Shown: positions 1 to 64,000 of the stretch, one piece after another
How the letters are laid out: every line of letters begins with the position of its first letter
Numbering within the stretch: the first letter of the stretch is position 1
Assembly (NCBI RefSeq): GCF_018598185.1
Contig: NZ_JAHESC010000012.1
Coordinates: 1-64,000, forward strand
DNA from: Dawidia soli
GTDB taxonomy: Bacteria > Bacteroidota > Bacteroidia > Cytophagales > Cyclobacteriaceae
Direction of reading: 5' to 3'
DNA: 64,000 bases
The notes under the pieces: generated by a model
The model's database searches: none
What the model was told of the DNA's origin: nothing
What the model saw: only the letters and a program-made list of their open reading frames with translations
Made by a program: the position numbers and the translations under genes

Positions 1-1
1 A

Positions 2-883
2 CTCTTTCTCATTTCGATCGTCGCGCTGGTGTTCGGCGTGCTCATCGTGTTGCTCATTACGTTCAGCAATCGCCTGCGCCGGCAGAAGAAAGACCTGGTG
101 CTGGCGAACGAGGAAGTGAAGCGCGTGAACGAAAACCTGGAAGCGATCGTTGAAGACCGCACGAAACTGCTCGCCGAGGCAAACCGCGAGCTCGATACCT
201 TCCTCTACCGGGCCTCGCACGACCTGCGTACCCCCGTCTGCTCGATCATCGGCCTTTGCAACATCGCCATTCTTCTCTCCGACGGCGAGCCCAGGGAGCT
301 GGTACAACGTGTCGTCAACACTACCGAGGCCATGGACAAGCTTCTGAAAAAACTGGCCATCGTCAGCGAGATCAACCAACCCACAGGCTATTCATCCATT
401 ACGCTCCTCGACATCGTCGAGAACGTACAGTACCGGTATCGCAATCTCATGGAAGAAAAACGCGTGACGTTTGTGGTAGACTGCCCGGCCGATCTCACCT
501 TCCACTCCTATCCCAACCTGGTGGAAGTAGTGGTCAACAACCTCGTAGAAAATGCGCTCGTCTATAGCCTCATGCAGCACGGCGAAGGCTCACAAATCAC
601 GTTCAGGGCCACCGTAAACGGCCAGGTGCGGTTCAGCGTCCGTGACAACGGCATCGGCGTAGATGCTACCATCCAGCACCGCCTCTTCGACATGTTCTTC
701 AAAGGCCACCCCGACTCGAAAGGCAACGGCCTGGGGCTGTACATCGTGCAGAAATCCATACAAGCACTCGAAGGCAGCATTGCGCTCGAGTCGGTGCCCG
801 GCGAGTATACCGAGTTCACCGTGCAGCTCCCGATGCACGCCGATACGGCAAAGCTGAATGTACCCATTCAACAGCCCTTCTGA
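2..883 (+). CDS. Sensor histidine kinase, C-terminal part (5' end outside window)
   Basis: The reading frame is already open at base 2, so the true start lies upstream. The visible part opens with a hydrophobic membrane segment, followed by a short coiled coil (about 15-50 residues after the GTG at 29) and a HisKA/HATPase_c transmitter. The H-box reads SHDLRTP, with the phospho-accepting His about 64 residues after position 29. An N-box with VNNLVENAL, a G1 box DNGIG and a G2 box GNGLGLYIV follow, so both autokinase halves are complete. It should autophosphorylate at the inner membrane in response to an unseen N-terminal sensor domain and pass phosphate to a response regulator. No regulator lies immediately downstream; the next gene is on the other strand. 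The family is certain, the signal unknown. Confidence 0.93.
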   Translation, partial: LFLISIVALVFGVLIVLLITFSNRLRRQKKDLVLANEEVKRVNENLEAIVEDRTKLLAEANRELDTFLYRASHDLRTPVCSIIGLCNIAILLSDGEPRELVQRVVNTTEAMDKLLKKLAIVSEINQPTGYSSITLLDIVENVQYRYRNLMEEKRVTFVVDCPADLTFHSYPNLVEVVVNNLVENALVYSLMQHGEGSQITFRATVNGQVRFSVRDNGIGVDATIQHRLFDMFFKGHPDSKGNGLGLYIVQKSIQALEGSIALESVPGEYTEFTVQLPMHADTAKLNVPIQQPF

Positions 884-925
884 GAGAAGACAAAAATCCG
901 CCACGGGCCCGCAAACAGCCCTTCG

Positions 926-961
926 TGTCAAGTCTGGCTTCTTCGCGAAGCCTAGCTGACA
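926..961. terminator. Imperfect hairpin between convergent genes
   Basis: GGCTTC (936-941) pairs with GAAGCC (947-952) around a 5-nt loop, and TGTCA (926-930) with TGACA (957-961) extends the stem. It lies between the stop of the kinase (883) and the stop of the small minus-strand gene (954-952). There is no T-tract on either strand, so a terminator role is only suggested by position. Confidence 0.35.
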
Positions 962-1182
962 CGTATCTCTTTTAGTTGATCAGGTTGCGGGTTTTGTTGC
1001 AACGTATGGGATGCTGACTCAGTCTGTTGATCACGTGCTATCCGCACCGCCAGTTCTTTCTCCTGCTCCAACGTCAATCCGCCATGCGCATGCATCACCA
1101 CTTCATAGATCATATACAGCGTACGCTCATCCATACGGTTAATAGCCTCCGTTAGCTCCGCCCGAATCTGTGCTGCTCCCAT
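952..1182 (-). CDS. Small hypothetical protein, antitoxin-like
   Basis: A 76-residue, charged, largely helical protein. Its N-terminal half (an MDERTLYMIYEVV-like helix) resembles the short helical proteins found upstream of RelE/ParE-type toxins in Bacteroidota. The C-terminal half is rich in Gln, Glu and Asp and probably disordered. No toxin gene is adjacent on either side, so if it is an antitoxin it is an orphan; a transcription-related or solitary small protein is equally possible. The ATG at 1182 is the only good start. I cannot assign a function. Confidence 0.55.
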   Translation of the reverse strand: MGAAQIRAELTEAINRMDERTLYMIYEVVMHAHGGLTLEQEKELAVRIARDQQTESASHTLQQNPQPDQLKEIRVS

Positions 1183-1234
1183 AATAAAACTGGTTTCTAA
1201 CCGAATATAACCATTTCAAATCGATTTATCAACC

Positions 1235-1263
1235 AAAAAAAAGCCAGGGCTTGTTGCCCTGGC
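1235..1263 (-). terminator. Rho-independent terminator
   Basis: A perfect 8-bp stem: GCCAGGGC (1243-1250) and GCCCTGGC (1256-1263) with a TTGTT loop, read on the minus strand and followed by eight U residues (A-tract 1235-1242). It lies 27 bases downstream of the stop of the minus-strand lipoprotein gene ending at 1290, and is the clearest intrinsic terminator in the window. Confidence 0.9.
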
Positions 1264-1289
1264 TGCCTGTATTCGTACGTTACCGAAGC

Positions 1290-2057
1290 TTACACCTCCC
1301 AGCTACCGCTTTCGTCTACCTGGCCATCGACGTAGTAAGCCCACTCGCCGTTACCGGCCGCATCCCATTCCATCGTGAACATCAATTCGTCATCCAGGAC
1401 ATACTTCGCTGAACCGGCCTTTGTTTTTGTATTGCCATTGATGGTTATTTCGAACGAAGATTCACCTTCGATACCGGATATGACAAAATCAAAATTGTCA
1501 CCTGAACGCTTCCAGCTGTAAGTAACGAATACGGCGTCGTCGCCATTCATGGCGACGTAGATGTGCATCAGGCCTTCGCTGCCATCCTTCGTTTCTTCAG
1601 CATATATAAACCGCATCCAGTCATCCTCTTGAGAGAACTTCATAAAGATCTCAAATACATATTTGTCTGACTCTTCGCTTACCTGGTATGCCAGGCTCAT
1701 GCCGCTGCCTTGCGGATCGGTCCAGGTATAGACCAGGTACTCTGTCTGCGCAGCAGCAACGCGCCCGTTGGCAACGGTAATCGGCGTTGTACTTTTCGCA
1801 GCGCCTTGCGGCGGCTTGAAATATTGCGAGTAGCCGGTCATCGCATTGGCCATAGCCACATAGGACGAGGCCAGGCCTGCATAGGTGTCGTCCGAGCTGG
1901 CCATAGCCGAAGGCGTACTAATGACGCTGCTTGACCCCGACAGGCTCATGCTTACATCTTCCAAGCTCTTTTCTGGTGTGGCATCATCCTCCTTCGAGCA
2001 CGAAAACGCCGCCGCCGAAAAAGCAACCAGCAACAGGAATTTGTTGATTTTTTTCAT
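1290..2057 (-). CDS. Hypothetical lipoprotein
   Basis: A 255-residue exported protein. I chose the ATG at 2057 because translation then begins with MKKINKF, a hydrophobic stretch and a lipobox ending at Cys20 (AAFSC), whereas the longer frame from 2147 adds 30 residues with no signal character. After the Cys there is an acidic, Ser-rich linker (residues 21-70) and a beta-rich globular domain (about 90-255) with many alternating aromatic and acidic residues. It is probably anchored in the outer membrane. It is monocistronic with its own intrinsic terminator (1235-1263). I do not recognise the family. Confidence 0.8.
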   Translation of the reverse strand: MKKINKFLLLVAFSAAAFSCSKEDDATPEKSLEDVSMSLSGSSSVISTPSAMASSDDTYAGLASSYVAMANAMTGYSQYFKPPQGAAKSTTPITVANGRVAAAQTEYLVYTWTDPQGSGMSLAYQVSEESDKYVFEIFMKFSQEDDWMRFIYAEETKDGSEGLMHIYVAMNGDDAVFVTYSWKRSGDNFDFVISGIEGESSFEITINGNTKTKAGSAKYVLDDELMFTMEWDAAGNGEWAYYVDGQVDESGSWEV

Positions 2058-2180
2058 AGAAAGGTGATAAAGTTGGTGATGGTGAATTATGCAGGCAATT
2101 TTGAACTTTTCCACCAGTTTAAAAAACGCCGGACAGCGGAATAACATGCTTTTGACGTTATAGTATTAGATGTGTAGAAT

Positions 2181-2206
2181 ATCCGTTATACACTTATAAC
2201 ATCCGT
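2181..2206. repeat. Small palindrome with direct repeats in intergenic region
   Basis: GTTATA (2185-2190) and TATAAC (2195-2200) form an inverted repeat with a CACT loop, and ATCCGTT occurs on both sides of it (2181 and 2201). It lies in the 259-base gap between two minus-strand genes. It could be an operator upstream of the lipoprotein at 2057 or a weak stem at the end of the Rhs operon. No further support. Confidence 0.3.
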
Positions 2207-2316
2207 TTCAGTGACTTTGCTGGTGAATTTAGCCACGTGTCTATGGGGCGCGGCGTACCGAACACAATTTCCCTCCAGCGACAAAGCTAATTCGCAATTC
2301 TCTTCATTTACTTTTG

Positions 2317-2883
2317 CTATCCCCAAACCTGATATATACGATCAACAACCCACTTATTGGATTGCACCTTAATAAAAAAAATCATACCGCGGCTGCAATC
2401 ATTTCCGCAATTTATAGCCACGTATAGAGCTCCTTTATTTTTAGTATGATCAAACACTACATTCGAAAGTGAAAAAGTGCCATAGTATTTCGGATCATTC
2501 AATAGAGAATCATCCATATCAAAATACAAGGTCGTGCTTCCAAAAGTCATCTCATGTTTAGAGAACCTCAACGAATCGTCCGCCGATTTCCTTAAAGAAT
2601 CAAGCATCACCAAACGTTCCGGACTGCTTTTGTCCGGCTTTTCAGAAAAATATTCCGTTAGATTATCATAACCGAAGTATTCGACCTTGTCAGGAATCAA
2701 TTCTAAATGAACCAGATAACGATCATTTAAATCATACACTGTCGACAACGAATCTACTATCATTGGGAGGACGTCAACTAGCACTTTCTCTCCAGCCTCT
2801 GTGTTTTCGCGTTTATCCGCTACGCAGCTTGCTAAAAAGAAAAGGACATTAACTATTATTGTCGTACCGGTTATTTGAGTCAT
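2317..2883 (-). CDS. Lipoprotein overlapping the Rhs gene; candidate immunity protein
   Basis: A 188-residue protein with a short signal sequence and a lipobox ending at Cys20 (FLASC), so it is probably a periplasmic-side lipoprotein. The body (about 30-188) is acidic with mixed alpha/beta character and contains a Cys-containing NCGNDCSRG loop near residue 165. Its ATG overlaps the TAA stop of the 1501-aa Rhs gene by one base (TAATG, 2881-2885), so translation is coupled. It is the last gene of the Rhs operon. The position directly after a polymorphic Rhs tip is typical of immunity genes, and a lipid anchor would fit a toxin acting in the periplasm or at the membrane. This role is inferred from position only; I recognise no domain. 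Confidence 0.7.
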   Translation of the reverse strand: MTQITGTTIIVNVLFFLASCVADKRENTEAGEKVLVDVLPMIVDSLSTVYDLNDRYLVHLELIPDKVEYFGYDNLTEYFSEKPDKSSPERLVMLDSLRKSADDSLRFSKHEMTFGSTTLYFDMDDSLLNDPKYYGTFSLSNVVFDHTKNKGALYVAINCGNDCSRGMIFFIKVQSNKWVVDRIYQVWG

Positions 2884-5800
2884 TATTGCTTGGTTCGTTG
2901 TTTAAATGCCTTGATAATAGAATCCTGTTGTTTTAGACCATCAACGACCGTTTTAGAAACCGAATCTTCAAGATTCATCTTCTTAGCACGCTCCATCGTT
3001 ATCCCCGTCACCTCTTCAGACACCCATTGGCCTTCTTCCACCTCTGTCCAGCGTCTAAACGCTTCTTTTTCAGCAAGTTTGTCAGCATGCTCTTTCAGTG
3101 AATTGTACAGTGCTTCCGCCGCACCATCAACTTTAAGAACTGCATTCACAATGTTATCTATTTTAGCCGAGAGATCAAGATTGTTTACTGTGAGCGTTGT
3201 GTTGTCTATACTTCCCTTATTCAGCGTGGTGCGCTCAAAGAATGACAACAATTCGCTCACTTCTCCAAGCTTGATATGCTCGACCTTCATGCCGACCTTC
3301 CAATCTCTACCCTGCAAAACTTGCCCGCCGCCACCGAAAGTACCGTCTCCCCAAATCACTACACCATAGTTCGGGTTCTCTTCAAAGAACTGGGAAAGAA
3401 GCATATTAAGATCACTCCTAAATGACTCGAAACCTTCCGGTGTAAAAAGACTAATATCCTTCGGAAGCGCTTTATCTACAGCCGTAAAATCAATATCAAC
3501 AAGCGTAACCCACCCGTGGGCAGTCATTATTTGTCCGTCCTGCACCGTGCCTATTTCCGGATCCGGGCAGTTGCCCGTCTCACACCCCCCCGTAGGATCA
3601 ACCGAATTAACCGGATTGTTGTTCATCGCCAAATACGGAGACCAATGGACATCCTGCGGGTCAGGAACCAGCCACCTCCCAATAATAGGGTCATATTCGC
3701 GCATCTCAAAATGATTCCAGCCCGTCTCCTCATCGTGTTCGGCAAACTGCCCCTGGTAGCCATGACGATAACGCTTATTAACGGGTTTCAGCACCTCATC
3801 AATATCTTCTGCAGACGCCCCAGCCGCCAATAGGCGAATCTCCGAATCGCTCAATGCCTTATCGAAGACAAAAACTTCGTCCACACTACCGTGCATCGGC
3901 AACAAGACACCCGTGCTCGAATTTCGCGTGGCACCAATCACCGCATCATATGATGACGCACCGGTGCTGTAAGCGGTGATCGGCGTACTCTGGCCATCCC
4001 GCACACCGTCCAGGTAAAAGTAAAACGACTTACCATCGCCTACTACCGCTACGTGGTGCCAGCTCAGGTCGCTGATGGCAAAGTCATTTCCGGCCCCGAG
4101 GTTTAAGCCCCCTGACTCGCCTGTGCTGGAGCTGAACCGTAACGCCCGTTCGCCGTATTCATTACCAAAGGTTTCATAGGCAAAGGTAAATCCCTTCCGG
4201 CTGACCGTGTTTGAACTACCGATGATAGCGCTACGCGCGCTCAAATCACTCAATTTAATAAACGCCGTGATCGTGAAAACACCGGTATTCTGAATGAAAG
4301 ACAAGTCGTTAGCCGAGCCGGCCAACCCAATGTAATCGTCCACACCGTCAAATTTATACGCTTGGTTGGCATTACCATCTCTGTCCGCCGTCTGCGTGGC
4401 CCCCATCACCGTACCGTGCATGTTGCCGCTCGCTTGATTTTGAGCGTTGCCTGTAAATGCATATTGTCCCTTCATTCCTTTGGTGATGCTCTCCCGGGGC
4501 GTCATGTCTTCGCTCGATGTCGTCCGAAGTACATCACCCCATACGCCGTAGTCGGTAGATTCCGAGACATATGCCGCCGTATGCGTCACGCTGAAGTCGT
4601 CAAACCACACCTCTGTTCCCGGGCTTTCGTTAGATACCCACACATAAATGTATTTTCCGCCAGCGGGAACAATCACCGGTTCGTTCATATTTACCCGCGC
4701 ATGCATATTGGGGATGATTTCCTCTCCTGTAAAAAATCCGGCTTCTTCCGGGATAGGCACCCGATCTGAACCGATGTTATTCATGGAGGCATCAAAAACG
4801 ATATAATTGAGATACGCCGCAGGCTGATCGGTACCGACCGCCTTGCCGGCCCAATTTCCGGCTATCAGCGCCTGATCAAATAACTGCGTGGTCCGCGTCG
4901 TTGTCATACCGTCAAAACCTCCCGTAAAGGAAAAACTTGCCCCCAACAGTGAAGGCAGCAACATAAGCTGAAGGCCGTTGCCGTAGGACTCTTTTATGTG
5001 ATACCGCACGTAGGCCTCCGCAGTAACAGTGTCTCCCGGTGATACAGCCAGCGCGATAGCGGGGCCCATAGACTGTTCCGTTGCACCGGTCCAATACAAG
5101 TAGGCCGACATCTTCGGATCGGCAACAGTGGTCGCTGACGGCGACGTGTGGTTCATAAATCGATCTTCCTTCTGTGTCTCCTGGAGATTGAGAAAATATT
5201 GTAACTCCTCCACACGTGGGTTATGAATACTCTCTTCGCCGCTATCCTCCATCGTTGCCGTATATGTGACGACATTCTCCCGCACCAGTGCGCGTACGTT
5301 GCCGAGATGGTCAGTCATCTCGTAGCACATGCTACCATCCTGCTTTGGATAGTATGTGCCGAGTTTGCCCGCCCCGTACACGGGGATTTCCGTCTTCACC
5401 AACGCACTCATATTACCCGAACCGGGTATTCCCTCCTGTTCATAAGTACTGAGCACGTTGCCCGACGCATCACGAATATACCACGTCGTGCGATTGTCCG
5501 GGTAATTGATCTTTGCCAGGCGGAACCCGCGATCGTCGTAACGATACTCAACCTTTTTATCTTCCGGCCTTTTCTGATCGCTTGTATATACCGCCACCAC
5601 CTTACCGGTAATGTCATAGTCGATATACTGATCTTCACCCGTCTCCTTATCTGCACCGGTCATCCGCCCGACTGCGTCATAGGTAAACGCATTTGTGTAA
5701 CCACTAACCGACATGAGGCGGTTCTTTTTGTTCGGATCGTATGTATAGGCAAATTTATGCTGTTCCTGTGCCGCTTCATTGTAACGATGCAATGACTGAA

Positions 5801-7388
5801 TATTCCCATTAGCGTCATAGGCCATACCCGATATTCGGTACTTGTTCCCACTCATCGAATACGTATTTAATGTATTGTTCACATCAGCCCAACTCGCATC
5901 GAGTACCTGATATTTATCATCGTATTCATAAATATACATTCCCGTCAAGTCTACGCCCTCCGCACCATACGCCTTCGAGGTACGCCAGCGAACAGCGCTA
6001 ATCAGGCCATTGTACACTGGGATTGCCTGGGTACTGGCTTTGACCGCATCGGTGATACGTACTTCTATCTCACCGCTCTTCAGCGTCAGCGGCAGTGTCG
6101 GGTGGGTAATCGTCCACCTGTAAAACCCTGCAACAGGAACGGTAACATTCGGTACACTATAAGTCTGATTAGAATTATCTGTATCTCCAGTAGCCGCGAC
6201 CCACGTACCCGCCGCACCTTTTTTTTCCCAGGCAACGGTGCCATTGACACCTTTCGGTGATGCCGCAAGCTCCAACGCCCCGTTGGCCGGTACATCTACG
6301 CGACTTACCAGGTCATTTACCTTTTGCGGCGAATACAGCAGGCTTTTGAAAATCGATGTCGTGGTCCCGGCAATGAACAACGGTTCCAGCTTGTCAAAGC
6401 CCAGGTAATTGTTTGAAATAGATAATGTGAGTTGCGCGGTATTAAAATTAGAGGGGGTGAACACGGGCATGCTCGTCAAAGCATTATCCCGAAAATCCAA
6501 CGTCGTCAGTTTCGTGCAGCTCAAAATACTGTTGGGTATGGAGGTGAACGCATTATTGCGGGCCTGCAACTTCACCAACTCCGGACACTGATCGACAGTC
6601 GATGGAAACGCCCCACTGAAATTATTATCGTATATAAGAAGTTGCGTGAGCTTTGGCCAGTTTTCCAACGAGGGAAACTCGCCAGACAAGTCGTTGTTGT
6701 ATACCAGGAATTCAATTAATTCGCTAAACTCACTGTATGAGTCCGGAATCCCCTCCTGAAAATAGTTGGAATATGCATGAAAGTACTTCAAATTTCTACA
6801 TCCCACCAAGGGCGGAAGCTTGCCATAAAATTGATTCTGGTGTATATACAGGATCGTCAATTGCGTTAAGGCGGACAAGGAAGCTGGAATTTCGCCCGAC
6901 AATCTATTCTTCCATACAGCAAGCTGCGTGAGATTGGTCAGGTTACCGAGTGTAGACGGCAACTCACCGGTCAGCAGGTTGCCGGCCAGGTTCAGTACCG
7001 TCAGGGCCGATAAGTCTCCCAGCGACACGGGAATGCTCCCGGACAATTTGTTTGCGTCCAGTCGCAATGTCTTTAATTGCTTGAGGTCTCCCAGCTCCGC
7101 CGGCAACTCACCGACCAGGTTCGCTGCATTAAACGATAGGCTTGTGATATCGCCGTTCTGCACGATAACTCCCTGCCAGGTGCCCATCGTCGCAGCTGTC
7201 GCTGTCGCGGGCCAGGTAGCTAGTGTTGGCCAGTTGGACCGCTTCGTCCAGCTGTCGCCGCCCAAGCTGGTATAAAACTGCTTCAATGCAGCCAACTCAA
7301 CGGCATCTGGTACGACGTTCGTTTGCGCCCCCGATGATGTGCTGAAAAACAGGCCTGCCAGAAAAAAGAATCGAAAAATAGTACGCAT
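2883..7388 (-). CDS. Secreted LRR-Rhs-LamG protein with C-terminal tip domain
   Basis: 1501 residues with a Sec signal peptide (1-21). Domains in order: plant-type leucine-rich repeats of about 24 residues (30-350; repeating LxxLxLxxNxLSGxIP); an Ig-like stretch (about 360-450); Rhs/YD repeats (about 459-760, e.g. TYDAVGRM and YRYDDRGFR); a carbohydrate-binding-like beta region (about 780-940); a LamG/concanavalin jelly roll (about 1010-1185, FDGVDDYI and WHHVAVV); the Rhs-associated core (about 1204-1270, REYDPIIGRWLVPDPQ and NNPVNSVDPTGG); then a 230-residue unique C-terminus. Known Rhs proteins encapsulate and release the region after the core as a toxin. The C-terminus is charged and helical and I could not identify it. 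The gene is 3 bases from the 755-aa Rhs gene upstream and overlaps the lipoprotein gene downstream. The Rhs part begins with YNGLISAVRWRT, a motif normally internal to a continuous shell. Confidence 0.9.
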   Translation of the reverse strand: MRTIFRFFFLAGLFFSTSSGAQTNVVPDAVELAALKQFYTSLGGDSWTKRSNWPTLATWPATATAATMGTWQGVIVQNGDITSLSFNAANLVGELPAELGDLKQLKTLRLDANKLSGSIPVSLGDLSALTVLNLAGNLLTGELPSTLGNLTNLTQLAVWKNRLSGEIPASLSALTQLTILYIHQNQFYGKLPPLVGCRNLKYFHAYSNYFQEGIPDSYSEFSELIEFLVYNNDLSGEFPSLENWPKLTQLLIYDNNFSGAFPSTVDQCPELVKLQARNNAFTSIPNSILSCTKLTTLDFRDNALTSMPVFTPSNFNTAQLTLSISNNYLGFDKLEPLFIAGTTTSIFKSLLYSPQKVNDLVSRVDVPANGALELAASPKGVNGTVAWEKKGAAGTWVAATGDTDNSNQTYSVPNVTVPVAGFYRWTITHPTLPLTLKSGEIEVRITDAVKASTQAIPVYNGLISAVRWRTSKAYGAEGVDLTGMYIYEYDDKYQVLDASWADVNNTLNTYSMSGNKYRISGMAYDANGNIQSLHRYNEAAQEQHKFAYTYDPNKKNRLMSVSGYTNAFTYDAVGRMTGADKETGEDQYIDYDITGKVVAVYTSDQKRPEDKKVEYRYDDRGFRLAKINYPDNRTTWYIRDASGNVLSTYEQEGIPGSGNMSALVKTEIPVYGAGKLGTYYPKQDGSMCYEMTDHLGNVRALVRENVVTYTATMEDSGEESIHNPRVEELQYFLNLQETQKEDRFMNHTSPSATTVADPKMSAYLYWTGATEQSMGPAIALAVSPGDTVTAEAYVRYHIKESYGNGLQLMLLPSLLGASFSFTGGFDGMTTTRTTQLFDQALIAGNWAGKAVGTDQPAAYLNYIVFDASMNNIGSDRVPIPEEAGFFTGEEIIPNMHARVNMNEPVIVPAGGKYIYVWVSNESPGTEVWFDDFSVTHTAAYVSESTDYGVWGDVLRTTSSEDMTPRESITKGMKGQYAFTGNAQNQASGNMHGTVMGATQTADRDGNANQAYKFDGVDDYIGLAGSANDLSFIQNTGVFTITAFIKLSDLSARSAIIGSSNTVSRKGFTFAYETFGNEYGERALRFSSSTGESGGLNLGAGNDFAISDLSWHHVAVVGDGKSFYFYLDGVRDGQSTPITAYSTGASSYDAVIGATRNSSTGVLLPMHGSVDEVFVFDKALSDSEIRLLAAGASAEDIDEVLKPVNKRYRHGYQGQFAEHDEETGWNHFEMREYDPIIGRWLVPDPQDVHWSPYLAMNNNPVNSVDPTGGCETGNCPDPEIGTVQDGQIMTAHGWVTLVDIDFTAVDKALPKDISLFTPEGFESFRSDLNMLLSQFFEENPNYGVVIWGDGTFGGGGQVLQGRDWKVGMKVEHIKLGEVSELLSFFERTTLNKGSIDNTTLTVNNLDLSAKIDNIVNAVLKVDGAAEALYNSLKEHADKLAEKEAFRRWTEVEEGQWVSEEVTGITMERAKKMNLEDSVSKTVVDGLKQQDSIIKAFKQRTKQ

Positions 7389-7391
7389 GGC

Positions 7392-9659
7392 CTATTTGTT
7401 AGAAGGGACTATCAAAGAATGAAGGGTGTCTTTATATCGGTCTCCACCGGTACCGAAGTCCTTCAAAAAAGGACTCGCTGAATTCTCCAATGGTGGCGAT
7501 TCCGGGATGAACCGGATCAGCGGCGGGTGATTGACCGCAAGCCGATGCTGTTCCGGAACGTTATGTCCCCGATAAGGGTCCGGAACGGCCGCCGTCGGAA
7601 ACAAGTTGTTCATGTCGCTTTTATAATAATCAAGCACCATACCGAACGCATCGTTCCCGTCATGCCCCGGGTCTTGCAGGGGGTCCGGGTGATTGATCTG
7701 AGTCAACCAGCCCTGAATATTGTAAACAAAATCAACCCCTTGTGTTTTACTGCCAAGCTCAATACGTTTTAGAGGGCCGTGGAGATAATATTCGTAGGTT
7801 GCTCGCAATTTCCGAGGCCCTGCAACCTGCTCGCTTGTGTATACCTTATCGAGACGTTTATCTGTATCATAGGTGTAGTGATGATAGAACTCTTCCTGTA
7901 ACTCACCGGCTGCACTATACGTAAGATTCGATACCTGCAAGACGTTGCCTAAAAAATCATAGGAATACTTCACAACGAAAGAAAACGACACATCTTTTGG
8001 CTTCTGAATCATCCAGAGAACACGTCCGTACTCATCATAACTATACCACGTTGTGACGTTAACGTTTTCCGTATAAGACACGGCCCCGCGCATATTGGTT
8101 TGCGTATAGGCTGCCTTTGGAAGGTGAGTGATGGCATGTAATCCGACCGTGGGACGCAGGTCCGAAAGGTCATATGCCGTTTTTAGCCAATCACGCGTAT
8201 TGTTCCGCAGAAAATAAACCTGATCGATATATTCCAGTTGAGCATCAAGTGAAGCAAAGGAATATGTTGCGTCGGTACACTCTCCCGATTCTATTGGGCG
8301 GCCTAGCCTGTCGTAGTGGGTGTACGCAAAATAGCCAGCGGAAACCTGATCGGCTCGTTGAGAAAAACGCAACCGGCCATCCTTCCGATATTTATACTGT
8401 ATCTGACCTTTGTCCGGATCCATCATGGACAACAGCCACCCCTTAAAGTTATAATTATAGGTGATCTTGGCCGCCTCCACAATGGATTTATTTTCTTTCA
8501 GAATTTGCCGCACACTATTCGGCGGCATTTCCGCCACTATGCGCCCATAAGCGTCATAAAAATAATAGGCAATATCTTTAAGATATAGCGAACTGGTAAA
8601 TTGCGCATCATACCAATTGAAACCTGGTTGCCAGTTAACTTTAAAAAAACCATCACTAAAATAATTTAGCCCTCCTCTCCTCTCGGGGCCAGAAGAATGA
8701 TCAATTGACAGCAAATCCCGTAGCGTAAAATACGGAGATGGTATATTTCCACCACCCGAAAGCATGACCTGTACGTCTTGTGGATTAAACAAATAAAAAT
8801 CGCGTGTGAGCCGTCGGGTTGGACTTGATGTAACACTGTGCGACCTTAACAATTTCAAATCATAGTCATCCGGCGTCCCTGCCAATGCCGTCATCAGTGT
8901 GTTACCCCTCGTGTCTACTATAGAAATCGAATATTGGCGATTCTCGTCGCGGGTAACACGAACGATAGCCTTATTTTCGTAGATTGGATAGTCAGGGAAA
9001 ATTGCAAGTTGAATAGCATAATAGTTTCCCAGCTCCTCCTTAGCGAGGAACGTGCGACTAGCCCTTTCCGTATCACGGCCATTTCCTATACGATGCGATT
9101 CACCCGCTTGCGCTTGAAATCGGACTCCCTCCGTTCCGTCATTATAGTAGTCGATCTGCGAATACGGAAAATCGGAAACCGGTACGTTACGCTCCATATT
9201 GTTTTCACTTCCATAATACCACCCCAAGGTTCCCCGAACACTGTGGCCAACTTTACCAGGTGCACCGAAGTCGGAGTATCCGAATTTTGCATTTGTCTCG
9301 TTTACAAAAAACAAATCCTTATAATGGAATCTCCAATCGCCAATGGGCGCAGGCAACGTGGTCATCACCGGCCTTCCGTTAGCATCTCGAACGATCGTCG
9401 TGGCAAGCACCTCGTTGCGGCTAACATTCTTCCGCTGGGTCTGAAGCGGCTCACCGGCCAACCCAAAATATTCTTTCATTTGTGAAACAATTGCTCCGTC
9501 GCGATCATAGAAAATGGTCTCAATCCGATTGAGTGGTAAGTCATCTATATGCGTCTGTCCAAAGACGTCCATCACCGGCAAGAAAAAAACCACAAACAAA
9601 ACGCCCCACACGCGTAACACTATTTGCTGAAACATGGCTTCGTTATTAATTTTCCTCAT
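7392..9659 (-). CDS. Secreted YD-repeat protein, N-terminal part of an Rhs shell
   Basis: 755 residues with a signal peptide ending near VFGQ. Two starts are possible: ATG 9659 (overlapping the upstream gene by 14 bases) or ATG 9635 (10 bases after its stop, cleaner signal peptide). The N-terminal ~400 residues resemble the domain that opens many Bacteroidota Rhs proteins (DUF6443-like: GRPVMTTLPAPIG). YD repeats follow (FYDAYGRIVAEMP, HYDRLGRPIESG, YDEYGRVLWM, YDFLGNVLQVS), then VYNIQGWLTQINHPDP and FGMVLDYY around residue 673. In related proteins this last motif runs straight on into a YNGNI-RW segment, but here the chain ends about 80 residues later in a Pro-rich tail. The missing continuation is in the 1501-aa protein 3 bases downstream, so the two products probably form one shell together. 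Confidence 0.88.
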   Translation of the reverse strand: MRKINNEAMFQQIVLRVWGVLFVVFFLPVMDVFGQTHIDDLPLNRIETIFYDRDGAIVSQMKEYFGLAGEPLQTQRKNVSRNEVLATTIVRDANGRPVMTTLPAPIGDWRFHYKDLFFVNETNAKFGYSDFGAPGKVGHSVRGTLGWYYGSENNMERNVPVSDFPYSQIDYYNDGTEGVRFQAQAGESHRIGNGRDTERASRTFLAKEELGNYYAIQLAIFPDYPIYENKAIVRVTRDENRQYSISIVDTRGNTLMTALAGTPDDYDLKLLRSHSVTSSPTRRLTRDFYLFNPQDVQVMLSGGGNIPSPYFTLRDLLSIDHSSGPERRGGLNYFSDGFFKVNWQPGFNWYDAQFTSSLYLKDIAYYFYDAYGRIVAEMPPNSVRQILKENKSIVEAAKITYNYNFKGWLLSMMDPDKGQIQYKYRKDGRLRFSQRADQVSAGYFAYTHYDRLGRPIESGECTDATYSFASLDAQLEYIDQVYFLRNNTRDWLKTAYDLSDLRPTVGLHAITHLPKAAYTQTNMRGAVSYTENVNVTTWYSYDEYGRVLWMIQKPKDVSFSFVVKYSYDFLGNVLQVSNLTYSAAGELQEEFYHHYTYDTDKRLDKVYTSEQVAGPRKLRATYEYYLHGPLKRIELGSKTQGVDFVYNIQGWLTQINHPDPLQDPGHDGNDAFGMVLDYYKSDMNNLFPTAAVPDPYRGHNVPEQHRLAVNHPPLIRFIPESPPLENSASPFLKDFGTGGDRYKDTLHSLIVPSNK

Positions 9660-12600
9660 GGTGATAGCGCGTTTTTATCTCTTTAACTTTTACACGAGTA
9701 GTCGTACCAAGAGAGAGTGTCTCCTGCCAGACACTGGTCAATGCTCCTCCTGCATCATACTCATAGTATGTATAAATATTGTTATTATCCAGCACGTGCG
9801 ACACCAATCCATGGTCATTGTAGAGATAGGAAATCATAGGTGCATCGCTCCTGTGAGCCCGGAAATCATCTATATAAATAGGCATTGATCCGTTATTGGC
9901 CAGACGGACCTGGACCGCCTTTCGAAGTTCCGTATGCAAAGCATCGACACCGACGGGAATATCCAGCTCACATAAGTACCAGGGCCCCGAACGTTTCATC
10001 GCTGCCCAATCAATAGGATACGGCTTAACAGTCGATCCATTAGGATCATCCACAAACTCGACAGTAACCTGGGGATTGTTCATGCCATATAGCCAGAAGC
10101 TAACATGCAATTGGCCGTCCAGGCTTCGGGGATCCAGCGCTACGTTGATGTCCGCCTTGAGTCCTCGCTTACCAGCCGCCAGCGAAAGCGTCGCATTTCC
10201 GGTATGCGCTTCGTGTGACCGGTCGATCATACCATCACCCAGCATCAGGATGTCGTCTGCTGTTGCGAATTGCCGGTCTTCTTCAAATCCAGAGTAAGCA
10301 AACTCGTCGTACTGCCCATTCGTTACCAGCGCTTCCTGCCGCAGCAGATCTGCAGACATCCGCGTTGAGGTATACAGGCCGTTTTCATCAACGGCCTCCA
10401 ATACGTGGGAATAGACATCGTATAAAGTAGCCGCCTTATTAAACTTCCATCCGGCTGGTGCTCCCGTCTCCCAATCCGCATACTTTTCCCATGCCGTAAA
10501 ATTGGTCTGATTCTCAAGCTTATAGAGGCCTCTGGCCGTCAGAGGAAAAGTATCATCTCCGACAAACACATAATTCGCATTCTTGCGCCAAACTTGCTGT
10601 TCCTTACTCTGACTGTGATCCGGGTAGACCACGTCTATTTGATTTGACCACGTCTGCACATCAGCGGAAATAAGTCCACTATACGTGCCATCAGTGTTCG
10701 CGTCATATACACGCGCCACGGTTTCCTGGGTGAGCATATGCTTGTTGAAGGGATTTTTCAGTTTGAGGCCCATACCCCTAAAACCGCTTGACAACTGTGC
10801 CTCCGTCATGCCCGAATACTCGTAGATCCGGTAGGCAGGTGTTACCTCTGTCATCACCCAGTTATTACCGTTCTTCACCAATGTCTTTGTCGGCCGACCT
10901 GAATAGGAGTCGAACTCCCAGAATTCGGTTTTGGTCTCTGTATCCAGCTTAACATTTCGCTCCGTTATCGTGGTCATCGGGTTTGGGCGATCGATCCGCT
11001 TCAGCTGGATGAATTTCTGGCTGTTGAGAATCTCGTACACCGGCATATTGATCTCAGTAGCCATATACTCCTTGTTCGTGACATGTTTATTAAAGATCTG
11101 CTCGATCGTTCCCTGACGCAAGGCTCTCATCGCCGGTTCGAAAGATTCGTCCACGTCGTCCCACAAATACCCATAAATCGTCTCGCTCAGTAGTGCAAAG
11201 TCTTTTGCGTACCGGCGCTCCGTCAGTATGCTGCCTACACTCGCTACATCATTTGTCAATACCCGGTCCCATTGCTGCGGCGCAGTTCCGCGCTCACGTG
11301 TGAGCATGTCCTCGGTAAAAGTTTTGAAGGTGTATGCCGAATAACTATCGGCTGATTTACCGTCATACGAGTCCTGCACATCTACCCTACCATACATCAC
11401 CCCTGGCGCGGGCGCCTCTCGTCCAAACACGAGTACCGGCATGTACATCGTATTTAATAAAGCTTGAAAGCTGGCCCGGTCACTGGTAAGCTTTACCTTG
11501 TTCGCATCCCAATCTGGTTGACTGGCCAGCGAATTGAAGAATGGAATATCGGTCGGAAAATTGACCGAGACGCTATTAAAGGGAACGTAGCTTGTCACCC
11601 CATTTGTATATTTATATTCGGTCGCGCGTTCATGTCCACCGAATTCGGCCATACGGACGGCTTTGACACGAATTCCCCCGATTGGCTTAGTTGAATTGTC
11701 ACCTAGCGAGACAACCGCTCCGGAAATAAAGTAGCGTTGATATCCAGCAGGCGATCGCCGTGCATTCGACAGATTCGTGGATACTACCGTAATCTGGTCG
11801 GGCAGTACATTGGTTACCGTTACATTCTCGTCAAAAAAGACCGACGTATAATTCGTTGTCATAAATAAGGCTGTCACCGGGATGACACTACCAATAGAAA
11901 AGAACTGCGTTAGGTCAAGACCTTTTTCCTTGAGACGAATATTAAAATCATCGTCAGCTGTTGTGGGAACAACGTCATTGATCCTCTCAATACTAAACAC
12001 GGTATTCTTATTGTAGACGGACTTATCATATGTATTAGCCTCGTATTCCAATTTGATTTTCCCACCGGTCGGTGTACCAATCTCTGTCAGAGACCAGGCA
12101 TCGACGTTTTGCGCTGAGAGACTCGTAATTCGGCGGGTACCTTCGAAGGTTTCACCATTTTCCGTCACCGTCGAGTAGTCACTTTTATAATAGCCCCATA
12201 AATCGTATCGGTCCTTATTGTATCCCGGATTCTTGGCGTATGCAAATGTCACGGGTGGCATCGCCCGCTCACTATTGGGACCTAATATTTCAACCTTCTT
12301 AAGCGTCAGCTTCCCTGTCCGGTAATATGCCACTGGCCCCCCTTTGATATCAGCCAGGGCGTCTGGACACGGCCCCTCATTCCAAACTTGCGAATAAAGG
12401 AAAGAATTCAACGGGTATTTTGCATAAAAGGCATCTTTCCGAGTCTCGTTACAACAGTGCGGTGTAGGCACATAGCAAGATGACGGAACCGAGGGCCATT
12501 CAAAATTTAAATCCGGATCGCTGCAAGCCTCGGTACACGGCTTGCCAGAGCTGCTGTAATAGTCATAGCTATTAGGCACTCCCCATGTAGGCTCCGCGGC

Positions 12601-15171
12601 ATCAAACAGTGAATAATCTGTATTGAACACAACAGTCTTTAACGCCTTGCTCTTAAACGCGTGGCCCTGCTTCTCCAGGTTCGCAATATCTTCGTCGTCC
12701 AATACCAGGTCGCCATTGTGATATTTCACTGTTATGCCGTCCTCCCCAGGCTTTATGGTCGTCACTTTCCCAGCCTGGTATGGCCACGGATCCTGATGAC
12801 GATACCCTTCACCGGCGTAAAACGGTGCATACGGATAAAAATACGGTTGAGAGATTGGCGCCTGGTCATACTTATCCCCCCCGGCCTTCGTCACAGGTAT
12901 AGCGGCCAAATCCTTTTTATTGAACAAATAGATAGCGTCCAGTTTCAGTGTACTGACGGGGCTCACCGAAAACTCGAGTGTTGCACGTTCGCCAAAGCCA
13001 CTGGGTGTGTTTGGATAACCATCGTCCGTGAGGCTCCCATTAAACATATACCACATTTTGTACTGCCGAGGGTTACTGCCGCCTTCCAGCCGTGACGTTA
13101 CGCCTTTTCCGTCCTTCCGCTTGGATTTTACAAATAACGCCTTGTGCGACTTCGTCTCGATCGCATCCAGGTAATAAAGTTCTTTGATCCCGTACGCAAA
13201 AGATTCATATTCACTCTCAAAATCAGACAAGTAGCCTGAGTGCGGCGTACGCCACTGATAACTATCCGTCCACTTTCCATAGTCGAATTTCACCCAGTAA
13301 CCAAAATCCTCATCATCCAGAACGCCGTTGGGGGCTCCGTTGGCACCGCCCCGATCGACATAGTCCGGGCCGGTAACGGCAGTCAACAGCCACGTATATG
13401 CATACGGCTCTTCATTTTTCACCTCATTGATCGTAGCAACTCCCTTCAACGGTTTTTTCATCTTTGTACGAGTGTATTCATTATAGCTATACACCGGTAA
13501 AGCGTAATGATACGTAACGCCGCTTTCATTAGTAACCATAAAGCCACCAATTCGCCTGTTCAGGTCAACAATACGTGGCTTCAACGATGGATAGCGATGA
13601 GCTGCATTGTATGTATTCTTTAGATTTGTCGGATAAGTATCTTGCGTAAAAATTCCGCCACCTTTGCCATGCACATCTTCCCATGCTACAGGAAGACAAG
13701 ACTCAGGTTGCAGATAATCTGTATATATAGGCATGAAACGGGTACGTTGCAACGGATCGGCATATGTATCGATAAATCCTTTTGATTTTGCTCCGCCCGA
13801 ACGAATTTCCTCAGTTGTAAACCATTGAATATCTTTTGATCCTGCCAGTTTTCGTTGAGTTCCTGTATCGTCGTACCCATCAGCAATCGCGTGAATATTA
13901 CTATTGCCCTCCAGGTGGATATTGTCATTCGCCGTGGTCCCTGTGAGATTCGCCCACTCCATCCAAAGTGAATTGCTGAAATCATTTTTAAACCGAAACT
14001 CGACTTTTTTGTCCGGCAACGCACGAAGGGACTTATACTTAATCGTTGGATAGTACGTCATCGGCACACCGCTGATAGGATTCTTAAAGTAGGAATTCTG
14101 ACCATGCATCGGAGTGTTCGTAAAATGAACGGGTTCCATCATGCCGCCTATTCCCTGCCCTAATACCACATATTGGTCGTTCGCTGGCAGTGCCCCACCC
14201 GCCTCGCGCGAGGGATCTGCTACCGTCGTCGGATTGGTAAGCCCAGGCTGCATACCACTATGAATTTCCGGCAGATCGTATATATCGCCTGAATAAGATC
14301 TGAACTCCGCAAAATCAACACTCTGTTCAGCGCGTGTCCCATTGGTGTATACAAAGTGGTCGTCATGATCATCAACACGACCGGGATAGAGCGCACCATA
14401 ACTATAGATTGCATCGGACTGGTCAGACCAGTATCGGGTGTAGAAGTTTTTGATGGCAAAGCTGCCAAACCAAAAGGCAGCGGAGCCACCGTCGGTCGAG
14501 GTCCGACGAATAGAAAGCGAGCCCGTATTGTTCGTAGATCTTTTTCCAAATCTGGGCATAAGGTTTTCACCGGCAACATTGGCATTCACACTCACACCGT
14601 CGGTGCCAATAGAAAAGCCAACGTTGACATTGTTATATGAATATCCAACATTAGCCTTTCTGCTTACACTAAATCCCTTATAGGTATCCTGCGTATGAGC
14701 AAGGTTGTAGCTAATGCCTAGTCCACGTATCGGCAAATTGACGCCGATCGTCCAGGTTTTGGTCCTCGTTTCTCCTCCGCCCCAATAATCACGCTGCTCG
14801 CGACGCGTGTTATAGTTGTCGTCGGCAAAACCGTCTACCGTGCGGTTTATAGCACCGGGGTTTAAGGTGAAGCCTAATCCCACCCACGAAGCCTCCTGGT
14901 CAGTCTTGACCCCAGCATGGTAGGACAATGACATGGGATATCCCCCCGATGGGCCAGGCACTTCCAACACTGGCATGTTATACGTCATTTCACCGGTAAG
15001 CAAGTTAACCATGTCGGTTGTATCGACGGGCTCAAAACTAGAATACTCTGGTGAGGTTGGGCCAGCGGTCAATGCCCATGATACCGCAGGTACCACCGTG
15101 CTGATTAGGATTTCCAACAAAAAAAATACGGCAAATGCCTTCAGCAAGATTCGGTTACGGATCAGCTTCAT
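9646..15171 (-). CDS. Very large secreted Rhs-associated protein
   Basis: 1841 residues with an N-terminal signal or anchor segment (residues 10-33). The N-terminal domain carries DMVNLLTGEMTYNMPVLEVPG and the YPMSLSYHAGVKTDQEASWVG motif seen at the start of many Bacteroidota Rhs/SpvB-like proteins. The long middle is beta-rich with no domain I can name and includes a Cys-rich insert around residues 860-920 (eight Cys, including CC). The last ~70 residues are YD-like (YLYNDHGLVSHVLD, YYEYDAGGALTSVW). It opens the three-gene Rhs operon; its stop lies inside or just before the start of the 755-aa gene. By analogy with Tc and Rhs systems it may provide the scaffold or delivery part. There is no type IX secretion C-terminal domain in view. 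The assignment to the Rhs group is good; its mechanism is inferred. Confidence 0.87.
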   Translation of the reverse strand: MKLIRNRILLKAFAVFFLLEILISTVVPAVSWALTAGPTSPEYSSFEPVDTTDMVNLLTGEMTYNMPVLEVPGPSGGYPMSLSYHAGVKTDQEASWVGLGFTLNPGAINRTVDGFADDNYNTRREQRDYWGGGETRTKTWTIGVNLPIRGLGISYNLAHTQDTYKGFSVSRKANVGYSYNNVNVGFSIGTDGVSVNANVAGENLMPRFGKRSTNNTGSLSIRRTSTDGGSAAFWFGSFAIKNFYTRYWSDQSDAIYSYGALYPGRVDDHDDHFVYTNGTRAEQSVDFAEFRSYSGDIYDLPEIHSGMQPGLTNPTTVADPSREAGGALPANDQYVVLGQGIGGMMEPVHFTNTPMHGQNSYFKNPISGVPMTYYPTIKYKSLRALPDKKVEFRFKNDFSNSLWMEWANLTGTTANDNIHLEGNSNIHAIADGYDDTGTQRKLAGSKDIQWFTTEEIRSGGAKSKGFIDTYADPLQRTRFMPIYTDYLQPESCLPVAWEDVHGKGGGIFTQDTYPTNLKNTYNAAHRYPSLKPRIVDLNRRIGGFMVTNESGVTYHYALPVYSYNEYTRTKMKKPLKGVATINEVKNEEPYAYTWLLTAVTGPDYVDRGGANGAPNGVLDDEDFGYWVKFDYGKWTDSYQWRTPHSGYLSDFESEYESFAYGIKELYYLDAIETKSHKALFVKSKRKDGKGVTSRLEGGSNPRQYKMWYMFNGSLTDDGYPNTPSGFGERATLEFSVSPVSTLKLDAIYLFNKKDLAAIPVTKAGGDKYDQAPISQPYFYPYAPFYAGEGYRHQDPWPYQAGKVTTIKPGEDGITVKYHNGDLVLDDEDIANLEKQGHAFKSKALKTVVFNTDYSLFDAAEPTWGVPNSYDYYSSSGKPCTEACSDPDLNFEWPSVPSSCYVPTPHCCNETRKDAFYAKYPLNSFLYSQVWNEGPCPDALADIKGGPVAYYRTGKLTLKKVEILGPNSERAMPPVTFAYAKNPGYNKDRYDLWGYYKSDYSTVTENGETFEGTRRITSLSAQNVDAWSLTEIGTPTGGKIKLEYEANTYDKSVYNKNTVFSIERINDVVPTTADDDFNIRLKEKGLDLTQFFSIGSVIPVTALFMTTNYTSVFFDENVTVTNVLPDQITVVSTNLSNARRSPAGYQRYFISGAVVSLGDNSTKPIGGIRVKAVRMAEFGGHERATEYKYTNGVTSYVPFNSVSVNFPTDIPFFNSLASQPDWDANKVKLTSDRASFQALLNTMYMPVLVFGREAPAPGVMYGRVDVQDSYDGKSADSYSAYTFKTFTEDMLTRERGTAPQQWDRVLTNDVASVGSILTERRYAKDFALLSETIYGYLWDDVDESFEPAMRALRQGTIEQIFNKHVTNKEYMATEINMPVYEILNSQKFIQLKRIDRPNPMTTITERNVKLDTETKTEFWEFDSYSGRPTKTLVKNGNNWVMTEVTPAYRIYEYSGMTEAQLSSGFRGMGLKLKNPFNKHMLTQETVARVYDANTDGTYSGLISADVQTWSNQIDVVYPDHSQSKEQQVWRKNANYVFVGDDTFPLTARGLYKLENQTNFTAWEKYADWETGAPAGWKFNKAATLYDVYSHVLEAVDENGLYTSTRMSADLLRQEALVTNGQYDEFAYSGFEEDRQFATADDILMLGDGMIDRSHEAHTGNATLSLAAGKRGLKADINVALDPRSLDGQLHVSFWLYGMNNPQVTVEFVDDPNGSTVKPYPIDWAAMKRSGPWYLCELDIPVGVDALHTELRKAVQVRLANNGSMPIYIDDFRAHRSDAPMISYLYNDHGLVSHVLDNNNIYTYYEYDAGGALTSVWQETLSLGTTTRVKVKEIKTRYHHEEN

Positions 15172-15306
15172 ACTCAGGTGCGCACAGGCGCTTATTTTAA
15201 AGGATAGATAAAACTATATACCGACTGCTTTTTCACAGCAGCCTCATAACACAATCAAAGTTAAAAAGCCACAACCTGGCAATACCGTTGTCCAGCGCTG
15301 TGCGAA

Positions 15307-15918
15307 TCAGAATGCCAGTGCCGGCACATTCTCCAGATCGCTGCGCTTAAAGCGAAAACGTTGGTTGCCGATCCCCATCCCAAATTCATTCAGGTTGAAT
15401 TGCACCCATTCCTGGTCCGTCGCTTTTTCACGAGAGAAAACAAACAACACCTCCGTGGCGCTGCTCATGCCATACGTACGATTGAGCATAAAGTCGCCAA
15501 CAGGTATCGTGTCCTGGGCGCTGGTTGTCAGCGTAACGTACTCGGGCATGTGGAACGAGAGAACTTGCACCAGCTCGCTGTATTGGCCGAAACCCTCCTG
15601 AACCTGGTGCAATGCTTCTTTCTTGTCTTGCGAAAAACTTAGAATGAAATAGTAATAGCGATCGTATTTCTTGCGCAGCGAATCGATTTGGGCTTTCCGC
15701 GGTGTTTCACCGTCTAACTCCTGGGCTACCCATAGATCTGTCGGACGATATTGAATATTCACCTCCGTTCTGCCAATCGTTACCGATTGCCTTACGCCGT
15801 TCTCTTCATCGCCGACAAATGCGATGAGCTCATCTTTCGACAAATGGCCAGGGCTGCAAGCAACCGTCGCACACGCTACACAAATCAGTAACAGTCGGAC
15901 AAACATCGTGGAAGGCAT
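15307..15918 (-). CDS. Hypothetical lipoprotein
   Basis: 203 residues with a signal sequence and lipobox ending at Cys21 (ATVAC). ATG 15918 and ATG 15906 are both usable; either keeps the lipobox. The mature part is alpha/beta with a central YYYFILSFSQDKKEAL strand-helix and a C-terminal domain of alternating aromatics. It lies 13 bases downstream of the OmpH-like gene on the same strand, so the two are co-transcribed, and 135 bases upstream of the giant Rhs gene. I do not recognise the family. It is conceivably an accessory outer-membrane lipoprotein for the Rhs proteins, but that is only a positional idea. Confidence 0.75.
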   Translation of the reverse strand: MPSTMFVRLLLICVACATVACSPGHLSKDELIAFVGDEENGVRQSVTIGRTEVNIQYRPTDLWVAQELDGETPRKAQIDSLRKKYDRYYYFILSFSQDKKEALHQVQEGFGQYSELVQVLSFHMPEYVTLTTSAQDTIPVGDFMLNRTYGMSSATEVLFVFSREKATDQEWVQFNLNEFGMGIGNQRFRFKRSDLENVPALAF

Positions 15919-15931
15919 TGTGTCTGTCTAT

Positions 15932-16468
15932 TTATTTACCGACGTATTCGTTGTTCAAGCCTTCCAGTACCTTTTCGGTAATATCCAAACCTTCGTCAGC
16001 ATACGCTATATTGCCATATTCCGTCGCTGCCAGAATGATTTTATAGCCGTTCGCTTCACCGTATTTCTTGAGATAGGCATTCACCTGTGTCACCACCTCG
16101 CCGGTCATTTTTGAATCTTCCTGCTGGGCCTGCGTGTTCATGGCCTGTTGGTAATCCGTAAATTGCTTTTGCTTCGTACGGATGAGCTCCTGTGAAAGCT
16201 GGCGCTCTTTCGCGCTCATGCGCGGGCTTTCCTTTTCATACGTAAAAATCTGCTTTTGCACTTCCGACGCCAATGTGTCGATATTGGCTTTCCATGCGCC
16301 GGCTTTTTGTTGATACGCTGCACGAGCATCTTGCATGCCTTTGTAGCCATTCATCAATTTGACAGAATCCACATACACGACATTCTGACCTTGGAAAAAC
16401 AAAACACCTAAGAAGATGACGAACAACAAATTGAGCACACCAAGGCCCACAAGAATACGCTGCAGCAT
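15932..16468 (-). CDS. OmpH/Skp-family periplasmic chaperone-like protein
   Basis: 178 residues. One N-terminal hydrophobic segment (5-25) is followed by VVYVDSVKLMNGYKGM, the usual OmpH/Skp opening, then a long charged coiled coil (45-125, containing QELIRTKQKQFTDYQQAM) and a return strand NGYKIILAATEYGNIAYAD. This is the canonical Skp layout: two long helices forming a tentacle from a small beta core. Skp proteins hold unfolded exported proteins in the periplasm. The N-terminal segment looks more like an uncleaved anchor than a cleaved signal. It heads a minus-strand run with a lipoprotein and the giant Rhs genes, so it may serve export of those proteins. Confidence 0.85.
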   Translation of the reverse strand: MLQRILVGLGVLNLLFVIFLGVLFFQGQNVVYVDSVKLMNGYKGMQDARAAYQQKAGAWKANIDTLASEVQKQIFTYEKESPRMSAKERQLSQELIRTKQKQFTDYQQAMNTQAQQEDSKMTGEVVTQVNAYLKKYGEANGYKIILAATEYGNIAYADEGLDITEKVLEGLNNEYVGK

Positions 16469-16906
16469 ATTATAATCTGATTTTTAGCTTGTTATCAACT
16501 AGAGGGATGCGGTTAATTCGCCGATGCCAGACAACTGATATACGCCGAAATTACCGAATTCAGCTATCAATGTGTTTTATGACCGATGAATTGAAATCGT
16601 TTCAAAGTTACCACACTTTTTGTGCAAAACAACAGACAATACCGTAATTAACATACACGCAGCGTGAACATACTGATTCAATCGATACCGCAAATCGCGA
16701 CGCCCGATTTCTGCATGCTCCTGATTTCCAATAAACACAACGCCCGTACTATTGGGCCTGTTTTTGCAGCGTTACGCAGCGGTAACGTTGTGGCTGTCGG
16801 GATCTTCAGTCCGCGGGGACCTGAACAGTTTTGGCTTAGATTACCGATCACGCCAGTATTTCAGTGCCGCGCAGCGGATCTGACTTCGTAGACGCTTTAT
16901 TTTAGC
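16469..16906. other. 438-base intergenic region, little recognisable
   Basis: It lies between two minus-strand genes. I see one small inverted repeat (CGTTAC at 16770-16775 and GTAACG at 16782-16787) and no convincing promoter, tRNA or terminator. A 75-codon plus-strand frame (16664-16891) has no start context or recognisable product and is not called. Confidence 0.5.
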
Positions 16907-18004
16907 TCATTGGTAACCGCTAAAGTACACGTCCGTCACTCCTACCTCAAACACACGCTCACTTTTCGTGGCGGCGGGCTCGACCGCCCGATTCCCTGTC
17001 GAAATATAAGTATAGGCAACTTTCCGCGGATCGGCTGGCGGTTCACGAAATGCCTTCGGTGCAGCGGGCGGTGCCGGCGCGAGGCCGGATGCCGAGGGGA
17101 TATCCTCCTGCGGATCGTCTGCCAAAAACGTTTCCGGCAAAAAGGCGTCGGTATCTCCAAAAGATCCTATATTCGGTATAATTTCATCTGTTGGACCGCT
17201 CCCGGCGACAGACAGAATTTTTGCGGCGCCTGTACGTTTGATCTGTTTAACCGTACCGTTGTCGTGAAGTACGCCGAACTGCACCCCTACTGTGAGTTGC
17301 AGGCTGTAGCCGGCATCGGGCGGAATGGCGTTCTGTAGTGCGATGTCGAGTGTCTGCGCGGGCGAGCCTTTTAGCGAAGAATACCAGGGAGTTTCGGCTA
17401 TCGCCCAACCCTGCATGCTGTCATACCATTGCGGCGGCGCGTATTTGCCGGTCTGGCTGTTGAACTCAAAGTCGGGCACAACGCCCAGGCACACCACCAG
17501 GCTGTACGCCGGGTGCGGACCGTTGGGGAAGAAGTTGATGTCGCGTACCAGCCTGGGGATGTTGATGCGGGCCGACCCGGTGGCGCGGTCGATGGTACAG
17601 GTTACCGGCGTGCGGACCATCGAGTCGAACGTGGTATATTTATTCAGTGAAAAGCCCTGGAGTAATTCCGGGTGTTGCGAGAGGCGGATGGCGCGACGAC
17701 CCAAGACGCTGACGCCGTCCAGTTTTTGGATCTGTTTCAGGGCTTTGTTGACGAAGCCACTAAAGTTGTAGTCGGCCAGGGCCTTCATGGGGTGCATCAT
17801 GAACCGCACTTCTTTGCCCATGGTGGAACAGCCGCCGAACTCGGTCATCCAGAGCCGCGCCGTGGCAAACCGGCGCGAGGTGCGAATGGTTTCTTTGCTT
17901 GCGCCACCCTTGCGGCGGATGACGGTCTTGTCGGTGCCGCGCATTTTATACGCGGTGAAGTCGCCGAGGCTTCCACTAAATTTCAGTTCGGTTAGATAGG
18001 CCAT
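16907..18004 (-). CDS. Hypothetical protein (DUF6266-like)
   Basis: 365 residues without a signal peptide or membrane segment. The N-terminus (FSGSLGDFTAYKMRG, then VIRRKGGASKE) resembles the first half of short Bacteroidota proteins of the DUF6266 type, which begin with a Gly-rich segment followed by a basic stretch. This protein is much longer, with a beta-rich middle (about 130-270) and a Pro/Ala-rich low-complexity linker (about 300-330: APAPPAAPKAF) before a short C-terminal strand. There is no known function for the group. It is monocistronic, with 300-440-base non-coding regions on both sides. The match is from memory and weak. Confidence 0.7.
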   Translation of the reverse strand: MAYLTELKFSGSLGDFTAYKMRGTDKTVIRRKGGASKETIRTSRRFATARLWMTEFGGCSTMGKEVRFMMHPMKALADYNFSGFVNKALKQIQKLDGVSVLGRRAIRLSQHPELLQGFSLNKYTTFDSMVRTPVTCTIDRATGSARINIPRLVRDINFFPNGPHPAYSLVVCLGVVPDFEFNSQTGKYAPPQWYDSMQGWAIAETPWYSSLKGSPAQTLDIALQNAIPPDAGYSLQLTVGVQFGVLHDNGTVKQIKRTGAAKILSVAGSGPTDEIIPNIGSFGDTDAFLPETFLADDPQEDIPSASGLAPAPPAAPKAFREPPADPRKVAYTYISTGNRAVEPAATKSERVFEVGVTDVYFSGYQ

Positions 18005-18141
18005 ACAGGTTTGTTTAAACGGTTATAACGAGGTCACTATACGAACGCCACGAGGGTCCAAACGGTATCCACGAACAATATAGCAACTTCCTATACTACC
18101 AAGATATAGATTACACTTAATTTATTTTTTAATAGAAGATA

Positions 18142-18190
18142 ACCTACATCTTATTAGATGTAGGTATAAAGTAGCTAAGCACTAGCTTAG
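18142..18190. repeat. Two tandem perfect hairpins
   Basis: ACCTACATCT (18142-18151) and AGATGTAGGT (18156-18165) form a 10-bp stem with a TATT loop. Nine bases later CTAAGC (18175-18180) and GCTTAG (18185-18190) form a second stem with an ACTA loop. They lie in the 298-base AT-rich gap between minus-strand genes, downstream of the gene ending at 18303 and upstream of the gene starting at 18004. A terminator or operator role is possible; no U-tract follows. Confidence 0.6.
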
Positions 18191-18302
18191 TTCTGGACTA
18201 AAACTGGTTTATCCTGGCTCGATATATACTTTTGAGGGAAAACCGGCTCGCCGGTCACAAATGTGAACAAAATGTGAATAACTATGTGGATAATATCGCT
18301 CG

Positions 18303-18923
18303 TTACCGCAGCTGTCCGTCGTCGGCAAGATCCTGATTATACCGTTCCATCGCGGCACCGATCTTTCTTTTGCGTAGCAGCGCCATGGCGGCTTCATTTT
18401 CCGACATGATCTTACCCAGCCGTTGTACGTCGGCGGCTTCAATGGGTCCGTCGGGTTCCAGCTGCATGTAGACCACACGGCTCAACGTCTCTTCGGGATA
18501 ACGCGAATAGCCTCTAACGGCCCCCGTTACGATGCGAAACACCCACCCGCCTTTGTGCGGCACGCCCTCTAACGTGCGGCGGCTGTTCACGATGCGGTTC
18601 ACACGCAGCGTGCTGTCGGGTTTGACGATGCGGTAGTGGTGTTTCCCGCCCATGACAAAGATATCGCCCCAGCTATACTGCTCGATGCGGCCGGTCTCCT
18701 GAAACGTGCTGTCGCATTTGAGCTGAACTTCGTAGCGGTGCCGCCGGTTTCCGCCGGGGACGCTCTTCTTGGTGACCGATCCGTAGGGGCTCATCAAAAA
18801 CTGTACGGCACGCATGCGGCGGACGTTGGCGAGGGTGTATGTGTCATCCTGCGACACAGTGGGTTGTGCGAACGTGTTAAACGCAAATAATACGGCCAGT
18901 GCCGGCAGAAAAGATCGGATCAT
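18303..18923 (-). CDS. Secreted hypothetical protein
   Basis: 206 residues when started at ATG 18923, which gives the signal peptide MIRSFLPALAVLFAFNTFAQ; the longer frame from 19001 puts 26 unsuitable residues in front. The mature part has a basic, Tyr-rich beta domain (residues 40-150: SYWGD-like turns, HHYRIVKPDSTLRVNRIV) and a helical C-terminus rich in Arg and Glu. It is probably periplasmic. No family is recognised. It is transcribed away from smc; the two share the ~310-base region holding the smc promoter. Confidence 0.72.
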   Translation of the reverse strand: MIRSFLPALAVLFAFNTFAQPTVSQDDTYTLANVRRMRAVQFLMSPYGSVTKKSVPGGNRRHRYEVQLKCDSTFQETGRIEQYSWGDIFVMGGKHHYRIVKPDSTLRVNRIVNSRRTLEGVPHKGGWVFRIVTGAVRGYSRYPEETLSRVVYMQLEPDGPIEAADVQRLGKIMSENEAAMALLRKRKIGAAMERYNQDLADDGQLR

Positions 18924-19093
18924 GGGGGGAGAAGGTTTTGCTGTCATCAAATATCCGAACGATGGCGACCCCGCGCCTTTGGCGGCGATCGAAAAAAGCA
19001 CATGGGTGATTTCGGGCGTTTTTTAGGCTGCCGGAGGGTAAAAAATCCTCCAAAACGTCGTTTTTAGCGTCCTGGCGGCATCTCAATTTTAAT

Positions 19094-19125
19094 TTTGAAT
19101 TGCCCGATACGACACGTTATCTTTG
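19094..19125 (+). promoter_or_regulatory. Bacteroidota sigma-A promoter of smc
   Basis: TTTG (19094-19097), a 20-base spacer, then TATCTTTG (19118-19125): an exact match to the Bacteroidetes -33/-7 consensus TTTG / TAnnTTTG. Transcription would start near 19132, leaving a ~105-base leader before the ATG at 19236. The only gene downstream in this direction is smc. Confidence 0.78.
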
Positions 19126-19235
19126 CCGACTTCTCCTTTTCCTGACGGGCCGTTACCACAAGGTTACATTACCCTCAAGATCAGGACGGAAGATAGGTAC
19201 AGCGGTTTTTTACAATCTATAACAATCGATAGAGC

Positions 19236-22200
19236 ATGCAATTAGCGAAACTGGAGATCAAAGGCTTCAAGAGTTTTGCCGACAAGGTCGTGATCAACTT
19301 TGACGAGGGGATCACAGGGATCGTCGGGCCGAACGGGTGCGGGAAGTCGAACGTCGTCGACTCTATCCGGTGGGTGCTGGGGGAACAGAAGACCAGTGCG
19401 CTGCGCTCAGAGAAGATGGAGAACGTGATCTTCAACGGCACGAGCGGCCGCGGCGCCCAACAGATGGCGGAAGTGGCGCTGACCATCAACAATACCAAGA
19501 ACATTCTGCCCACGGAATATTCGCAGATCACCATCACCCGGCGCTTGTACCGCACCGGTGAAAGTGAGTACCTGCTGAACGGCGTAACCTGCCGTCTCAA
19601 AGACATCACTAACCTGTTCCTCGACACCGGGGTGGCTTCCAACAGCTACGCTATCATCCAGCTGGGCATGGTCGACGACCTGCTCAACGACAAGGACCAC
19701 TCGCGCCGGATGCTGTTTGAAGAAGCGGCCGGGATCTCGAAGTTCAAGAAACGCAAAAAGGAAACGCTCAAGAAGCTCGAAGACACCGACGCCGACCTGG
19801 AGCGTGTAGCCGACCTGCAGTTCGAGATCGAGAAGAACATGAAGAGCCTCGAAAAGCAGGCCAAGCAAACGGAGACCTACTACCGCGTCAAGGAAGAATA
19901 TAAGGCCAAGAGCATTACCCTGGCCAAGGTGGTGGTGAACAAACAAAAGGACAAGTTCGACGCTATCAGCAAACAAGTGCAGGCCGAGAACGATCGCAAG
20001 ATCGGCATGGCAGCCGACGTGGCGGAGAAGGAAGCGTCCATCGAGAAGGAGAAGGCCGACCTGGTCATCAAGGAGAAGACCCTGAGCTCGCGCCAGAAGG
20101 CCATCAACGAGTTCGTGTCGAAGATCCGCCAGTACGAAAGCGAAAAGCAGATCAAGAACGAACGTCTCAAATACCTCAACGACCGGGCTAACGGCCTGCG
20201 CGACCAGATCGAGCAGGATAAGAAAAGCAACGAGCGCGCGCGCTTCAGCGTGCAGAGCCTCGAGGGCGAGCGTGGTACGGCAGAGGGCATTCTGGAGGAG
20301 ATCACCCAGAAGCTGGAGCGCCAGAAGGCCGAATACGAAGACCAGAAACGCATCACCAACGAGCTGCAGACGCAAGCCGATTCGCTGCGTCGCGTACAAC
20401 GCGAGAAGCAGGAAGAAAGCTTCCAGATCAACAAGGCGGTAGAGATCCGCGAGATCCAGGCGTCGTCGCTCAAGCAGGAGCTGGAAAAGACGGCCTCCGA
20501 TACGTCGCTGCAAAACGCCAGCCTCGTGGAGTTCGAAAGCAAACTGAAAGTATTGCAAGAGGAGCTCGACAAGGGCAACGCCCAGCAGGACCGCCTGAAG
20601 AAAGAAGAGGAAGAAGTGCAGGGCCGCATCACGGCGATGGAAAAGACCATCGAGATGATCCGTGAGGAGATGAACGTGACCGGCCGTAAGCTCGACGCCC
20701 GTCAGAACGAGTATAACCTCACCAAGTCGCTGGTGGAGAACCTGGAGGGCTTTCCCGAAGCCATCAAGTTCCTCAAGAAGAAGGTGGGCAAGAATGCTCC
20801 CCTCCTGTCGGACATCCTGACGACGTCGGAAGAGTATCGCGTAGCGATCGAAAACTACCTGGAGCAATACCTCAATTACTATATCGTCGACCACGAGTCG
20901 GAGGCATACGATGCCATCAACATCCTGAGCGACGCGGCCAAGGGCAAGGCGCACTTCTTTATCCTCGACTCGTTCGATAAGTTCGAGTCCACGCCGGGCC
21001 GGATCTACGACAACGCTTTCCCGGCAACGGAGATCATCGAGTACGATCAGAAGTATCGCAAGCTGATGGCCTACATCCTCGACAAGGTATATATCTACGA
21101 GGGTGACATGAAACACCTGCCGGCCAGCGACGACAACACGTTCATTACCAAGAACGGTAAGCTCACGCGCCGCAAATTCAGCATCTCGGGCGGTTCGGTG
21201 GGCCTCTTCGAAGGGAAGAAGATCGGCCGCGCCAAGAACATGGAGAAGCTGGAGAAGGAGATCAAGGAGCTGACTTCCAAGCTGGACGGCATTCGCAACA
21301 GCCTGCTGGAAAAGCAAGCCGACCTGGAAAAGCTGCGCAACAACAAGATCCGCCAGCAGATCGACGAGGTGCAGAACACCATCCGCCAGGTGAACGAAGA
21401 GTATGTTTCCTTCCGCACCAAGCGCGAGCAGTTCGCCGAAATGCTGAGCAGCGCCGACCTGCGCCGCGAGGACATTCTCGAAAAGATCGATACCCTGCGC
21501 CAGGAACTGGAGGAGCTTCGTCCCAAAGCCAAGGAAGTACAACGCGACTACGAAGCGCAGGAAGAACGCCTGGCCGACATTGCGCAGGACCTGGCCAGCA
21601 ACAACGAGCTGCTGACGCAGAAGTCCGCCGCCTACAACGAGCAGAACATTTTCTTCCACCAGCAGGACAACCGCGTGAAGAGCATCGACCAGGAGATCCG
21701 CTTTAAGCAGGAGTCGATGGAGCAGAGCGCGCAGCGCATCGACGTCAACGTCGAGGAGCTGAAAAAGAACGAAGAAGAAGTAAAACGCATCATCGAAAAT
21801 ACCCAGAGCAACGACGACGAGCTGCTGGGCATGTACGAAGAGAAAGAGGCGATGGAAAAAGGACTCGCCGAAGCGGAGAAAGATTACTACGAAGCCCGCG
21901 GCCAGATCGACAAAGTGGAGAAGTCACTGCGCGAGATCCAGCACCAGCGCCAGGCGATCGACAATACGCTGATCGAGCTGCAAGGCCAGCTGAACGAAAG
22001 CAAAATGCACCTCAACTCAGTGAAGGAGCGTCTGTCCGTCGAGTTCAACGTAGACCTGGATACGGTCGTGGGAGAAGCGACACCGGAAGAGGCAGAGCAA
22101 CTGAGCGCCCTGGACGAAGTGAAGGTACGCGAGGAAGTGCAGAAGATCCGCAACCGCCTGGACAACATGGGCCCCATCAACCCGATGGCGATGGAAGCTT

Positions 22201-22772
22201 ATACGGAGATCAAACAACGCAACGACTTTATCATGGCACAGAAGGACGACCTTCTCAAGGCCAAAGAGTCGTTGATGAGCACGATCGGCGAGATCGAGGG
22301 CGTGGCGAGCACGACCTTTATGGATTCGTTCAACAAGATCAAGGAGCACTTCATACGTGTATTCCGGTCGTTGTTTACGGAAGACGACCACTGCGACCTG
22401 CGCCTGGTCGATCCGAACAACCCGCTGGAGTCGGATATCGATATCATTGCCAAGCCGAAAGGCAAGCGCCCGCTGACGATCAACCAGCTGTCGGGTGGTG
22501 AGAAGACGCTGACGGCCACGGCCCTGCTGTTCTCGATGTATCTGTTAAAGCCGGCACCGTTCTGTATCTTCGACGAAGTGGACGCGCCGCTGGACGACGC
22601 CAACATCGATAAGTTCAACAACATCATCCGGACCTTTAGCAAGGACTCTCAGTTTGTGATCGTAACGCACAACAAACGTACGATGACTTCCACGGACGTG
22701 ATCTATGGTATCACGATGGTGGAGAAAGGGGTTTCGCGTGTGGTGCCGGTGGATTTGAGGGAAATGGCGTAA
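19236..22772 (+). CDS. smc: Chromosome segregation protein SMC
   Basis: 1178 residues, the usual SMC length. The N-terminal ATPase lobe has Walker A GPNGCGKSN at residues 31-39. Two long coiled coils (about 165-500 and 680-1010) flank a hinge domain (about 520-660, FPEAIKFLKKKVG and HFFILDSFD). The C-terminal lobe has the ABC signature LSGGEK at residue 1085 and Walker B FCIFDEVDAPLD. SMC dimerises through the hinge and with ScpA/ScpB forms the condensin that compacts and resolves chromosomes. It is transcribed alone from a strong promoter and ends in a clear terminator. The long minus-strand frame inside it (19407-21659) is a codon-use shadow. Confidence 0.99.
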   Translation: MQLAKLEIKGFKSFADKVVINFDEGITGIVGPNGCGKSNVVDSIRWVLGEQKTSALRSEKMENVIFNGTSGRGAQQMAEVALTINNTKNILPTEYSQITITRRLYRTGESEYLLNGVTCRLKDITNLFLDTGVASNSYAIIQLGMVDDLLNDKDHSRRMLFEEAAGISKFKKRKKETLKKLEDTDADLERVADLQFEIEKNMKSLEKQAKQTETYYRVKEEYKAKSITLAKVVVNKQKDKFDAISKQVQAENDRKIGMAADVAEKEASIEKEKADLVIKEKTLSSRQKAINEFVSKIRQYESEKQIKNERLKYLNDRANGLRDQIEQDKKSNERARFSVQSLEGERGTAEGILEEITQKLERQKAEYEDQKRITNELQTQADSLRRVQREKQEESFQINKAVEIREIQASSLKQELEKTASDTSLQNASLVEFESKLKVLQEELDKGNAQQDRLKKEEEEVQGRITAMEKTIEMIREEMNVTGRKLDARQNEYNLTKSLVENLEGFPEAIKFLKKKVGKNAPLLSDILTTSEEYRVAIENYLEQYLNYYIVDHESEAYDAINILSDAAKGKAHFFILDSFDKFESTPGRIYDNAFPATEIIEYDQKYRKLMAYILDKVYIYEGDMKHLPASDDNTFITKNGKLTRRKFSISGGSVGLFEGKKIGRAKNMEKLEKEIKELTSKLDGIRNSLLEKQADLEKLRNNKIRQQIDEVQNTIRQVNEEYVSFRTKREQFAEMLSSADLRREDILEKIDTLRQELEELRPKAKEVQRDYEAQEERLADIAQDLASNNELLTQKSAAYNEQNIFFHQQDNRVKSIDQEIRFKQESMEQSAQRIDVNVEELKKNEEEVKRIIENTQSNDDELLGMYEEKEAMEKGLAEAEKDYYEARGQIDKVEKSLREIQHQRQAIDNTLIELQGQLNESKMHLNSVKERLSVEFNVDLDTVVGEATPEEAEQLSALDEVKVREEVQKIRNRLDNMGPINPMAMEAYTEIKQRNDFIMAQKDDLLKAKESLMSTIGEIEGVASTTFMDSFNKIKEHFIRVFRSLFTEDDHCDLRLVDPNNPLESDIDIIAKPKGKRPLTINQLSGGEKTLTATALLFSMYLLKPAPFCIFDEVDAPLDDANIDKFNNIIRTFSKDSQFVIVTHNKRTMTSTDVIYGITMVEKGVSRVVPVDLREMA

Positions 22773-22794
22773 GGCCTTCCAGCGAATAATTTAA

Positions 22795-22826
22795 AAGCCC
22801 GTTACGCTCGTGACGGGCTTTTTTTA
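22795..22826 (+). terminator. Rho-independent terminator of smc
   Basis: AAGCCCGT (22795-22802) pairs with ACGGGCTT (22813-22820), a 10-base loop between, followed by a run of T to 22826. It begins 23 bases after the smc stop codon. Confidence 0.88.
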
Positions 22827-22885
22827 TTGGGCTCGGAGGCGTGGCCGGGCGAGTGTATAGTTACGCAGGTTACGACGGTACCGTT

Positions 22886-22984
22886 GGGCGGTCGGGAGAC
22901 CGCCCCCATGCTAGGTCCGAGTCTCCGCCCCGGGGCGGGGCTAAGACACGAACCAGATGCCATTCATTCAGCGCTGCGCGCTGA
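22886..22984. repeat. Cluster of GC-rich palindromes (REP-like)
   Basis: Three stem sequences in 100 bases: GGGCGGTC/GACCGCCC (22886-22905, GGGA loop), the self-complementary CGCCCCGGGGCG region around 22926-22940, and TCAGCGC/GCGCTGA (22968-22984, TGC loop). They lie in the non-coding space between the smc terminator and the 3' end of the minus-strand methyltransferase gene. This is consistent with a REP cluster, but no second copy of the set is visible in this window. Confidence 0.5.
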
Positions 22985-22993
22985 ACCTGCCCT

Positions 22994-23026
22994 CTTCGCT
23001 CTCACGCTCACACTCACTCTGATTTT
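22994..23026 (-). repeat. GTGAG-type short repeat, copy 1 (3' end of trmH-family gene)
   Basis: Read on the minus strand it is AATCAGAGTGAGTGTGAG followed by CGTGAGAGCGAAG. The last two codons and the TGA stop of the methyltransferase lie inside it. Near-identical sequence follows the stop codons of the next two genes (copies at 26283-26312 and 26341-26372). Confidence 0.6.
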
Positions 23027-23754
23027 TGTCGGGCGAGGTTGTCGCAGATGATGGCGGTGGCGATGGCGGCGTTGAGGGACTCGGCCTGGCCGTAGCGGGG
23101 GATGGTGACTTTGTGGGTGACCTGGGGGGCGAGGGTGGCGCTGATGCCGCGGGACTCGTTGCCGATCAGGACGATGCCGCGGGCGCCGAAAGCGGTGGTG
23201 TGTACGTTGGCGCCGTTGAGGAAGGCGCCGAAGACGGGGCAGCCGGCCGTGGGCAAGTAGGTTTCGAGGTCGGTGTAGTAGACTTGTACGCGGGTGAAGG
23301 AGCCCATGGTGGCGCTGATCACTTTGGCGTTGTAGACGTCGGCGGTCTCGGATGAGGCGATCACTTTGCGGATGCCGTACCAGTCGGCGGTCCGTAAGAT
23401 GGTGCCCAGGTTGCCGGGGTCGCGGATGTCGTCGAGGGCGAGGGCAAACTCGGTGGCACCGACGGTCAGCGGCTGGTTGGGTTTGAGGCGGGCTACCGCC
23501 AGGGCGGCGTCGTTGGTCTGGAACTCGCCAAGCTCTTCCAGGGCCCTGGCCGTTACTTCCAGTACTTCGGCTTTGCCGGCCGGCGGGCACGTGGCCAGGA
23601 ATTCGGCGGTGCCCAGCACGGTGAGCGTCTCGAAGTCGGAACGAAGTAATTCCTGCACACTCTTGGCTCCCTGGACCACAAAACATTGCTCCTGTTTGCG
23701 GTATTTCTTTAATTGCAAAGATTTAATGAACTTGATTCTGGCTTTTGACAGCAT
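23014..23754 (-). CDS. TrmH/SpoU-family RNA 2'-O-methyltransferase
   Basis: 246 residues. The N-terminal substrate-binding domain (1-95: KYRKQEQCFVVQGAKSVQELL) is followed by a SPOUT domain with the three class motifs: motif 1 DDIRDPGNLGTILRTADWYG (about 110), motif 2 IVLIGNESRGIS (about 195) and motif 3 IPRYGQAESLNAAIATAI (about 217). The Arg of motif 1, the Glu of NESRG and the SLNAA loop, which bind S-adenosylmethionine in the trefoil knot, are all present. It methylates ribose in rRNA or tRNA in the cytoplasm; whether its target is 23S rRNA (RlmB type) or tRNA cannot be told. It diverges from tamL with only 9 bases between the two starts, an arrangement typical of Bacteroidota. Confidence 0.95.
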   Translation of the reverse strand: MLSKARIKFIKSLQLKKYRKQEQCFVVQGAKSVQELLRSDFETLTVLGTAEFLATCPPAGKAEVLEVTARALEELGEFQTNDAALAVARLKPNQPLTVGATEFALALDDIRDPGNLGTILRTADWYGIRKVIASSETADVYNAKVISATMGSFTRVQVYYTDLETYLPTAGCPVFGAFLNGANVHTTAFGARGIVLIGNESRGISATLAPQVTHKVTIPRYGQAESLNAAIATAIICDNLARQKSE

Positions 23755-23763
23755 GGTTGACGC

Positions 23764-26283
23764 GTGAGAACTTCGAAAGGTAAATATTTTCTTTTTATCA
23801 CTCTCATACCGCTGCTGTCAGGCTGCCTGGGCATCAAACACCTCAAGGACAACGAAAAGCTGCTCTACCAGCAGCGCATCGACGCACCGCGCGAGATCGA
23901 CAGGGACGAGCTGAGCAACTTCTACGCCCAGGAGTCCAACCGCAAGATGCTCGGCCTGCCCATCGCCCCCCTGGTGGGCATTTATTACCTGGGCTACCGC
24001 TCGTACGACCAGGAGAAGATGATCAAACGCAAGGAGAAGGCCGAAAAGAAGTTCGACGCCAAGATCGCCGCCGCCACCAAGCCCCGCAAGATCAACAACC
24101 TGCAGTTCCGCAAGCAGCAGAAGCTGGAGAAGTTCGACAAAAAGATCGACGAAGGTAACACCGTCATGCAATGGGGTGAGCCGGTGGCGGTGTTCGACAG
24201 CTCGCTGGTGAGCATTACCGAAGGGCGCTTTCGCGGATACCTGTTCTCGAAAGGCTACTTCCTCAACCAGGTGCATGCCCGCATCGACACTTCCCGCATT
24301 TTGCGCAAGCGTGTAAAAGTGTTGTATACGGTGGAGCCCGGTCCGGCATATCACATCGACTCGATCTTTTACCAGATCGCCGACACGGCCATTCTCCGCA
24401 CCGTTCTCTCAAACGAGCGGGCCAGCTTCTTAAAGAAGGGCGAACGCTACGACGAAGACAACCTGACGCTGGAGCGCGAGCGCCTGGACTTCCTCCTGAA
24501 AGACAACGGCTACTACGACTTCAGCCGCCAGTACATCGAGTTCAAGATGGACACGGCCTATGAAAGCCCCAACCGCCGCATTGCCGTGATGGTCCAGATA
24601 CATGAGCCGGCCAAGCGGGGCTATCACAAGCGCTTCACCGTAGACGAAGTGAACTTCACCACCGACGCCAGCACGAACCGCTTCCGTCGCGAGCGCCGGG
24701 AGCGCTCCTACCGCGACATTCACTTCCGGTACTATGAAGACAACTATAACCTCAAGATCCTGTCGCAACGCGTCTTCCTGAAACCGGGAGACCAATACAG
24801 CCGCGCGCTGACCCTCAACACGCAACGGCAGCTGGCCAACGTAGATGCCTTCAAGTTCGTCAACATCAACTACGACACGACGGGCGGCCGGTTCATCGCC
24901 AACATCTTTACCAGTCCGCTGTCGCGGTACGAGTGGAGCAACGAGGCCGGCGTAAACGTGACGCAGGGGTACCCCGGCCCGTTCTATAATATCTCTTTCA
25001 AAAAGCGCAATGTCTTTAAAGGCATGGAGACGTTCGACCTGAGCGGCCGGTTCGGTTTTGAGGGGGTGGCGTCGGCAACGCGGGACCAGAACTTCTACAA
25101 GAGCACCGAAGCGGGGGTGAATGCGTCGTTCACATTCCCCCAGTTTATCTGGCCTTTCCGCGATCGTACACGTTTCCGGCATGCGGCGTATAACCCGAAG
25201 ACGAAGTTTACGGCGGGGTATGCGTATACGGATCGTCCCGAGTACCGGCGTACGGCGGTGTCGATCGTGGGCAGCTATACCTGGCAAAACAACAAGGGCC
25301 GCTCCTATCAGCTGACGCCCGTCAACCTGAGCGTGATCGATACGGCCAACCTGTCGACGGGCTTCAAGACGCTGCTCACGGAACAGGCCGAGCAGGGTAA
25401 CTACAGTCTGATCAACTCTTTCCGGCCGTCGTTTGTGAACAGCATCATTTTCGGGGTGACGTGGAACTACAAAAACTACGGTAACGCTGAGCGCAGCTCC
25501 GGCTTTATCCGCGCGCAAGTGGAAAGCGGCGGTACGATCTGGAACTTCCTCGATCCGCAGATCGTGACGCAATACGACCTGAACTATTTCAAGTACCTGC
25601 GCTTCAGCCTCGACCTGCGGCGCATCAACGTGTTGCACAAAAATACCACCGCGGCCTACCGCTTCAACTCGGGGTTTGCGTACTCGTATTCCGACGGCCG
25701 GAGCCTTCCGTACGAAAAGTTCTTCTTTGCCGGCGGCAGCAACAGTATCCGTGCCTGGCGTCCGCGCCGCCTGGGACCAGGCTCTTTCAAACCGCGCATG
25801 AATGGAGAGGACCCGCTCGCACGGGGCAATCCGCGCGAAGACGGTTTGTTTGACTACAGCATCGAGCAACCTGCCGAGGTGCTGCTCGAAGCGAGCGTTG
25901 AAATCCGCCAAAAGCTCTTTGGCTTTGTGAGTGGCGCGATCTTCGTCGACGCCGGTAATACGTGGACATTCCAGCGGCGTGTCAAAGTAGATCCAGCGAC
26001 CGAGGTAGAAGTGGAAAATGGTAACTCCCAGTTCAAGTTTGATCAGTTCTATAAAGAGATTGCCGTGGGAACGGGCTTTGGCTTACGCTTTGACTTTACG
26101 TTCCTCATTCTGCGACTCGATGTGGGGATGAAGGTGTGGGATCCCGCGCGCGATGAAGGCGATAAGTTTGTGCTGGATAAGGTGCGGTTCTTCAGGCCGT
26201 ATGCCACGCAGACTGCTGACGGTGGTTGGACGAATTATCGGGAGCCGGTTATTTATAACGTGGGGATCGGATACCCATTTTAA
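23764..26283 (+). CDS. tamL: BamA/TamA-family outer-membrane protein, lipoprotein form (TamL)
   Basis: 839 residues from a GTG start. An in-frame stop at 23758-23760 leaves no room for an earlier start. A signal sequence ends in the lipobox LLSGC (Cys21), as in the TamL lipoproteins that replace TamA in Bacteroidota. Residues about 130-390 hold POTRA-like alpha/beta units, with a highly charged Lys-rich stretch at 75-120. A 16-strand Omp85-type barrel follows (about 400-839), with the conserved lid motif GGSNSIRAWRPRRLGPGSF near residue 660 and a C-terminal YPF signature. It should insert outer-membrane proteins with TamB, whose gene is not downstream here. A terminator-like stem follows the stop. 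Confidence 0.93.
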   Translation: MRTSKGKYFLFITLIPLLSGCLGIKHLKDNEKLLYQQRIDAPREIDRDELSNFYAQESNRKMLGLPIAPLVGIYYLGYRSYDQEKMIKRKEKAEKKFDAKIAAATKPRKINNLQFRKQQKLEKFDKKIDEGNTVMQWGEPVAVFDSSLVSITEGRFRGYLFSKGYFLNQVHARIDTSRILRKRVKVLYTVEPGPAYHIDSIFYQIADTAILRTVLSNERASFLKKGERYDEDNLTLERERLDFLLKDNGYYDFSRQYIEFKMDTAYESPNRRIAVMVQIHEPAKRGYHKRFTVDEVNFTTDASTNRFRRERRERSYRDIHFRYYEDNYNLKILSQRVFLKPGDQYSRALTLNTQRQLANVDAFKFVNINYDTTGGRFIANIFTSPLSRYEWSNEAGVNVTQGYPGPFYNISFKKRNVFKGMETFDLSGRFGFEGVASATRDQNFYKSTEAGVNASFTFPQFIWPFRDRTRFRHAAYNPKTKFTAGYAYTDRPEYRRTAVSIVGSYTWQNNKGRSYQLTPVNLSVIDTANLSTGFKTLLTEQAEQGNYSLINSFRPSFVNSIIFGVTWNYKNYGNAERSSGFIRAQVESGGTIWNFLDPQIVTQYDLNYFKYLRFSLDLRRINVLHKNTTAAYRFNSGFAYSYSDGRSLPYEKFFFAGGSNSIRAWRPRRLGPGSFKPRMNGEDPLARGNPREDGLFDYSIEQPAEVLLEASVEIRQKLFGFVSGAIFVDAGNTWTFQRRVKVDPATEVEVENGNSQFKFDQFYKEIAVGTGFGLRFDFTFLILRLDVGMKVWDPARDEGDKFVLDKVRFFRPYATQTADGGWTNYREPVIYNVGIGYPF

Positions 26284-26345
26284 ATCAGTGTGAGTGTGAG
26301 AGCGAGAGCGAGCACGCCGATGGCGATCGGGTCACACTGATTTTT
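26283..26345 (+). terminator. Long-loop stem with T-tract after tamL; carries GTGAG repeat copy 2
   Basis: AATCAGTGTGA (26283-26293) pairs exactly with TCACACTGATT (26332-26342) and is followed by TTTTT. The loop is ~38 bases and contains GTGTGAGAGCGAGAGCGAG, the second copy of the GTGAG-type repeat (26283-26312). It sits between convergent genes, so it may stop transcription from tamL. Confidence 0.55.
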
Positions 26346-26372
26346 CTTCGCTCTCACACTCACGCTCACACT
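26341..26372 (-). repeat. GTGAG-type short repeat, copy 3 (3' end of E1 gene)
   Basis: On the minus strand AGTGTGAGCGTGAGTGTGAG and then AGCGAAGAAAAA, starting 7 bases after the stop codon of the E1 gene (26379). It is almost the same string as copy 1 at 22994-23026, and is partly complementary to copy 2 on the facing strand. Confidence 0.6.
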
Positions 26373-26378
26373 ATCTTT

Positions 26379-28493
26379 CTAGTACCCCAGCAATTCCCCC
26401 AACGCCCTCTCCACCTTCGCTGCACTGGGCAGCATCATCTTTTCCAGGTCGACATTTAACGCTACCGCGGGCAGGTTGGCGGCGCCGACGGTCCATACGG
26501 GGGCGTCCAGATGCTGAAAGCATTCTTTGCTGATGCGACCGGCGAGAGATTCGGCGAAGGAGTTCAATAGCGGTTCTTCGGTGACGATGCACGCGCGGCC
26601 GTGGCGTTGTACGGCGGTGGTGACGGTTTGCCAGTCGAGGGGGTTGAGGGTGCGCAGGTCAATGATCTCGACGCGGCCCTCGTAGGCCCGGGCGGCTTCT
26701 TTGGTCCAATACACGCCCATGCCGTAGGTGATCACGACGCAGGAGGCGCCGGTCCCGATCTTGTCGGCGGCGGCGTGTTGTACGGTGGCGGCTTTGCCGA
26801 GGGGAATGATATAGTCGCGGTCGGGCTCGGGGGTTTTCGCGTCGGCGGTGCCGGGCACTTTGGACCAGTACAGGCCTTTGTGCTCTAACAATACCACCGG
26901 GTTGGGATCGTAGAAGGCGGCTTTGAGCAGGCCCTTCATGTCCGCCGCGTTGCTGGGGTATACGACCTTGATGCCGCGGATGGTCAGCAGCGTCGACTCG
27001 ATACTGCCCGAGTGATACGGACCACCCCCGCCATAGGCGCCGATAGGCACGCGGATCAGCGCCTGGATCGGAAACTTGCCGTGGGAGAGGTAACAGCTTT
27101 TGGAAAGCTCTTCTACCAGCTGGTTCATGCCCGGCCAGATATAGTCGGCGAACTGGATCTCGACGATGGGCTTCGCTCCTACCGCCGACATGCCGGCCGT
27201 CGAACCTACAATATAGGCTTCCTGGATCGGCGTATTAAAAACGCGGGCATCGCCGTACTTGCCGGCCAGCGTGGCGGCTTCGCGGAACACTCCGCCGAGG
27301 CGTCCGCCAACGTCCTGGCCATAGAACAGGGCTTCGGGATGATCCTGGAGGATCTCTTCCACGGCGTGCAGGGCGGCATCGACCATCACCACTTTGGTGG
27401 CGTCGGCGGATATCCGCCGGCCGCGCTCTTCGGTGATGGGTGTCGGCGCGAACTCGTGGGTGTCGAATGTTGCAGGATCGGGGTCGGCGGCGGCCAGGGC
27501 TTTTTCAAAATCGGCGACTACACGGACCGTTGCGCGCGTGCGCAGGGCATCGAGGGTCGCTTCGGTTTCGCCGTGGGCCAACAGGTATGCTTCGAGGGGC
27601 GCAAGCGGGGCGCGTGGCGGGTGCTGGGTCAGGGCGGCGCCACGGTACCATTCGCGGCGTACGCCGGAGGTATGGTGGCCCAGCAGCGGGCAACGGGCGT
27701 GCACCAGTATGGGGCCTTTGCGGCTGCGTACGTGCGCGATCGCTTTTTCTAAACCTGTATAGGATCCGATAAAATCAGCCCCGTCGAGGGTCATGCGCTC
27801 CAGGCCTTTAAACCCGGCGGCGTACTCATACGCATCCATGGCGCGCATCTCGGCGCCGGTGGCGGAGATCCCCCAATCGTTGTCCTGTACCAGATAGAGT
27901 ATGGGTAACTTCTTGAGCACGGCCATCTGGAAGGCTTCGGCTACTTCGCCTTCGGTCACGGAGCCGTCGCCGAGCGAGCAAAGCACGATCGGTAGTCCTT
28001 CCGTGGCGGGCAACCCCGCGTGGATGGACAGTCCTTGCGACTCGAGGTAGGCGATGCCGTGTGCCATGCCCGTGGCGGGGATGGCTTGCATGCCGGTGGC
28101 GGAGCTTTGGTGTGGTATCGTGGGGAAGCCAGTACGCCGCAGCGAGGGGTGGCCGTAGTATGTGCGACCGCCGGAGAAGGGGTCGTCGCGTTTGGCCATG
28201 AGCTGCAACATCAGCTCGTACGGCTCCAGCCCCATGCCCAGCAGCATGGACTCGTCGCGGTAATACAGGGATGCATAATCGTGGGGCGCCAGCTGCATGC
28301 CGGCGGCCAGCTGAATGGCCTCGTGGCCCCGGGATGTACTGTGCACATACTTGCTGCACACCTCGCGGTGTTCATCGTACAGATCGGCCATCCGCCGGGC
28401 CGTGCACAGGTAGGTATAAGCGTCGAGAAGAATGGTACGGTCAACGTCCGACCGGATCATCTTTCTGGCTCTTGCGGTCTCTTCAACAGCCAT
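26379..28493 (-). CDS. Fused E1 alpha/beta 2-oxoacid dehydrogenase (branched-chain type)
   Basis: 704 residues from ATG 28493; the frame could extend to 28565, but the promoter at 28517-28545 lies inside that extension. The alpha half (1-330) has the thiamine-diphosphate motif, GDGSVTEG to QDN, around residue 174. The beta half (about 375-704) has FYGQDVGGRLGGVF, FNTPIQEAYIVGSTAGMS, EIQFADYIWPGMNQL and RVPIGAYGGGGPYHSGS, then a transketolase C-terminal domain ending in MLPSAAKVERAL. Alpha and beta are separate chains in most bacteria; the single-chain form is common in Bacteroidota. It decarboxylates 2-oxoacids, probably those from Val, Leu and Ile, for branched-chain acyl-CoA. E2 and E3 are not nearby. 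Confidence 0.93.
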   Translation of the reverse strand: MAVEETARARKMIRSDVDRTILLDAYTYLCTARRMADLYDEHREVCSKYVHSTSRGHEAIQLAAGMQLAPHDYASLYYRDESMLLGMGLEPYELMLQLMAKRDDPFSGGRTYYGHPSLRRTGFPTIPHQSSATGMQAIPATGMAHGIAYLESQGLSIHAGLPATEGLPIVLCSLGDGSVTEGEVAEAFQMAVLKKLPILYLVQDNDWGISATGAEMRAMDAYEYAAGFKGLERMTLDGADFIGSYTGLEKAIAHVRSRKGPILVHARCPLLGHHTSGVRREWYRGAALTQHPPRAPLAPLEAYLLAHGETEATLDALRTRATVRVVADFEKALAAADPDPATFDTHEFAPTPITEERGRRISADATKVVMVDAALHAVEEILQDHPEALFYGQDVGGRLGGVFREAATLAGKYGDARVFNTPIQEAYIVGSTAGMSAVGAKPIVEIQFADYIWPGMNQLVEELSKSCYLSHGKFPIQALIRVPIGAYGGGGPYHSGSIESTLLTIRGIKVVYPSNAADMKGLLKAAFYDPNPVVLLEHKGLYWSKVPGTADAKTPEPDRDYIIPLGKAATVQHAAADKIGTGASCVVITYGMGVYWTKEAARAYEGRVEIIDLRTLNPLDWQTVTTAVQRHGRACIVTEEPLLNSFAESLAGRISKECFQHLDAPVWTVGAANLPAVALNVDLEKMMLPSAAKVERALGELLGY

Positions 28494-28516
28494 GATGGTA
28501 ACATTTGGTCTCGGGT

Positions 28517-28545
28517 TAAAGATACGCCATTTCACCTGATTCAAA
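28517..28545 (-). promoter_or_regulatory. Bacteroidota-type promoter of the E1 gene
   Basis: On the minus strand TTTG (28545-28542), 17 bases, then TATCTTTA (28524-28517), one mismatch from TAnnTTTG. Transcription would begin near 28510, about 17 bases before ATG 28493, which supports that start over the longer one. Confidence 0.6.
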
Positions 28546-28560
28546 CGTTTTCGATGGCAA

Positions 28561-28595
28561 TTCATCTAATAATGCCGCCCCGTTCATCTAATAAT
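28561..28595. repeat. Direct repeat between divergent E1 and hemF genes
   Basis: TTCATCTAATAAT occurs at 28561-28573 and again at 28583-28595, a 22-base period (two helical turns). It lies just upstream of the E1 promoter and ~50-80 bases before hemF. The spacing would suit a dimeric regulator on one DNA face; no regulator is identified. Confidence 0.4.
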
Positions 28596-28643
28596 ATCCC
28601 CCAAGAACGATTTAGGATTAACTTTACTGCGATTTTGAACTCC

Positions 28644-29549
28644 ATGCCCACAAAAGACTCGATCCGCGACTGGTTCTCTACGCTTCAGCAGGATATTTGT
28701 TCACAGTTGGAAGTCGCCGATGGCACCGGCAAATTCATCTCCGACGCCTGGGAACGTCCTGGTGGCGGCGGTGGCGTGAGCCGGGTCATTACCGACGGCA
28801 AGATCCTTGAAAAGGGCGGTGTCAACTTCTCGGCCGTGTGGGGCCCTGCGCCGGAGCATGTGCTGCGCTCCCTAAAGGTACCGGCCGATGCGTCGCTGGA
28901 GTTCTTTGCTACTGGTGTATCGATTGTGTTGCATCCGCACAGTCCGATGGTGCCGATCATTCACATGAATACCCGTTACTTTGAAATGAGCAATGGTACC
29001 TGGTGGTTCGGCGGCGGTATCGACCTGACGCCGCACTATGCAGACGAAGCCGATGCGCGTTACTTCCACCAGCAATTGAAGGGCGTTTGCGACCAGCATC
29101 ATCCCTCCTATTACCCGGCGTTCAAGAAGTGGGCCGACGACTACTTCTACCTCAAACACCGGCAGGAGACCCGCGGTATCGGCGGCATTTTCTTCGACTA
29201 TCTCAAAGACAACGAAGGGTTTACAAAAGCGTCTCGTTTTGAGTTCATCCGCGCGGTGGGTTCGGCGTTTGCGCCGTTGTATATTTATTATATGCAGAAG
29301 AATCACAGCCTGCCGTATACAGAACGGCAAAAGGAATGGCAATGCCTGCGCCGGGGCCGTTACGTAGAGTTTAACCTGGTATGGGACCGCGGCACCAAGT
29401 TCGGGCTCGACACCGACGGGCGCACCGAGTCCATCCTGATGAGCCTGCCCCCCCAGGCACGATGGGAATATAACCACCGTCCCACGCCCGGCTCGCCCGA
29501 ACAGCATACGCTGGACCTGTTGAAAAAAGATATTGACTGGATCGCCTAA
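28644..29549 (+). CDS. hemF: Oxygen-dependent coproporphyrinogen III oxidase
   Basis: 301 residues from ATG 28644, matching the usual ~300 aa; the same frame is open back to 28020, but that stretch runs antisense through the E1 gene and is not protein-like. Conserved blocks: GGGGGVSRVITDGKILEKGG near the N-terminus, PIIHMNTRYFE, TWWFGGGIDLTPHY, the HHPSYYPAFKKWAD region, RGIGGIFFDYL and RRGRYVEFNLVWDRGTKFGL. The His, Asp and Arg residues proposed to bind the propionates are present. It converts coproporphyrinogen III to protoporphyrinogen IX with O2 in the cytoplasm, a step of heme synthesis, so the organism can make heme aerobically. No other heme gene is adjacent. Confidence 0.97.
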   Translation: MPTKDSIRDWFSTLQQDICSQLEVADGTGKFISDAWERPGGGGGVSRVITDGKILEKGGVNFSAVWGPAPEHVLRSLKVPADASLEFFATGVSIVLHPHSPMVPIIHMNTRYFEMSNGTWWFGGGIDLTPHYADEADARYFHQQLKGVCDQHHPSYYPAFKKWADDYFYLKHRQETRGIGGIFFDYLKDNEGFTKASRFEFIRAVGSAFAPLYIYYMQKNHSLPYTERQKEWQCLRRGRYVEFNLVWDRGTKFGLDTDGRTESILMSLPPQARWEYNHRPTPGSPEQHTLDLLKKDIDWIA

Positions 29550-29569
29550 GCGCAGGCTGTCATACCTAT

Positions 29570-31123
29570 ATGAGATCATCGGTTCGGAATAATTTTATCC
29601 AAACAGGCGTCACCGCGGACATGCCCACCCTGCATGCCCGGGCGATCATCCTGACCAACATCATCGCCCTGATCTCGGCAATCCTGGCGACGGTCTATCT
29701 GGTGTATATTTTGCCGAGCGGGTGGACCTTTTCGTCAAAAGTGCTTTCCATCACGATCGTCGTGCTTTGCAGCGTTCCCATCCTGAACCGCGCGCGGCAG
29801 GTACACGTTGCGCGCGTGCTGCTCGCGATCGCCATTCCGCTGGCGTCGCTCGTCATCCTCTTCCTGCACCGCGTGCAACATCCCGACCTGTATGATTATT
29901 ACCGGTCGCCGGGCATCTACGCTGTGCTGATGGCTACCTCGATCATACCGGCGCTGATCTTTCTCCGCTCGGAGAAGCTGGTCATGTTTGCCTGCATGAT
30001 GGTGCATGCGTTGATCTTTGCCACGGTGGATATCTTTTTGCGTTACTTCAGCAACCTGCACGCGCTGCCCACCGCGAAGCAATACATTGCCGACAATCTT
30101 TCCTTGCTTGTTTCCTATATCTTATTGACCAGTTGTGTGCTGTCGCTCAAGAGCGTACTCGATCGTTTCGAAGCCCGCAACGAGCTGCTGATCGCACGTC
30201 TCAACCTGAAGAACCTCGAGCTGGAGGCCAGCAACCGCGAGCTGCACGAGCTCAACAAAAACATCGAGACGCAGAACGAAGAGATCCAGGCGCAAAGCGA
30301 AGAGCTGATCCAAAGCCAGGAGAGTCTCATCCTGGCCAGCAACGAGATCGAACGTCAGAAGACGGCCTTGCAAGAGCAGAACCGTTTTCTTGAAAAGTCG
30401 CTGGATGAAAAGAGCCTCGACCTGCTGCACACCAACCAACAGCTGGTGCAGCAGAACAACGAGCTGCAGCAGTTCTCGTACACGGTGTCTCACAACCTGC
30501 GCGGGCCGGTTGCCAGCATGATGGGCCTGATGAACATCCACCGCCTGGCCCATACGTATGAGGAGAAGAAGAATATCATGCAGCTGATCGAGCAGTCGGC
30601 GTTGTCGCTGGAAACGATCATCCGCGATCTGAATAAGATCATCGACATCCGGCATGATAAGTTCTCGGCGTTGGAGGATGTACGCTTCCAGGATGAGCTG
30701 GACCTGATCCAGCAGTCGCTGAAGTCGTTCCTGCGCGAGAACGATGTGCAGGTGGACGCGCGGTTTATGTGCGAGCGGATCGTGTCGATCAAGGCGTACG
30801 TCAATAGTATATTGTATAACCTGGTGAGCAATGCCATTCAATACCGGTCGCCGGACCGGAAGCCGTTTGTGCGGATCTCGTCGCGCGAGACGGCGGAGTA
30901 CACGGTGCTGGAGGTGGCGGATAACGGGTTGGGTATTGATCTGACCCGGTTTGGTGGCGATCTGTTTAAGCTCTATAAGCGGTTCCATACGCATACAGAG
31001 GGAAAAGGGCTTGGGCTGTATTTGGTCCGGCAACAGGTGGAAAAGCTCAATGGCAGGATCGAAGTGGAGAGTGTGCCGGACGAGGGCGCGACGTTCAGAG
31101 TTTTCTTCCCGGTAAGGAAGTGA
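29570..31123 (+). CDS. Membrane sensor histidine kinase (HNLRGP type)
   Basis: 517 residues; ATG 29570, or M18 slightly further in. Six membrane helices occupy residues ~22-200 (e.g. IIALISAILATVYLVYIL and LLVSYILLTSCVLSL), a 7TM-like or MASE-type sensor without a large external loop. A long Glu/Gln/Asn-rich coiled coil follows (205-300), then HisKA with the H-box SHNLRGPVAS (His308), the Bacteroidota variant, and HATPase_c with N-box ILYNLVSNAIQYR, G1 DNGLGID and G2 GKGLGLYLV. It starts 20 bases after hemF and may be co-transcribed with it. No response regulator follows, so the partner is unknown. Confidence 0.93.
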   Translation: MRSSVRNNFIQTGVTADMPTLHARAIILTNIIALISAILATVYLVYILPSGWTFSSKVLSITIVVLCSVPILNRARQVHVARVLLAIAIPLASLVILFLHRVQHPDLYDYYRSPGIYAVLMATSIIPALIFLRSEKLVMFACMMVHALIFATVDIFLRYFSNLHALPTAKQYIADNLSLLVSYILLTSCVLSLKSVLDRFEARNELLIARLNLKNLELEASNRELHELNKNIETQNEEIQAQSEELIQSQESLILASNEIERQKTALQEQNRFLEKSLDEKSLDLLHTNQQLVQQNNELQQFSYTVSHNLRGPVASMMGLMNIHRLAHTYEEKKNIMQLIEQSALSLETIIRDLNKIIDIRHDKFSALEDVRFQDELDLIQQSLKSFLRENDVQVDARFMCERIVSIKAYVNSILYNLVSNAIQYRSPDRKPFVRISSRETAEYTVLEVADNGLGIDLTRFGGDLFKLYKRFHTHTEGKGLGLYLVRQQVEKLNGRIEVESVPDEGATFRVFFPVRK

Positions 31124-31168
31124 TCAGGAACCTCGGGCGGGTGAGGGCTGTTATACGTAAAAAATAGT

Positions 31169-32191
31169 ATGAAGAAGATAGGGTTCTTATCGTTCGGGCA
31201 TTGGTCCGATCATCCGTCTTATAAAACCCGTACGGCAAGCGATACATTGCTCCAATCGATTGACCTGGCCGTTGCGGCGGAAGAGATCGGCTTAGACGGC
31301 GCGTATTTCCGGGTACATCATTTTGCCGCTCAGCTAGGCTCTCCGTTCCCGTTGCTGGCTGCTATCGGCGCTAAAACCAGCCGCATCGAGATTGGAACAG
31401 GTGTTATCGACATGCGTTATGAAAATCCGCTCTATATGGTGGAAGACGCCGGCGCGGCGGATCTGATCTCGGGCGGGCGACTGCAACTGGGGATCAGCCG
31501 AGGTTCACCGGAGCAGGTGATCGACGGATGGCGGTATTTTGGATACGAACCGGCCAAAGGCGAAACGGATGCAGACATGGGGCGCAACAAAGCGCTGCAA
31601 TTTTTAGATAAGCTGAGCGGTGTAGGATTCGCCAAGCCCAATCCGTACCCGATGTTTCCCAATCCACCGGGCTTGTTGCGACTGGAACCCCACTCCGAAG
31701 GATTGCGGGAGCGGATCTGGTGGGGTGCCGCCTCCAACGCTACCGCTATTTGGGCAGCGGAGAATGGCATGCACCTGCAAAGCTCTACTTTGAAATTCGA
31801 CGAAAGCGGCAAGCCCTTCCACGTACAACAAGCAGAACAGATCAGGCTGTACAAAGAAGCCTGGAAAAAAGCGGGGCATCCGCGCGAGCCGAGGGTTTCG
31901 GTGAGCCGTTCTGTTTTTGCTTTAGTGACGGATGAGGACCGATATCTCTTCGGGCAGGGAACCAACAGGGTCGACAAGATCGGATATATAGAAAGTGACA
32001 AACGCGCCATTTTCGGAAGGACCTATGCTGCGGAGCCGGACCAGCTGATCCGGGAGCTGGCGGAGGATGAAGCTATTCAGGAAGCGGATACGCTGCTGTT
32101 GACGATACCCAATACGTTGGGGGTCGACTATAATGTACACATGCTGTCTTCTATTTTGACACATGTTGCACCAGGGTTGGGCTGGCGTTAA
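31169..32191 (+). CDS. LLM-class flavin-dependent oxidoreductase
   Basis: 340 residues with a bacterial-luciferase-like TIM barrel. Seen in the sequence: KKIGFLSFGHW at the first strand, AEEIGLDGAYFRVHHFA, IEIGTGVIDMRYENPLYMVEDAGAAD and GGRLQLGISRGSPEQ, the blocks that bind reduced flavin and shape the pocket in this family. These enzymes use FMNH2 or F420 to oxidise varied substrates; the substrate cannot be read from the sequence. It is the last plus-strand gene before the repeat region and is followed by a strong GC-rich hairpin. It lies 45 bases after the kinase stop and could share its transcript. Confidence 0.92.
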   Translation: MKKIGFLSFGHWSDHPSYKTRTASDTLLQSIDLAVAAEEIGLDGAYFRVHHFAAQLGSPFPLLAAIGAKTSRIEIGTGVIDMRYENPLYMVEDAGAADLISGGRLQLGISRGSPEQVIDGWRYFGYEPAKGETDADMGRNKALQFLDKLSGVGFAKPNPYPMFPNPPGLLRLEPHSEGLRERIWWGAASNATAIWAAENGMHLQSSTLKFDESGKPFHVQQAEQIRLYKEAWKKAGHPREPRVSVSRSVFALVTDEDRYLFGQGTNRVDKIGYIESDKRAIFGRTYAAEPDQLIRELAEDEAIQEADTLLLTIPNTLGVDYNVHMLSSILTHVAPGLGWR

Positions 32192-32197
32192 CGCGCA

Positions 32198-32228
32198 CCC
32201 TGGCGCCGGTCTCTTACTGGCGCCAGGG
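32198..32228 (+). terminator. Strong hairpin after the flavin oxidoreductase gene
   Basis: CCCTGGCGCC (32198-32207) and GGCGCCAGGG (32219-32228) form a perfect 10-bp GC-rich stem with an 11-base loop, starting 6 bases after the stop codon. There is no T-tract, so it may act as an mRNA 3' stabiliser or factor-dependent terminator. Confidence 0.5.
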
Positions 32229-32413
32229 CAGAACGTTAATCCCGACCGAACACTTCACTGGCTATATCCATTACAATAATCTGGCTCATCGGTATAAAAC
32301 TCTCCTCTCCATCACCATCAGTAAGATTTATAAACTGACGAAGCGACTCCTCCTTCCAGTTCGGCGTCCAATGAGATAGGTCTCCGACCGTCTTCGCCGT
32401 CAGGTATAGTATT

Positions 32414-32627
32414 GTTACGCCCCTTTCACGGCCGATACATTATCTATGCGCTCGTTGCACCCGGTCTTCAGTCTCGTTACTGGTTATGCCCTTTCAGCGC
32501 TGGCAAGAGTTAAGAAGAAGAGAGGCTCTCCATCAACAGTAGCCCTGTAAGGGCGTAACAGATCAGCCCAGGCTGTAGGCCTGGGTTAATGAGGTAAAAC
32601 GAAGGCCTAGCCCTGTAAGGGCGGAAC
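32414..32627. repeat. Left REP cluster
   Basis: Four copies of a 19-base unit whose right-hand form is GTTACGCCCTTACAGGGCT. Two degenerate copies are in forward orientation (32414-32432 and 32483-32501, 69 bases apart) and two clean copies are in reverse orientation (32541-32559 and 32609-32627, 68 bases apart). The copy at 32541 is joined to a second palindrome, CCCAGGCTGTAGGCCTGGG (ending at 32586). The 560 bases from 32192 to 32751 hold nothing else but the hairpin at 32198. Confidence 0.8.
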
Positions 32628-32751
32628 AAACCGAGCATTCTTTTAGCCTCCCCTTGATTTTTTATTCAGAATCTCGTTAATTAGTGTGAAGCCGTTATTC
32701 ATGTTATGCAAATGATTGACACGCGGCCGTTGATAGTTAATCCATACTCCG

Positions 32752-33204
32752 ATGTCACAATCACTCGTTAAGATTTATACTCATATTGTTTTTAGCACCA
32801 AAAACAGAGAGCACCTCATTCAACCTGGTATAGAAGAAAACCTTCATCGATACCTGGCTGGTATTTGTCAGAAACTGGACTGTCACGCTGTTCAAATTGG
32901 AGGATATACAGATCACGTTCATATTTTGTGCACGCTTTCCAGAAAAATCACCTTGATAAAACTTGTAGAGGAATTAAAATCACATTCTTCGAAATGGATA
33001 AAAGCGAAGGATGCGGCATTCGCTAACTTTTACTGGCAAAATGGTTACGGCGCATTTTCTGTTAATCCGTCAGAAATAGACCGAGCCCAACAATACATCG
33101 GAAACCAACATGAGCATCATAAAACAACATCGTTTAAGGATGAATACCGGGCATTCTTGAATAAATATAAGATAGCGTTTGAAGAGCGGCATGTATGGGA
33201 TTAG
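32752..33204 (+). CDS. REP-associated / IS200-type tyrosine (Y1) transposase
   Basis: 150 residues, the normal size for a Y1 transposase. The HUH metal-binding motif is H55-V-H57 in TDHVHILC; the nucleophile is Tyr115 in QQYIGNQHEHHK, with Gln119 beside it. The opening IYTHIVFSTKNRE is a family signature. The enzyme nicks and rejoins single-stranded DNA at hairpin sites through a 5'-phosphotyrosine. It is complete and intact. The surrounding clusters of short hairpins, instead of IS ends, place it in the REP-associated (RAYT) branch rather than a free-moving IS200. The ATG at 32752 is the only reasonable start. Confidence 0.93.
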   Translation: MSQSLVKIYTHIVFSTKNREHLIQPGIEENLHRYLAGICQKLDCHAVQIGGYTDHVHILCTLSRKITLIKLVEELKSHSSKWIKAKDAAFANFYWQNGYGAFSVNPSEIDRAQQYIGNQHEHHKTTSFKDEYRAFLNKYKIAFEERHVWD

Positions 33205-33233
33205 CAATTAGAGTCACGTGCCTACCTTGAATT

Positions 33234-33502
33234 GTTTCGCCCTTACAGGGCTAGGTCTTCGGGGTGCATTATAGACCCAGGCCTGCAGCCTGGGCTGATC
33301 TGTTACGCCCTTACAGGGCTAAATGCCTGTATCCATACTATACCCCAGGCCTTTTGCCTGGGCTGATTTGTTACGCCCCTTCAGGGCTAAATGCCTGTAC
33401 CCACTTATTGCGCCCTTTCATGGCTGCTGTAGCGTCTGTGTTGTTTCCCGGTCTTCCGCTAGAGCTCTGGACCAGGCTATTGCGTTACACCTTTCAGGGT
33501 TG
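33234..33502. repeat. Right REP cluster, 68-base tandem period
   Basis: Five copies of the 19-base unit start at 33234, 33302, 33370, 33407 and 33484. The first three are clean and exactly 68 bases apart; the last two are degenerate. Between them the palindrome CCCAGGCCTGCAGCCTGGG (33276-33294) and its variant at 33344-33362 also recur every 68 bases. Each repeat therefore contributes two adjacent hairpins. Open frames across this region (e.g. 33264-33658) are translations of repeats, not genes. The gap 33205-33677 contains only this cluster and the promoter at 33627. Confidence 0.82.
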
Positions 33503-33626
33503 GGTAGAGTTAAGAGGCTGGGGCTAACGCATACCTGCGACCGGTACCAGAGATTGACCGGCGACGAGCGCCGGAAGCTTGGTTGTACGAAACGGAACAC
33601 ATGCGATAAAGAACAACTCTCATTCA

Positions 33627-33658
33627 TTTGCCTTATCCCAATAATAATCATACTTTAA
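33627..33658 (+). promoter_or_regulatory. Promoter of the permease gene
   Basis: TTTG (33627-33630), a 20-base spacer, then TACTTTAA (33651-33658), two mismatches from TAnnTTTG. Transcription would start near 33665, just before ATG 33678. Confidence 0.5.
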
Positions 33659-33677
33659 GTATTCTAAATATACCCGT

Positions 33678-36122
33678 ATGCTGCGCAACTATTTAACCAT
33701 CGCTCTTCGCAATGTGCTCAAGAACAAGGTATTCTCGGGCATCAACATTTTGGGACTTGGTATTGGGCTGGCGGCTTGTCTGCTCATTTTTCAATTTGTT
33801 CGTTATGAGCTGAGCTATGATACATTTCATGCGAAGATCGATCGTACGTACCGCGTGACAAACGACCGGTTTCAGCAGGGTAAGCTAATCCAGCATGGCA
33901 CGATCACGTATCCGACGATCGGGCCCGCGATGGCGCGCGACTTTCCGGAGATCGAAGAGTATACGCGGCTGATGCCCGGCTTCGGCCTGAATATCCGGAT
34001 CGATGATCAGCATTTTCGCGGCGGGGATTCTCATTTCGCCGATGAGCACTTCTTCTCGGTATTTTCCTTTTCGATGCTGGCGGGCGATCGGGTTTCGGCG
34101 TTGAAAGAACCGTTCTCGGCTGTGCTGACGGAGCACGCCGCCAGGCGCTATTTTCCGGCACTGCGTACCGATTATACGGCGATGATCGGGAAGACATTTT
34201 ACTGGGGGTTGGACAAGGTGCCCTATACTGTAACCGGCGTCTGCCAGGATGTTCCCGCCAACTCGCACATCCAATTTGATGTGCTGATGTCGTACGCGAC
34301 GCTGATCCAGGTGACCAAGTCCGATGCGGACAACAGCTGGACGTGGTCGGACATGCGGCACTACCTGGTGCTGAAACCCGGCGTGGACTACAAGCAGCTG
34401 GAAGCCAAGTTTGACGCCTTCAGCGATCGTTATTTCCAGGGGGATAAAGTGTCGGGCAGCGTCGAGAAGTTTTATCTGCAGCCGTTGCGCGATGCCCATC
34501 TGTACTCCCACTACGAGTATGATATTGCCAAGGTAGCCAGTGGCAAAGCGGTATGGGCGATGCTGATCGTGGCCTTGTTCATCCTGCTGATCGCGTGGAT
34601 CAACTATATCAACCTCACTACTTCACGCGCGCTCGACCGCGCCAAGGAAGTTGGGCTCCGCAAGGTGATGGGCGCGCTCAAATCACAACTCATTAAACAG
34701 TTTATCCTGGAGTCTCTTATTATCACAAGCCTCTCCTTTGGGGCAGCGTTAGTACTGGTACAACTGTTACAGGCATCGTTTAACACGATCACCGGCAACG
34801 ATCTTTCGTTGTGGCAGGTGATCCAGACCACCGACGCGCAAACCCTGATCGGTGTTGCCGCCTTCCTGTTGGTGGGCGCGCTGGTGTCGGGGTTCTATCC
34901 GGCATTGGTCCTCTCCTCTTATCAGCCTGTCACGGTGCTGAAGGGAAAGTTCCAGCGGTCCGGGCGCGGTAACTTTCTGCGCAAGGCATTGGTCATTGTC
35001 CAGTTCACTTCTTCGGCGGCGTTGATCACGGGCACGATCATCGTGTCCAAGCAATTGAACTATATCAACGACATGGACCTCGGCATGGTCATCGATAATA
35101 CGGTGGTGGTGAGCGCACCCGAGCTGGCGACATGGGACTCCAGCTTTGTGCAACGTGTAGAGGATTATAAGCATGCGCTGCTCCAGGTCGACGGTGTGGA
35201 AAGCGCCGCTACCTCCGGCAACCTGCCGGGCGACAGGCTGGCGCGGGGCTTTGACCTGCACCTGAAAGAGCAGACGTCGGCTAAATATACGATGAGCTAC
35301 CTCGGGGCCGATCATCACTTTGTAACGACCTACCATGTTTCGCTGGCGGCGGGCCGTGGATTCCTGCCGACCGACCACCAGGTCAACTATGACGCCATCC
35401 GTTCGGTCATGCTCAATGTAAAAGCAGTCCGGCTGCTGGGAATTGATAACCCCGAGGACGCTGTCGGGAAAGAGCTCACGGACGATGAGCACACGTGGAC
35501 GATCGTCGGCGTATTCAACGACTTTCACCAGGAATCGCTGAAGAACCCGATCGAGGCTATGATCCTGATGCCCGTCTATAGCACCTTTGCAGACACTTCC
35601 ATCAAAATAAAAACAGAGGACACCAAGCATGTTCTCGCTTCGATCGAGGGGATCTATAAGAAGTATTTTCCCGGCAACTCGTTCGAATACTTCTTTCTGA
35701 AAGACCGCTACAACCGCCAATATACGGACGACATGCGTTTCGGACAGATCATCGGCATCTTTACCGGGCTTGCCATCATCGTGGCTTGTTTAGGGCTTAT
35801 CGGTCTGTCTTCCTATACGGCTATGCAGCGCACAAAGGAGATCGGCATCCGCAAGGTGCTCGGTGCGTCCGTGGTCCATATCGTTTCGCTACTGTCTGCC
35901 GACTTTGTCAGATTGGTGCTGGTCGCTGCGGTCCTGTCGATACCGATCGCGTATTTCGGCATGCAGAACTGGCTGCAGGGATATGCGTACCGCGTTACGC
36001 CGGGATGGGTTCAATTTGTTGTTCCGTTGCTGCTGGTACTGCTCATTGCCGCGGTGACCATCAGTTTCCAGGTGCTGAAAGCAGCCATGAAGAATCCGGT
36101 CGATACCCTGAAGCACGAGTGA
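33678..36122 (+). CDS. ABC-transporter permease, MacB/FtsX type
   Basis: 814 residues with the standard Bacteroidota double-FtsX layout. The opening MLRNYLTIALRNVLKNKVFS leads into a first membrane helix (about 21-42), followed by a periplasmic MacB_PCD domain (50-270) and three helices (about 285-430). After a linker helix near 430-455 comes a second periplasmic domain (460-680) and three C-terminal helices (about 690-800), including QRTKEIGIRKVLGAS, the FtsX signature before the final pair. It couples to a separate ATPase, which is not encoded nearby, and probably exports a peptide, lipid or drug or acts in envelope stress. It has its own promoter and sits just after the REP cluster. Confidence 0.93.
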   Translation: MLRNYLTIALRNVLKNKVFSGINILGLGIGLAACLLIFQFVRYELSYDTFHAKIDRTYRVTNDRFQQGKLIQHGTITYPTIGPAMARDFPEIEEYTRLMPGFGLNIRIDDQHFRGGDSHFADEHFFSVFSFSMLAGDRVSALKEPFSAVLTEHAARRYFPALRTDYTAMIGKTFYWGLDKVPYTVTGVCQDVPANSHIQFDVLMSYATLIQVTKSDADNSWTWSDMRHYLVLKPGVDYKQLEAKFDAFSDRYFQGDKVSGSVEKFYLQPLRDAHLYSHYEYDIAKVASGKAVWAMLIVALFILLIAWINYINLTTSRALDRAKEVGLRKVMGALKSQLIKQFILESLIITSLSFGAALVLVQLLQASFNTITGNDLSLWQVIQTTDAQTLIGVAAFLLVGALVSGFYPALVLSSYQPVTVLKGKFQRSGRGNFLRKALVIVQFTSSAALITGTIIVSKQLNYINDMDLGMVIDNTVVVSAPELATWDSSFVQRVEDYKHALLQVDGVESAATSGNLPGDRLARGFDLHLKEQTSAKYTMSYLGADHHFVTTYHVSLAAGRGFLPTDHQVNYDAIRSVMLNVKAVRLLGIDNPEDAVGKELTDDEHTWTIVGVFNDFHQESLKNPIEAMILMPVYSTFADTSIKIKTEDTKHVLASIEGIYKKYFPGNSFEYFFLKDRYNRQYTDDMRFGQIIGIFTGLAIIVACLGLIGLSSYTAMQRTKEIGIRKVLGASVVHIVSLLSADFVRLVLVAAVLSIPIAYFGMQNWLQGYAYRVTPGWVQFVVPLLLVLLIAAVTISFQVLKAAMKNPVDTLKHE

Positions 36123-36243
36123 GCCGGTAACGTTATTGCTACAAGAGGACGGGGTTTCCGTAATATGGCTTTTGGTTGAAAAACTTACTTTGGTTTCCGT
36201 TTCTGCGCGGGAATATCTTCCTTCGACAGGCAATACCTACCAC

Positions 36244-37167
36244 ATGAGAAAACCTCTTCTAACCTTGCTGGCAGCCATTTTCATGATGCCGGCATTCGCC
36301 GCGTATAGCGGCGGATCTGACAGCACCAATACGTTTCTGGATAGCCTGGAAGCATCCTTTCAGTATCAGACCGGCGAAATTAAACTGGGTGACATCGGCA
36401 CGCTGCAAGTTCCCAAAGGATTTCGTTATCTCGATTCCGCGCAAGCCCGGTTTGTGATCCATGATCTGTGGGGCAACCCCGGTGGCAGCGGTACGCTGGG
36501 CATGATCGTGCCTGAAAACATGGCCATTACCAACGACGCCTGGGCATTCATCATTACCTACGATGGAATGGGGTATGTAAAGGACGACGATGCCGACGAA
36601 ATCGATTATGACGAGATGCTGCAAGAGATCCACAAGGAAGAACCGGAGATCAACCAATCCCGCCGGGAAGCGGGCTATGACCCGATGTACATGATCGGGT
36701 GGGCGGCGAAACCTTACTATGATGCCGACAAGAAAGTACTGCACTGGGCGAAGGAGATCCAGTTTGGCGATAGCGTTGACGTTGAGCATACGCTGAACTA
36801 CAATGTACGGATCCTGGGTCGTAAAGGCGTAGTTGTCCTGAACGCCGTCGCGCTGATGCACGAGCTGCCGGATGTGCAGGCCAATATCGACCCGGTACTA
36901 TCATCATTCACCTATGCGGATGGCCAAAAATATTCGGACTTCGATCCGGACATCGACGAGGTGGCTGCCTGGACGATCGGCGGCCTCGTGGCCGGCAAGG
37001 TGTTGGCCAAGGCCGGCTTCTTTGCACTCCTGTTGAAAAACGCCAAGCTGATCGGCCTTGCCGTCATGGGCTTGTTCACCGCTGCCTGGAAATGGTTTAA
37101 ACGCAAAACCGAACCGCCTACCGTGCGCACCATCGGTGACGACACCAACGACGCACCGCAGGCTTAA
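36244..37167 (+). CDS. DUF2167 membrane protein
   Basis: 307 residues from ATG 36244. The frame is open from 36136, but a -7-like TACTTTGG (36186-36193) lies in that stretch and the 36244 start gives the signal peptide MRKPLLTLLAAIFMMPAFAA. The body shows the DUF2167 hallmarks: LQVPKGFRYLDSAQA, HDLWGNP, LGMIVPEN, WAFIITYDGMGYVKDDDAD and DYDEMLQEI. One or two membrane helices follow (about 235-285: FFALLLKNAKLIGLAVMGLF) and a basic cytoplasmic tail. The family is widespread and without established function. A strong terminator follows. Confidence 0.9.
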   Translation: MRKPLLTLLAAIFMMPAFAAYSGGSDSTNTFLDSLEASFQYQTGEIKLGDIGTLQVPKGFRYLDSAQARFVIHDLWGNPGGSGTLGMIVPENMAITNDAWAFIITYDGMGYVKDDDADEIDYDEMLQEIHKEEPEINQSRREAGYDPMYMIGWAAKPYYDADKKVLHWAKEIQFGDSVDVEHTLNYNVRILGRKGVVVLNAVALMHELPDVQANIDPVLSSFTYADGQKYSDFDPDIDEVAAWTIGGLVAGKVLAKAGFFALLLKNAKLIGLAVMGLFTAAWKWFKRKTEPPTVRTIGDDTNDAPQA

Positions 37168-37190
37168 AAGAGTATACTGCCATCATGAAA

Positions 37191-37220
37191 AAGCCCTCTA
37201 CGACAGAGGGCTTTTTTTTG
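37191..37220. terminator. Bidirectional terminator between convergent genes
   Basis: AGCCCTCT (37192-37199) pairs with AGAGGGCT (37205-37212) around ACGAC, followed by eight T residues and preceded by an A-run, so it can serve both the DUF2167 gene (+) and the VOC gene (-) that ends at 37242. Confidence 0.88.
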
Positions 37221-37241
37221 TCATACGGGTTGACGTTGTTC

Positions 37242-38138
37242 TTATGACGGCACGCCGACCTCTCCCCTATACGCCCGTTCCAGTTCTGCCAGGTCGAACT
37301 TCTTCATTTTCAAAAACGCCTGGGTTACGCGGGCCGCGCGCGCGGGATCCTTGTCGGTCATCATCTGCTCCATGGAGGCGGGCGTGATCTGCCACGAGAC
37401 GCCGAACCTGTCTTTCAGCCATCCGCATTGTTCTGCTTCGGGCACGGCGGACATCTTTTCCCAATAGTGGTCGATCTCCTGCTGGTCTTTGCAATGTACC
37501 ATCAGGGAGACGGCTTCGTTGAAGTTAAAGTGATGCTCGTGGGCGCTGTCCATGGCGCCGAATTCTTGTCCGGCCAGGTTGAACGAAGCATACGCCACGG
37601 TGCCTTCCGGGTCCGGCGCCTTGTCGTTGCCATACCGCATGATATCGCCGATGCTGCTGTCTTTAAAAAGCGAGGTATAAAACCGCATGGCTTCTTCAGC
37701 CTTGCCGGCCACCTCGCCTACGAACATGAGCACCGGGGTGATCTTTTGTTTGATCTCGCCCGGGTAATGCATGATCTGCCACGAGAGGCCGTACTTGTCT
37801 TGTGTCCAGCCGTACCGTTCGCTGAAAGGATATTGATCCAGTGGCATCAATGCCTGGCCGCCTTCGTTCAGCTTCTTCCAGAACGAATCGACTTCGTCTT
37901 TTGTCTTGCACGCTACCATAAACGATATGGCGGGTGTAAACTTAAAGTACGGTCCGGCGCTGATGGACATGAAGGACTGTCCGGCGAGCTCGAACGAAAC
38001 GACGTCGCAGTCACCGGACGGTGTATCGCGCAGGGTCGTTACGCTGTTGATCTTCGACGAAGGGAAAACCGATGTATAGAACTGGGCTGCTTCCTTCGCC
38101 TCTTTGTCAAACCATAAATGTGGGGTGATCTTTTGCAT
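37242..38138 (-). CDS. Tandem VOC-superfamily protein (PhnB-like)
   Basis: 298 residues made of two copies of the same ~140-residue unit. The first begins QKITPHLWFDKEAKEAAQFY and the second, about residue 135, KITPVLMFVGEVAGKAEEAM. Each contains an F-x-S-x-F strand, a Met/Ala-rich strand (SFMSISAGPYFKFTPAISFMV; FGAMDSAHEHHFNFNEAVSLMV) and a conserved tail (WTQDKYGLSWQI; WLKDRFGVSWQI). This is the double 3-demethylubiquinone-methyltransferase-like/PhnB fold of the vicinal-oxygen-chelate superfamily. Metal ligands are not obvious and no reaction is assigned for the group. It is cytoplasmic and monocistronic. Confidence 0.92.
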   Translation of the reverse strand: MQKITPHLWFDKEAKEAAQFYTSVFPSSKINSVTTLRDTPSGDCDVVSFELAGQSFMSISAGPYFKFTPAISFMVACKTKDEVDSFWKKLNEGGQALMPLDQYPFSERYGWTQDKYGLSWQIMHYPGEIKQKITPVLMFVGEVAGKAEEAMRFYTSLFKDSSIGDIMRYGNDKAPDPEGTVAYASFNLAGQEFGAMDSAHEHHFNFNEAVSLMVHCKDQQEIDHYWEKMSAVPEAEQCGWLKDRFGVSWQITPASMEQMMTDKDPARAARVTQAFLKMKKFDLAELERAYRGEVGVPS

Positions 38139-38248
38139 ACGGTGTTGATTTTTGTGTTAAACAAATTTACTTCAAACCGATGCCGGACAGGGGGTGTGAA
38201 AAGGACAACCGCGAGGGTGGTTTGGGACGTGCCTGCGGCGTACGCGCG

Positions 38249-38479
38249 TTATTCTTCGATCTCGGCAAAATATCTTTCCGAGAGCTCGTTCCGCGTCAAT
38301 ACCAATGGTGAACGGTCTGCGCTTGCGGCATTTGCAGGTATTATTCTCCAGGTGTCCTCCCCTGCCACGTCCGTCCCGAATTTCAAGCGCTCACCTACTA
38401 CGAAGAGTTTTCCAGTAGCGATTTCTTTCAATACCAGTCCGGTTTCGATGTTGATTTCTGATGTGATGGGTGCGTCCAT
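38249..38479 (-). CDS. Small hypothetical protein
   Basis: 76 residues, acidic, no signal or membrane segment. It reads as a small beta protein (LVLKEIATGKLFVVGERLKFG, WRIIPAN) with a helical acidic tail (NELSERYFAEIEE). It is upstream of nothing co-directional within 110 bases and is preceded on its own strand by a terminator-like stem (38516-38560). Codon use and start look normal, so I think it is real, but no family is recognised. Confidence 0.6.
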   Translation of the reverse strand: MDAPITSEINIETGLVLKEIATGKLFVVGERLKFGTDVAGEDTWRIIPANAASADRSPLVLTRNELSERYFAEIEE

Positions 38480-38515
38480 GATTGATAAGGCTTTAAAGTG
38501 TCGGTTTTATTTCCT

Positions 38516-38560
38516 AAAAAAGAATGCCTGCCCGTGATCATAAGCACCTCCGGGCATTCT
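38516..38560 (-). terminator. Terminator-like stem in the leader of the 76-aa gene
   Basis: On the minus strand AGAATGCC (38560-38553) and GGCATTCT (38528-38521) pair across a 24-base loop and are followed by TTTTTT. No minus-strand gene lies upstream to be terminated; the next gene in that direction (38700) is on the plus strand. It is 37 bases ahead of ATG 38479, so it could act as an attenuator for that gene. The 220-base gap 38480-38699 holds nothing else. Confidence 0.4.
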
Positions 38561-38699
38561 GTCAGTACTAAAAACACTCCCGAAAACGTAAACTTTTGTC
38601 AACATCTGGGAAATCCTGGAAGCTACCTTCACGTCGCCGTACGGAGCACCCCAAAATTCTACAGAACGGGGGAAAACACTTATCTAACCCACCCAGACC

Positions 38700-39026
38700 A
38701 TGAAACGTAAAATCTTCTTTATTGTGATCGCTGTCTGTGGCATCAGCCTGGCCGGCATCGAAAGCACACTTGCATCTTTGTCTTCTCCTACTGAAAAGGT
38801 TGAGTTTACAACGGTTTGGATCCGCAAGGACCCCACCTCCAGCGCGATCCTCATCAACGCCGGCGACTTTGCTATTACGCCCGGTTTTGAGAACGTGACC
38901 ATAGACATTACGGACAACCGCCCGGGGCAATCGCAAACCCGGATCGGGTACGCGGCGGACGGTATCACGCGGCTGAGACATATTACGATAGCGCACTTTC
39001 AATCTACGGTTACGATCTTCCAATAA
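38700..39026 (+). CDS. Small exported hypothetical protein
   Basis: 108 residues with a signal peptide (MKRKIFFIVIAVCGISLAGI, cleavage probably after residue 25). The mature ~80 residues are beta-rich with alternating Thr, Ile and Val (VEFTTVWIRKD, VTIDITDN, ITIAHFQSTVTIF), suggesting a small periplasmic beta-sandwich or pilin-like fold. It has no Cys and no lipobox. There is no partner gene in the same transcript. Family not recognised. Confidence 0.6.
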   Translation: MKRKIFFIVIAVCGISLAGIESTLASLSSPTEKVEFTTVWIRKDPTSSAILINAGDFAITPGFENVTIDITDNRPGQSQTRIGYAADGITRLRHITIAHFQSTVTIFQ

Positions 39027-39130
39027 CGGATCGCCCCATGATCGCTACCTTCGATGATTAAAAACACATAAAGGCAAACGGCGAGTAACATCGCTGTTTT
39101 GCATTCCGTTGTGGCGTGATATATTTTCTG

Positions 39131-39162
39131 TTGCAGCAGCGTCAAAGTTATACTATATTTTG
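39131..39162 (+). promoter_or_regulatory. Promoter of the M81 peptidase gene
   Basis: TTGC (39131-39134), 19 bases, then TATATTTTG (39154-39162), a near match to TAnnTTTG. The start codon of the M81 gene is at 39180. Confidence 0.5.
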
Positions 39163-39179
39163 ACTGTAAAGCCTGTAAA

Positions 39180-40739
39180 ATGAGATCACTCCCCGTTTTT
39201 TGCATCCTGCTGGCGGTCACGATGCTTGCCCGCTGCACCCCATCGAAGAACAACGAAGCAACACCACAAGAACTTCCCCGCATTGCGATTGCAGGGCTCG
39301 GTATTGAGTCGAGCACCTTCTCTCCGGCGCAAACGCACGAAGATGCCTTTCATGCCAAGGTGGGCAAGGCGGTCTTATCATCGTATGAATTCCTGTCTCC
39401 CGACTCGGCGGACTTCAAACGGGCACGCTGGTTTCCTGCGTTGATCGGCAAGGCCATACCCGGCGGGATCGTGACGCGCGAAGCCTATGAATCCCTCATG
39501 ACCAAAATGCTGGACAGCCTTCGCAAGAATCTTCCCTATGACGGTCTTTTCTTCGACATTCACGGCGCGATGAGCGTCGTGGGCCTCGATGACCCGGAAG
39601 GTGATATGATAATCCGCGTACGCGAAGTTGTCGGCCCCCAAACCCTTATTTCCACATCGATGGACTTGCACGGCAACGTGTCCTGGCGCCTGGCGCAAAA
39701 CAGCGATCTGATCACCTGCTATCGCATGGCGCCCCACGAAGATGCCGTGCAATCAGACAAACGCGCTGTTGACAACCTGCTGTCGCGGCTGGAAAGTGGC
39801 AAGGGTAAGCCGCCGTTCAAGGCGTATGTCTCCGTTCCTATATTGTTGCCCGGTGAAAAGACCAGCACGCGTGTAGAGCCGGGTAAAAGTCTGTACGCGC
39901 AGGTTGCTCCCGCAGCGGCCCAACCGGGTGTCGTCGATGCCGCTATCTGGATCGGCTATGCCTGGGCCGACGAGCCGCGTAATCATGCCGTGGTCATGGT
40001 TGTCGGCGACGACCAGGCCGTTGTTACCGCGACGGCGGAACGCCTGGCCAAAAACTTTTGGGACGTCCGAGACCAGTTCGATTTTATTGCGCCGGTGGGC
40101 ACCCTGCAAGAGAGTCTTGATAAAGCCGTGAAGAGTGATAAACATCCTTTCATGATCAGTGACATGGGCGACAATCCCACCGCGGGCGGTGCCGGTGATG
40201 TTACCTGGACGTTAACGGAGATCCTGAAGCGTCCGGAGTTCAAATCGGAAAAGGGCCCGTCGCTGATCTATGCGGCCCTGCCGGGACCGGAGTTTGTAGA
40301 GAAGGCGGTGAAGGCCGGTATTGGCGGGAAGGTCGAAGGCGTGGCCGGTGCTGCCGTCGACAACCGGTATGCACCGCCGGTATTCCTGCGCGGCACGGTG
40401 AAAGCAATTGTACAGGGTGATGAGCATGCCGAGACGGAAGTGGTCGTTCAGATCGGAAGTGCCCGGGTGATCGTCACCAAAAAGCGGAAGCCGTATCATC
40501 ATGAGGCTGACTTCACCCGCCTGGGGCTGAATCCGCGCACGACGGATATCGTGGTGGTCAAACTCGGATACCTCGTGCCCGAATTATATGATATGCGCGC
40601 CGATTGGATTATGGCATTAACACCCGGGGGCGTGGATCAGGACCTGGAGCGCCTCCCCTTTAAACGTATTCAGCGACCTATGTTCCCGTTCGATAAGAAT
40701 ATGCCCATGCCGGATCTGAAAGCCAGGCTCGTGGATTGA
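39180..40739 (+). CDS. M81-family (MlrC-type) metallopeptidase, exported
   Basis: 519 residues. The N-terminal MRSLPVFCILLAVTMLARC looks like a lipoprotein signal, but the residue before Cys19 is Arg, which is not a standard lipobox, so lipidation is uncertain. The catalytic domain has the MlrC blocks: IAGLGIESSTFSP, PYDGLFFDIHGAM, STSMDLHGNVS and, in the C-terminal domain, SDMGDNPTAGGAGD. The Asp and His residues of FDIHG and MDLHG are the proposed zinc ligands. Family members include the microcystin-degrading MlrC; the real substrates of most are unknown. It ends 75 bases before the first eCIS gene on the same strand, but a separate promoter lies between them. Confidence 0.93.
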   Translation: MRSLPVFCILLAVTMLARCTPSKNNEATPQELPRIAIAGLGIESSTFSPAQTHEDAFHAKVGKAVLSSYEFLSPDSADFKRARWFPALIGKAIPGGIVTREAYESLMTKMLDSLRKNLPYDGLFFDIHGAMSVVGLDDPEGDMIIRVREVVGPQTLISTSMDLHGNVSWRLAQNSDLITCYRMAPHEDAVQSDKRAVDNLLSRLESGKGKPPFKAYVSVPILLPGEKTSTRVEPGKSLYAQVAPAAAQPGVVDAAIWIGYAWADEPRNHAVVMVVGDDQAVVTATAERLAKNFWDVRDQFDFIAPVGTLQESLDKAVKSDKHPFMISDMGDNPTAGGAGDVTWTLTEILKRPEFKSEKGPSLIYAALPGPEFVEKAVKAGIGGKVEGVAGAAVDNRYAPPVFLRGTVKAIVQGDEHAETEVVVQIGSARVIVTKKRKPYHHEADFTRLGLNPRTTDIVVVKLGYLVPELYDMRADWIMALTPGGVDQDLERLPFKRIQRPMFPFDKNMPMPDLKARLVD

Positions 40740-40742
40740 GTC

Positions 40743-40773
40743 TTGGTATATTCATTTATTCTCAGTAGTTTAT
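40743..40773 (+). promoter_or_regulatory. Possible promoter of the eCIS locus
   Basis: TTGG (40743-40746), 19 bases, then TAGTTTAT (40766-40773). It is a partial match to TTTG / TAnnTTTG. It would give a ~35-base leader before ATG 40815. Confidence 0.38.
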
Positions 40774-40814
40774 ATGCGTTATTCATTAGTTGCCTAACAT
40801 TAAGCCTGACCAGT

Positions 40815-41432
40815 ATGTCAACCTTCCTTCACGAAAAGACCGGATCGGAAAAAACCACCCCGCGCCGAAGTGTGGCGCAGCAGATCAGCTTGCCGGGAAA
40901 AACAAATCATGCCCTGCAGAAGATGCAACGGCTGGTGAACGAGAGCCCGGCGATGGTCGCGCAGCGACAACTGTTGGGCAAGGTATTGCAACGGGACGAA
41001 ATCGCCGCCCCCCTGGAAGAGGAAGAACTCTCTGCAGCAGCCGGAACCAGCCAGACAAAACAGAAGGATGGCACGTCCACGACGAGCCATGCGTTGGTAG
41101 CGCAGAAAAAAGGTAATGATACCGGGCTGCCCGATACCTTAAAAGCGGGCACGGAGGCCTTGTCAGGTATAGCGCTGGACGACGTTCGCGTTCATTATGG
41201 CTCGTCCAGGCCGGCACAGCTCAATGCGCACGCCTATGCGCAGGGAACCGATATTCACGTTGCCCCGGGTCAGGAACAGCACCTCCCACACGAGGCATGG
41301 CACGTGGTGCAGCAAAAACAAGGACGTGTGGCGCCTACGATCACCGTAGACGATGTGGCTGTCAACGACGATCCGGCACTGGAACGCGAGGCGGACGTTA
41401 TGGGTGCTAAAGCTCAACATGCGCCGGTATAG
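40815..41432 (+). CDS. DUF4157 protein of eCIS locus (HEAWH metallopeptidase-like)
   Basis: 205 residues from ATG 40815. The frame could start at TTG 40743, but the added 24 residues form an isolated hydrophobic stretch and overlap the promoter. The N-terminal half (1-100) is Gln/Glu/Ser-rich and probably disordered. The DUF4157 domain (about 108-195) contains [30 protein letters not shown], then HEAWHVVQQ: His159, Glu160 and His163 form an HExxH zinc motif. DUF4157 domains are found in many eCIS loci, often fused to toxins; here the domain stands alone. It may be a processing enzyme, a loading tag or a packaged effector. It is the first gene of the cluster, 27 bases before the tape-measure gene. 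Confidence 0.88.
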
Positions 41433-41459
41433 TCATCATCTTTATCGGCTTGACTTGAA

Positions 41460-44400
41460 ATGTTATCCCGGCACCGCATTGAAAAATGCACGTTACAAAT
41501 TACACTTCCTCGGGAAAATAACCTGGAAGTCGTAAGACTCCTCGCACAGGAAAAGCCGCGCATCCTGGATGCGATCCTCGCGGTATTCGATCAGCAGATC
41601 CCCGGCCAGCAGGATATACACCTTTCTAAAATTCACCTGGACCTGGGCACGGTCCCGCGCCGCGATTTTATCCGCAAACTGACCGAGCGGCTTGTCGCTC
41701 TATTATCCGCCGAGCTCAAGCACCTGGCCAGCGATCCGGCGGTTATCCCATCGCCGCCAGCACGAAGCCTGGTTGAATCAAGTACACTTGAAAAACAGGT
41801 ATATCATCGTGTCGACGAAAGTAATTTACGGTCCCTCACAGGCTCCTACAATGAATTGTGGCAGGACTTGCCGGACGGTTCACGCTGGTATATGGATGCT
41901 CCCCTGCGTTGGCCTGCCGTTACCCCTCAGAAAGTACTTTTCATCCTCGCCCATTACTTCAGGTACCGGCGCTATCCGCGTGCATTTGAAGCTTTGCAGG
42001 CGACCGACATCGACATGCTGGTAAACCATCTCGCCGACACCGATGCACCGCTGTTAACCCGTTACTTATCGCGGCGGATCGGATCGCGCGACTTTCAGGT
42101 CAACCTCACGGAGAGCCTGCAGTATAACACGCTCCTCAAAGTAGCGTACCTCTTACCGGTCGTCAATATTTCGGTGAGACCGTGGTTGGATTGGATTGCG
42201 GGATTGGACGTAGACGGGATTTCCACCTGGAAACATACCCCTCCTGGCAAGTTGCTTCTTTTACAATACCTCACCGAACCTTCCGCCGCGGGCAAGACAA
42301 AGCTCCAGGAGGTATACCTTCGGGCTGCCACAACGTCTTCCCATGATCATGCTGCTGTGTTATTATTCACCGGGCCGCACTTCGATCGTTCCGTCGATAC
42401 AACAACCGCTACCCCGCTCCGGGCGTCTGGCATCGTCCACACGACAGCATCTTCTCCTGACCTCCGGGATGTGTTGCAGGCTTTGAGAAACACTCCCGTC
42501 CTTCGTCATGGCATCGTCGGGCGATTGGACCTGCCGGCATTGCGTGCCATCGCAAGATCCATGGGCCTGGCGCACGGCAGCTACGCGCAGTGGCAGGCCG
42601 TTGTAGGGACAATAGAGAAATCCTATCTGGCGCGCGGTGTCATTCTACCGGACAGTGTACTGCATACCCTGCATGGTCGGTATCTTGATCTGATCAGTAC
42701 TCACGACAAAAGCAGTCTGACATTTGAGCGACTCAAGCAGCTCCTATTCCCGGCACTACAGCGCCATCCGGATCTGCAGCACGCATTACCTCGCGATCGG
42801 GAAATAAGACGCGATGCCTCCGTACGGCCGATTGACGCCATCGCATCCAACCTCCGACACACTGCGGATATTGCGGCAAAACAGCCGGATGTCCATGCGT
42901 TTGTTATTGTTCGGTTCTATTACCAATACGGATACTTTCCCCGGGAAGCACACTACCTCCAGGCGGCAGACCTGGAAGCACTGATGTTGTATCTCTTTGC
43001 CTGGAACAGCGAGAAGGTGACGCAGTATATGGCAACGCTGCTGCGCAGCCCTACCTTCCGTCTACGCCTGGCTGAAACGCTTTCCGCAGAGACCTTGAAA
43101 ACTATTTTGTCCGCGTCCGGCAGCGTCGCCGACGCGTTGGCAGAATGGGCGCTGTGGGAGCAGGTCCTCGAATTTTCCCTCGGAAAAACCTCTCTCCCTA
43201 CGCTTGCCGACAAGATCGCTTTGTTGCAGTATCTCCATGCGTCCACGCTTTTGGTACGCGAGGGAATTATATACGAGTACCTGATGTCCCGCTATGCGCT
43301 GCAGGGAGTGCGCTTTGTGCCGGATGTGATCGTGGACGCGTTCGGCAAGCTCGATACCCCGAATGATACCGCTACTGCGGCCCGAACCAGGATAGTCGGT
43401 TTCCTGGAGGGATTCTCCGCGCGTGAGGACAACAGCCACCCGGAGGCCCCGCACGAGGGGCTGAGGACGTTCCGTCAATACGTTGCGGTATCATCCGACG
43501 CGCCTGTTGAGCCCCTGGTTTCCAAACACCCGGCGTACGCCGACTGGATCGCTTTTCAAACCCGCGTGCGCGGGGCGGTGGCGGATATTCCGGCGCGGGA
43601 AGATCTATTGAACCAGCTTCCGTTTTTGTACTTCGAATTTTTGCGCCGGCACGGCCATGAACCCTGGAGCCCGGAAAGGTTTCAGCGGTATATGATGCAG
43701 GAGGTTGACCGGCTGCTGGCCGCACTTGTTCCTGCCGGCGATATCATTCCCCTGCGGTTACGGATCGACGCCGCGGCGGTGTCTGCAACGTTACATTGGA
43801 AGTCGATTCTAGCAGAGATGATCCGCCATGGCATCGCTCCTGTAGTAACAAAAATACCAGCGCTCCAGCATCCGAGCGTGATCGACGCGTTCTGGGATAC
43901 CGCGCTGGACGACGAGACGGCGGTCTTTGCCTTATTCTATGAAGCTGACGTAAACGCCTCGTTTTGGCCGGTGCTCGCCGAGACCCTTTCGTTCGCGCAG
44001 CTCCATCGGCTTTTGAGCATTCTCGCGCCGTTTCAATACCAGAGCCTTTTGGAAACGGGAGTACTATCTGAAAACGTTGGACCTGCGCGGAGTATATTTT
44101 CCCTTGCGTTTAAGACACTACATCCTGCGCGCTATGCGATTGGAACGCAGAAGCTCATCCTGCAGATCCTCCGTGGAGCCACTCCCCTTCTACGCAGTGA
44201 TGACGTAGTGGCGCAGGTATCCGATGTTCCGATCATACCGGGATCTTCCCCGCCCGCAGGGGAAGACAGTCTTCCCCTGACGATGCTTGTACGGGCGATC
44301 ACTACCCGGGATACAGCCGGGGCACGGGAGCACTGGGGACTACTCTATCGCCAGCACCGGAATGTTCTATTACAATACGTGCGAACGCAATGGCCGTGGA

Positions 44401-47400
44401 TTGCGCTGCGCACCAGTCTGGCGCGGGATGCCGACCTTGATGTATTGACCGGTCTCGCGTCATCGCTGGGACACGACAAGGCCACCTATGACACCTGGCA
44501 AAACTTTATAGCACCCTACCGGCATCAGGAACACGTACTGAGACAAGTCCATCGGCATTATTTTGAGTTCCTGTCACATACATCCTTCGATCACTCCGCA
44601 GTTGTCTTGGCCCAATGGCTGGAAGATCACGGCGCTGAGGGACAGATCACCCAACGAACCGACGCCGATCATGACGTGCCCCATGATGTATTCCCTGGCA
44701 GCACCGATGGACGAACGATAGCGCCACCGGCTGCCGGACATAGCCAGAATCGTAACATTAAGCCTGAACGGGAACTTCCCCCTGCTGACGAAAGCGATGT
44801 CGGTGCACGGGACGAACCGGTTGACGACACTCCTGCGCTACTGGCAGCGCTCCATGCGGCCGCGGTCGAGGCGCCGGCCTCGGCAGCCGTCCTTTGGCAA
44901 TCGCTCTATCGCCGGCATCCATCCACACTGGTACGTTATATCCGATCGCATGGAGATCCGGAGCCTCTCCACGATAGCCTGGCGTTCGACGCCAACATTG
45001 AGATAGTACTTCATCTTTCTGCGTTGCTGTACCAGGACGATGACACATACCCCGCGTGGCTGGCGTTTACCGACCGTTATCGCGACAATGCCCTGTTGCT
45101 CCGAAAAAGTTACCGGTACTATTTTGGTTTCCTGCGAAGCGTACGGCAAGGTTCGCCGCCTGCACAGTCGTTTACAAAATGGTTAGAAGCTTTGGTCAAC
45201 ACCGTTGAATCCAGGCGAAATGATTTAGCGGAACATTCTGTACCGCTACGCTCCACGGGACCAGCCAGACTGCCGCATGCCGTGCCTTCGCCGGTAGCGC
45301 ATATTACTCCCACATCGGCATACGACACGGCGGACGTGATCGTGTATTATCTCAAGACAGGAAAGTTTATACCTGGCGGCGGCGCGACCGATGCGGCGAC
45401 CTTGACAACACTCACGGCACAATACTTTTCGGAAACACGGCCTGCTGATAACCTGGCAATCGCCGCGGCACTCGATAGCCCGGAGGCTTACCGCCGTTTA
45501 ACACCGCTGCTCTCCCCGATCGGACTATCGTTGTTGCACGAACACGGATCGGCTGCCCATGCGCCGCTGCCTCACTATACAACCAGCCGGATAAAGACGT
45601 TGCAGCAAATCGAGGCAACGCTCCATTATTGGCTATACGGCCAATGGCCCTGGTGGTATACGCCTGCACAGCCGCCGGCAGAAACGCTTGCTGTTGTTCT
45701 TGAGAACCACCTGGAATTGCTTGTTCAACGACTGGAGATGTCCGGGCACGAGGTGGTGATCGTGCAAAAGATCTTATCCTCCCTTTCGCCAGCGGTTTTC
45801 AGGGCGATGATCGTTCTTCGGTTTCCGTCCGTAGCCGGCTTTGTAAAGCGCGTCCTGTTGCTGCTGGAAAAAATGCTGGTACCCTTGCATGAGACCGGTA
45901 CACTTCATTTGCAGGCGATGTTCTCCGTTGTGTATGAATACCTGGCTCATCATGCCGATCCTTTTTCAGCGCTCCATTTTCTTGCTCATTTGGCCAGGCA
46001 TGGCGCAGCGATGATCAACGTTACCGCATTGGCGTGGATCGACAGTATGCTTTCCACGGCGGCGACGATGTTGCAGGAGGATCGTTCGTTTTGGTCGTTG
46101 CAGGAGCTTCTCATTTCTTTGCGCACGGCGGCCTCACAACCAGGGGAGACAACGGATGGTATACAACCGGTCACACCGGCTATACCCGCTGCGGGTTCTT
46201 CGGCCTTGCCGGTCGGCGCTGGCGCGGATGGCAGCTCCCGCGTGTCTCTGACATTTAAAGAGGCGTTTGTGGCCTATCTTCGCATGGGTATTATACCCGT
46301 CCATACGCAGGAAAGCCAGGGTGGTAAAACGGCGCTTATGCGGCAGCTGCAAACCCTCGCCGTGCACGAATCCGCCTGGTTGAGCACGACGCTGAAAAGT
46401 CTTTTTATGAATACCGCCGCGTTGGACGAATACATCTTGCGCGCGGACCCGTCGATCACCATCCGTCTGATCCGGGCGTTGGCCGGCACACGCCGGCACG
46501 AGTTTACCCGATGGCGACGGGGTATGGAAAGGTTCCTGGCTGCCTTGTATGAGAAGCCCACGCCGCTGGAGACCGCTTCACAGTCGAGCCGGGCGCTCCT
46601 GCAACTACTCTTGCAACGGCCGGGGTATAAGATCACGGCCATTCAATATGCGCAAACGGTATTTGACCACGGCCTGCGCCACAAGACTATAAAAGGCCCC
46701 GACATACTGCTGGAAAAAATCCGTCAGTACAAAGCAGCAAACGGTACGGTCGGGGACTTTGCGATCTCCCTGGAGGTGGCCCATGCGCACCTGACAGCCC
46801 GTGCGCGGACGTCGCTGCTGCAGTCGCTGACGAACCCCCACGCGGAAACCGAGCGGACTGTCGCTGTGCCCGAAAAAGGCGCCCGCATCGCGGTAGCGGG
46901 CGCGGGCGTTGTGCTGATGGCGCCCTTCTTTTATATGTATTTCAACCGGCTGGACATGACCGAGGACAATCGTTTCAAATCGGACGCTTTCGCCCTGCGC
47001 GCGGTTCATTTGCTGCATTACCTGGTCAGCGGCGGCACGGACGCTCCGCTGCCCTCCCACGCCCTGCTGTATAAGCTGTTGTGCGGCGTCGACTTTCACG
47101 TCCCGCTGGACGAGGGGATTGTGATGACCGACCACGAGAAACAAGTATCCGAAAGCCTGTTGCAGGGCGTATTACAGAACTGGACGTCGCTCAAATCCAA
47201 ATCGGTTGATTCGTTGCGGGAGACATTCCTGCAGCGGGCGGGTCATCTCGAAGAAAACGATATCGGCTGGAGTCTGACGGTTGAACGCCGGTCGGCGGAC
47301 ATTCTGGTGGACTGGATCCCCTGGTCGTTCAGCCTGATCAAACTCTCGTGGATGGAAAAAAGCCTGACCGTCAACTGGCAGTCCGACCAATACCGTGATC

Positions 47401-47420
47401 TCATGCTAACCCAAACCTAA
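41460..47420 (+). CDS. eCIS tape-measure protein (Afp14/Pvc14-like)
   Basis: 1986 residues. The N-terminus (HRIEKCTLQITLPRENN, then IHLSKIHLDLGTVPRRDF) and the C-terminus (DHEKQVSESLLQGVLQNW, SVDSLRETFLQRAGHL, DILVDWIPWSFSLIKLSWM) are signatures of the contractile-injection-system tape-measure family. In between there is a helical solenoid. A ~70-residue module of the form YYxxGxxP-DxxxLxxxL-RLxxxLs recurs near residues 157-230, 476-550, 1290-1355 and 1600-1673. A second module (LYRxHxxxLxxYxR to HRHYFEFL/YRYYFGFL) occurs near 940-1060 and 1125-1243. An AGAGVVLMAPFFYMYF hydrophobic helix lies near residue 1815. The protein sets tube length during assembly. It abuts the ATPase gene with zero spacing. 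Confidence 0.94.
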   Translation: MLSRHRIEKCTLQITLPRENNLEVVRLLAQEKPRILDAILAVFDQQIPGQQDIHLSKIHLDLGTVPRRDFIRKLTERLVALLSAELKHLASDPAVIPSPPARSLVESSTLEKQVYHRVDESNLRSLTGSYNELWQDLPDGSRWYMDAPLRWPAVTPQKVLFILAHYFRYRRYPRAFEALQATDIDMLVNHLADTDAPLLTRYLSRRIGSRDFQVNLTESLQYNTLLKVAYLLPVVNISVRPWLDWIAGLDVDGISTWKHTPPGKLLLLQYLTEPSAAGKTKLQEVYLRAATTSSHDHAAVLLFTGPHFDRSVDTTTATPLRASGIVHTTASSPDLRDVLQALRNTPVLRHGIVGRLDLPALRAIARSMGLAHGSYAQWQAVVGTIEKSYLARGVILPDSVLHTLHGRYLDLISTHDKSSLTFERLKQLLFPALQRHPDLQHALPRDREIRRDASVRPIDAIASNLRHTADIAAKQPDVHAFVIVRFYYQYGYFPREAHYLQAADLEALMLYLFAWNSEKVTQYMATLLRSPTFRLRLAETLSAETLKTILSASGSVADALAEWALWEQVLEFSLGKTSLPTLADKIALLQYLHASTLLVREGIIYEYLMSRYALQGVRFVPDVIVDAFGKLDTPNDTATAARTRIVGFLEGFSAREDNSHPEAPHEGLRTFRQYVAVSSDAPVEPLVSKHPAYADWIAFQTRVRGAVADIPAREDLLNQLPFLYFEFLRRHGHEPWSPERFQRYMMQEVDRLLAALVPAGDIIPLRLRIDAAAVSATLHWKSILAEMIRHGIAPVVTKIPALQHPSVIDAFWDTALDDETAVFALFYEADVNASFWPVLAETLSFAQLHRLLSILAPFQYQSLLETGVLSENVGPARSIFSLAFKTLHPARYAIGTQKLILQILRGATPLLRSDDVVAQVSDVPIIPGSSPPAGEDSLPLTMLVRAITTRDTAGAREHWGLLYRQHRNVLLQYVRTQWPWIALRTSLARDADLDVLTGLASSLGHDKATYDTWQNFIAPYRHQEHVLRQVHRHYFEFLSHTSFDHSAVVLAQWLEDHGAEGQITQRTDADHDVPHDVFPGSTDGRTIAPPAAGHSQNRNIKPERELPPADESDVGARDEPVDDTPALLAALHAAAVEAPASAAVLWQSLYRRHPSTLVRYIRSHGDPEPLHDSLAFDANIEIVLHLSALLYQDDDTYPAWLAFTDRYRDNALLLRKSYRYYFGFLRSVRQGSPPAQSFTKWLEALVNTVESRRNDLAEHSVPLRSTGPARLPHAVPSPVAHITPTSAYDTADVIVYYLKTGKFIPGGGATDAATLTTLTAQYFSETRPADNLAIAAALDSPEAYRRLTPLLSPIGLSLLHEHGSAAHAPLPHYTTSRIKTLQQIEATLHYWLYGQWPWWYTPAQPPAETLAVVLENHLELLVQRLEMSGHEVVIVQKILSSLSPAVFRAMIVLRFPSVAGFVKRVLLLLEKMLVPLHETGTLHLQAMFSVVYEYLAHHADPFSALHFLAHLARHGAAMINVTALAWIDSMLSTAATMLQEDRSFWSLQELLISLRTAASQPGETTDGIQPVTPAIPAAGSSALPVGAGADGSSRVSLTFKEAFVAYLRMGIIPVHTQESQGGKTALMRQLQTLAVHESAWLSTTLKSLFMNTAALDEYILRADPSITIRLIRALAGTRRHEFTRWRRGMERFLAALYEKPTPLETASQSSRALLQLLLQRPGYKITAIQYAQTVFDHGLRHKTIKGPDILLEKIRQYKAANGTVGDFAISLEVAHAHLTARARTSLLQSLTNPHAETERTVAVPEKGARIAVAGAGVVLMAPFFYMYFNRLDMTEDNRFKSDAFALRAVHLLHYLVSGGTDAPLPSHALLYKLLCGVDFHVPLDEGIVMTDHEKQVSESLLQGVLQNWTSLKSKSVDSLRETFLQRAGHLEENDIGWSLTVERRSADILVDWIPWSFSLIKLSWMEKSLTVNWQSDQYRDLMLTQT

Positions 47421-48785
47421 ATGAATACTTTTCAATTCGATACCGATGGCAACATTGCCGGCCATAGCCTGGGCACCATCCGGGAGGATCTTTCGTGGCT
47501 TACCAGGATCATCGAGTTCCGTTTGCAGCAGCACTTCAGCGGCGTGGACGACGACGATTTCATGGCGAGCCTGCCCCCACCGGATTTATCCGGTGACGAA
47601 TCGTTCTATGCCTATGTGATCAAAAAATACAACTTTGGTACCCCGGAGCGGGTCATCCTGCTGATGGCGCTGGCGGTGCATGTGGCGCCGGTGTGCTTTG
47701 ATATCTTCTTTCTGAAGAACGAGAACCTCAACCGGGGGTATACCGAGTTCGGGGGCATTATCGGCACGGCGCATAGTGGGTTTATCCCGACGGGTGAAAC
47801 GCTTTCCTTTTTGCTGTGCGGGCGGAATCTCGAAAAGCGGTTCCAGCTGATCGAATATTTTTCCGACTATCACCCGTTCTACACTCAGAATATACTGCAT
47901 CTTTCCGACGTAAAGGATGGCGACCCGATCTTTAGCGGCGCGGTCACCATCAGCAAAGAATACCTGACCTTGCTTACGCAGGGCCGGCCCTATTATCCAC
48001 ATTATACTTCATCGTTTCCGGCCAAGCGCCTTTCGACTTCCCTGACATTTGCGGACGCCGTCTATGACGAGCACACATCACAGGCGCTGGAGGACGTGCG
48101 CGGTTGGATCCGGCATGGCAGGTCGATCATGGCCGATTCGCGGCTGCGCACCTTTTTAAAACAAGGTTATCGGGTATTGTTCTACGGTCCACCGGGCACG
48201 GGAAAAACGATGACAGCCGCCATGCTGGGCCAGGAAGCCGGCCTGGATGTATACCAGGTCGACCTTTCGGCAGTAGTATCGAAGTACATTGGCGAAACCG
48301 AGAAGAATCTCGCCAACGTCTTCAATATGGCCGAAAACAAGCAGTGGATACTATTTTTTGATGAGGCCGACGCGCTTTTTGGCAAGCGTACACAGACGCA
48401 AAGCAGCAACGATCAGTATGCCAACCAGCAGGTGAGCTATTTATTGCAACGTATTGAAGACTTCAACGGCACGGTGGTGCTGGCCACCAATTTCAAGGAT
48501 AACATCGATACGGCGTTTCTGCGACGGTTTCAATCCATCGTCTTCTTTCCGAAGCCGCGAATGGAACATCGGCTGGCCTTGTGGCGAAAATATTTTTCAC
48601 CGTTTGAGATCGAGGCCGACCTGGAGGCCATTGCCCATGAATTTGAATTGACGGGCGGCAGTATCATCAACGTATTGCGGTATTGCTCCATTGCGGCACA
48701 ACGGCGCGGTGCGGCTGTCGTGACGACGGAAGACCTTTATAAGGGAATTACCAAGGAATACCAGAAGGAAGGGGTCACGATATAG
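47421..48785 (+). CDS. eCIS AAA+ ATPase (Afp15/Pvc15-like)
   Basis: 454 residues. The N-terminal ~200 residues form the family-specific helical/winged part (LSWLTRIIEFRLQQHF, PERVILLMALAVH). The AAA+ module has Walker A GPPGTGKT at residues 256-263, Walker B ILFFDEADALFG (Asp314, Glu315), sensor 1 TVVLATNFKDN and the arginine finger region FLRRFQSIVFFP, then a C-terminal lid. All catalytic residues are present. In Afp and PVC this ATPase is needed for particle assembly, possibly to unfold or load cargo or the tape measure. Its ATG follows directly after the tape-measure stop (47420/47421), so the two are tightly coupled. Confidence 0.96.
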   Translation: MNTFQFDTDGNIAGHSLGTIREDLSWLTRIIEFRLQQHFSGVDDDDFMASLPPPDLSGDESFYAYVIKKYNFGTPERVILLMALAVHVAPVCFDIFFLKNENLNRGYTEFGGIIGTAHSGFIPTGETLSFLLCGRNLEKRFQLIEYFSDYHPFYTQNILHLSDVKDGDPIFSGAVTISKEYLTLLTQGRPYYPHYTSSFPAKRLSTSLTFADAVYDEHTSQALEDVRGWIRHGRSIMADSRLRTFLKQGYRVLFYGPPGTGKTMTAAMLGQEAGLDVYQVDLSAVVSKYIGETEKNLANVFNMAENKQWILFFDEADALFGKRTQTQSSNDQYANQQVSYLLQRIEDFNGTVVLATNFKDNIDTAFLRRFQSIVFFPKPRMEHRLALWRKYFSPFEIEADLEAIAHEFELTGGSIINVLRYCSIAAQRRGAAVVTTEDLYKGITKEYQKEGVTI

Positions 48786-48841
48786 GTCATCGCGACACCC
48801 ATACCGGATATATACCCGATACAATTAACACTGTCAACTTC

Positions 48842-48870
48842 TTGGCGGTATAGCATTTCTTGCTATATTG
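48842..48870 (+). promoter_or_regulatory. Possible promoter before the envelope module
   Basis: TTGG (48842-48845), 18 bases, then TATATTG (48864-48870), in the 103-base gap after the ATPase gene. It would allow the five envelope-module genes to be expressed apart from the tape measure and ATPase. Confidence 0.42.
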
Positions 48871-48888
48871 TGATCCTCTAACCTAACG

Positions 48889-50115
48889 ATGTTTGCTATG
48901 TACAACACGGATGTGCTTTTGCGCCATATCATGACGTGTCAGCACGCGATCCATATTCATCTCAATACAACAGTCGACACCAGTTTATTAGATGCCTGCA
49001 TCCGGCAACTGGAAAAGGGCCTGGCAGTCGTATTGGTGATCAGCGACCTGAACCGGCCGGTCCTCGACAACAATCCTTTCCTGTTAAACCGTTGCCTGCA
49101 ACTGTGCCAGAAGGGCGCTACCCTATACACTGCGGATGCTCTCCCGGACACTCTATTATATACGTGCATCTCCGATTTCAGAACCGTATGTCATGTTCAT
49201 TCCTCCGACACCGTTATTCATACGGAGGCGGCGTACGAGGCCGTCCGAAAGGCTGTGCATCATTTTAACACACTTGTTCGCAGCAGTACACCCTTTCACG
49301 CATCTTCCGAAGGCATCCGGATAACGCTGGACGTGTCGGAAGACCTTGTACCGAGAGACTCCGCTGTCAGCCTGACGTGGCACGTACAGGGAGCGGACAA
49401 GGTCTTTATTGAAGGGCTTGGTGCGGTGGAACACGCGGGGCGGCGCCAGGTATTGCTGACCGAGACGACGCTTTTTAAAGTTGGCGCCTATAACGACCGG
49501 AGCGCGTGTATGGCGGCTACCCAGGTGTGGGTGACGCAGAAAACGATCATCGACTATGACATTGGCTTTATCAGCGCACAAACCAACGCTTTTTACAGTC
49601 TCGTAAAAGCCGGCAATGACAGTGACACCTACGGCACCATGGCGGGCAACCGCCTCTGCCTGCGCTGGCGTGTGCTGCATGCCGCCCGTGTGCACATCCT
49701 TCCTTTTGACCTTACCGCACACGAGGGAGAGTATACTTTCTCCACCACCGCATCGATGGACATTTGTATTACGGCGCAAGTAGATCAACAAACGCTCACC
49801 CGAAAAATAACCCTGCTGGCGTTTCCCGTCCCGGTATTTCGCGACAGGCTTTTTTCATCGGCGTTTCCCACACATGTACCCACGCCGGAAGCCGATGCCA
49901 CGCCACGGCTGATGCTCACGCTACGTGATTCCGAAAAACGCTACCAGCAGCTGCTTAAAAAGATACATGCCTACACGTCTGACAGAACCGGCCCCAAACC
50001 AACGCTATCAACATTGAACGCCTTCGTTTTTCAATACCTGAAACGGATGAACGCAGGGAAGAATGGTGTACGCCATGCGATCGAATCTATCGAGCACTAT
50101 TATGAACAACGCTAA
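48889..50115 (+). CDS. Hypothetical protein, PLD-like and Ig-like domains, in eCIS locus
   Basis: 408 residues, no signal peptide (start ATG 48889 or 48898). Residues 1-130 read like a phospholipase-D-type alpha/beta half (HIHLNTTVDTSLLDACIRQLEKGLAVVLVISD, then QKGATLYTADALPD), but there is no HKD catalytic motif, so any such domain is a binding scaffold. Residues about 145-230 form an Ig-like fold (SAVSLTWHVQGADKVFIEGLG, TTLFKVGAYN). A second beta-domain spans 240-315 (RLCLRWRVLHAARVHILPF). A helical C-terminal tail (345-408) ends in HAIESIEHYYEQR. It is the first gene of the envelope module and overlaps the DUF4407 gene by 14 bases, so it may be that protein's cytoplasmic partner. The domain calls are tentative. 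Confidence 0.7.
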   Translation: MFAMYNTDVLLRHIMTCQHAIHIHLNTTVDTSLLDACIRQLEKGLAVVLVISDLNRPVLDNNPFLLNRCLQLCQKGATLYTADALPDTLLYTCISDFRTVCHVHSSDTVIHTEAAYEAVRKAVHHFNTLVRSSTPFHASSEGIRITLDVSEDLVPRDSAVSLTWHVQGADKVFIEGLGAVEHAGRRQVLLTETTLFKVGAYNDRSACMAATQVWVTQKTIIDYDIGFISAQTNAFYSLVKAGNDSDTYGTMAGNRLCLRWRVLHAARVHILPFDLTAHEGEYTFSTTASMDICITAQVDQQTLTRKITLLAFPVPVFRDRLFSSAFPTHVPTPEADATPRLMLTLRDSEKRYQQLLKKIHAYTSDRTGPKPTLSTLNAFVFQYLKRMNAGKNGVRHAIESIEHYYEQR

Positions 50116-51280
50116 ACCTGCAGATGCCGCCCCGCCCCCACGCCGGATCAGCCGCGTGATGCGCTTTTTTATCTTCTGTTCGGCCGCGAATAAAGAGATC
50201 TTACAGCGTTGCCCGTTGTCCGAGTATCACAAATATGCCAGCATCGGCGCTACGATATTCTTTACCGGTGTCCTGGCCGGATTATCGGGGGGCTATGCGC
50301 TCTATACGGTATTCGATAGCGTGGTTGTGGCCATCGTGCTGGGTGTGTTCTGGGGCACGTTGATCTTCAACCTCGACCGGTTTATTGTGAGCACGATCAA
50401 AAAGGGATCCACGCGGTATAGCCAGGTGCTGCAGATCATTCCGCGTGCGCTGCTGGCCATATTCCTGGCGATCGTTATTTCCAAACCGCTGGAGCTTCGC
50501 ATCTTCAAACAGGAAATTGACGAGGCGCTGCACCTTGCCTGCCTGGCCCGGCTGGAGGCCGTTAACAACGATTACACCAAAAAGATCGACCGCTGGCACC
50601 TGCTGCTGCAACAAATGAAAGAGAAGGTGGAGCAGCGTTACGTCCTCCGCGAGAAGTATTACGAAGAATATCGCTGCGAGTGTGACGGATCTTGTGGCAC
50701 CGGAGCGCGCGGTATCGGGTCGGAATGTTTGCGAAAGGAGAAGAAATATAATAAGGCCGACCAGGAGTATAAAGACGTTATCACCGAGCAGCAAGCCTTG
50801 ACCGCACAAGCGGGGCTGGCCATCCGTGCCCTGGAGCAGGAACGCGACGGGTATCAGGCTTCGCTCAGGAACACGTTCGCCACGGGGTTGCTGGCGCAGC
50901 TCGAAGCACTGCACCAATTGCCGCAAGGGCCTTCCCTGGCCATTATATTCCTGCTCATCTTTATAGAAGTGTCGCCGATCCTGGCCAAGCTGCTTTCGCC
51001 GGCGGGGCCCTATGACCATGTGCTCAAAACCCTGGAGTATGATTATGAGATCGAAGAGCTTTCCTCCATCAACATCCGTAACCAGAAGCTCAACAATCAG
51101 CTGACGTTGCTGGCCAGTGTCGAGCAGCAGCAGGTGGAGCAGCAGCTTAAACACAACCGCGAAACGATCAACCTGATCGAAAAGGCGCACCAGGAGCTTG
51201 TCCGTGAGCAGTTATCGCTGTGGGTAGAGCAGGAAAAGATCAAGCTGCGGGAGAACGCATGGAGTCAACAAGAGGCATAA
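50102..51280 (+). CDS. DUF4407 inner-membrane protein of eCIS locus
   Basis: 392 residues from ATG 50102 (overlapping the previous stop by 14 bases); an upstream ATG at 50063 is less likely. After a Pro-rich start comes MRFFIFCSAANKEILQRCP, the DUF4407 opening. Three membrane helices lie at about 45-140 (including VLGVFWGTLIFNLDRFIVSTI and IPRALLAIFLAIVISKPLEL). A long coiled-coil soluble segment (150-275) contains a Cys-rich CECDGSCGTG loop near 200, and a fourth membrane helix (SLAIIFLLIFIEVSPILAKL, about 285) is followed by a cytoplasmic coiled-coil tail (330-392). DUF4407 proteins recur in Bacteroidota eCIS-like loci but their role is not established. This one is the obvious membrane anchor of the module. 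Confidence 0.88.
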   Translation: MNNAKPADAAPPPRRISRVMRFFIFCSAANKEILQRCPLSEYHKYASIGATIFFTGVLAGLSGGYALYTVFDSVVVAIVLGVFWGTLIFNLDRFIVSTIKKGSTRYSQVLQIIPRALLAIFLAIVISKPLELRIFKQEIDEALHLACLARLEAVNNDYTKKIDRWHLLLQQMKEKVEQRYVLREKYYEEYRCECDGSCGTGARGIGSECLRKEKKYNKADQEYKDVITEQQALTAQAGLAIRALEQERDGYQASLRNTFATGLLAQLEALHQLPQGPSLAIIFLLIFIEVSPILAKLLSPAGPYDHVLKTLEYDYEIEELSSINIRNQKLNNQLTLLASVEQQQVEQQLKHNRETINLIEKAHQELVREQLSLWVEQEKIKLRENAWSQQEA

Positions 51281-51296
51281 CCCGGTGGCAGCACGC

Positions 51297-52070
51297 ATGA
51301 AAGCGATATTCCTTCTTCTGACGGTTATGGCGATGGCCCGCCCGGGCCGGTCGCTGCAGGCGGACTCGGTGGTATGCTCTCCGGAATTCAGCAACGTGCT
51401 GACGGCGAACTTTACCACGTTCCTCAAACGCGACGTTACGGGTACGTTTGCCGTAAAGGACGGTGACAGCATTCACTATGTCTTGTTCCAGGAGAACCTG
51501 TACGGCGCTACGTTTTCGCTATACGACCCCGCGGGACAGGAGATCATAAAGACACGTACACGGGCAAAAGTGCTTTCGGACAAGTTAAAGGGCCGTGAGC
51601 CGGGTAATTATTACTTCAAGATCCGGTCGGGGCGTCCGTTGCCAAATTCGTTTATCCTGATGCTGAACGTACGCAACTGTCTTCCGTACACGCCCGAGGC
51701 GACGCACGACAGTACCCCTACCGTCATCGCGATGGACACGGTCACCTCCGTCAAACTCGATTCGACCGTGTACCTCGCCAGCAAGCTCAATTTAAAGAGC
51801 AAACAAAGCATACGCATCGAGGTCGATTCTTTGCAGGGTTTATTGCAGTACGAAATCCGGTCTGCCAGCGGGCCGATCCATTACAGTTTCGCTGACGCGG
51901 CGGCAAGAACCGTAAAAAACGGCGTGGGTATATATCAGACGGGCACACTTCCCTTCCGGCATTCCTTCTACAGCTTGTGGCTGGAGAACGACGACCCGGT
52001 GGCGGGTAAACATGTGCGGGTGACCATTGTGCAACAGGTACGGAAACGTAAAACCCCTCTCGTAAAATGA
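51297..52070 (+). CDS. Exported beta-sandwich protein of eCIS envelope module
   Basis: 257 residues from ATG 51297; GTG 51285 would add four residues. The signal peptide is MKAIFLLLTVMAMARPGRSLQA. The mature part has two similar beta domains. The first (about 35-125) has a PPC-like pattern: GTFAVKDGDSIHYVLFQ, FSLYDPAGQEI, REPGNYYFKIRSG. The second (150-250) has VYLASKLNLKSKQSIRIEV, YEIRSASGPIHYSF and YSLWLENDDPV. There is no lipobox, so it is probably soluble in the periplasm or secreted. Its stop overlaps the ATG of the GH18-like gene (ATGA), indicating translational coupling, so the two products may act together. No known family is assigned with confidence. Confidence 0.75.
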   Translation: MKAIFLLLTVMAMARPGRSLQADSVVCSPEFSNVLTANFTTFLKRDVTGTFAVKDGDSIHYVLFQENLYGATFSLYDPAGQEIIKTRTRAKVLSDKLKGREPGNYYFKIRSGRPLPNSFILMLNVRNCLPYTPEATHDSTPTVIAMDTVTSVKLDSTVYLASKLNLKSKQSIRIEVDSLQGLLQYEIRSASGPIHYSFADAAARTVKNGVGIYQTGTLPFRHSFYSLWLENDDPVAGKHVRVTIVQQVRKRKTPLVK

Positions 52071-53713
52071 AAGCAACGCTACACGATATCGTCCGGCGCG
52101 GTCTGCTGGCACTGCTTTGCAGTTGTCTGTCTGGTATGGCGATCGCGCAGACCTCTTATACCGTTGACCCCGCCAACCCCTCTGACACCGTTGCCTGGAA
52201 AAGAGAACGGCAATTTGCCACGGGCAGCGCATTGAACCAGTACAGTAAGCTTTTTAAAACACTTCACGGTAAGAGCCGCAGCGTCTATTTCCGTAAAACG
52301 GAAGGTTTGCAAGAAATTGTGTACAACGACGAAAGCCAATCGTATTACGGCAAGCGGAACACTCCTTCGCAGCTGGCTGAGCACACGGAGGTGATGGGCT
52401 GGCACCTGCACTGGATGGAAGCGGAATGTCCCTATTACCCCTACCGGCTTTTCTCCACGCTGAGCTTCTTTTCATACGACATCGACTCTCACAGCGGCGC
52501 GTGTACCGATGCCGATGCCATACGGCATTGGCTGACATCACCGGTGCATGACTCCGCACGCGTACACCATACCCGGATGCTGCTGACGCTGACCAGCTAC
52601 GGCACGGCACGCAATAAAACGTTTTTGAATAACCGGCAGGCGTGGATGCTCCTGGCCGACAGCGTCCGGTCGCTGATCCGGTTGAAAAAAGCGCACGGCA
52701 TCGACCTCGACTTCAATGGCTTGTCGCCGGAAATGAAAAAACCTTTTACGGACTTTACCCGATTCATCCGCAACAAGCTGGGCGACAGCACCATCATTAC
52801 CTTGCAGATACCCTATAACGCCGCCCTGAATGCCTACGATCTGAACAGTTTGAAACCGCTGATCAATACCTTTATCGTACAGGGCTATGATTATGAAAAC
52901 CCTACTTGCGATAATGCCCCGCTGCCCATGGCGCCCCTGCAATCTCCGGGTGAATGCCCCAGCCTTGGGAAAACGACCGATGTACTTTTACAAACCTTGC
53001 CGCCAGGCGACATCGTGATCGGATTCCCCCTGTATGGCACCCGTTGGCGTCGCACGGCGGCCGGGTGGACGTCGCTGGATTACCTGCCGTACGAAAACAT
53101 ACGGGCGCAGTACAATGTGAATCACGAAGAGTATATCGAAAGTTCCAGCGGCAGCAGCATGGTGCGCGTCGGAAACGCCATACCGTACGAAGTGGTGTGG
53201 TATGAAGGGCATGAAAGCTTACGTCGCAAATTCACGTGGATCAAAGAAAAAGGACTTCACGGTGCAGGGCTTTGGGGTCTCGGTTACGATGGCAACCATC
53301 CGGAGATCTGGCAGGCCGTCGAGGCACACTTTACCGTATCGTCGTGGCAAAAAGTAGAACCCATCGGGTATGCGAACGGCCGAACGTATTCGCTGGTGAC
53401 CACCCTGCATCGATACCGCAAGATCATCGGCGTGTCGCTCTTTATCATGATCGGATTCTTTCTGCTGGGGCTTCTTCTTTCGCTGCTGGACTGGCGTGTA
53501 CGCGGCGTATTTTTCCAGAGCGGCGCATACCGTGGCCTGTGGGCATGCGGCTTGATCCTGGCGGCGTTACTGGCCGTTTACCTGTTTTTCGACGAGGGCG
53601 GTCCCGCCGGACATGCCGGTTTCAGCATGTTTGTGTACGGCATACTTTGCGGGGCGGTCGTTGTCTATATCACCAGCACGGCGTACCTGCGTTACAAAAA
53701 CAAACTACCGTAA
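52067..53713 (+). CDS. Membrane-anchored GH18-fold protein lacking the catalytic Glu
   Basis: 548 residues. Signal sequence 1-27, a GH18 TIM barrel of about 90-430 on the periplasmic side, then three membrane helices (about 447-470, 488-507, 515-538). GH18 marks: MGWHLHWMEAECPYY (first strand), LLTLTSYG, the motif region HGIDLDFNG (210-218), IVIGFPLYGTRW and GLHGAGLWGLGYDGNHPEIW (last strand). In active GH18 enzymes the motif is DGxDxDxE; here the acid/base Glu is Asn217 (AAT, 52715-52717) and the first Asp is His210, while Asp213 and Asp215 remain. So the fold is kept and hydrolysis is unlikely; binding of peptidoglycan or another GlcNAc glycan is a reasonable inference. It overlaps the previous gene by 4 bases and the next lies 3 bases on. 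Confidence 0.88.
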   Translation: MKATLHDIVRRGLLALLCSCLSGMAIAQTSYTVDPANPSDTVAWKRERQFATGSALNQYSKLFKTLHGKSRSVYFRKTEGLQEIVYNDESQSYYGKRNTPSQLAEHTEVMGWHLHWMEAECPYYPYRLFSTLSFFSYDIDSHSGACTDADAIRHWLTSPVHDSARVHHTRMLLTLTSYGTARNKTFLNNRQAWMLLADSVRSLIRLKKAHGIDLDFNGLSPEMKKPFTDFTRFIRNKLGDSTIITLQIPYNAALNAYDLNSLKPLINTFIVQGYDYENPTCDNAPLPMAPLQSPGECPSLGKTTDVLLQTLPPGDIVIGFPLYGTRWRRTAAGWTSLDYLPYENIRAQYNVNHEEYIESSSGSSMVRVGNAIPYEVVWYEGHESLRRKFTWIKEKGLHGAGLWGLGYDGNHPEIWQAVEAHFTVSSWQKVEPIGYANGRTYSLVTTLHRYRKIIGVSLFIMIGFFLLGLLLSLLDWRVRGVFFQSGAYRGLWACGLILAALLAVYLFFDEGGPAGHAGFSMFVYGILCGAVVVYITSTAYLRYKNKLP

Positions 53714-53716
53714 GGC

Positions 53717-53950
53717 ATGAGAGAGATTATCGCCAAAGAGCTTCTGTATTTCTTTTTCGCCGTCATCACCGCTATACCGGTGGCCTTTCTCTTTTTGCAC
53801 CTGCTGCAGCTGGACCCGGAGCACACCCGCATGGGCGACGATGAACACGTATTGGAAGTCGACCTGATGCTGATCGGCGGCGCCCTGGGATTTCTGGGGG
53901 TGTATGTGATGCGGCTGACGGTTTGGGCCGTAAAACAAATTGTTCACTAA
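53717..53950 (+). CDS. Small two-helix membrane protein of eCIS envelope module
   Basis: 77 residues. A first membrane helix (residues 8-30: LLYFFFAVITAIPVAFLFLHLL), an acidic loop (32-48: DPEHTRMGDDEHVLEVD) and a second helix (49-73: LMLIGGALGFLGVYVMRLTVW). The loop is likely cytoplasmic or periplasmic with both ends on one side. It starts 3 bases after the GH18-like gene and ends 19 bases before the DUF4255 gene, closing the envelope module. Too small for family recognition; its fixed place suggests a partner of the DUF4407 or GH18-like membrane proteins. Confidence 0.75.
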   Translation: MREIIAKELLYFFFAVITAIPVAFLFLHLLQLDPEHTRMGDDEHVLEVDLMLIGGALGFLGVYVMRLTVWAVKQIVH

Positions 53951-53969
53951 TACCCTGGAATAGATCACG

Positions 53970-54533
53970 ATGATCCAACACGTGTTACCGGTCGTTGTCG
54001 ACGAGCTCAATGAATACCTGAAGTCGCAATTCAATGCCGTCGAGGACAAGGCTATACTTTCAGCCATCGTAGAGCAAGACGGCAGCCTGGCCCTGGAGAG
54101 CGGCAACAAGATCGTGGCAACATTGATCTTTGTCGACAAGGACGTTACCTATAAAAGCGGCCCGGGCACGACATCGTCAGGATTGGAGATCCTTCAATAC
54201 TCGCCACCCCTGAATATAAACCTGACGGTCATGTTTTCCGCCCTTTTTAGCCGGAATCACTACATTGAATCCCTGCGCTACTTATCGGGTGTCATCTACT
54301 TTTTTCAATATAAACCGCTTTTCACACGACAAAACACACCGAAGCTGTCCAGGGGCGCCGACAAGATCTATTTCGACCTGCTTTCGGTATCGCCCAGCGA
54401 CATGATGAATTATTATTCTATGCTCGGCATAAAATACGTCCCATCGGTCGTATATAAAGTGCGGATGCTGACATTCTCGCAAGACAACGTGGTGGCCGAT
54501 CTGCCGGCGATCCGCGGCCTGGAGACAAAATAA
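53970..54533 (+). CDS. DUF4255 tail-completion protein (Afp16/Pvc16-like)
   Basis: 187 residues matching the DUF4255 family: VLPVVVDELNEYLKSQF at the start, AILSAIVEQDGSLAL, then LNINLTVMFSALFSRNHYIESLRYLSGVIYFFQYKPLF, the conserved block seen in eCIS cap proteins, and YSMLGIKYVPSVVYKVRMLTF near the end. In Afp the related protein Afp16 caps the tube and sheath and fixes tail length. It lies just before the structural genes. A 90-base gap with a good promoter follows. Confidence 0.93.
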   Translation: MIQHVLPVVVDELNEYLKSQFNAVEDKAILSAIVEQDGSLALESGNKIVATLIFVDKDVTYKSGPGTTSSGLEILQYSPPLNINLTVMFSALFSRNHYIESLRYLSGVIYFFQYKPLFTRQNTPKLSRGADKIYFDLLSVSPSDMMNYYSMLGIKYVPSVVYKVRMLTFSQDNVVADLPAIRGLETK

Positions 54534-54560
54534 AAATGTATATATAATACAAAATTTTCG

Positions 54561-54591
54561 TTTGAGTTTATCCTTATTCCTCTTACATTAG
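54561..54591 (+). promoter_or_regulatory. Promoter of the eCIS structural genes
   Basis: TTTG (54561-54564), 19 bases, then TACATTAG (54584-54591), close to TAnnTTTG. It lies in the 90-base gap between the DUF4255 gene and the 344-aa gene, so sheath, tube and baseplate genes can be transcribed from here. Confidence 0.55.
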
Positions 54592-54623
54592 ACCAAGTTT
54601 CGTTACCATCTATATCTAACCCT

Positions 54624-55658
54624 ATGTTGCGCTTCAAGCAGTTGTGGCAAGTCGATTTTACGCATCAATATTATACCGTTCGTCCTTACCAGCCGTTCCG
54701 GGTTTTTCCTACACATACTACTGCACAGCAAATGCAAGCCTATGGCCTGTTGCAAAAAGCATCCGCCCGTGGCTTTTTTATCGCTTCGAAGGCGCGGGAC
54801 GCCGCTACGGACCTGGAATATCTGCTGGATAAGCCTGTTACGCTGGTATTTACCATTACATGTGACGACCCGCTGCTACTCAATTACTCCGATCTCGCCG
54901 TCGAAAATACCGAGCAGAGCTTTTTACTCGGTAATCAGCACGCGGCAAAAGACGGGACGCTGCACCTTCACACGGGTGTACGGCTATCCGCGGCGGATCT
55001 CGTCATACCGGTTACGGGCTACAACGACCTGGACATACACTTCAAACCCGACGACAGTATAGCATGTTACCGGAGAAATCAGGTATCATCGGAGCCCCCT
55101 TTTTATACAGGAACCTACGAAGCTTTCAGGACATCGCAGGCGTTTGATACGCTGCTGGACCTGCCGGCATTTTCCATCCGCCGGACGGACTTGTCTGCTC
55201 TGCTGCATTTTTATGCCTGGACGAGTCCCACGCGGAACATTTTTGCGATCCTGGAAATGACGCTTACACCGTCCATGGCAGCCGCGGCCACTCCTACCCA
55301 CTATGCGGTGAACATCGGCGCGCGGGCTATCTCCTGGCGGTATAACATTATAGAGAAGCCCCAACGGTCGTTCAGTGATTTTATAGTATATGCCGGCAAG
55401 CGGGTGCTGTCGCTAAAACCGATCACGACACGTACACTGGCGGACGGCACGACGGCAGTGATCCTGGAACCGGTTGACCCGATCCTGCTGGCGGAGACCT
55501 ATGAAACGCCGTTTGAAGTAGAATTCAACCAAACCGACAGTAAAGCGGGAAAATTGAGCGCACGCCGGCGGCTGGGACTGCCCATTCCCGATATCGAACG
55601 AATCAAGATAAGCGCACAGTATGCCAGCGCCTATTCTGACATGTATATACACATCTAA
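54624..55658 (+). CDS. Hypothetical eCIS-locus protein
   Basis: 344 residues, cytoplasmic, no signal. The N-terminus (FKQLWQVDFTHQYYT, FRVFPTHTTAQQMQAYGLL) begins a beta-rich protein with a repeated pattern of strands and short helices. A central block is VTLVFTITCDDPLLLNYSDLA, then DLDIHFKPDDSI. The C-terminal third includes WRYNIIEKPQRSFSDFIVYAG and ends in SARRRLGLPIPDIERIKISAQYASAYSDMYIHI. It is 18 bases before the sheath gene and downstream of the promoter at 54561, so it is expressed with the structural proteins; a particle-associated role (collar, adaptor or assembly factor) is likely. Genes of this kind recur beside DUF4255 in Bacteroidota eCIS loci as far as I recall, but I know of no function. 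Confidence 0.72.
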   Translation: MLRFKQLWQVDFTHQYYTVRPYQPFRVFPTHTTAQQMQAYGLLQKASARGFFIASKARDAATDLEYLLDKPVTLVFTITCDDPLLLNYSDLAVENTEQSFLLGNQHAAKDGTLHLHTGVRLSAADLVIPVTGYNDLDIHFKPDDSIACYRRNQVSSEPPFYTGTYEAFRTSQAFDTLLDLPAFSIRRTDLSALLHFYAWTSPTRNIFAILEMTLTPSMAAAATPTHYAVNIGARAISWRYNIIEKPQRSFSDFIVYAGKRVLSLKPITTRTLADGTTAVILEPVDPILLAETYETPFEVEFNQTDSKAGKLSARRRLGLPIPDIERIKISAQYASAYSDMYIHI

Positions 55659-55676
55659 TAACCTAATCTCACGATC

Positions 55677-57167
55677 ATGCCACAAGTTTATGCCACCCCA
55701 GGGGTGTACATTGAAGAAAAGAGCGCATTTGCCAGCTCTGCGGTACCCGTTGCGACAGCGGTGCCGGCGTTTATCGGGTACACGGAAAAAGCGATCCGGA
55801 ACAACAAGTCGATCATCAACCTTCCGACCCGGATCACCTCGTTGAACGAGTATCATGAGATCTTTGGCGGCGCGCCAAAAATTCAATTCGATCTGCTGGA
55901 CGGCGAGCATGGTGAACCCTTTAAGGTCGAGGTAAAACGTGAAACCAATTTTTACCTGTATAACACGCTGCGCCTGTTCTTTTCCAATGGTGGGTCTACC
56001 TGCTACATCATTTCCGTCGGAACGTACGACTACACGAAAGGTGTAGAGACGGCCACGCTGAATCCGGCAGAAAACGATAAGGGTCTGAAAACGCTGTTGA
56101 AAGAAGTGGAACCCACCATGGTGGTGATCCCCGACGCGGTACTGCTCGAAGAGGCAGACTGTTTCAGCCTGCAGCAGGCCATGGTCATGCATTGCGGCTT
56201 TGACATGCGCAACCGCGTGGCATTGCTGGATGTATACAACGGCTACCGGCCCCGGACCATGGCGGACGACGATGTCGTGACGCGGTTTCGCGAGGGCATC
56301 GGCATCAATCACCTGCAATGGGCGGCGGCGTATTATCCCTGGGTGGAGAGCACCGTGGTGCCCGTCAGCGAAATAGACATGGCCAACATTGCCAACCCGG
56401 ATGTATTAAAGAAAAAGCTGACCGAATCGCTGAGCCAGGACAAGGCTGATGAAAAAAAGAACGCCGCTATTACACAGGAGATCGAAAAGATCGGCTCCGC
56501 CGATACCGATGCCGTGGCCGTTCACCAAACCCTGCTGACGGCGGTGCCATTGTACAAAGCCATTCTACTCGAGATCCGGCAAAAATTAAATATACTTCCC
56601 CCCAGCGGCGCCATGGCCGGTGTGCTGACGATGGTCGACAACGCTGTGGGCGTGGCCAAATCGCCTGCCAACGTATCGATGGGTTCGGTAGTAAAACCCA
56701 CGGTGAACATCACGAACGGCATCCAGGAAGATCTGAACCTGCCGCTCAACGGCAAAGCCGTGAACGCCATTCGCAGTTTTCCGGGGAAAGGAGTCGTGGT
56801 CTGGGGTGCACGCACGCTGGACGGCAACAGCCAGGACTGGCGATACCTCAGTGTACGCCGTACGGTCATCATGATCGAACAGTCGCTGAAGATCGCGGCG
56901 GAAATGTATGTATTCGAGCCCAACGTATCGGGTACCTGGGTGACGGTACGCGGCATGATGAGCAATTTCCTGACCGACCAATGGAAGCGTGGCTCCCTGG
57001 CCGGCGCCGTGCCCGAAGACGCGTTCAGTGTCGACATCGGTCTGGGCGTAACCATGACCCCTACCGATATCCTGGACGGTATCATGCGGATCACGGTGAA
57101 GCTGGCCGTTGTGCGGCCCGCGGAATTTATCGTAATCACCTTCCAGCAACAAATGCAGAAATCATAA
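55677..57167 (+). CDS. eCIS contractile sheath protein
   Basis: 496 residues. The opening PQVYATPGVYIEEKSAF and the motif VPAFIGYTEKA are typical of phage-tail and eCIS sheath subunits. The middle (about 90-330) is the exposed domain, with a Lys/Glu-rich loop near 240-270. The C-terminal core has INAIRSFPGKGVVVWGARTLDG, WRYLSVRRTVIMIEQSL, GTWVTVRGMMSNFLTDQWKRGSLAG and the final strand PAEFIVITFQQQMQ that interlocks neighbouring subunits. It polymerises around the tube and contracts to drive it out. Afp and PVC carry three sheath paralogues; this locus shows only one. Confidence 0.96.
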   Translation: MPQVYATPGVYIEEKSAFASSAVPVATAVPAFIGYTEKAIRNNKSIINLPTRITSLNEYHEIFGGAPKIQFDLLDGEHGEPFKVEVKRETNFYLYNTLRLFFSNGGSTCYIISVGTYDYTKGVETATLNPAENDKGLKTLLKEVEPTMVVIPDAVLLEEADCFSLQQAMVMHCGFDMRNRVALLDVYNGYRPRTMADDDVVTRFREGIGINHLQWAAAYYPWVESTVVPVSEIDMANIANPDVLKKKLTESLSQDKADEKKNAAITQEIEKIGSADTDAVAVHQTLLTAVPLYKAILLEIRQKLNILPPSGAMAGVLTMVDNAVGVAKSPANVSMGSVVKPTVNITNGIQEDLNLPLNGKAVNAIRSFPGKGVVVWGARTLDGNSQDWRYLSVRRTVIMIEQSLKIAAEMYVFEPNVSGTWVTVRGMMSNFLTDQWKRGSLAGAVPEDAFSVDIGLGVTMTPTDILDGIMRITVKLAVVRPAEFIVITFQQQMQKS

Positions 57168-57199
57168 CCTAACATCTTCCCCTTAAACTCTATACTATT

Positions 57200-57652
57200 A
57201 TGGCAGGCGAAAAACAGGACAATGTATGGCCCTTACCCAAGTTCTATTTCAAAGTGGAAGTAGAGGGTGGCATGACGGCTTCCTTTCAAGAAGTATCGGG
57301 CCTCGATGCAGAAGTCGACGTATATGAATACCGGCACGGCGACAGTAAGGATTTTACCAAGATCAAAATGCCGGGGCTGAAAAAATACAGCGACGTGACG
57401 TTGAAGAAGGGCCATTTTACGGGCGACATCCAGTTCTTTGAATGGTTCAGTAAAAACCAATTGAACACGATCGAGCGCAAGGGCGTAACGATCAAGTTAC
57501 TCAACGAAGGCGGGAATCCGGAGATCGTGTGGACGTTGACCAACGCGTTCCCGAAATCCGTAAAGTCGACCGACCTCAACTCGGGCAGCAGCGACGCCGC
57601 GATCGAGCAATTGGTACTGGCGCACGAAGGCCTGGTCATCGCGAAAGGCTGA
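57200..57652 (+). CDS. eCIS inner tube protein (Hcp/gp19-like), first paralogue
   Basis: 150 residues, a typical tube-protein size. WPLPKFYFKVEVEG, the loop FQEVSGLDAEVDVYEYRHGDSKDF, then MPGLKKYSDVTLKKGHFTGDIQFFEWF and GNPEIVWTLTNAFPKSVKSTDLNS are the conserved blocks of eCIS/phage T4 gp19-type tubes. The final ATG-proximal and C-terminal strands form the hexameric ring. It stacks into the tube inside the sheath, directly after the sheath gene. It is likely the main tube protein (Pvc1-like), though which of the two paralogues is major cannot be told. Confidence 0.95.
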   Translation: MAGEKQDNVWPLPKFYFKVEVEGGMTASFQEVSGLDAEVDVYEYRHGDSKDFTKIKMPGLKKYSDVTLKKGHFTGDIQFFEWFSKNQLNTIERKGVTIKLLNEGGNPEIVWTLTNAFPKSVKSTDLNSGSSDAAIEQLVLAHEGLVIAKG

Positions 57653-57661
57653 TCGTAATCT

Positions 57662-58138
57662 ATGGCGGCCAATCAAACAACCGGAGAACCCTACCCGCTG
57701 GTAGGGTTCTACTTCAGCATTTCGTTCAGCGGCATCGCCGACACGAACGATCTGAAGTTCAAAGCCGTGTCGGGCATCAGCATGTCGCTGGAAGTCGAGA
57801 ATGTAGCGCAAGGCGGCGACAGCGGCACCTTTGTGACGTTGCCAAAGAAAACGACCTTCAGCGACCTGGAATTAAAACGCGGCGTGCTGTCGGCATCGTC
57901 GGCCGTTACGGCGTGGTGCTACAGCTGGCTTTTGAACGACTATTCACAACCGATCGAAAAGAAAACAGTGACGTTAAAGCTGCTCAGCAAAGACAGCACA
58001 CCCGTTATGACCTGGCAGTTTAACGAAGCCTACCCGGTGCAGCTGGATATCAGCAGCTTCAGCTCGACGGCCGAGGGTGAAGCGGCCCTGGTAGTGGAAA
58101 GCATCAAGTTGAAGTACAGTACTATTCAAATTATCTAA
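57662..58138 (+). CDS. eCIS tube protein, second paralogue (tube-initiator-like)
   Basis: 158 residues, 9 bases after the first tube gene. It shares the same fold marks: PLVGFYFSISFSG, FKAVSGISMSLEVENVAQGGDSGTF, LPKKTTFSDLELKRGV and STPVMTWQFNEAYPVQLDISSF. It differs clearly in loops and charge from the first paralogue, and ends with a long AEGEAALVVESIKLKYSTIQII strand. In Afp and PVC a second tube-like protein (Pvc5 type) forms the first ring on the hub, joining tube and spike; that job fits its place next to the hub genes. Confidence 0.92.
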   Translation: MAANQTTGEPYPLVGFYFSISFSGIADTNDLKFKAVSGISMSLEVENVAQGGDSGTFVTLPKKTTFSDLELKRGVLSASSAVTAWCYSWLLNDYSQPIEKKTVTLKLLSKDSTPVMTWQFNEAYPVQLDISSFSSTAEGEAALVVESIKLKYSTIQII

Positions 58139-58140
58139 CC

Positions 58141-58326
58141 ATGCCGCTGGACGTCAAAGAATTTATCATCCAGGCCAAGTTTGCGGACGACGACGAGGGC
58201 TCTTCGGAGACGGCGAAGGCGGCTGCGCAAAAGCAGGCTACCGACTACAAACTACTGAAAGAAGAGCTCATCAGCGAATGCATGGACAGGATCGAAGAGC
58301 TTTTGCGTAAACGAGACCGGCGATAA
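58141..58326 (+). CDS. DUF5908 small eCIS protein
   Basis: 61 residues. It begins PLDVKEFIIQAKF, the DUF5908 signature, followed by a low-complexity acidic/Ala linker and a C-terminal helix (LLKEELISECMDRIEELLRKRDRR). DUF5908 genes are found in this position between tube and LysM genes in eCIS loci. In Afp and PVC the corresponding small protein (Pvc6 type) is poorly understood. It is 2 bases after the tube gene and 2 bases before the LysM gene. Function unknown. Confidence 0.88.
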   Translation: MPLDVKEFIIQAKFADDDEGSSETAKAAAQKQATDYKLLKEELISECMDRIEELLRKRDRR

Positions 58327-58328
58327 CA

Positions 58329-59006
58329 ATGGCGAACGGCGGGAAACGTGAAAAGATGATCATCGAGGCCTACGAGGCGCCCGACTTTACGGCCAAGCTG
58401 GCCGACGAGTATACCTTTCAGATCAATCCTGAAAAATATGATCGCACACGGGAGCCGTCCGTCCGGGAAGACCACATGCGCCTGGCCAACGGCGACAGTG
58501 TTCCCACCAATAAATCGATCGACCGGGAATACCTGACGCTGACCTTCTATGTAGACGCAACGGGCGCTGTAGGCGGCTGCGACGACGTGGAAGCCAATAT
58601 CCAGGCACTCAAGAAACTGTGTGTGGACGTGAACGGGAACATTCACCGGGCCAATTATCTTAAAGTACGGTGGGGCGCGGACTTTACGTTTTCCTGCGAG
58701 ACTGCGGAGCTGAAAACGGATTTTGTATTGTTCAAGCCCGACGGAACGCCGGTCCGGGCCAAGGTGATGGCGAAGTTCCGGCAATTCACCGACGCGGACG
58801 CCCGGGCCAAACAAAACAACCTCAGCTCGCCGGACCTATCGCATATCAAAACCATTGTGGATGGCGACACCCTGCCGGTGCTGTGCCATCGCGTGTACGG
58901 CGATTCGAAATACTATATACAGGTTGCCGCCTACAACAAGCTGATCAACTTCAACATTCTTACTCCCGGACAAAGGATTATTTTTCCCCGTTTAACCAAT
59001 GATTAA
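58329..59006 (+). CDS. eCIS hub adaptor with LysM domain (Afp7/Pvc7-like)
   Basis: 225 residues. The N-terminal domain (about 10-165: YTFQINPEKYDRTREPSVRED, LTLTFYVDATGAVGGC, LKVRWGADFTFSCETAELKTDFVLF) has the gp53/Afp7-like fold. A LysM domain lies at the C-terminus (about 175-223: VDGDTLPVLCHRVYGDSKYYIQVAAYN, then PGQRIIFPRL). In contractile particles this protein links the tube/hub to the sheath baseplate; the LysM in this setting holds protein partners rather than peptidoglycan. Its end overlaps the spike gene by 8 bases. Confidence 0.93.
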   Translation: MANGGKREKMIIEAYEAPDFTAKLADEYTFQINPEKYDRTREPSVREDHMRLANGDSVPTNKSIDREYLTLTFYVDATGAVGGCDDVEANIQALKKLCVDVNGNIHRANYLKVRWGADFTFSCETAELKTDFVLFKPDGTPVRAKVMAKFRQFTDADARAKQNNLSSPDLSHIKTIVDGDTLPVLCHRVYGDSKYYIQVAAYNKLINFNILTPGQRIIFPRLTND

Positions 59007-60792
59007 GTCTCCCCTGAATGCCAAGAGCGACCTGCCGAGCTATACCATCCTGATCGACGGTACGGCGATCAAGGATACATACCTCGTGCTGAGTATTTCG
59101 GTAACGAAAGCCATTAACAGCATTAACGAGGCAAAGGTCGTACTGCTGGATGGCAACACGGCCACGGGAAAATTTGACGCCAGCGAATCCGAAGACTTTG
59201 TGCCGGGCAAAAAGATCGAGATCAGCCTTGGCTATCACGGCACCAACGAAACGGTGTTTAAAGGCGTTATCACGGCGCAAAGCATCAAGGTACGAAGCCG
59301 TATCAACCGGCTCGTGTCGCAGCTGACCCTCCAATGCATGGACGAGGCTGTAAAACTTACGGTGGGAAGAAAGAGCAAATATTTTAAAGACAAGAAAGAC
59401 AGCGAGATCATCAGCACCCTGCTGACCGAAGCGGGCGTGTCCAAAAAGATAGATGATACTCCGTATGCCTACAAGAAGATGGTGCAATACGACTGTACGG
59501 ACTGGGACTTCATCCTTTCACGCGCGGATGTCAACGGTTTCCTGGTGATCTGCAACGACGGCACCCTGGAAATAACGACCCCGGTGCTGACGGGAACGGC
59601 CGACCTGGCGGTGACGTACGATACAGACATCATTGATTTTGTAGCCAATCTCGATTCTCAATTCCAGGTTGACAGCGTATCGTCCACGGGATGGGACGGC
59701 ACCACCCTGCAGGTAACAACCGGCGCTTCGGCCGAGCCGAGTGTGAATGCGCATGGAAACATCACGGGCAAAACGCTTTCGGCGGTGCTCGGTTCCAAAG
59801 TATATACGTTACAATCTGCCGTGCCGGAAGACGCCTCTGTGCTGAAGGGATGGGCCAATGCCAAACTGCAGCAGCTGCGGCTGGCCAGGATACAGGGATA
59901 TGTAACGTTTCCGGGCAATGCCGCGCCCAGGCTGGGCAAGCTTCTTCAACTCAATAATTTCGGGGCCCGCTTTAGCGGTGATGCGTTCATCTCCGGGGTG
60001 CACCATACTTTGGAAGAGGGTAACTGGGTCACGCGTGTAACTTTTGGCCTGGCACCGGAGTTCTTTACCGACGCGAAAAAGATCCTGGCGCCGGCAGCAG
60101 CCGGTGCGTTGCCCGCGGCACAGGGATTGCAGATCGGCACGGTCAAGCAGATCGACCAGGACGCCGACGGTGAATACAGGATCCTGGTAAATCTGCCGAT
60201 GATCGAAGCGACCGGCATCGGCGTGTGGGCGCGGCTGGCACAGCATTATGCCACCGACGGCGCGGGCTTCTATTTTCTGCCGGAGGTGGGCGATGAAGTG
60301 GTGCTGGGTTTTCTCAATGAAGACCCGCGGTTCGCCGTCATCATGGGATCGCTGTATGGCAAAAAGAAAAAACCTCCGTATACCCCCGAGAGTAAAAACA
60401 ACACCAAGGGTTTTGTCAGCAAGAGCAAGCTGAAGCTGACCTTCGACGAAGAAAAGAAAAGCATTACCCTGGAAACGCCCGGCGGGAACAAGGTTGTCCT
60501 GGACGACGACGGTAAATCGCTCACCCTCCAGGATCAAAACAGTAATAAGATCACGCTCTCAGCCGACGGCATTGTCTTCGACAGCGCCAAGGATATCAAG
60601 TTCACCGGTAAGGGTAATTTTTCCATCGATGCGATCGACGTCGCCATGAATGCCAAAGGCGATGTGACCCTGGCCGGGAACAACGTCAACGCCAAGGCCA
60701 AGCTGGCCCTGCTGGCCCAAGGAACGGCGCAGGCTACGCTGAAGGCCTCCGGACAGGTGGAAGTAAAGGGCGGCATGGTCATGATCAACTAA
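58999..60792 (+). CDS. VgrG-like central spike / hub protein (Afp8/Pvc8-like)
   Basis: 597 residues. The N-terminal gp27-like domains (about 10-370) contain SYTILIDGTAIKDTYL, KIEISLGYHGTNETVFKGVITAQSI and WDFILSRADVNGF. An OB-fold domain follows (about 372-460: GTVKQIDQDADGEYRILVNL, GFYFLPEVGDEVVLGF, RFAVIMGSLYG). A C-terminal beta-helix spike (about 475-597) has alternating short strands (LTFDEEKKSITLETPGGNKV, then QVEVKGGMVMI). No extra enzymatic domain is fused to the spike tip. It forms the trimeric hub that plugs the tube and carries the PAAR tip encoded 10 bases downstream. Confidence 0.96.
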   Translation: MIKSPLNAKSDLPSYTILIDGTAIKDTYLVLSISVTKAINSINEAKVVLLDGNTATGKFDASESEDFVPGKKIEISLGYHGTNETVFKGVITAQSIKVRSRINRLVSQLTLQCMDEAVKLTVGRKSKYFKDKKDSEIISTLLTEAGVSKKIDDTPYAYKKMVQYDCTDWDFILSRADVNGFLVICNDGTLEITTPVLTGTADLAVTYDTDIIDFVANLDSQFQVDSVSSTGWDGTTLQVTTGASAEPSVNAHGNITGKTLSAVLGSKVYTLQSAVPEDASVLKGWANAKLQQLRLARIQGYVTFPGNAAPRLGKLLQLNNFGARFSGDAFISGVHHTLEEGNWVTRVTFGLAPEFFTDAKKILAPAAAGALPAAQGLQIGTVKQIDQDADGEYRILVNLPMIEATGIGVWARLAQHYATDGAGFYFLPEVGDEVVLGFLNEDPRFAVIMGSLYGKKKKPPYTPESKNNTKGFVSKSKLKLTFDEEKKSITLETPGGNKVVLDDDGKSLTLQDQNSNKITLSADGIVFDSAKDIKFTGKGNFSIDAIDVAMNAKGDVTLAGNNVNAKAKLALLAQGTAQATLKASGQVEVKGGMVMIN

Positions 60793-60802
60793 CTTTTCCG
60801 CT

Positions 60803-61102
60803 ATGCCTTTTGCTGCACGAATAACCGACCTGCATGTATGCCCGATGGTAACGCCCGGCCTGCCACCGATACCCCACGTAGGCGGCCCGGTGATCGGCCC
60901 CGGCGCACCGACAGTACTTATCGGAAACCTTCCCGCGGCCGTGCTGGGTGACTCCTGTGTGTGCACGGGGCCACCGGACGCTATCATGAAGGGCTCGGCC
61001 ACGGTCATGATCGGTGGAAAGCCCGCTGCACGAATGGGCGACACTACTGCGCACGGGGGGCAGATCGCGCTGGGGTGCCCCACGGTGATGATCGGCGGAT
61101 AA
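60803..61102 (+). CDS. PAAR-repeat spike tip protein
   Basis: 99 residues, a bare PAAR domain. MPFAARITDLHVCPMVTPGL starts the fold; CVCTGPPDAIMKGSATVMIGGKPAARMGD and TAHGGQIALGCPTVMIGG complete it. The Cys and His residues that bind the zinc at the cone tip are present (Cys13, Cys53, His86 and Cys93 by my count). It sits on the end of the VgrG-like spike and pierces the target membrane. No toxin domain is fused. Confidence 0.96.
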   Translation: MPFAARITDLHVCPMVTPGLPPIPHVGGPVIGPGAPTVLIGNLPAAVLGDSCVCTGPPDAIMKGSATVMIGGKPAARMGDTTAHGGQIALGCPTVMIGG

Positions 61103-61119
61103 TACAAACGAAACGGGTT

Positions 61120-61536
61120 ATGCAAGACAATACATTTTTAGGCAGAGGCTGGTCTTTCCCCCCGCGGTTTGACCTGGTGCGCCGCACGGTGGTGATGGTC
61201 GAGGAAGACGAAGACATCGCCGAGAGCCTGCGGCTGATCCTTTCCACCACGCAAGGCGAACGGATCATGGACCCGAAATTCGGAAGCACACTCTCTGCGT
61301 TCGTCTTCGACAGCATCGACAGCCTGTTCATCAACCGCATCAAGGACAGCATCCGCACGGCGGTGCTCCACCACGAGCCCCGCATCACCCTGGACAACAT
61401 CGCGGTCAATACCACGCAAGCCGCCGAAGGTGTGGTCTATATAACGTTGTTCTATACCATCCGGAAAATAAACGTACGGAGCAATATGGTATACCCGTTT
61501 TATTTTAAAGAAGGCACTAACCTACAGCATACCTAA
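61120..61536 (+). CDS. gp25-like baseplate wedge protein (Afp9/Pvc9-like)
   Basis: 138 residues from ATG 61120; the frame extends back to 60961, but that part overlaps the PAAR gene and is not family sequence. The gp25 fold shows as FLGRGWSFPPRFDL, EDEDIAESLRLILSTTQGERIMDPKFGSTLSAFVFD and the C-terminal IAVNTTQAAEGVVYITLFYTI. It starts the sheath at the baseplate by templating its first ring. It lies 17 bases after the PAAR gene and 12 bases before the next baseplate gene. Confidence 0.95.
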   Translation: MQDNTFLGRGWSFPPRFDLVRRTVVMVEEDEDIAESLRLILSTTQGERIMDPKFGSTLSAFVFDSIDSLFINRIKDSIRTAVLHHEPRITLDNIAVNTTQAAEGVVYITLFYTIRKINVRSNMVYPFYFKEGTNLQHT

Positions 61537-61548
61537 TTCTAACCTGTT

Positions 61549-64000
61549 ATGCGCGCGCCGGATGAGAATATCGAAATGCCCTGGGAAAATGTGCACAATC
61601 CGTATGGATCGTCGCGCAACCGGCGTTTTGCGGCTGCGTTGCATCCGGAATATTTTCAAATAGACGAACGAACGCTGGCAGACTTTCTGGTATTTGCCGA
61701 GCGTTATGCCGCCTATGTATCTACCGATGTGCCGGAGATCCCGGGCGATACCGCCACCTGGCAAAACTTCTTTGGCGGCAGCATTGCTGTGTTTCTAGCC
61801 CGGCTGTGCAGCGGCACCCCCGTGCGTACCGTCACGTACGACATCCTGCCGGGTGCGGCTACGCCGCCGCATCATATTCAGCACAAGCTTCGCGACTTTT
61901 TACAGTATGCCGGCAGTCTACCGCTGGCGCTGCCCCCTGCCCTGGAAAAGCAAACACAGCACAACAAGATCGGTCACTTGTTGTTTCAGTTGGCCGAGCT
62001 GCAGGCGGCGATGGACCGGGTGATCCAATCATGTCTGCAGGCCGGCATCGCGATCGACTACGCAGCGCTCAACCGACCTGCTCCCGCGGCCGAAAACGAC
62101 GATACGCCACAACATTCCACCGCGGCCGACGCTTCGCTGGATCTGTTCCTGTCGATCGCCCACAAAGTGACCGACAGCGCACGGCACCTGCTGCATGCGT
62201 TCCTCTATGATTACCAGGAGCATGACCCTGCCCTGGCGCTCTATATTGCCTTTCTGAAGCTTTACGGCTATGCCCAGGAGGATCTCAACAAGATCACGGG
62301 CAAGCACCTGGACTATTTCTTTTACGAGCTGCTGCAACAGAAGCCGAAGCCGTCTGCGCCGGACGAGGTATATGTATGCGTGCGTTTGTCGGATCACGTC
62401 GAAACCGCGGCGATTGAAAAAGGGACGTTGTTCAAGGCCAACGTGGACGAGGAAGGCCTGGACTGTCTTTATGCGGCAAAAGACTACACGTCGCTGAACC
62501 ACGCCCAGGTCGTTGCGCTGGGCTCGTTTTACCCTGCGCGGAAAGGCGAGATCGGTATCGAACCGTACTATGAATTCATATCGGCCATCTATGAAACCGA
62601 GCTGCTTACTTCTGCCGGGGGTTTTGACTTCAGCACGGCGGCCCGCGCCTTTCCCGCGTTTGGGGAAGCGATGTACAATGCCGCTAAAAAAACCATGCAG
62701 CCCAGCGAGATCGGTTTCGCGGTCGCCTCGCCTACTCTGCTGCTGCGCGAGGGGTGCCGGCAAGTAACGGTAGCGTTGCAGTTCGAGCTGAACTCGATGT
62801 CGCCGCTGGTTTCTTTTTTTGAGCGATACGCCAACGCCGAAAACCTCAGTGCAAACCATGTATTCTACCGCATCTTTTCGGAAGCTTTCTGCATTTCGCT
62901 CACGACACCCGGCGGGTGGCACGAGGTACCGGATTATACCATCCTGCCGCCGGCATGGGGCAGCGGAAAGGTAGAATTCTATTTTGAGCTCCCGCTGGGC
63001 GCGCCTCCGATAACGCCTTTCGGCGAAAACTGGCCGACGGCGGAAACAACGAACTATAACACCCCGTGGCCGGTGATGAAGATCAGCCTGGCCGACCGCA
63101 AGACGATGTATACCTATTCGTATCTGCAGCATTTGGTGATCCAGACATGTTCTATTTCGGTGGCGGTAAGCCAGATCAAAAACCTGGAGGTATATAACGA
63201 CCTGGGCAAAGTAGAGACCAGCGTGCCCTTCTATCCTTTCGGTGCGTTGCCGGTGGTGGGCAGTGCGTTCCTGGTGGGGTACGACGAGCTGACCAAAAAG
63301 CAGATCAGCGATATCGCGTTGGAGATCACCTGGCACAACCTGCCCCGGGTGCCGGGCGGCTTTCGCGAGCACTACGAAACATACGGCGAGCCGATCGACA
63401 ACGACTCTTTCCGGGTAGGCATAACCGGGTTGTCGGATTATGCATTTCACCCCGCGGCGCCGGACAAAATACAGACCTTTCCGCTTTTCGTCACCCAGCA
63501 AAACGACGGCCAGACGATCCAATACAAACCGGCCGCTCAAACGACGTTCGAACACTTCGGTGTGAAGGCGCTGAAGCTTCATGACAATTTCACAACGGAA
63601 CCTCTGGGGCCTTACGACAACACCACCAAAACGGGATACATCAAGGTCGAGCTGATCACGCCCGAAATGGGCTTCGGTCACCAGCAATATCCGTTGCTGC
63701 TGTCGGAAGCTGTTTTGCGAAAGGCCCGCCGCGAAGACACCAAACTGCCGGAGGCTCCCTATACGCCCCAGGTAAAATCGCTCGCCTTGCGGTATCAGGC
63801 CTCGACACAGATAAGCTTTCAAAAAACATCGTCGCTCAAGGCTCATCCCAAAGCCGATGAAAAAACCTATCAGCTCCAGCCTTTCGGTATTCGTACGACC
63901 TTTGCCGGGTGCACGCCGCTGGTGGACGCGTGGCTGCCGCAATATGAGCACGACGGCTACCTGTTGCTGGGGCTCGACACGGTTATACCCGGCGAAGCCG
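61549..64000 (+). CDS. Large eCIS baseplate protein, truncated by window (Afp11/Pvc11-like)
   Basis: ATG 61549 opens a frame that stays open to base 64000, so at least 817 residues; the 3' end is outside. Recognisable features are the helical N-terminal part (PEYFQIDERTLADFLVFAERYAAYV, LALYIAFLKLYGYAQEDLNKIT), then GKHLDYFFYELLQQKPKPSAPDEVYV, the transition typical of the big eCIS baseplate arm proteins, followed by many beta strands. Related proteins (gp6/J-type, Afp11) form the wedge of the baseplate. The long minus-strand frame across this region (62029-63951) is a shadow. I am sure it is a baseplate protein by place and motif, and less sure of the exact Afp number. Confidence 0.85.
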   Translation, partial: MRAPDENIEMPWENVHNPYGSSRNRRFAAALHPEYFQIDERTLADFLVFAERYAAYVSTDVPEIPGDTATWQNFFGGSIAVFLARLCSGTPVRTVTYDILPGAATPPHHIQHKLRDFLQYAGSLPLALPPALEKQTQHNKIGHLLFQLAELQAAMDRVIQSCLQAGIAIDYAALNRPAPAAENDDTPQHSTAADASLDLFLSIAHKVTDSARHLLHAFLYDYQEHDPALALYIAFLKLYGYAQEDLNKITGKHLDYFFYELLQQKPKPSAPDEVYVCVRLSDHVETAAIEKGTLFKANVDEEGLDCLYAAKDYTSLNHAQVVALGSFYPARKGEIGIEPYYEFISAIYETELLTSAGGFDFSTAARAFPAFGEAMYNAAKKTMQPSEIGFAVASPTLLLREGCRQVTVALQFELNSMSPLVSFFERYANAENLSANHVFYRIFSEAFCISLTTPGGWHEVPDYTILPPAWGSGKVEFYFELPLGAPPITPFGENWPTAETTNYNTPWPVMKISLADRKTMYTYSYLQHLVIQTCSISVAVSQIKNLEVYNDLGKVETSVPFYPFGALPVVGSAFLVGYDELTKKQISDIALEITWHNLPRVPGGFREHYETYGEPIDNDSFRVGITGLSDYAFHPAAPDKIQTFPLFVTQQNDGQTIQYKPAAQTTFEHFGVKALKLHDNFTTEPLGPYDNTTKTGYIKVELITPEMGFGHQQYPLLLSEAVLRKARREDTKLPEAPYTPQVKSLALRYQASTQISFQKTSSLKAHPKADEKTYQLQPFGIRTTFAGCTPLVDAWLPQYEHDGYLLLGLDTVIPGEA

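Follow-up and report, generated by a model that had tools for sequence, protein, structure and literature searches.

A five-gene module within an eCIS-type operon

The window, a stretch of 64,000 nucleotides from Dawidia soli (contig NZ_JAHESC010000012.1, positions 1 to 64,000), contains an eCIS-type operon in which genes for sheath, tube, Pvc16, VgrG-like protein, gp25, Baseplate J, AAA ATPase and tape measure are clustered together. Between the AAA gene and the Pvc16 and sheath genes lie five co-directional genes, g1 to g5, encoding in this order a PLD-fold/Ig protein, a DUF4407 membrane protein, an exported beta protein, an exported GH18 protein and a two-helix protein (Table 1). A sequence-only reading of this DNA had described five linked genes here that are not particle parts, and the present analysis confirms that observation. 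No Rfam family matched positions 38000-64000 at the gathering threshold, and neither promoter-like sites (18, versus 13.9 in shuffles, sd 3.6) nor terminator-like sites (26, versus 18.3 in shuffles, sd 4.9) were far above the shuffled counts.

Table 1. The module and its neighbours on the contig.
Feature	Position	Strand	Support
Tape-measure protein	41460..47420	+	PF19268 2e-86
AAA ATPase (Afp15/Pvc15-like by position), 5' neighbour of module	47421..48785	+	Pfam AAA 8e-32
g1: soluble; PLD-fold domain lacking the HKD motif, a pair of Ig-like domains and a helical C-terminus	48889..50115	+	predicted structure; no Pfam
g2: DUF4407 inner-membrane protein, Cys-motif loop	50063..51280 (likely start 50102)	+	PF14362 1.2e-74
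g3: exported beta-rich protein	51285..52070	+	no Pfam; AF2 pLDDT 74
g4: exported GH18-fold protein, three C-terminal TM helices	52067..53713	+	PF00704 2.5e-21; hydropathy
g5: 77-aa two-TM protein	53717..53950	+	no Pfam; profile A6
Pvc16_N tail terminator, 3' neighbour of module	53970..54533	+	PF14065 1.2e-24
Contractile sheath	55677..57167	+	PF17482 1e-7
Baseplate J / Alg11-like	61549..64000, running on to contig 65259	+	Alg11-like match E 2e-90 to 7aeb
Crown-like fibre	contig 65321-66085, beyond window		
Alg12-like (presumed, by position)	contig 66049-68811, beyond window		
nSTAND1 NTPase	contig 68808-71093, beyond window		

Conservation and distribution of the module

The five genes are a conserved module tied to eCIS. 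g1 to g4 occur together in 18 genomes, 14 of which also have g5, which rules out chance clustering. The full module directly adjoins AAA and/or Pvc16 in 15 of the 18 genomes, with AAA immediately 5' of g1 in 7 of the 18 loci, and it keeps its neighbours despite altered operon order, standing before Pvc16 in some loci and at the operon end, after the tape-measure and AAA genes, in L101, L103 and L107. Carriers include Marivirga aurantiaca S37H4 and Belliella aquatica CGMCC 1.12479. Looser arrangements also occur: g1-g2 are separated from the rest in L098, g5 is missing from the module in L099, a g4-g5 pair lies 267 kb away from the eCIS operon in G328, and in G041 and G115 g5 and an isolated Pvc16 are divergently oriented. 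L105 and L042 are one contig, and L105 was left out of the alignments.

The sequence-only reading had held that its proposal would fail if homologues of the module occurred mainly outside eCIS loci. The g5 profile matched 15 of 395 genomes of the same class, taken from named relatives to be Bacteroidia, all 15 of them eCIS carriers (50 of the genomes have Pvc16), and g5 adjoins Pvc16 in 14 of these 15; 14 were already in the profile, so that the new information lies in the zero scores of the 345 genomes without Pvc16. Full-length matches to g1 were found in 4 of the 395 genomes, each an eCIS carrier whose sequence was already part of the profile. These genome searches scored the first 13 (g5), 4 (g1) and 5 (DUF4407) candidates per genome, and the absences are accordingly not exhaustive. 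Both genes speak for an eCIS association. The clade of g2 is confined to eCIS, but the DUF4407 family, found in 95 of the 395 genomes, is mostly outside.

g1, g2 and the DUF4407 family outside eCIS

The structure predicted for g1 (AF2 pLDDT 83) resembles the PLD fold and Ig tandems (Foldseek/VIA), and the HKD pattern is missing in 18 of 18 homologues. Sequence searches of the PDB returned sub-threshold PLD matches for g1 (best E 0.047) plus one other, and no match to g2 up to E 1. All 18 module homologues of g2 keep the motif CEC[DE]G[ST]CGT...G.G.EC, and the CECDG/CEC[DE]G string occurs in 0/95 and 0/10 other DUF4407 proteins. The DUF4407 proteins of the modules form a monophyletic eCIS clade with a support of 99 in a tree of 44.

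In the non-eCIS loci L216 and L220, DUF4407 follows PLDc_2, TerY/vWA, PP2C and kinase genes and can close such operons; in L221, the kinase alone was confirmed. Elsewhere, genes adjoining DUF4407 match the Ig-like part of g1, and in genomes that have no Pvc16 match both DUF4407 and g1-like domains occur in kinase/phosphatase operons. Such TerY-P systems resemble the module in placing DUF4407 beside an Ig-like-repeat protein, together with a PLD-fold protein. They differ in that their separate PLD protein retains the HKD motif that g1 lacks (L216, L220), in their kinase, PP2C and TerY/vWA genes, and in the absence of the module's Cys motif. The module is not itself a TerY-P system: TerY vWA, PP2C and kinase gave no Pfam match in g1-g5, and g1 and g2 had no PADLOC match. 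Profiles of g3, g4 and g5, in turn, found no match in the DUF4407 loci L216-L224 and L229. DUF4407 thereby gains a genomic setting, with TerY-P-type genes outside eCIS and a contractile injection operon here.

g3, g4 and g5

An iterative profile ties g3 to exported proteins of 316-589 aa that occupy the corresponding place in the remaining full loci, 18/18 in all. g4 has a GH18 fold by profile; its best match among solved structures is YdhD (1e-40), followed by chitinases and then by the spore cortex enzymes YaaH (8e-32) and a cortical-lytic enzyme (1e-25). At the position that we take, from the GH18 motif, to be that of the catalytic Glu, 16 of 23 g4 proteins keep this residue and 7 have N, T, F or Q, the window's g4 being among the latter with Asn. 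The PHROGs matches of the module were to families of unknown function, apart from one of g4 to a minor tail protein family (1e-4); no holin or endolysin family was among them. A phage lysis cassette was rejected on the Glu loss in g4 and on this lack of a PHROGs match; judged from its sequence, the window's g4 does not appear to be the wall hydrolase with an intact catalytic residue that a holin-endolysin pair would include. No Tss family was among the Pfam or NCBIfam matches of g1-g5, a result of family annotation rather than of direct profile comparison with TssJLM or TssNOPQR.

Tail fibre, crown-like fibre and nSTAND1 NTPase

A tail fibre of the Alg19/Cis13 type, taken here as a mark of released eCIS (the AFP/PVC/AlgoCIS mode), was found in 0 of 12 full-module operons and 0 of 7 g4/g5 operons (0/19 module operons), versus 17 of 22 module-free operons. 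This count was restricted to operons extending through J and Alg12, the profile was built from 14 of the 17 positives, and the test covered the Alg19/Cis13 family, Afp13-type fibres being outside its scope. The family matches All3314 of tCIS and one chain of 9wt0, and Alg19 is described as binding target cells in AlgoCIS. Genome-wide, the fibre search was positive in 1 of 18 full-module genomes (G428, with two Pvc16 loci) and in 1 of 9 partial-module genomes (G173, with three), with G041 and G115 left out and all 5 controls recovered; no fibre of this family was found in the window genome. The short crown-like fibre gene shows the opposite distribution, occurring in 19/19 module operons versus 6/20 module-free ones (G021 was unscorable, and G111_C17 was left out for having no tape-measure match). 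An nSTAND1 NTPase accompanies 13 of the 18 full modules versus 0 of 55 other stretches, although many module-free stretches are shorter and the count there may be lowered.

Much of the distribution of module and fibre coincides with a single phylogenetic split. The operons that carry the fibre group together in the tree, so the mutual exclusion of fibre and module may reflect one or two events. The P values calculated in the analysis take no account of common descent. Since fibreless operons without the module in cis also exist (G312, G344, G290, G085_C86 and G328), loss of the fibre does not require the module.

A candidate docking platform

The predicted topology of the module spans cytoplasm, inner membrane and periplasm. 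A module of this kind, combined with the absence of the usual tail fibre, suggests that the machine stays docked in the producing cell, and we infer docking of the particle to the producer's envelope. In our best explanation, to which we give an even chance, the contractile particle is eCIS-derived and does not leave the cell that makes it, and g1 to g5 supply a platform at the inner membrane that docks it and controls its firing. g2 would sit in the inner membrane with its Cys-rich coiled-coil loop in the periplasm, and g1 would be a cytoplasmic adaptor joining the baseplate or crown to g2. g3 may be a periplasmic partner, while g4 and g5 could together make up another membrane unit, with a GH18 domain that binds wall glycan and, in some species, perhaps cuts it. 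The linked nSTAND NTPase is a candidate for a signal-gated switch, such that a signal from the wall or membrane would decide whether the loaded particle is held or freed; the particle would fire outward across the producer's own envelope as T6SS does. The sequence-only reading had these genes dock the particle, sense the wall or let the particle out. The tie of an envelope module to eCIS bears it out in part, and the missing target-binding fibre family favours docking; its exit arm is weakened by the lost catalytic Glu and the lack of a holin-like match.

The most serious competitor, unlikely but deserving weight, is a module that signals or regulates but does not physically dock the particle, in which TerY-P-derived g1-g2 and the nSTAND NTPase sense envelope stress and regulate cytoplasmic particles at the level of expression, loading or contraction, or shield the producer from self-firing. 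The gene company of DUF4407 outside eCIS, the matches of the g1 Ig-like part to DUF4407-adjacent genes and the frequent linkage of nSTAND1 all favour it, but g1 has neither a kinase match nor the HKD motif, g3 to g5 go unmatched in the DUF4407 loci, and the loss of the tail fibre is left unexplained. An exit apparatus, with GH18 as a peptidoglycan hydrolase and g5 as a holin-like protein that together open the envelope and release particles, seems improbable. The high rank of the sporulation glycosylase YdhD and of spore cortex enzymes in the g4 profile (with chitinases in between), the majority of g4 proteins with catalytic Glu and the small two-TM g5 are in keeping with it; the replacement of that Glu in the remainder, window included, the three C-terminal TM helices of g4, the PHROGs result and the lack of an Alg19-type fibre on a released particle argue against it. 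That the genes are cargo-related, encoding envelope proteins that serve effector export or immunity and do not influence where the particle sits, is more improbable still: eCIS_core (DUF4157) genes do lie near several module loci, but they vary in number and place whereas the order and position of the module are conserved.

If the docking platform is correct, it may represent a distinct and undescribed mode of action, a possibility that we advance tentatively and hold to be less probable than docking itself. The cell-attached contractile injection system would rely on a trans-envelope complex of g1-g5 with an nSTAND NTPase, derived from a TerY-P-type envelope-sensing module and a wall-binding GH18 unit rather than from T6SS Tss proteins, and this complex would replace the tail fibre. 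A literature search (most subscription papers lay outside its scope) found nothing joining DUF4407 with contractile injection, nothing on a contractile injection system in Marivirga and, on membrane-anchored systems, only the CisA work. The module would provide a named gene set that predicts attachment from sequence, with the lack of an Alg19/Cis13-family fibre as its reciprocal mark, and bears on the switch by which eCIS-type particles are either released or kept attached to their producer. With named genes in two named strains, the question of attachment can be tested by deletion and imaging.

Relation to other contractile systems

CisA of Streptomyces coelicolor is described as a membrane protein in a contractile injection system cluster without clear tail fibres, needed for in-cell firing (PMC12237407). 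The module likewise encodes membrane proteins within a fibreless cluster; compared by description, CisA is one single-pass protein and the module comprises five different ones. The tCIS of Anabaena is reported to be anchored by two elements, an extended Cis12 and a TM domain that belongs to the tail fibre Cis13 (PMC8894136). Its anchoring to a producer membrane resembles what is proposed for the module particle, and there is similarity between its short protein All3316 and the crown-like fibre (40 residues, E 1.3e-4), but the All3314-related fibre family is absent from module operons. AlgoCIS of Algoriphagus machipongonensis shares the Alg11-like baseplate protein (Table 1) and differs in its fibre, which module operons lack.

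The T6SSiv of Amoebophilus asiaticus and Cardinium is reported to be attached to the inner membrane (PMC8894135, PMC12210884), with Aasi_0556 proposed as a candidate anchor (PMC12210884). Its genes are eCIS-derived, the Alg19/Cis13 fibre is absent (0/7 genomes) as in the module operon, and the compact Alg12-tape measure order is similar. T6SSiv-family genomes, however, gave no g2 (0/10, with positive controls scored), no g5 (0/10 at E 0.001, with a single match, interrupted by stop codons, at 0.0035; this profile did score in the 395-genome search) and no g4 (0/7, in a search without a positive control). On these searches the module is not detectably the anchor of T6SSiv. In the tree, T6SSiv groups with G173_C79 (support 82), which carries a g5-like gene, outside the full-module clade. 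BIS of gut Bacteroidota, a fibreless contractile injection system like those of the module operons, has been suggested to be T6SSiv-like and perhaps not released (PMC12210884). Operons that lack both fibre and module, G344 among them, may be of the BIS kind.

The operon and its five-gene module

In the 7.48 Mb Dawidia soli genome, the window's 158 kb contig carries a co-directional operon in which eCIS_core, a tape measure and an AAA ATPase precede the five-gene envelope module (g1 to g5). Downstream follow Pvc16_N, a 344-aa protein, the sheath, two gp19-type tubes, CIS_tube, a VgrG-like spike, a gene that we label PAAR-like, gp25 and Baseplate J. Past the window's end come a 254-aa crown-like fibre, a gene presumed from its position to be Alg12-like, and an nSTAND1 NTPase. 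The coordinates and overlaps that the sequence-only reading gave for the five genes proved correct when the window was rechecked.

Positions of the features discussed
Stretch	Coordinates	Strand	Feature
Window	2883-15171	-	Three adjacent very large ORFs (1501, 755 and 1841 aa), the middle one a weak DUF6443 match
Window	from ~40743		eCIS-type operon
Window	48889-53950	+	Module, g1-g5
C26, window's contig (L002)	68808-71093 (8808-11093)		nSTAND1 NTPase directly 3' of the Alg12-like gene, outside the window; operon followed to 71093
L216	2872-9128		PLDc_2 protein, TerY (PADLOC 6e-48), PP2C (6e-10), kinase with Ig-like repeats (STK_OB 1e-49), DUF4407 last
L220	4821-11066		PLDc_2, VWA, PP2C_2, weak kinase match (under Pfam cut-off), DUF4407
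L221	6407-9618		Kinase ahead of DUF4407, the sole confirmed neighbour
L215 (genome G328)	6740-9211		Small PAAR-like protein (our own reading) directly after the g4-g5 pair
L231	17822-18955		Amoebophilus protein in the CIS_tube/LysM slot, 377 aa (225 aa in the window)

The g1 protein combines a PLD fold with two Ig-like domains and a helical tail (AF2 pLDDT 83). The hydrophobic segments of g2, a DUF4407 membrane protein, put a Cys-motif loop ahead of the last helix, and this loop would be periplasmic if the N-terminus is inside. The exported g3 protein is beta-rich, with a first domain that is GOLD-like at moderate confidence in the AF2 model. For the GH18-fold protein g4, YdhD is the top solved match, followed by chitinases and spore cortex enzymes; three helices end the protein, and the catalytic Glu is kept in 16 of 23 sequences (Asn in the window, Thr in three, Phe in one, Gln in two). 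Close to the N-terminus, 6 of 23 g4 sequences (alignment A5) and 5 of 18 g3 sequences (alignment A4; three of these doubtful) have a lipobox-like motif. With a lipidated N-terminus and its C-terminal helices, g4 could span the periplasm. The g5 protein has two helices and one invariant Arg.

Distribution of the module

Within the window's class, 50 of 395 genomes have eCIS loci as marked by Pvc16_N; 59 such places were taken, together with flanks of up to 10 kb each. Four aligned g2 sequences, used as the query, gave 80 named loci, of which 14 were used, and 40 further regions were added; the module is present in 15 of the 80 (one a duplicate of an already fetched contig) and the other 65 have DUF4407 only. 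The 59 eCIS places hold the full module (g1 to g4) in 4 cases, a g4 and/or g5 form in 10 and neither in 45, and the 73 stretches overall divide into 18, 10 and 45. The g5 gene is found in 14 of the 18 full-module stretches; three of the remaining four stop inside g4, and locus L099 has a full module without g5 in place. The first impression that g3 was unique to the window was overturned by an iterated profile, which links it to an exported protein in the same slot at all 18 full-module loci.

AAA and/or Pvc16 genes directly adjoin 15 of the 18 full modules. Three modules (L096, L099, L100) have no flanking eCIS gene, and each of their genomes has a Pvc16 match, two above the cut-off and one partial (E 3e-4). 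At L098, g1-g2 are split off and divergent. A variant occurs at L051 and L057, where a 480-aa single-TM protein replaces g1-g3 upstream of a g4 with Gln for Glu and then a two-TM protein; L057 also has a 552-aa protein.

Surveys of the 395 genomes covered g5, full-length g1 and DUF4407, GH18 being too common for one. The g5 profile matches 15 genomes, all eCIS carriers; Pvc16 adjoins g5 in 14, two of these divergent and beside an otherwise isolated Pvc16. The sole match outside the profile's own input, G328, has its g4-g5 pair 267 kb from the eCIS operon. Full-length g1 occurs in 4 genomes, all eCIS carriers already in the profile. The DUF4407 family reaches 95 genomes (72 above the cut-off); its position adjacent to Pvc16 is limited to G121, G108, G354 and the window genome. 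Module DUF4407 proteins form a single clade (support 99, tree of 44 sequences), and their Cys motif, present in 18 of 18, is absent as a string from 95 plus 10 other DUF4407 proteins.

Module operons lack the All3314-related tail fibre

Module-free operons mostly have one gene of 700-1700 aa between Alg12 and the tape measure. One such gene was tested, and it matches All3314 of the thylakoid CIS (3e-49) as well as a PKD-domain chain of 9wt0 (1e-43), a chain that we infer to be the AlgoCIS fibre Alg19. Among operons reaching through J and Alg12, a fibre profile built from 14 operons matches 17 of 22 module-free operons (those 14 included), 0 of 12 full-module operons and 0 of 7 with the g4/g5 form. 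Genome-wide, the fibre is missing in 17 of 18 full-module genomes and 8 of 9 partial-module genomes searched (G041 and G115 left out), and the two exceptions, G428 and G173, each have more than one Pvc16 locus. The same search found 5 of 5 controls and gave 0 of 7 T6SSiv-family and 0 of 3 other fibreless genomes. Three full-module operons (L175, L179, L180) carry a 7.7-8.0 kb insertion between Alg12 and the tape measure, with genes for a STAND NTPase, a protein of 630-850 aa and a transporter-like protein of 646 aa, which we take to be SulP.

The crown-like fibre gene, whose product resembles All3316 of the thylakoid CIS over residues 1-40, lies beside J in every one of the 19 module operons, versus 6 of 20 module-free ones. 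An nSTAND1 NTPase occurs in 13 of 18 full-module stretches versus 0 of 55 others, many of them shorter. In trees built by concatenating VgrG with hub and Pvc16, a single group (support 91) takes in all 17 fibre operons, plus the fibreless G290 and several unscored ones; the remaining fibreless operons, with or without module, lie outside it. Because fibre operons are confined to one group, the exclusion between module and fibre may rest on very few events.

Possible mode of action

Since the fibre is missing, the crown-like gene is kept beside the cage gene, and a protein set reaching from cytoplasm to periplasm accompanies the particle, the best explanation, to which we give an even chance, is a particle without a target-binding fibre that would be docked to, and controlled by, the producer's own envelope. 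A purely regulatory module is in our estimate unlikely, and an exit apparatus more improbable still. In published work, the Streptomyces membrane protein CisA is required for firing within the cell (PMC12237407), T6SSiv is described as attaching to the inner membrane via a site at the Alg11 cage (PMC8894135), and fibreless gut BIS are suggested to resemble T6SSiv (PMC12210884); further sources were other papers (PMC8213781, PMC8831229, PMC3486910, PMC10598620, PMC8894136, PMC13314943).

Relatives of g1-g2 outside eCIS loci

Partial g1 matches adjoin DUF4407 genes outside eCIS loci, and in further DUF4407 loci an Ig-repeat protein lies directly 5'. Genes for PLDc_2/DnaJ, TerY/vWA, PP2C and Ig-repeat kinase proteins make up TerY-P-type operons ending in DUF4407 (L216, L220); at L221 the vWA and phosphatase are our own reading and have no PADLOC match. 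At L217, whose genome gave no Pvc16 match, a g1-type PLD/Ig protein is accompanied by DUF4407. The HKD motif of PLD is missing in 18 of 18 g1 proteins and in L217, and retained in L216, L220 and L228. Given these TerY-P-type neighbours, g1-g2 look like a reworked part of such an envelope system.

Relation to T6SSiv

If docking is right, the module-bearing system would work like a cell-attached apparatus, which need not make it a T6SSiv. Genome G604, taken as A. asiaticus, has the expected CIS cluster without a tail fibre, and module genes were not found in the 40 kb examined. Among 10 T6SSiv-family genomes, g2 was found in none (three positive controls in the same search were) and g5 in none at E 0.001, with one match containing stop codons at 0.0035; g4 was found in 0 of 7, in a search without a positive control. 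The tree puts T6SSiv (support 82) together with G085_C86 and with G173_C79, which has a g5-like gene, and apart from the full modules. By detectable homology the module thus does not appear to be the T6SSiv anchor, as far as these g2, g5 and uncontrolled g4 searches reach. In the Amoebophilus protein of the CIS_tube/LysM slot two hydrophobic segments are scored, a possible clue to T6SSiv membrane contact.
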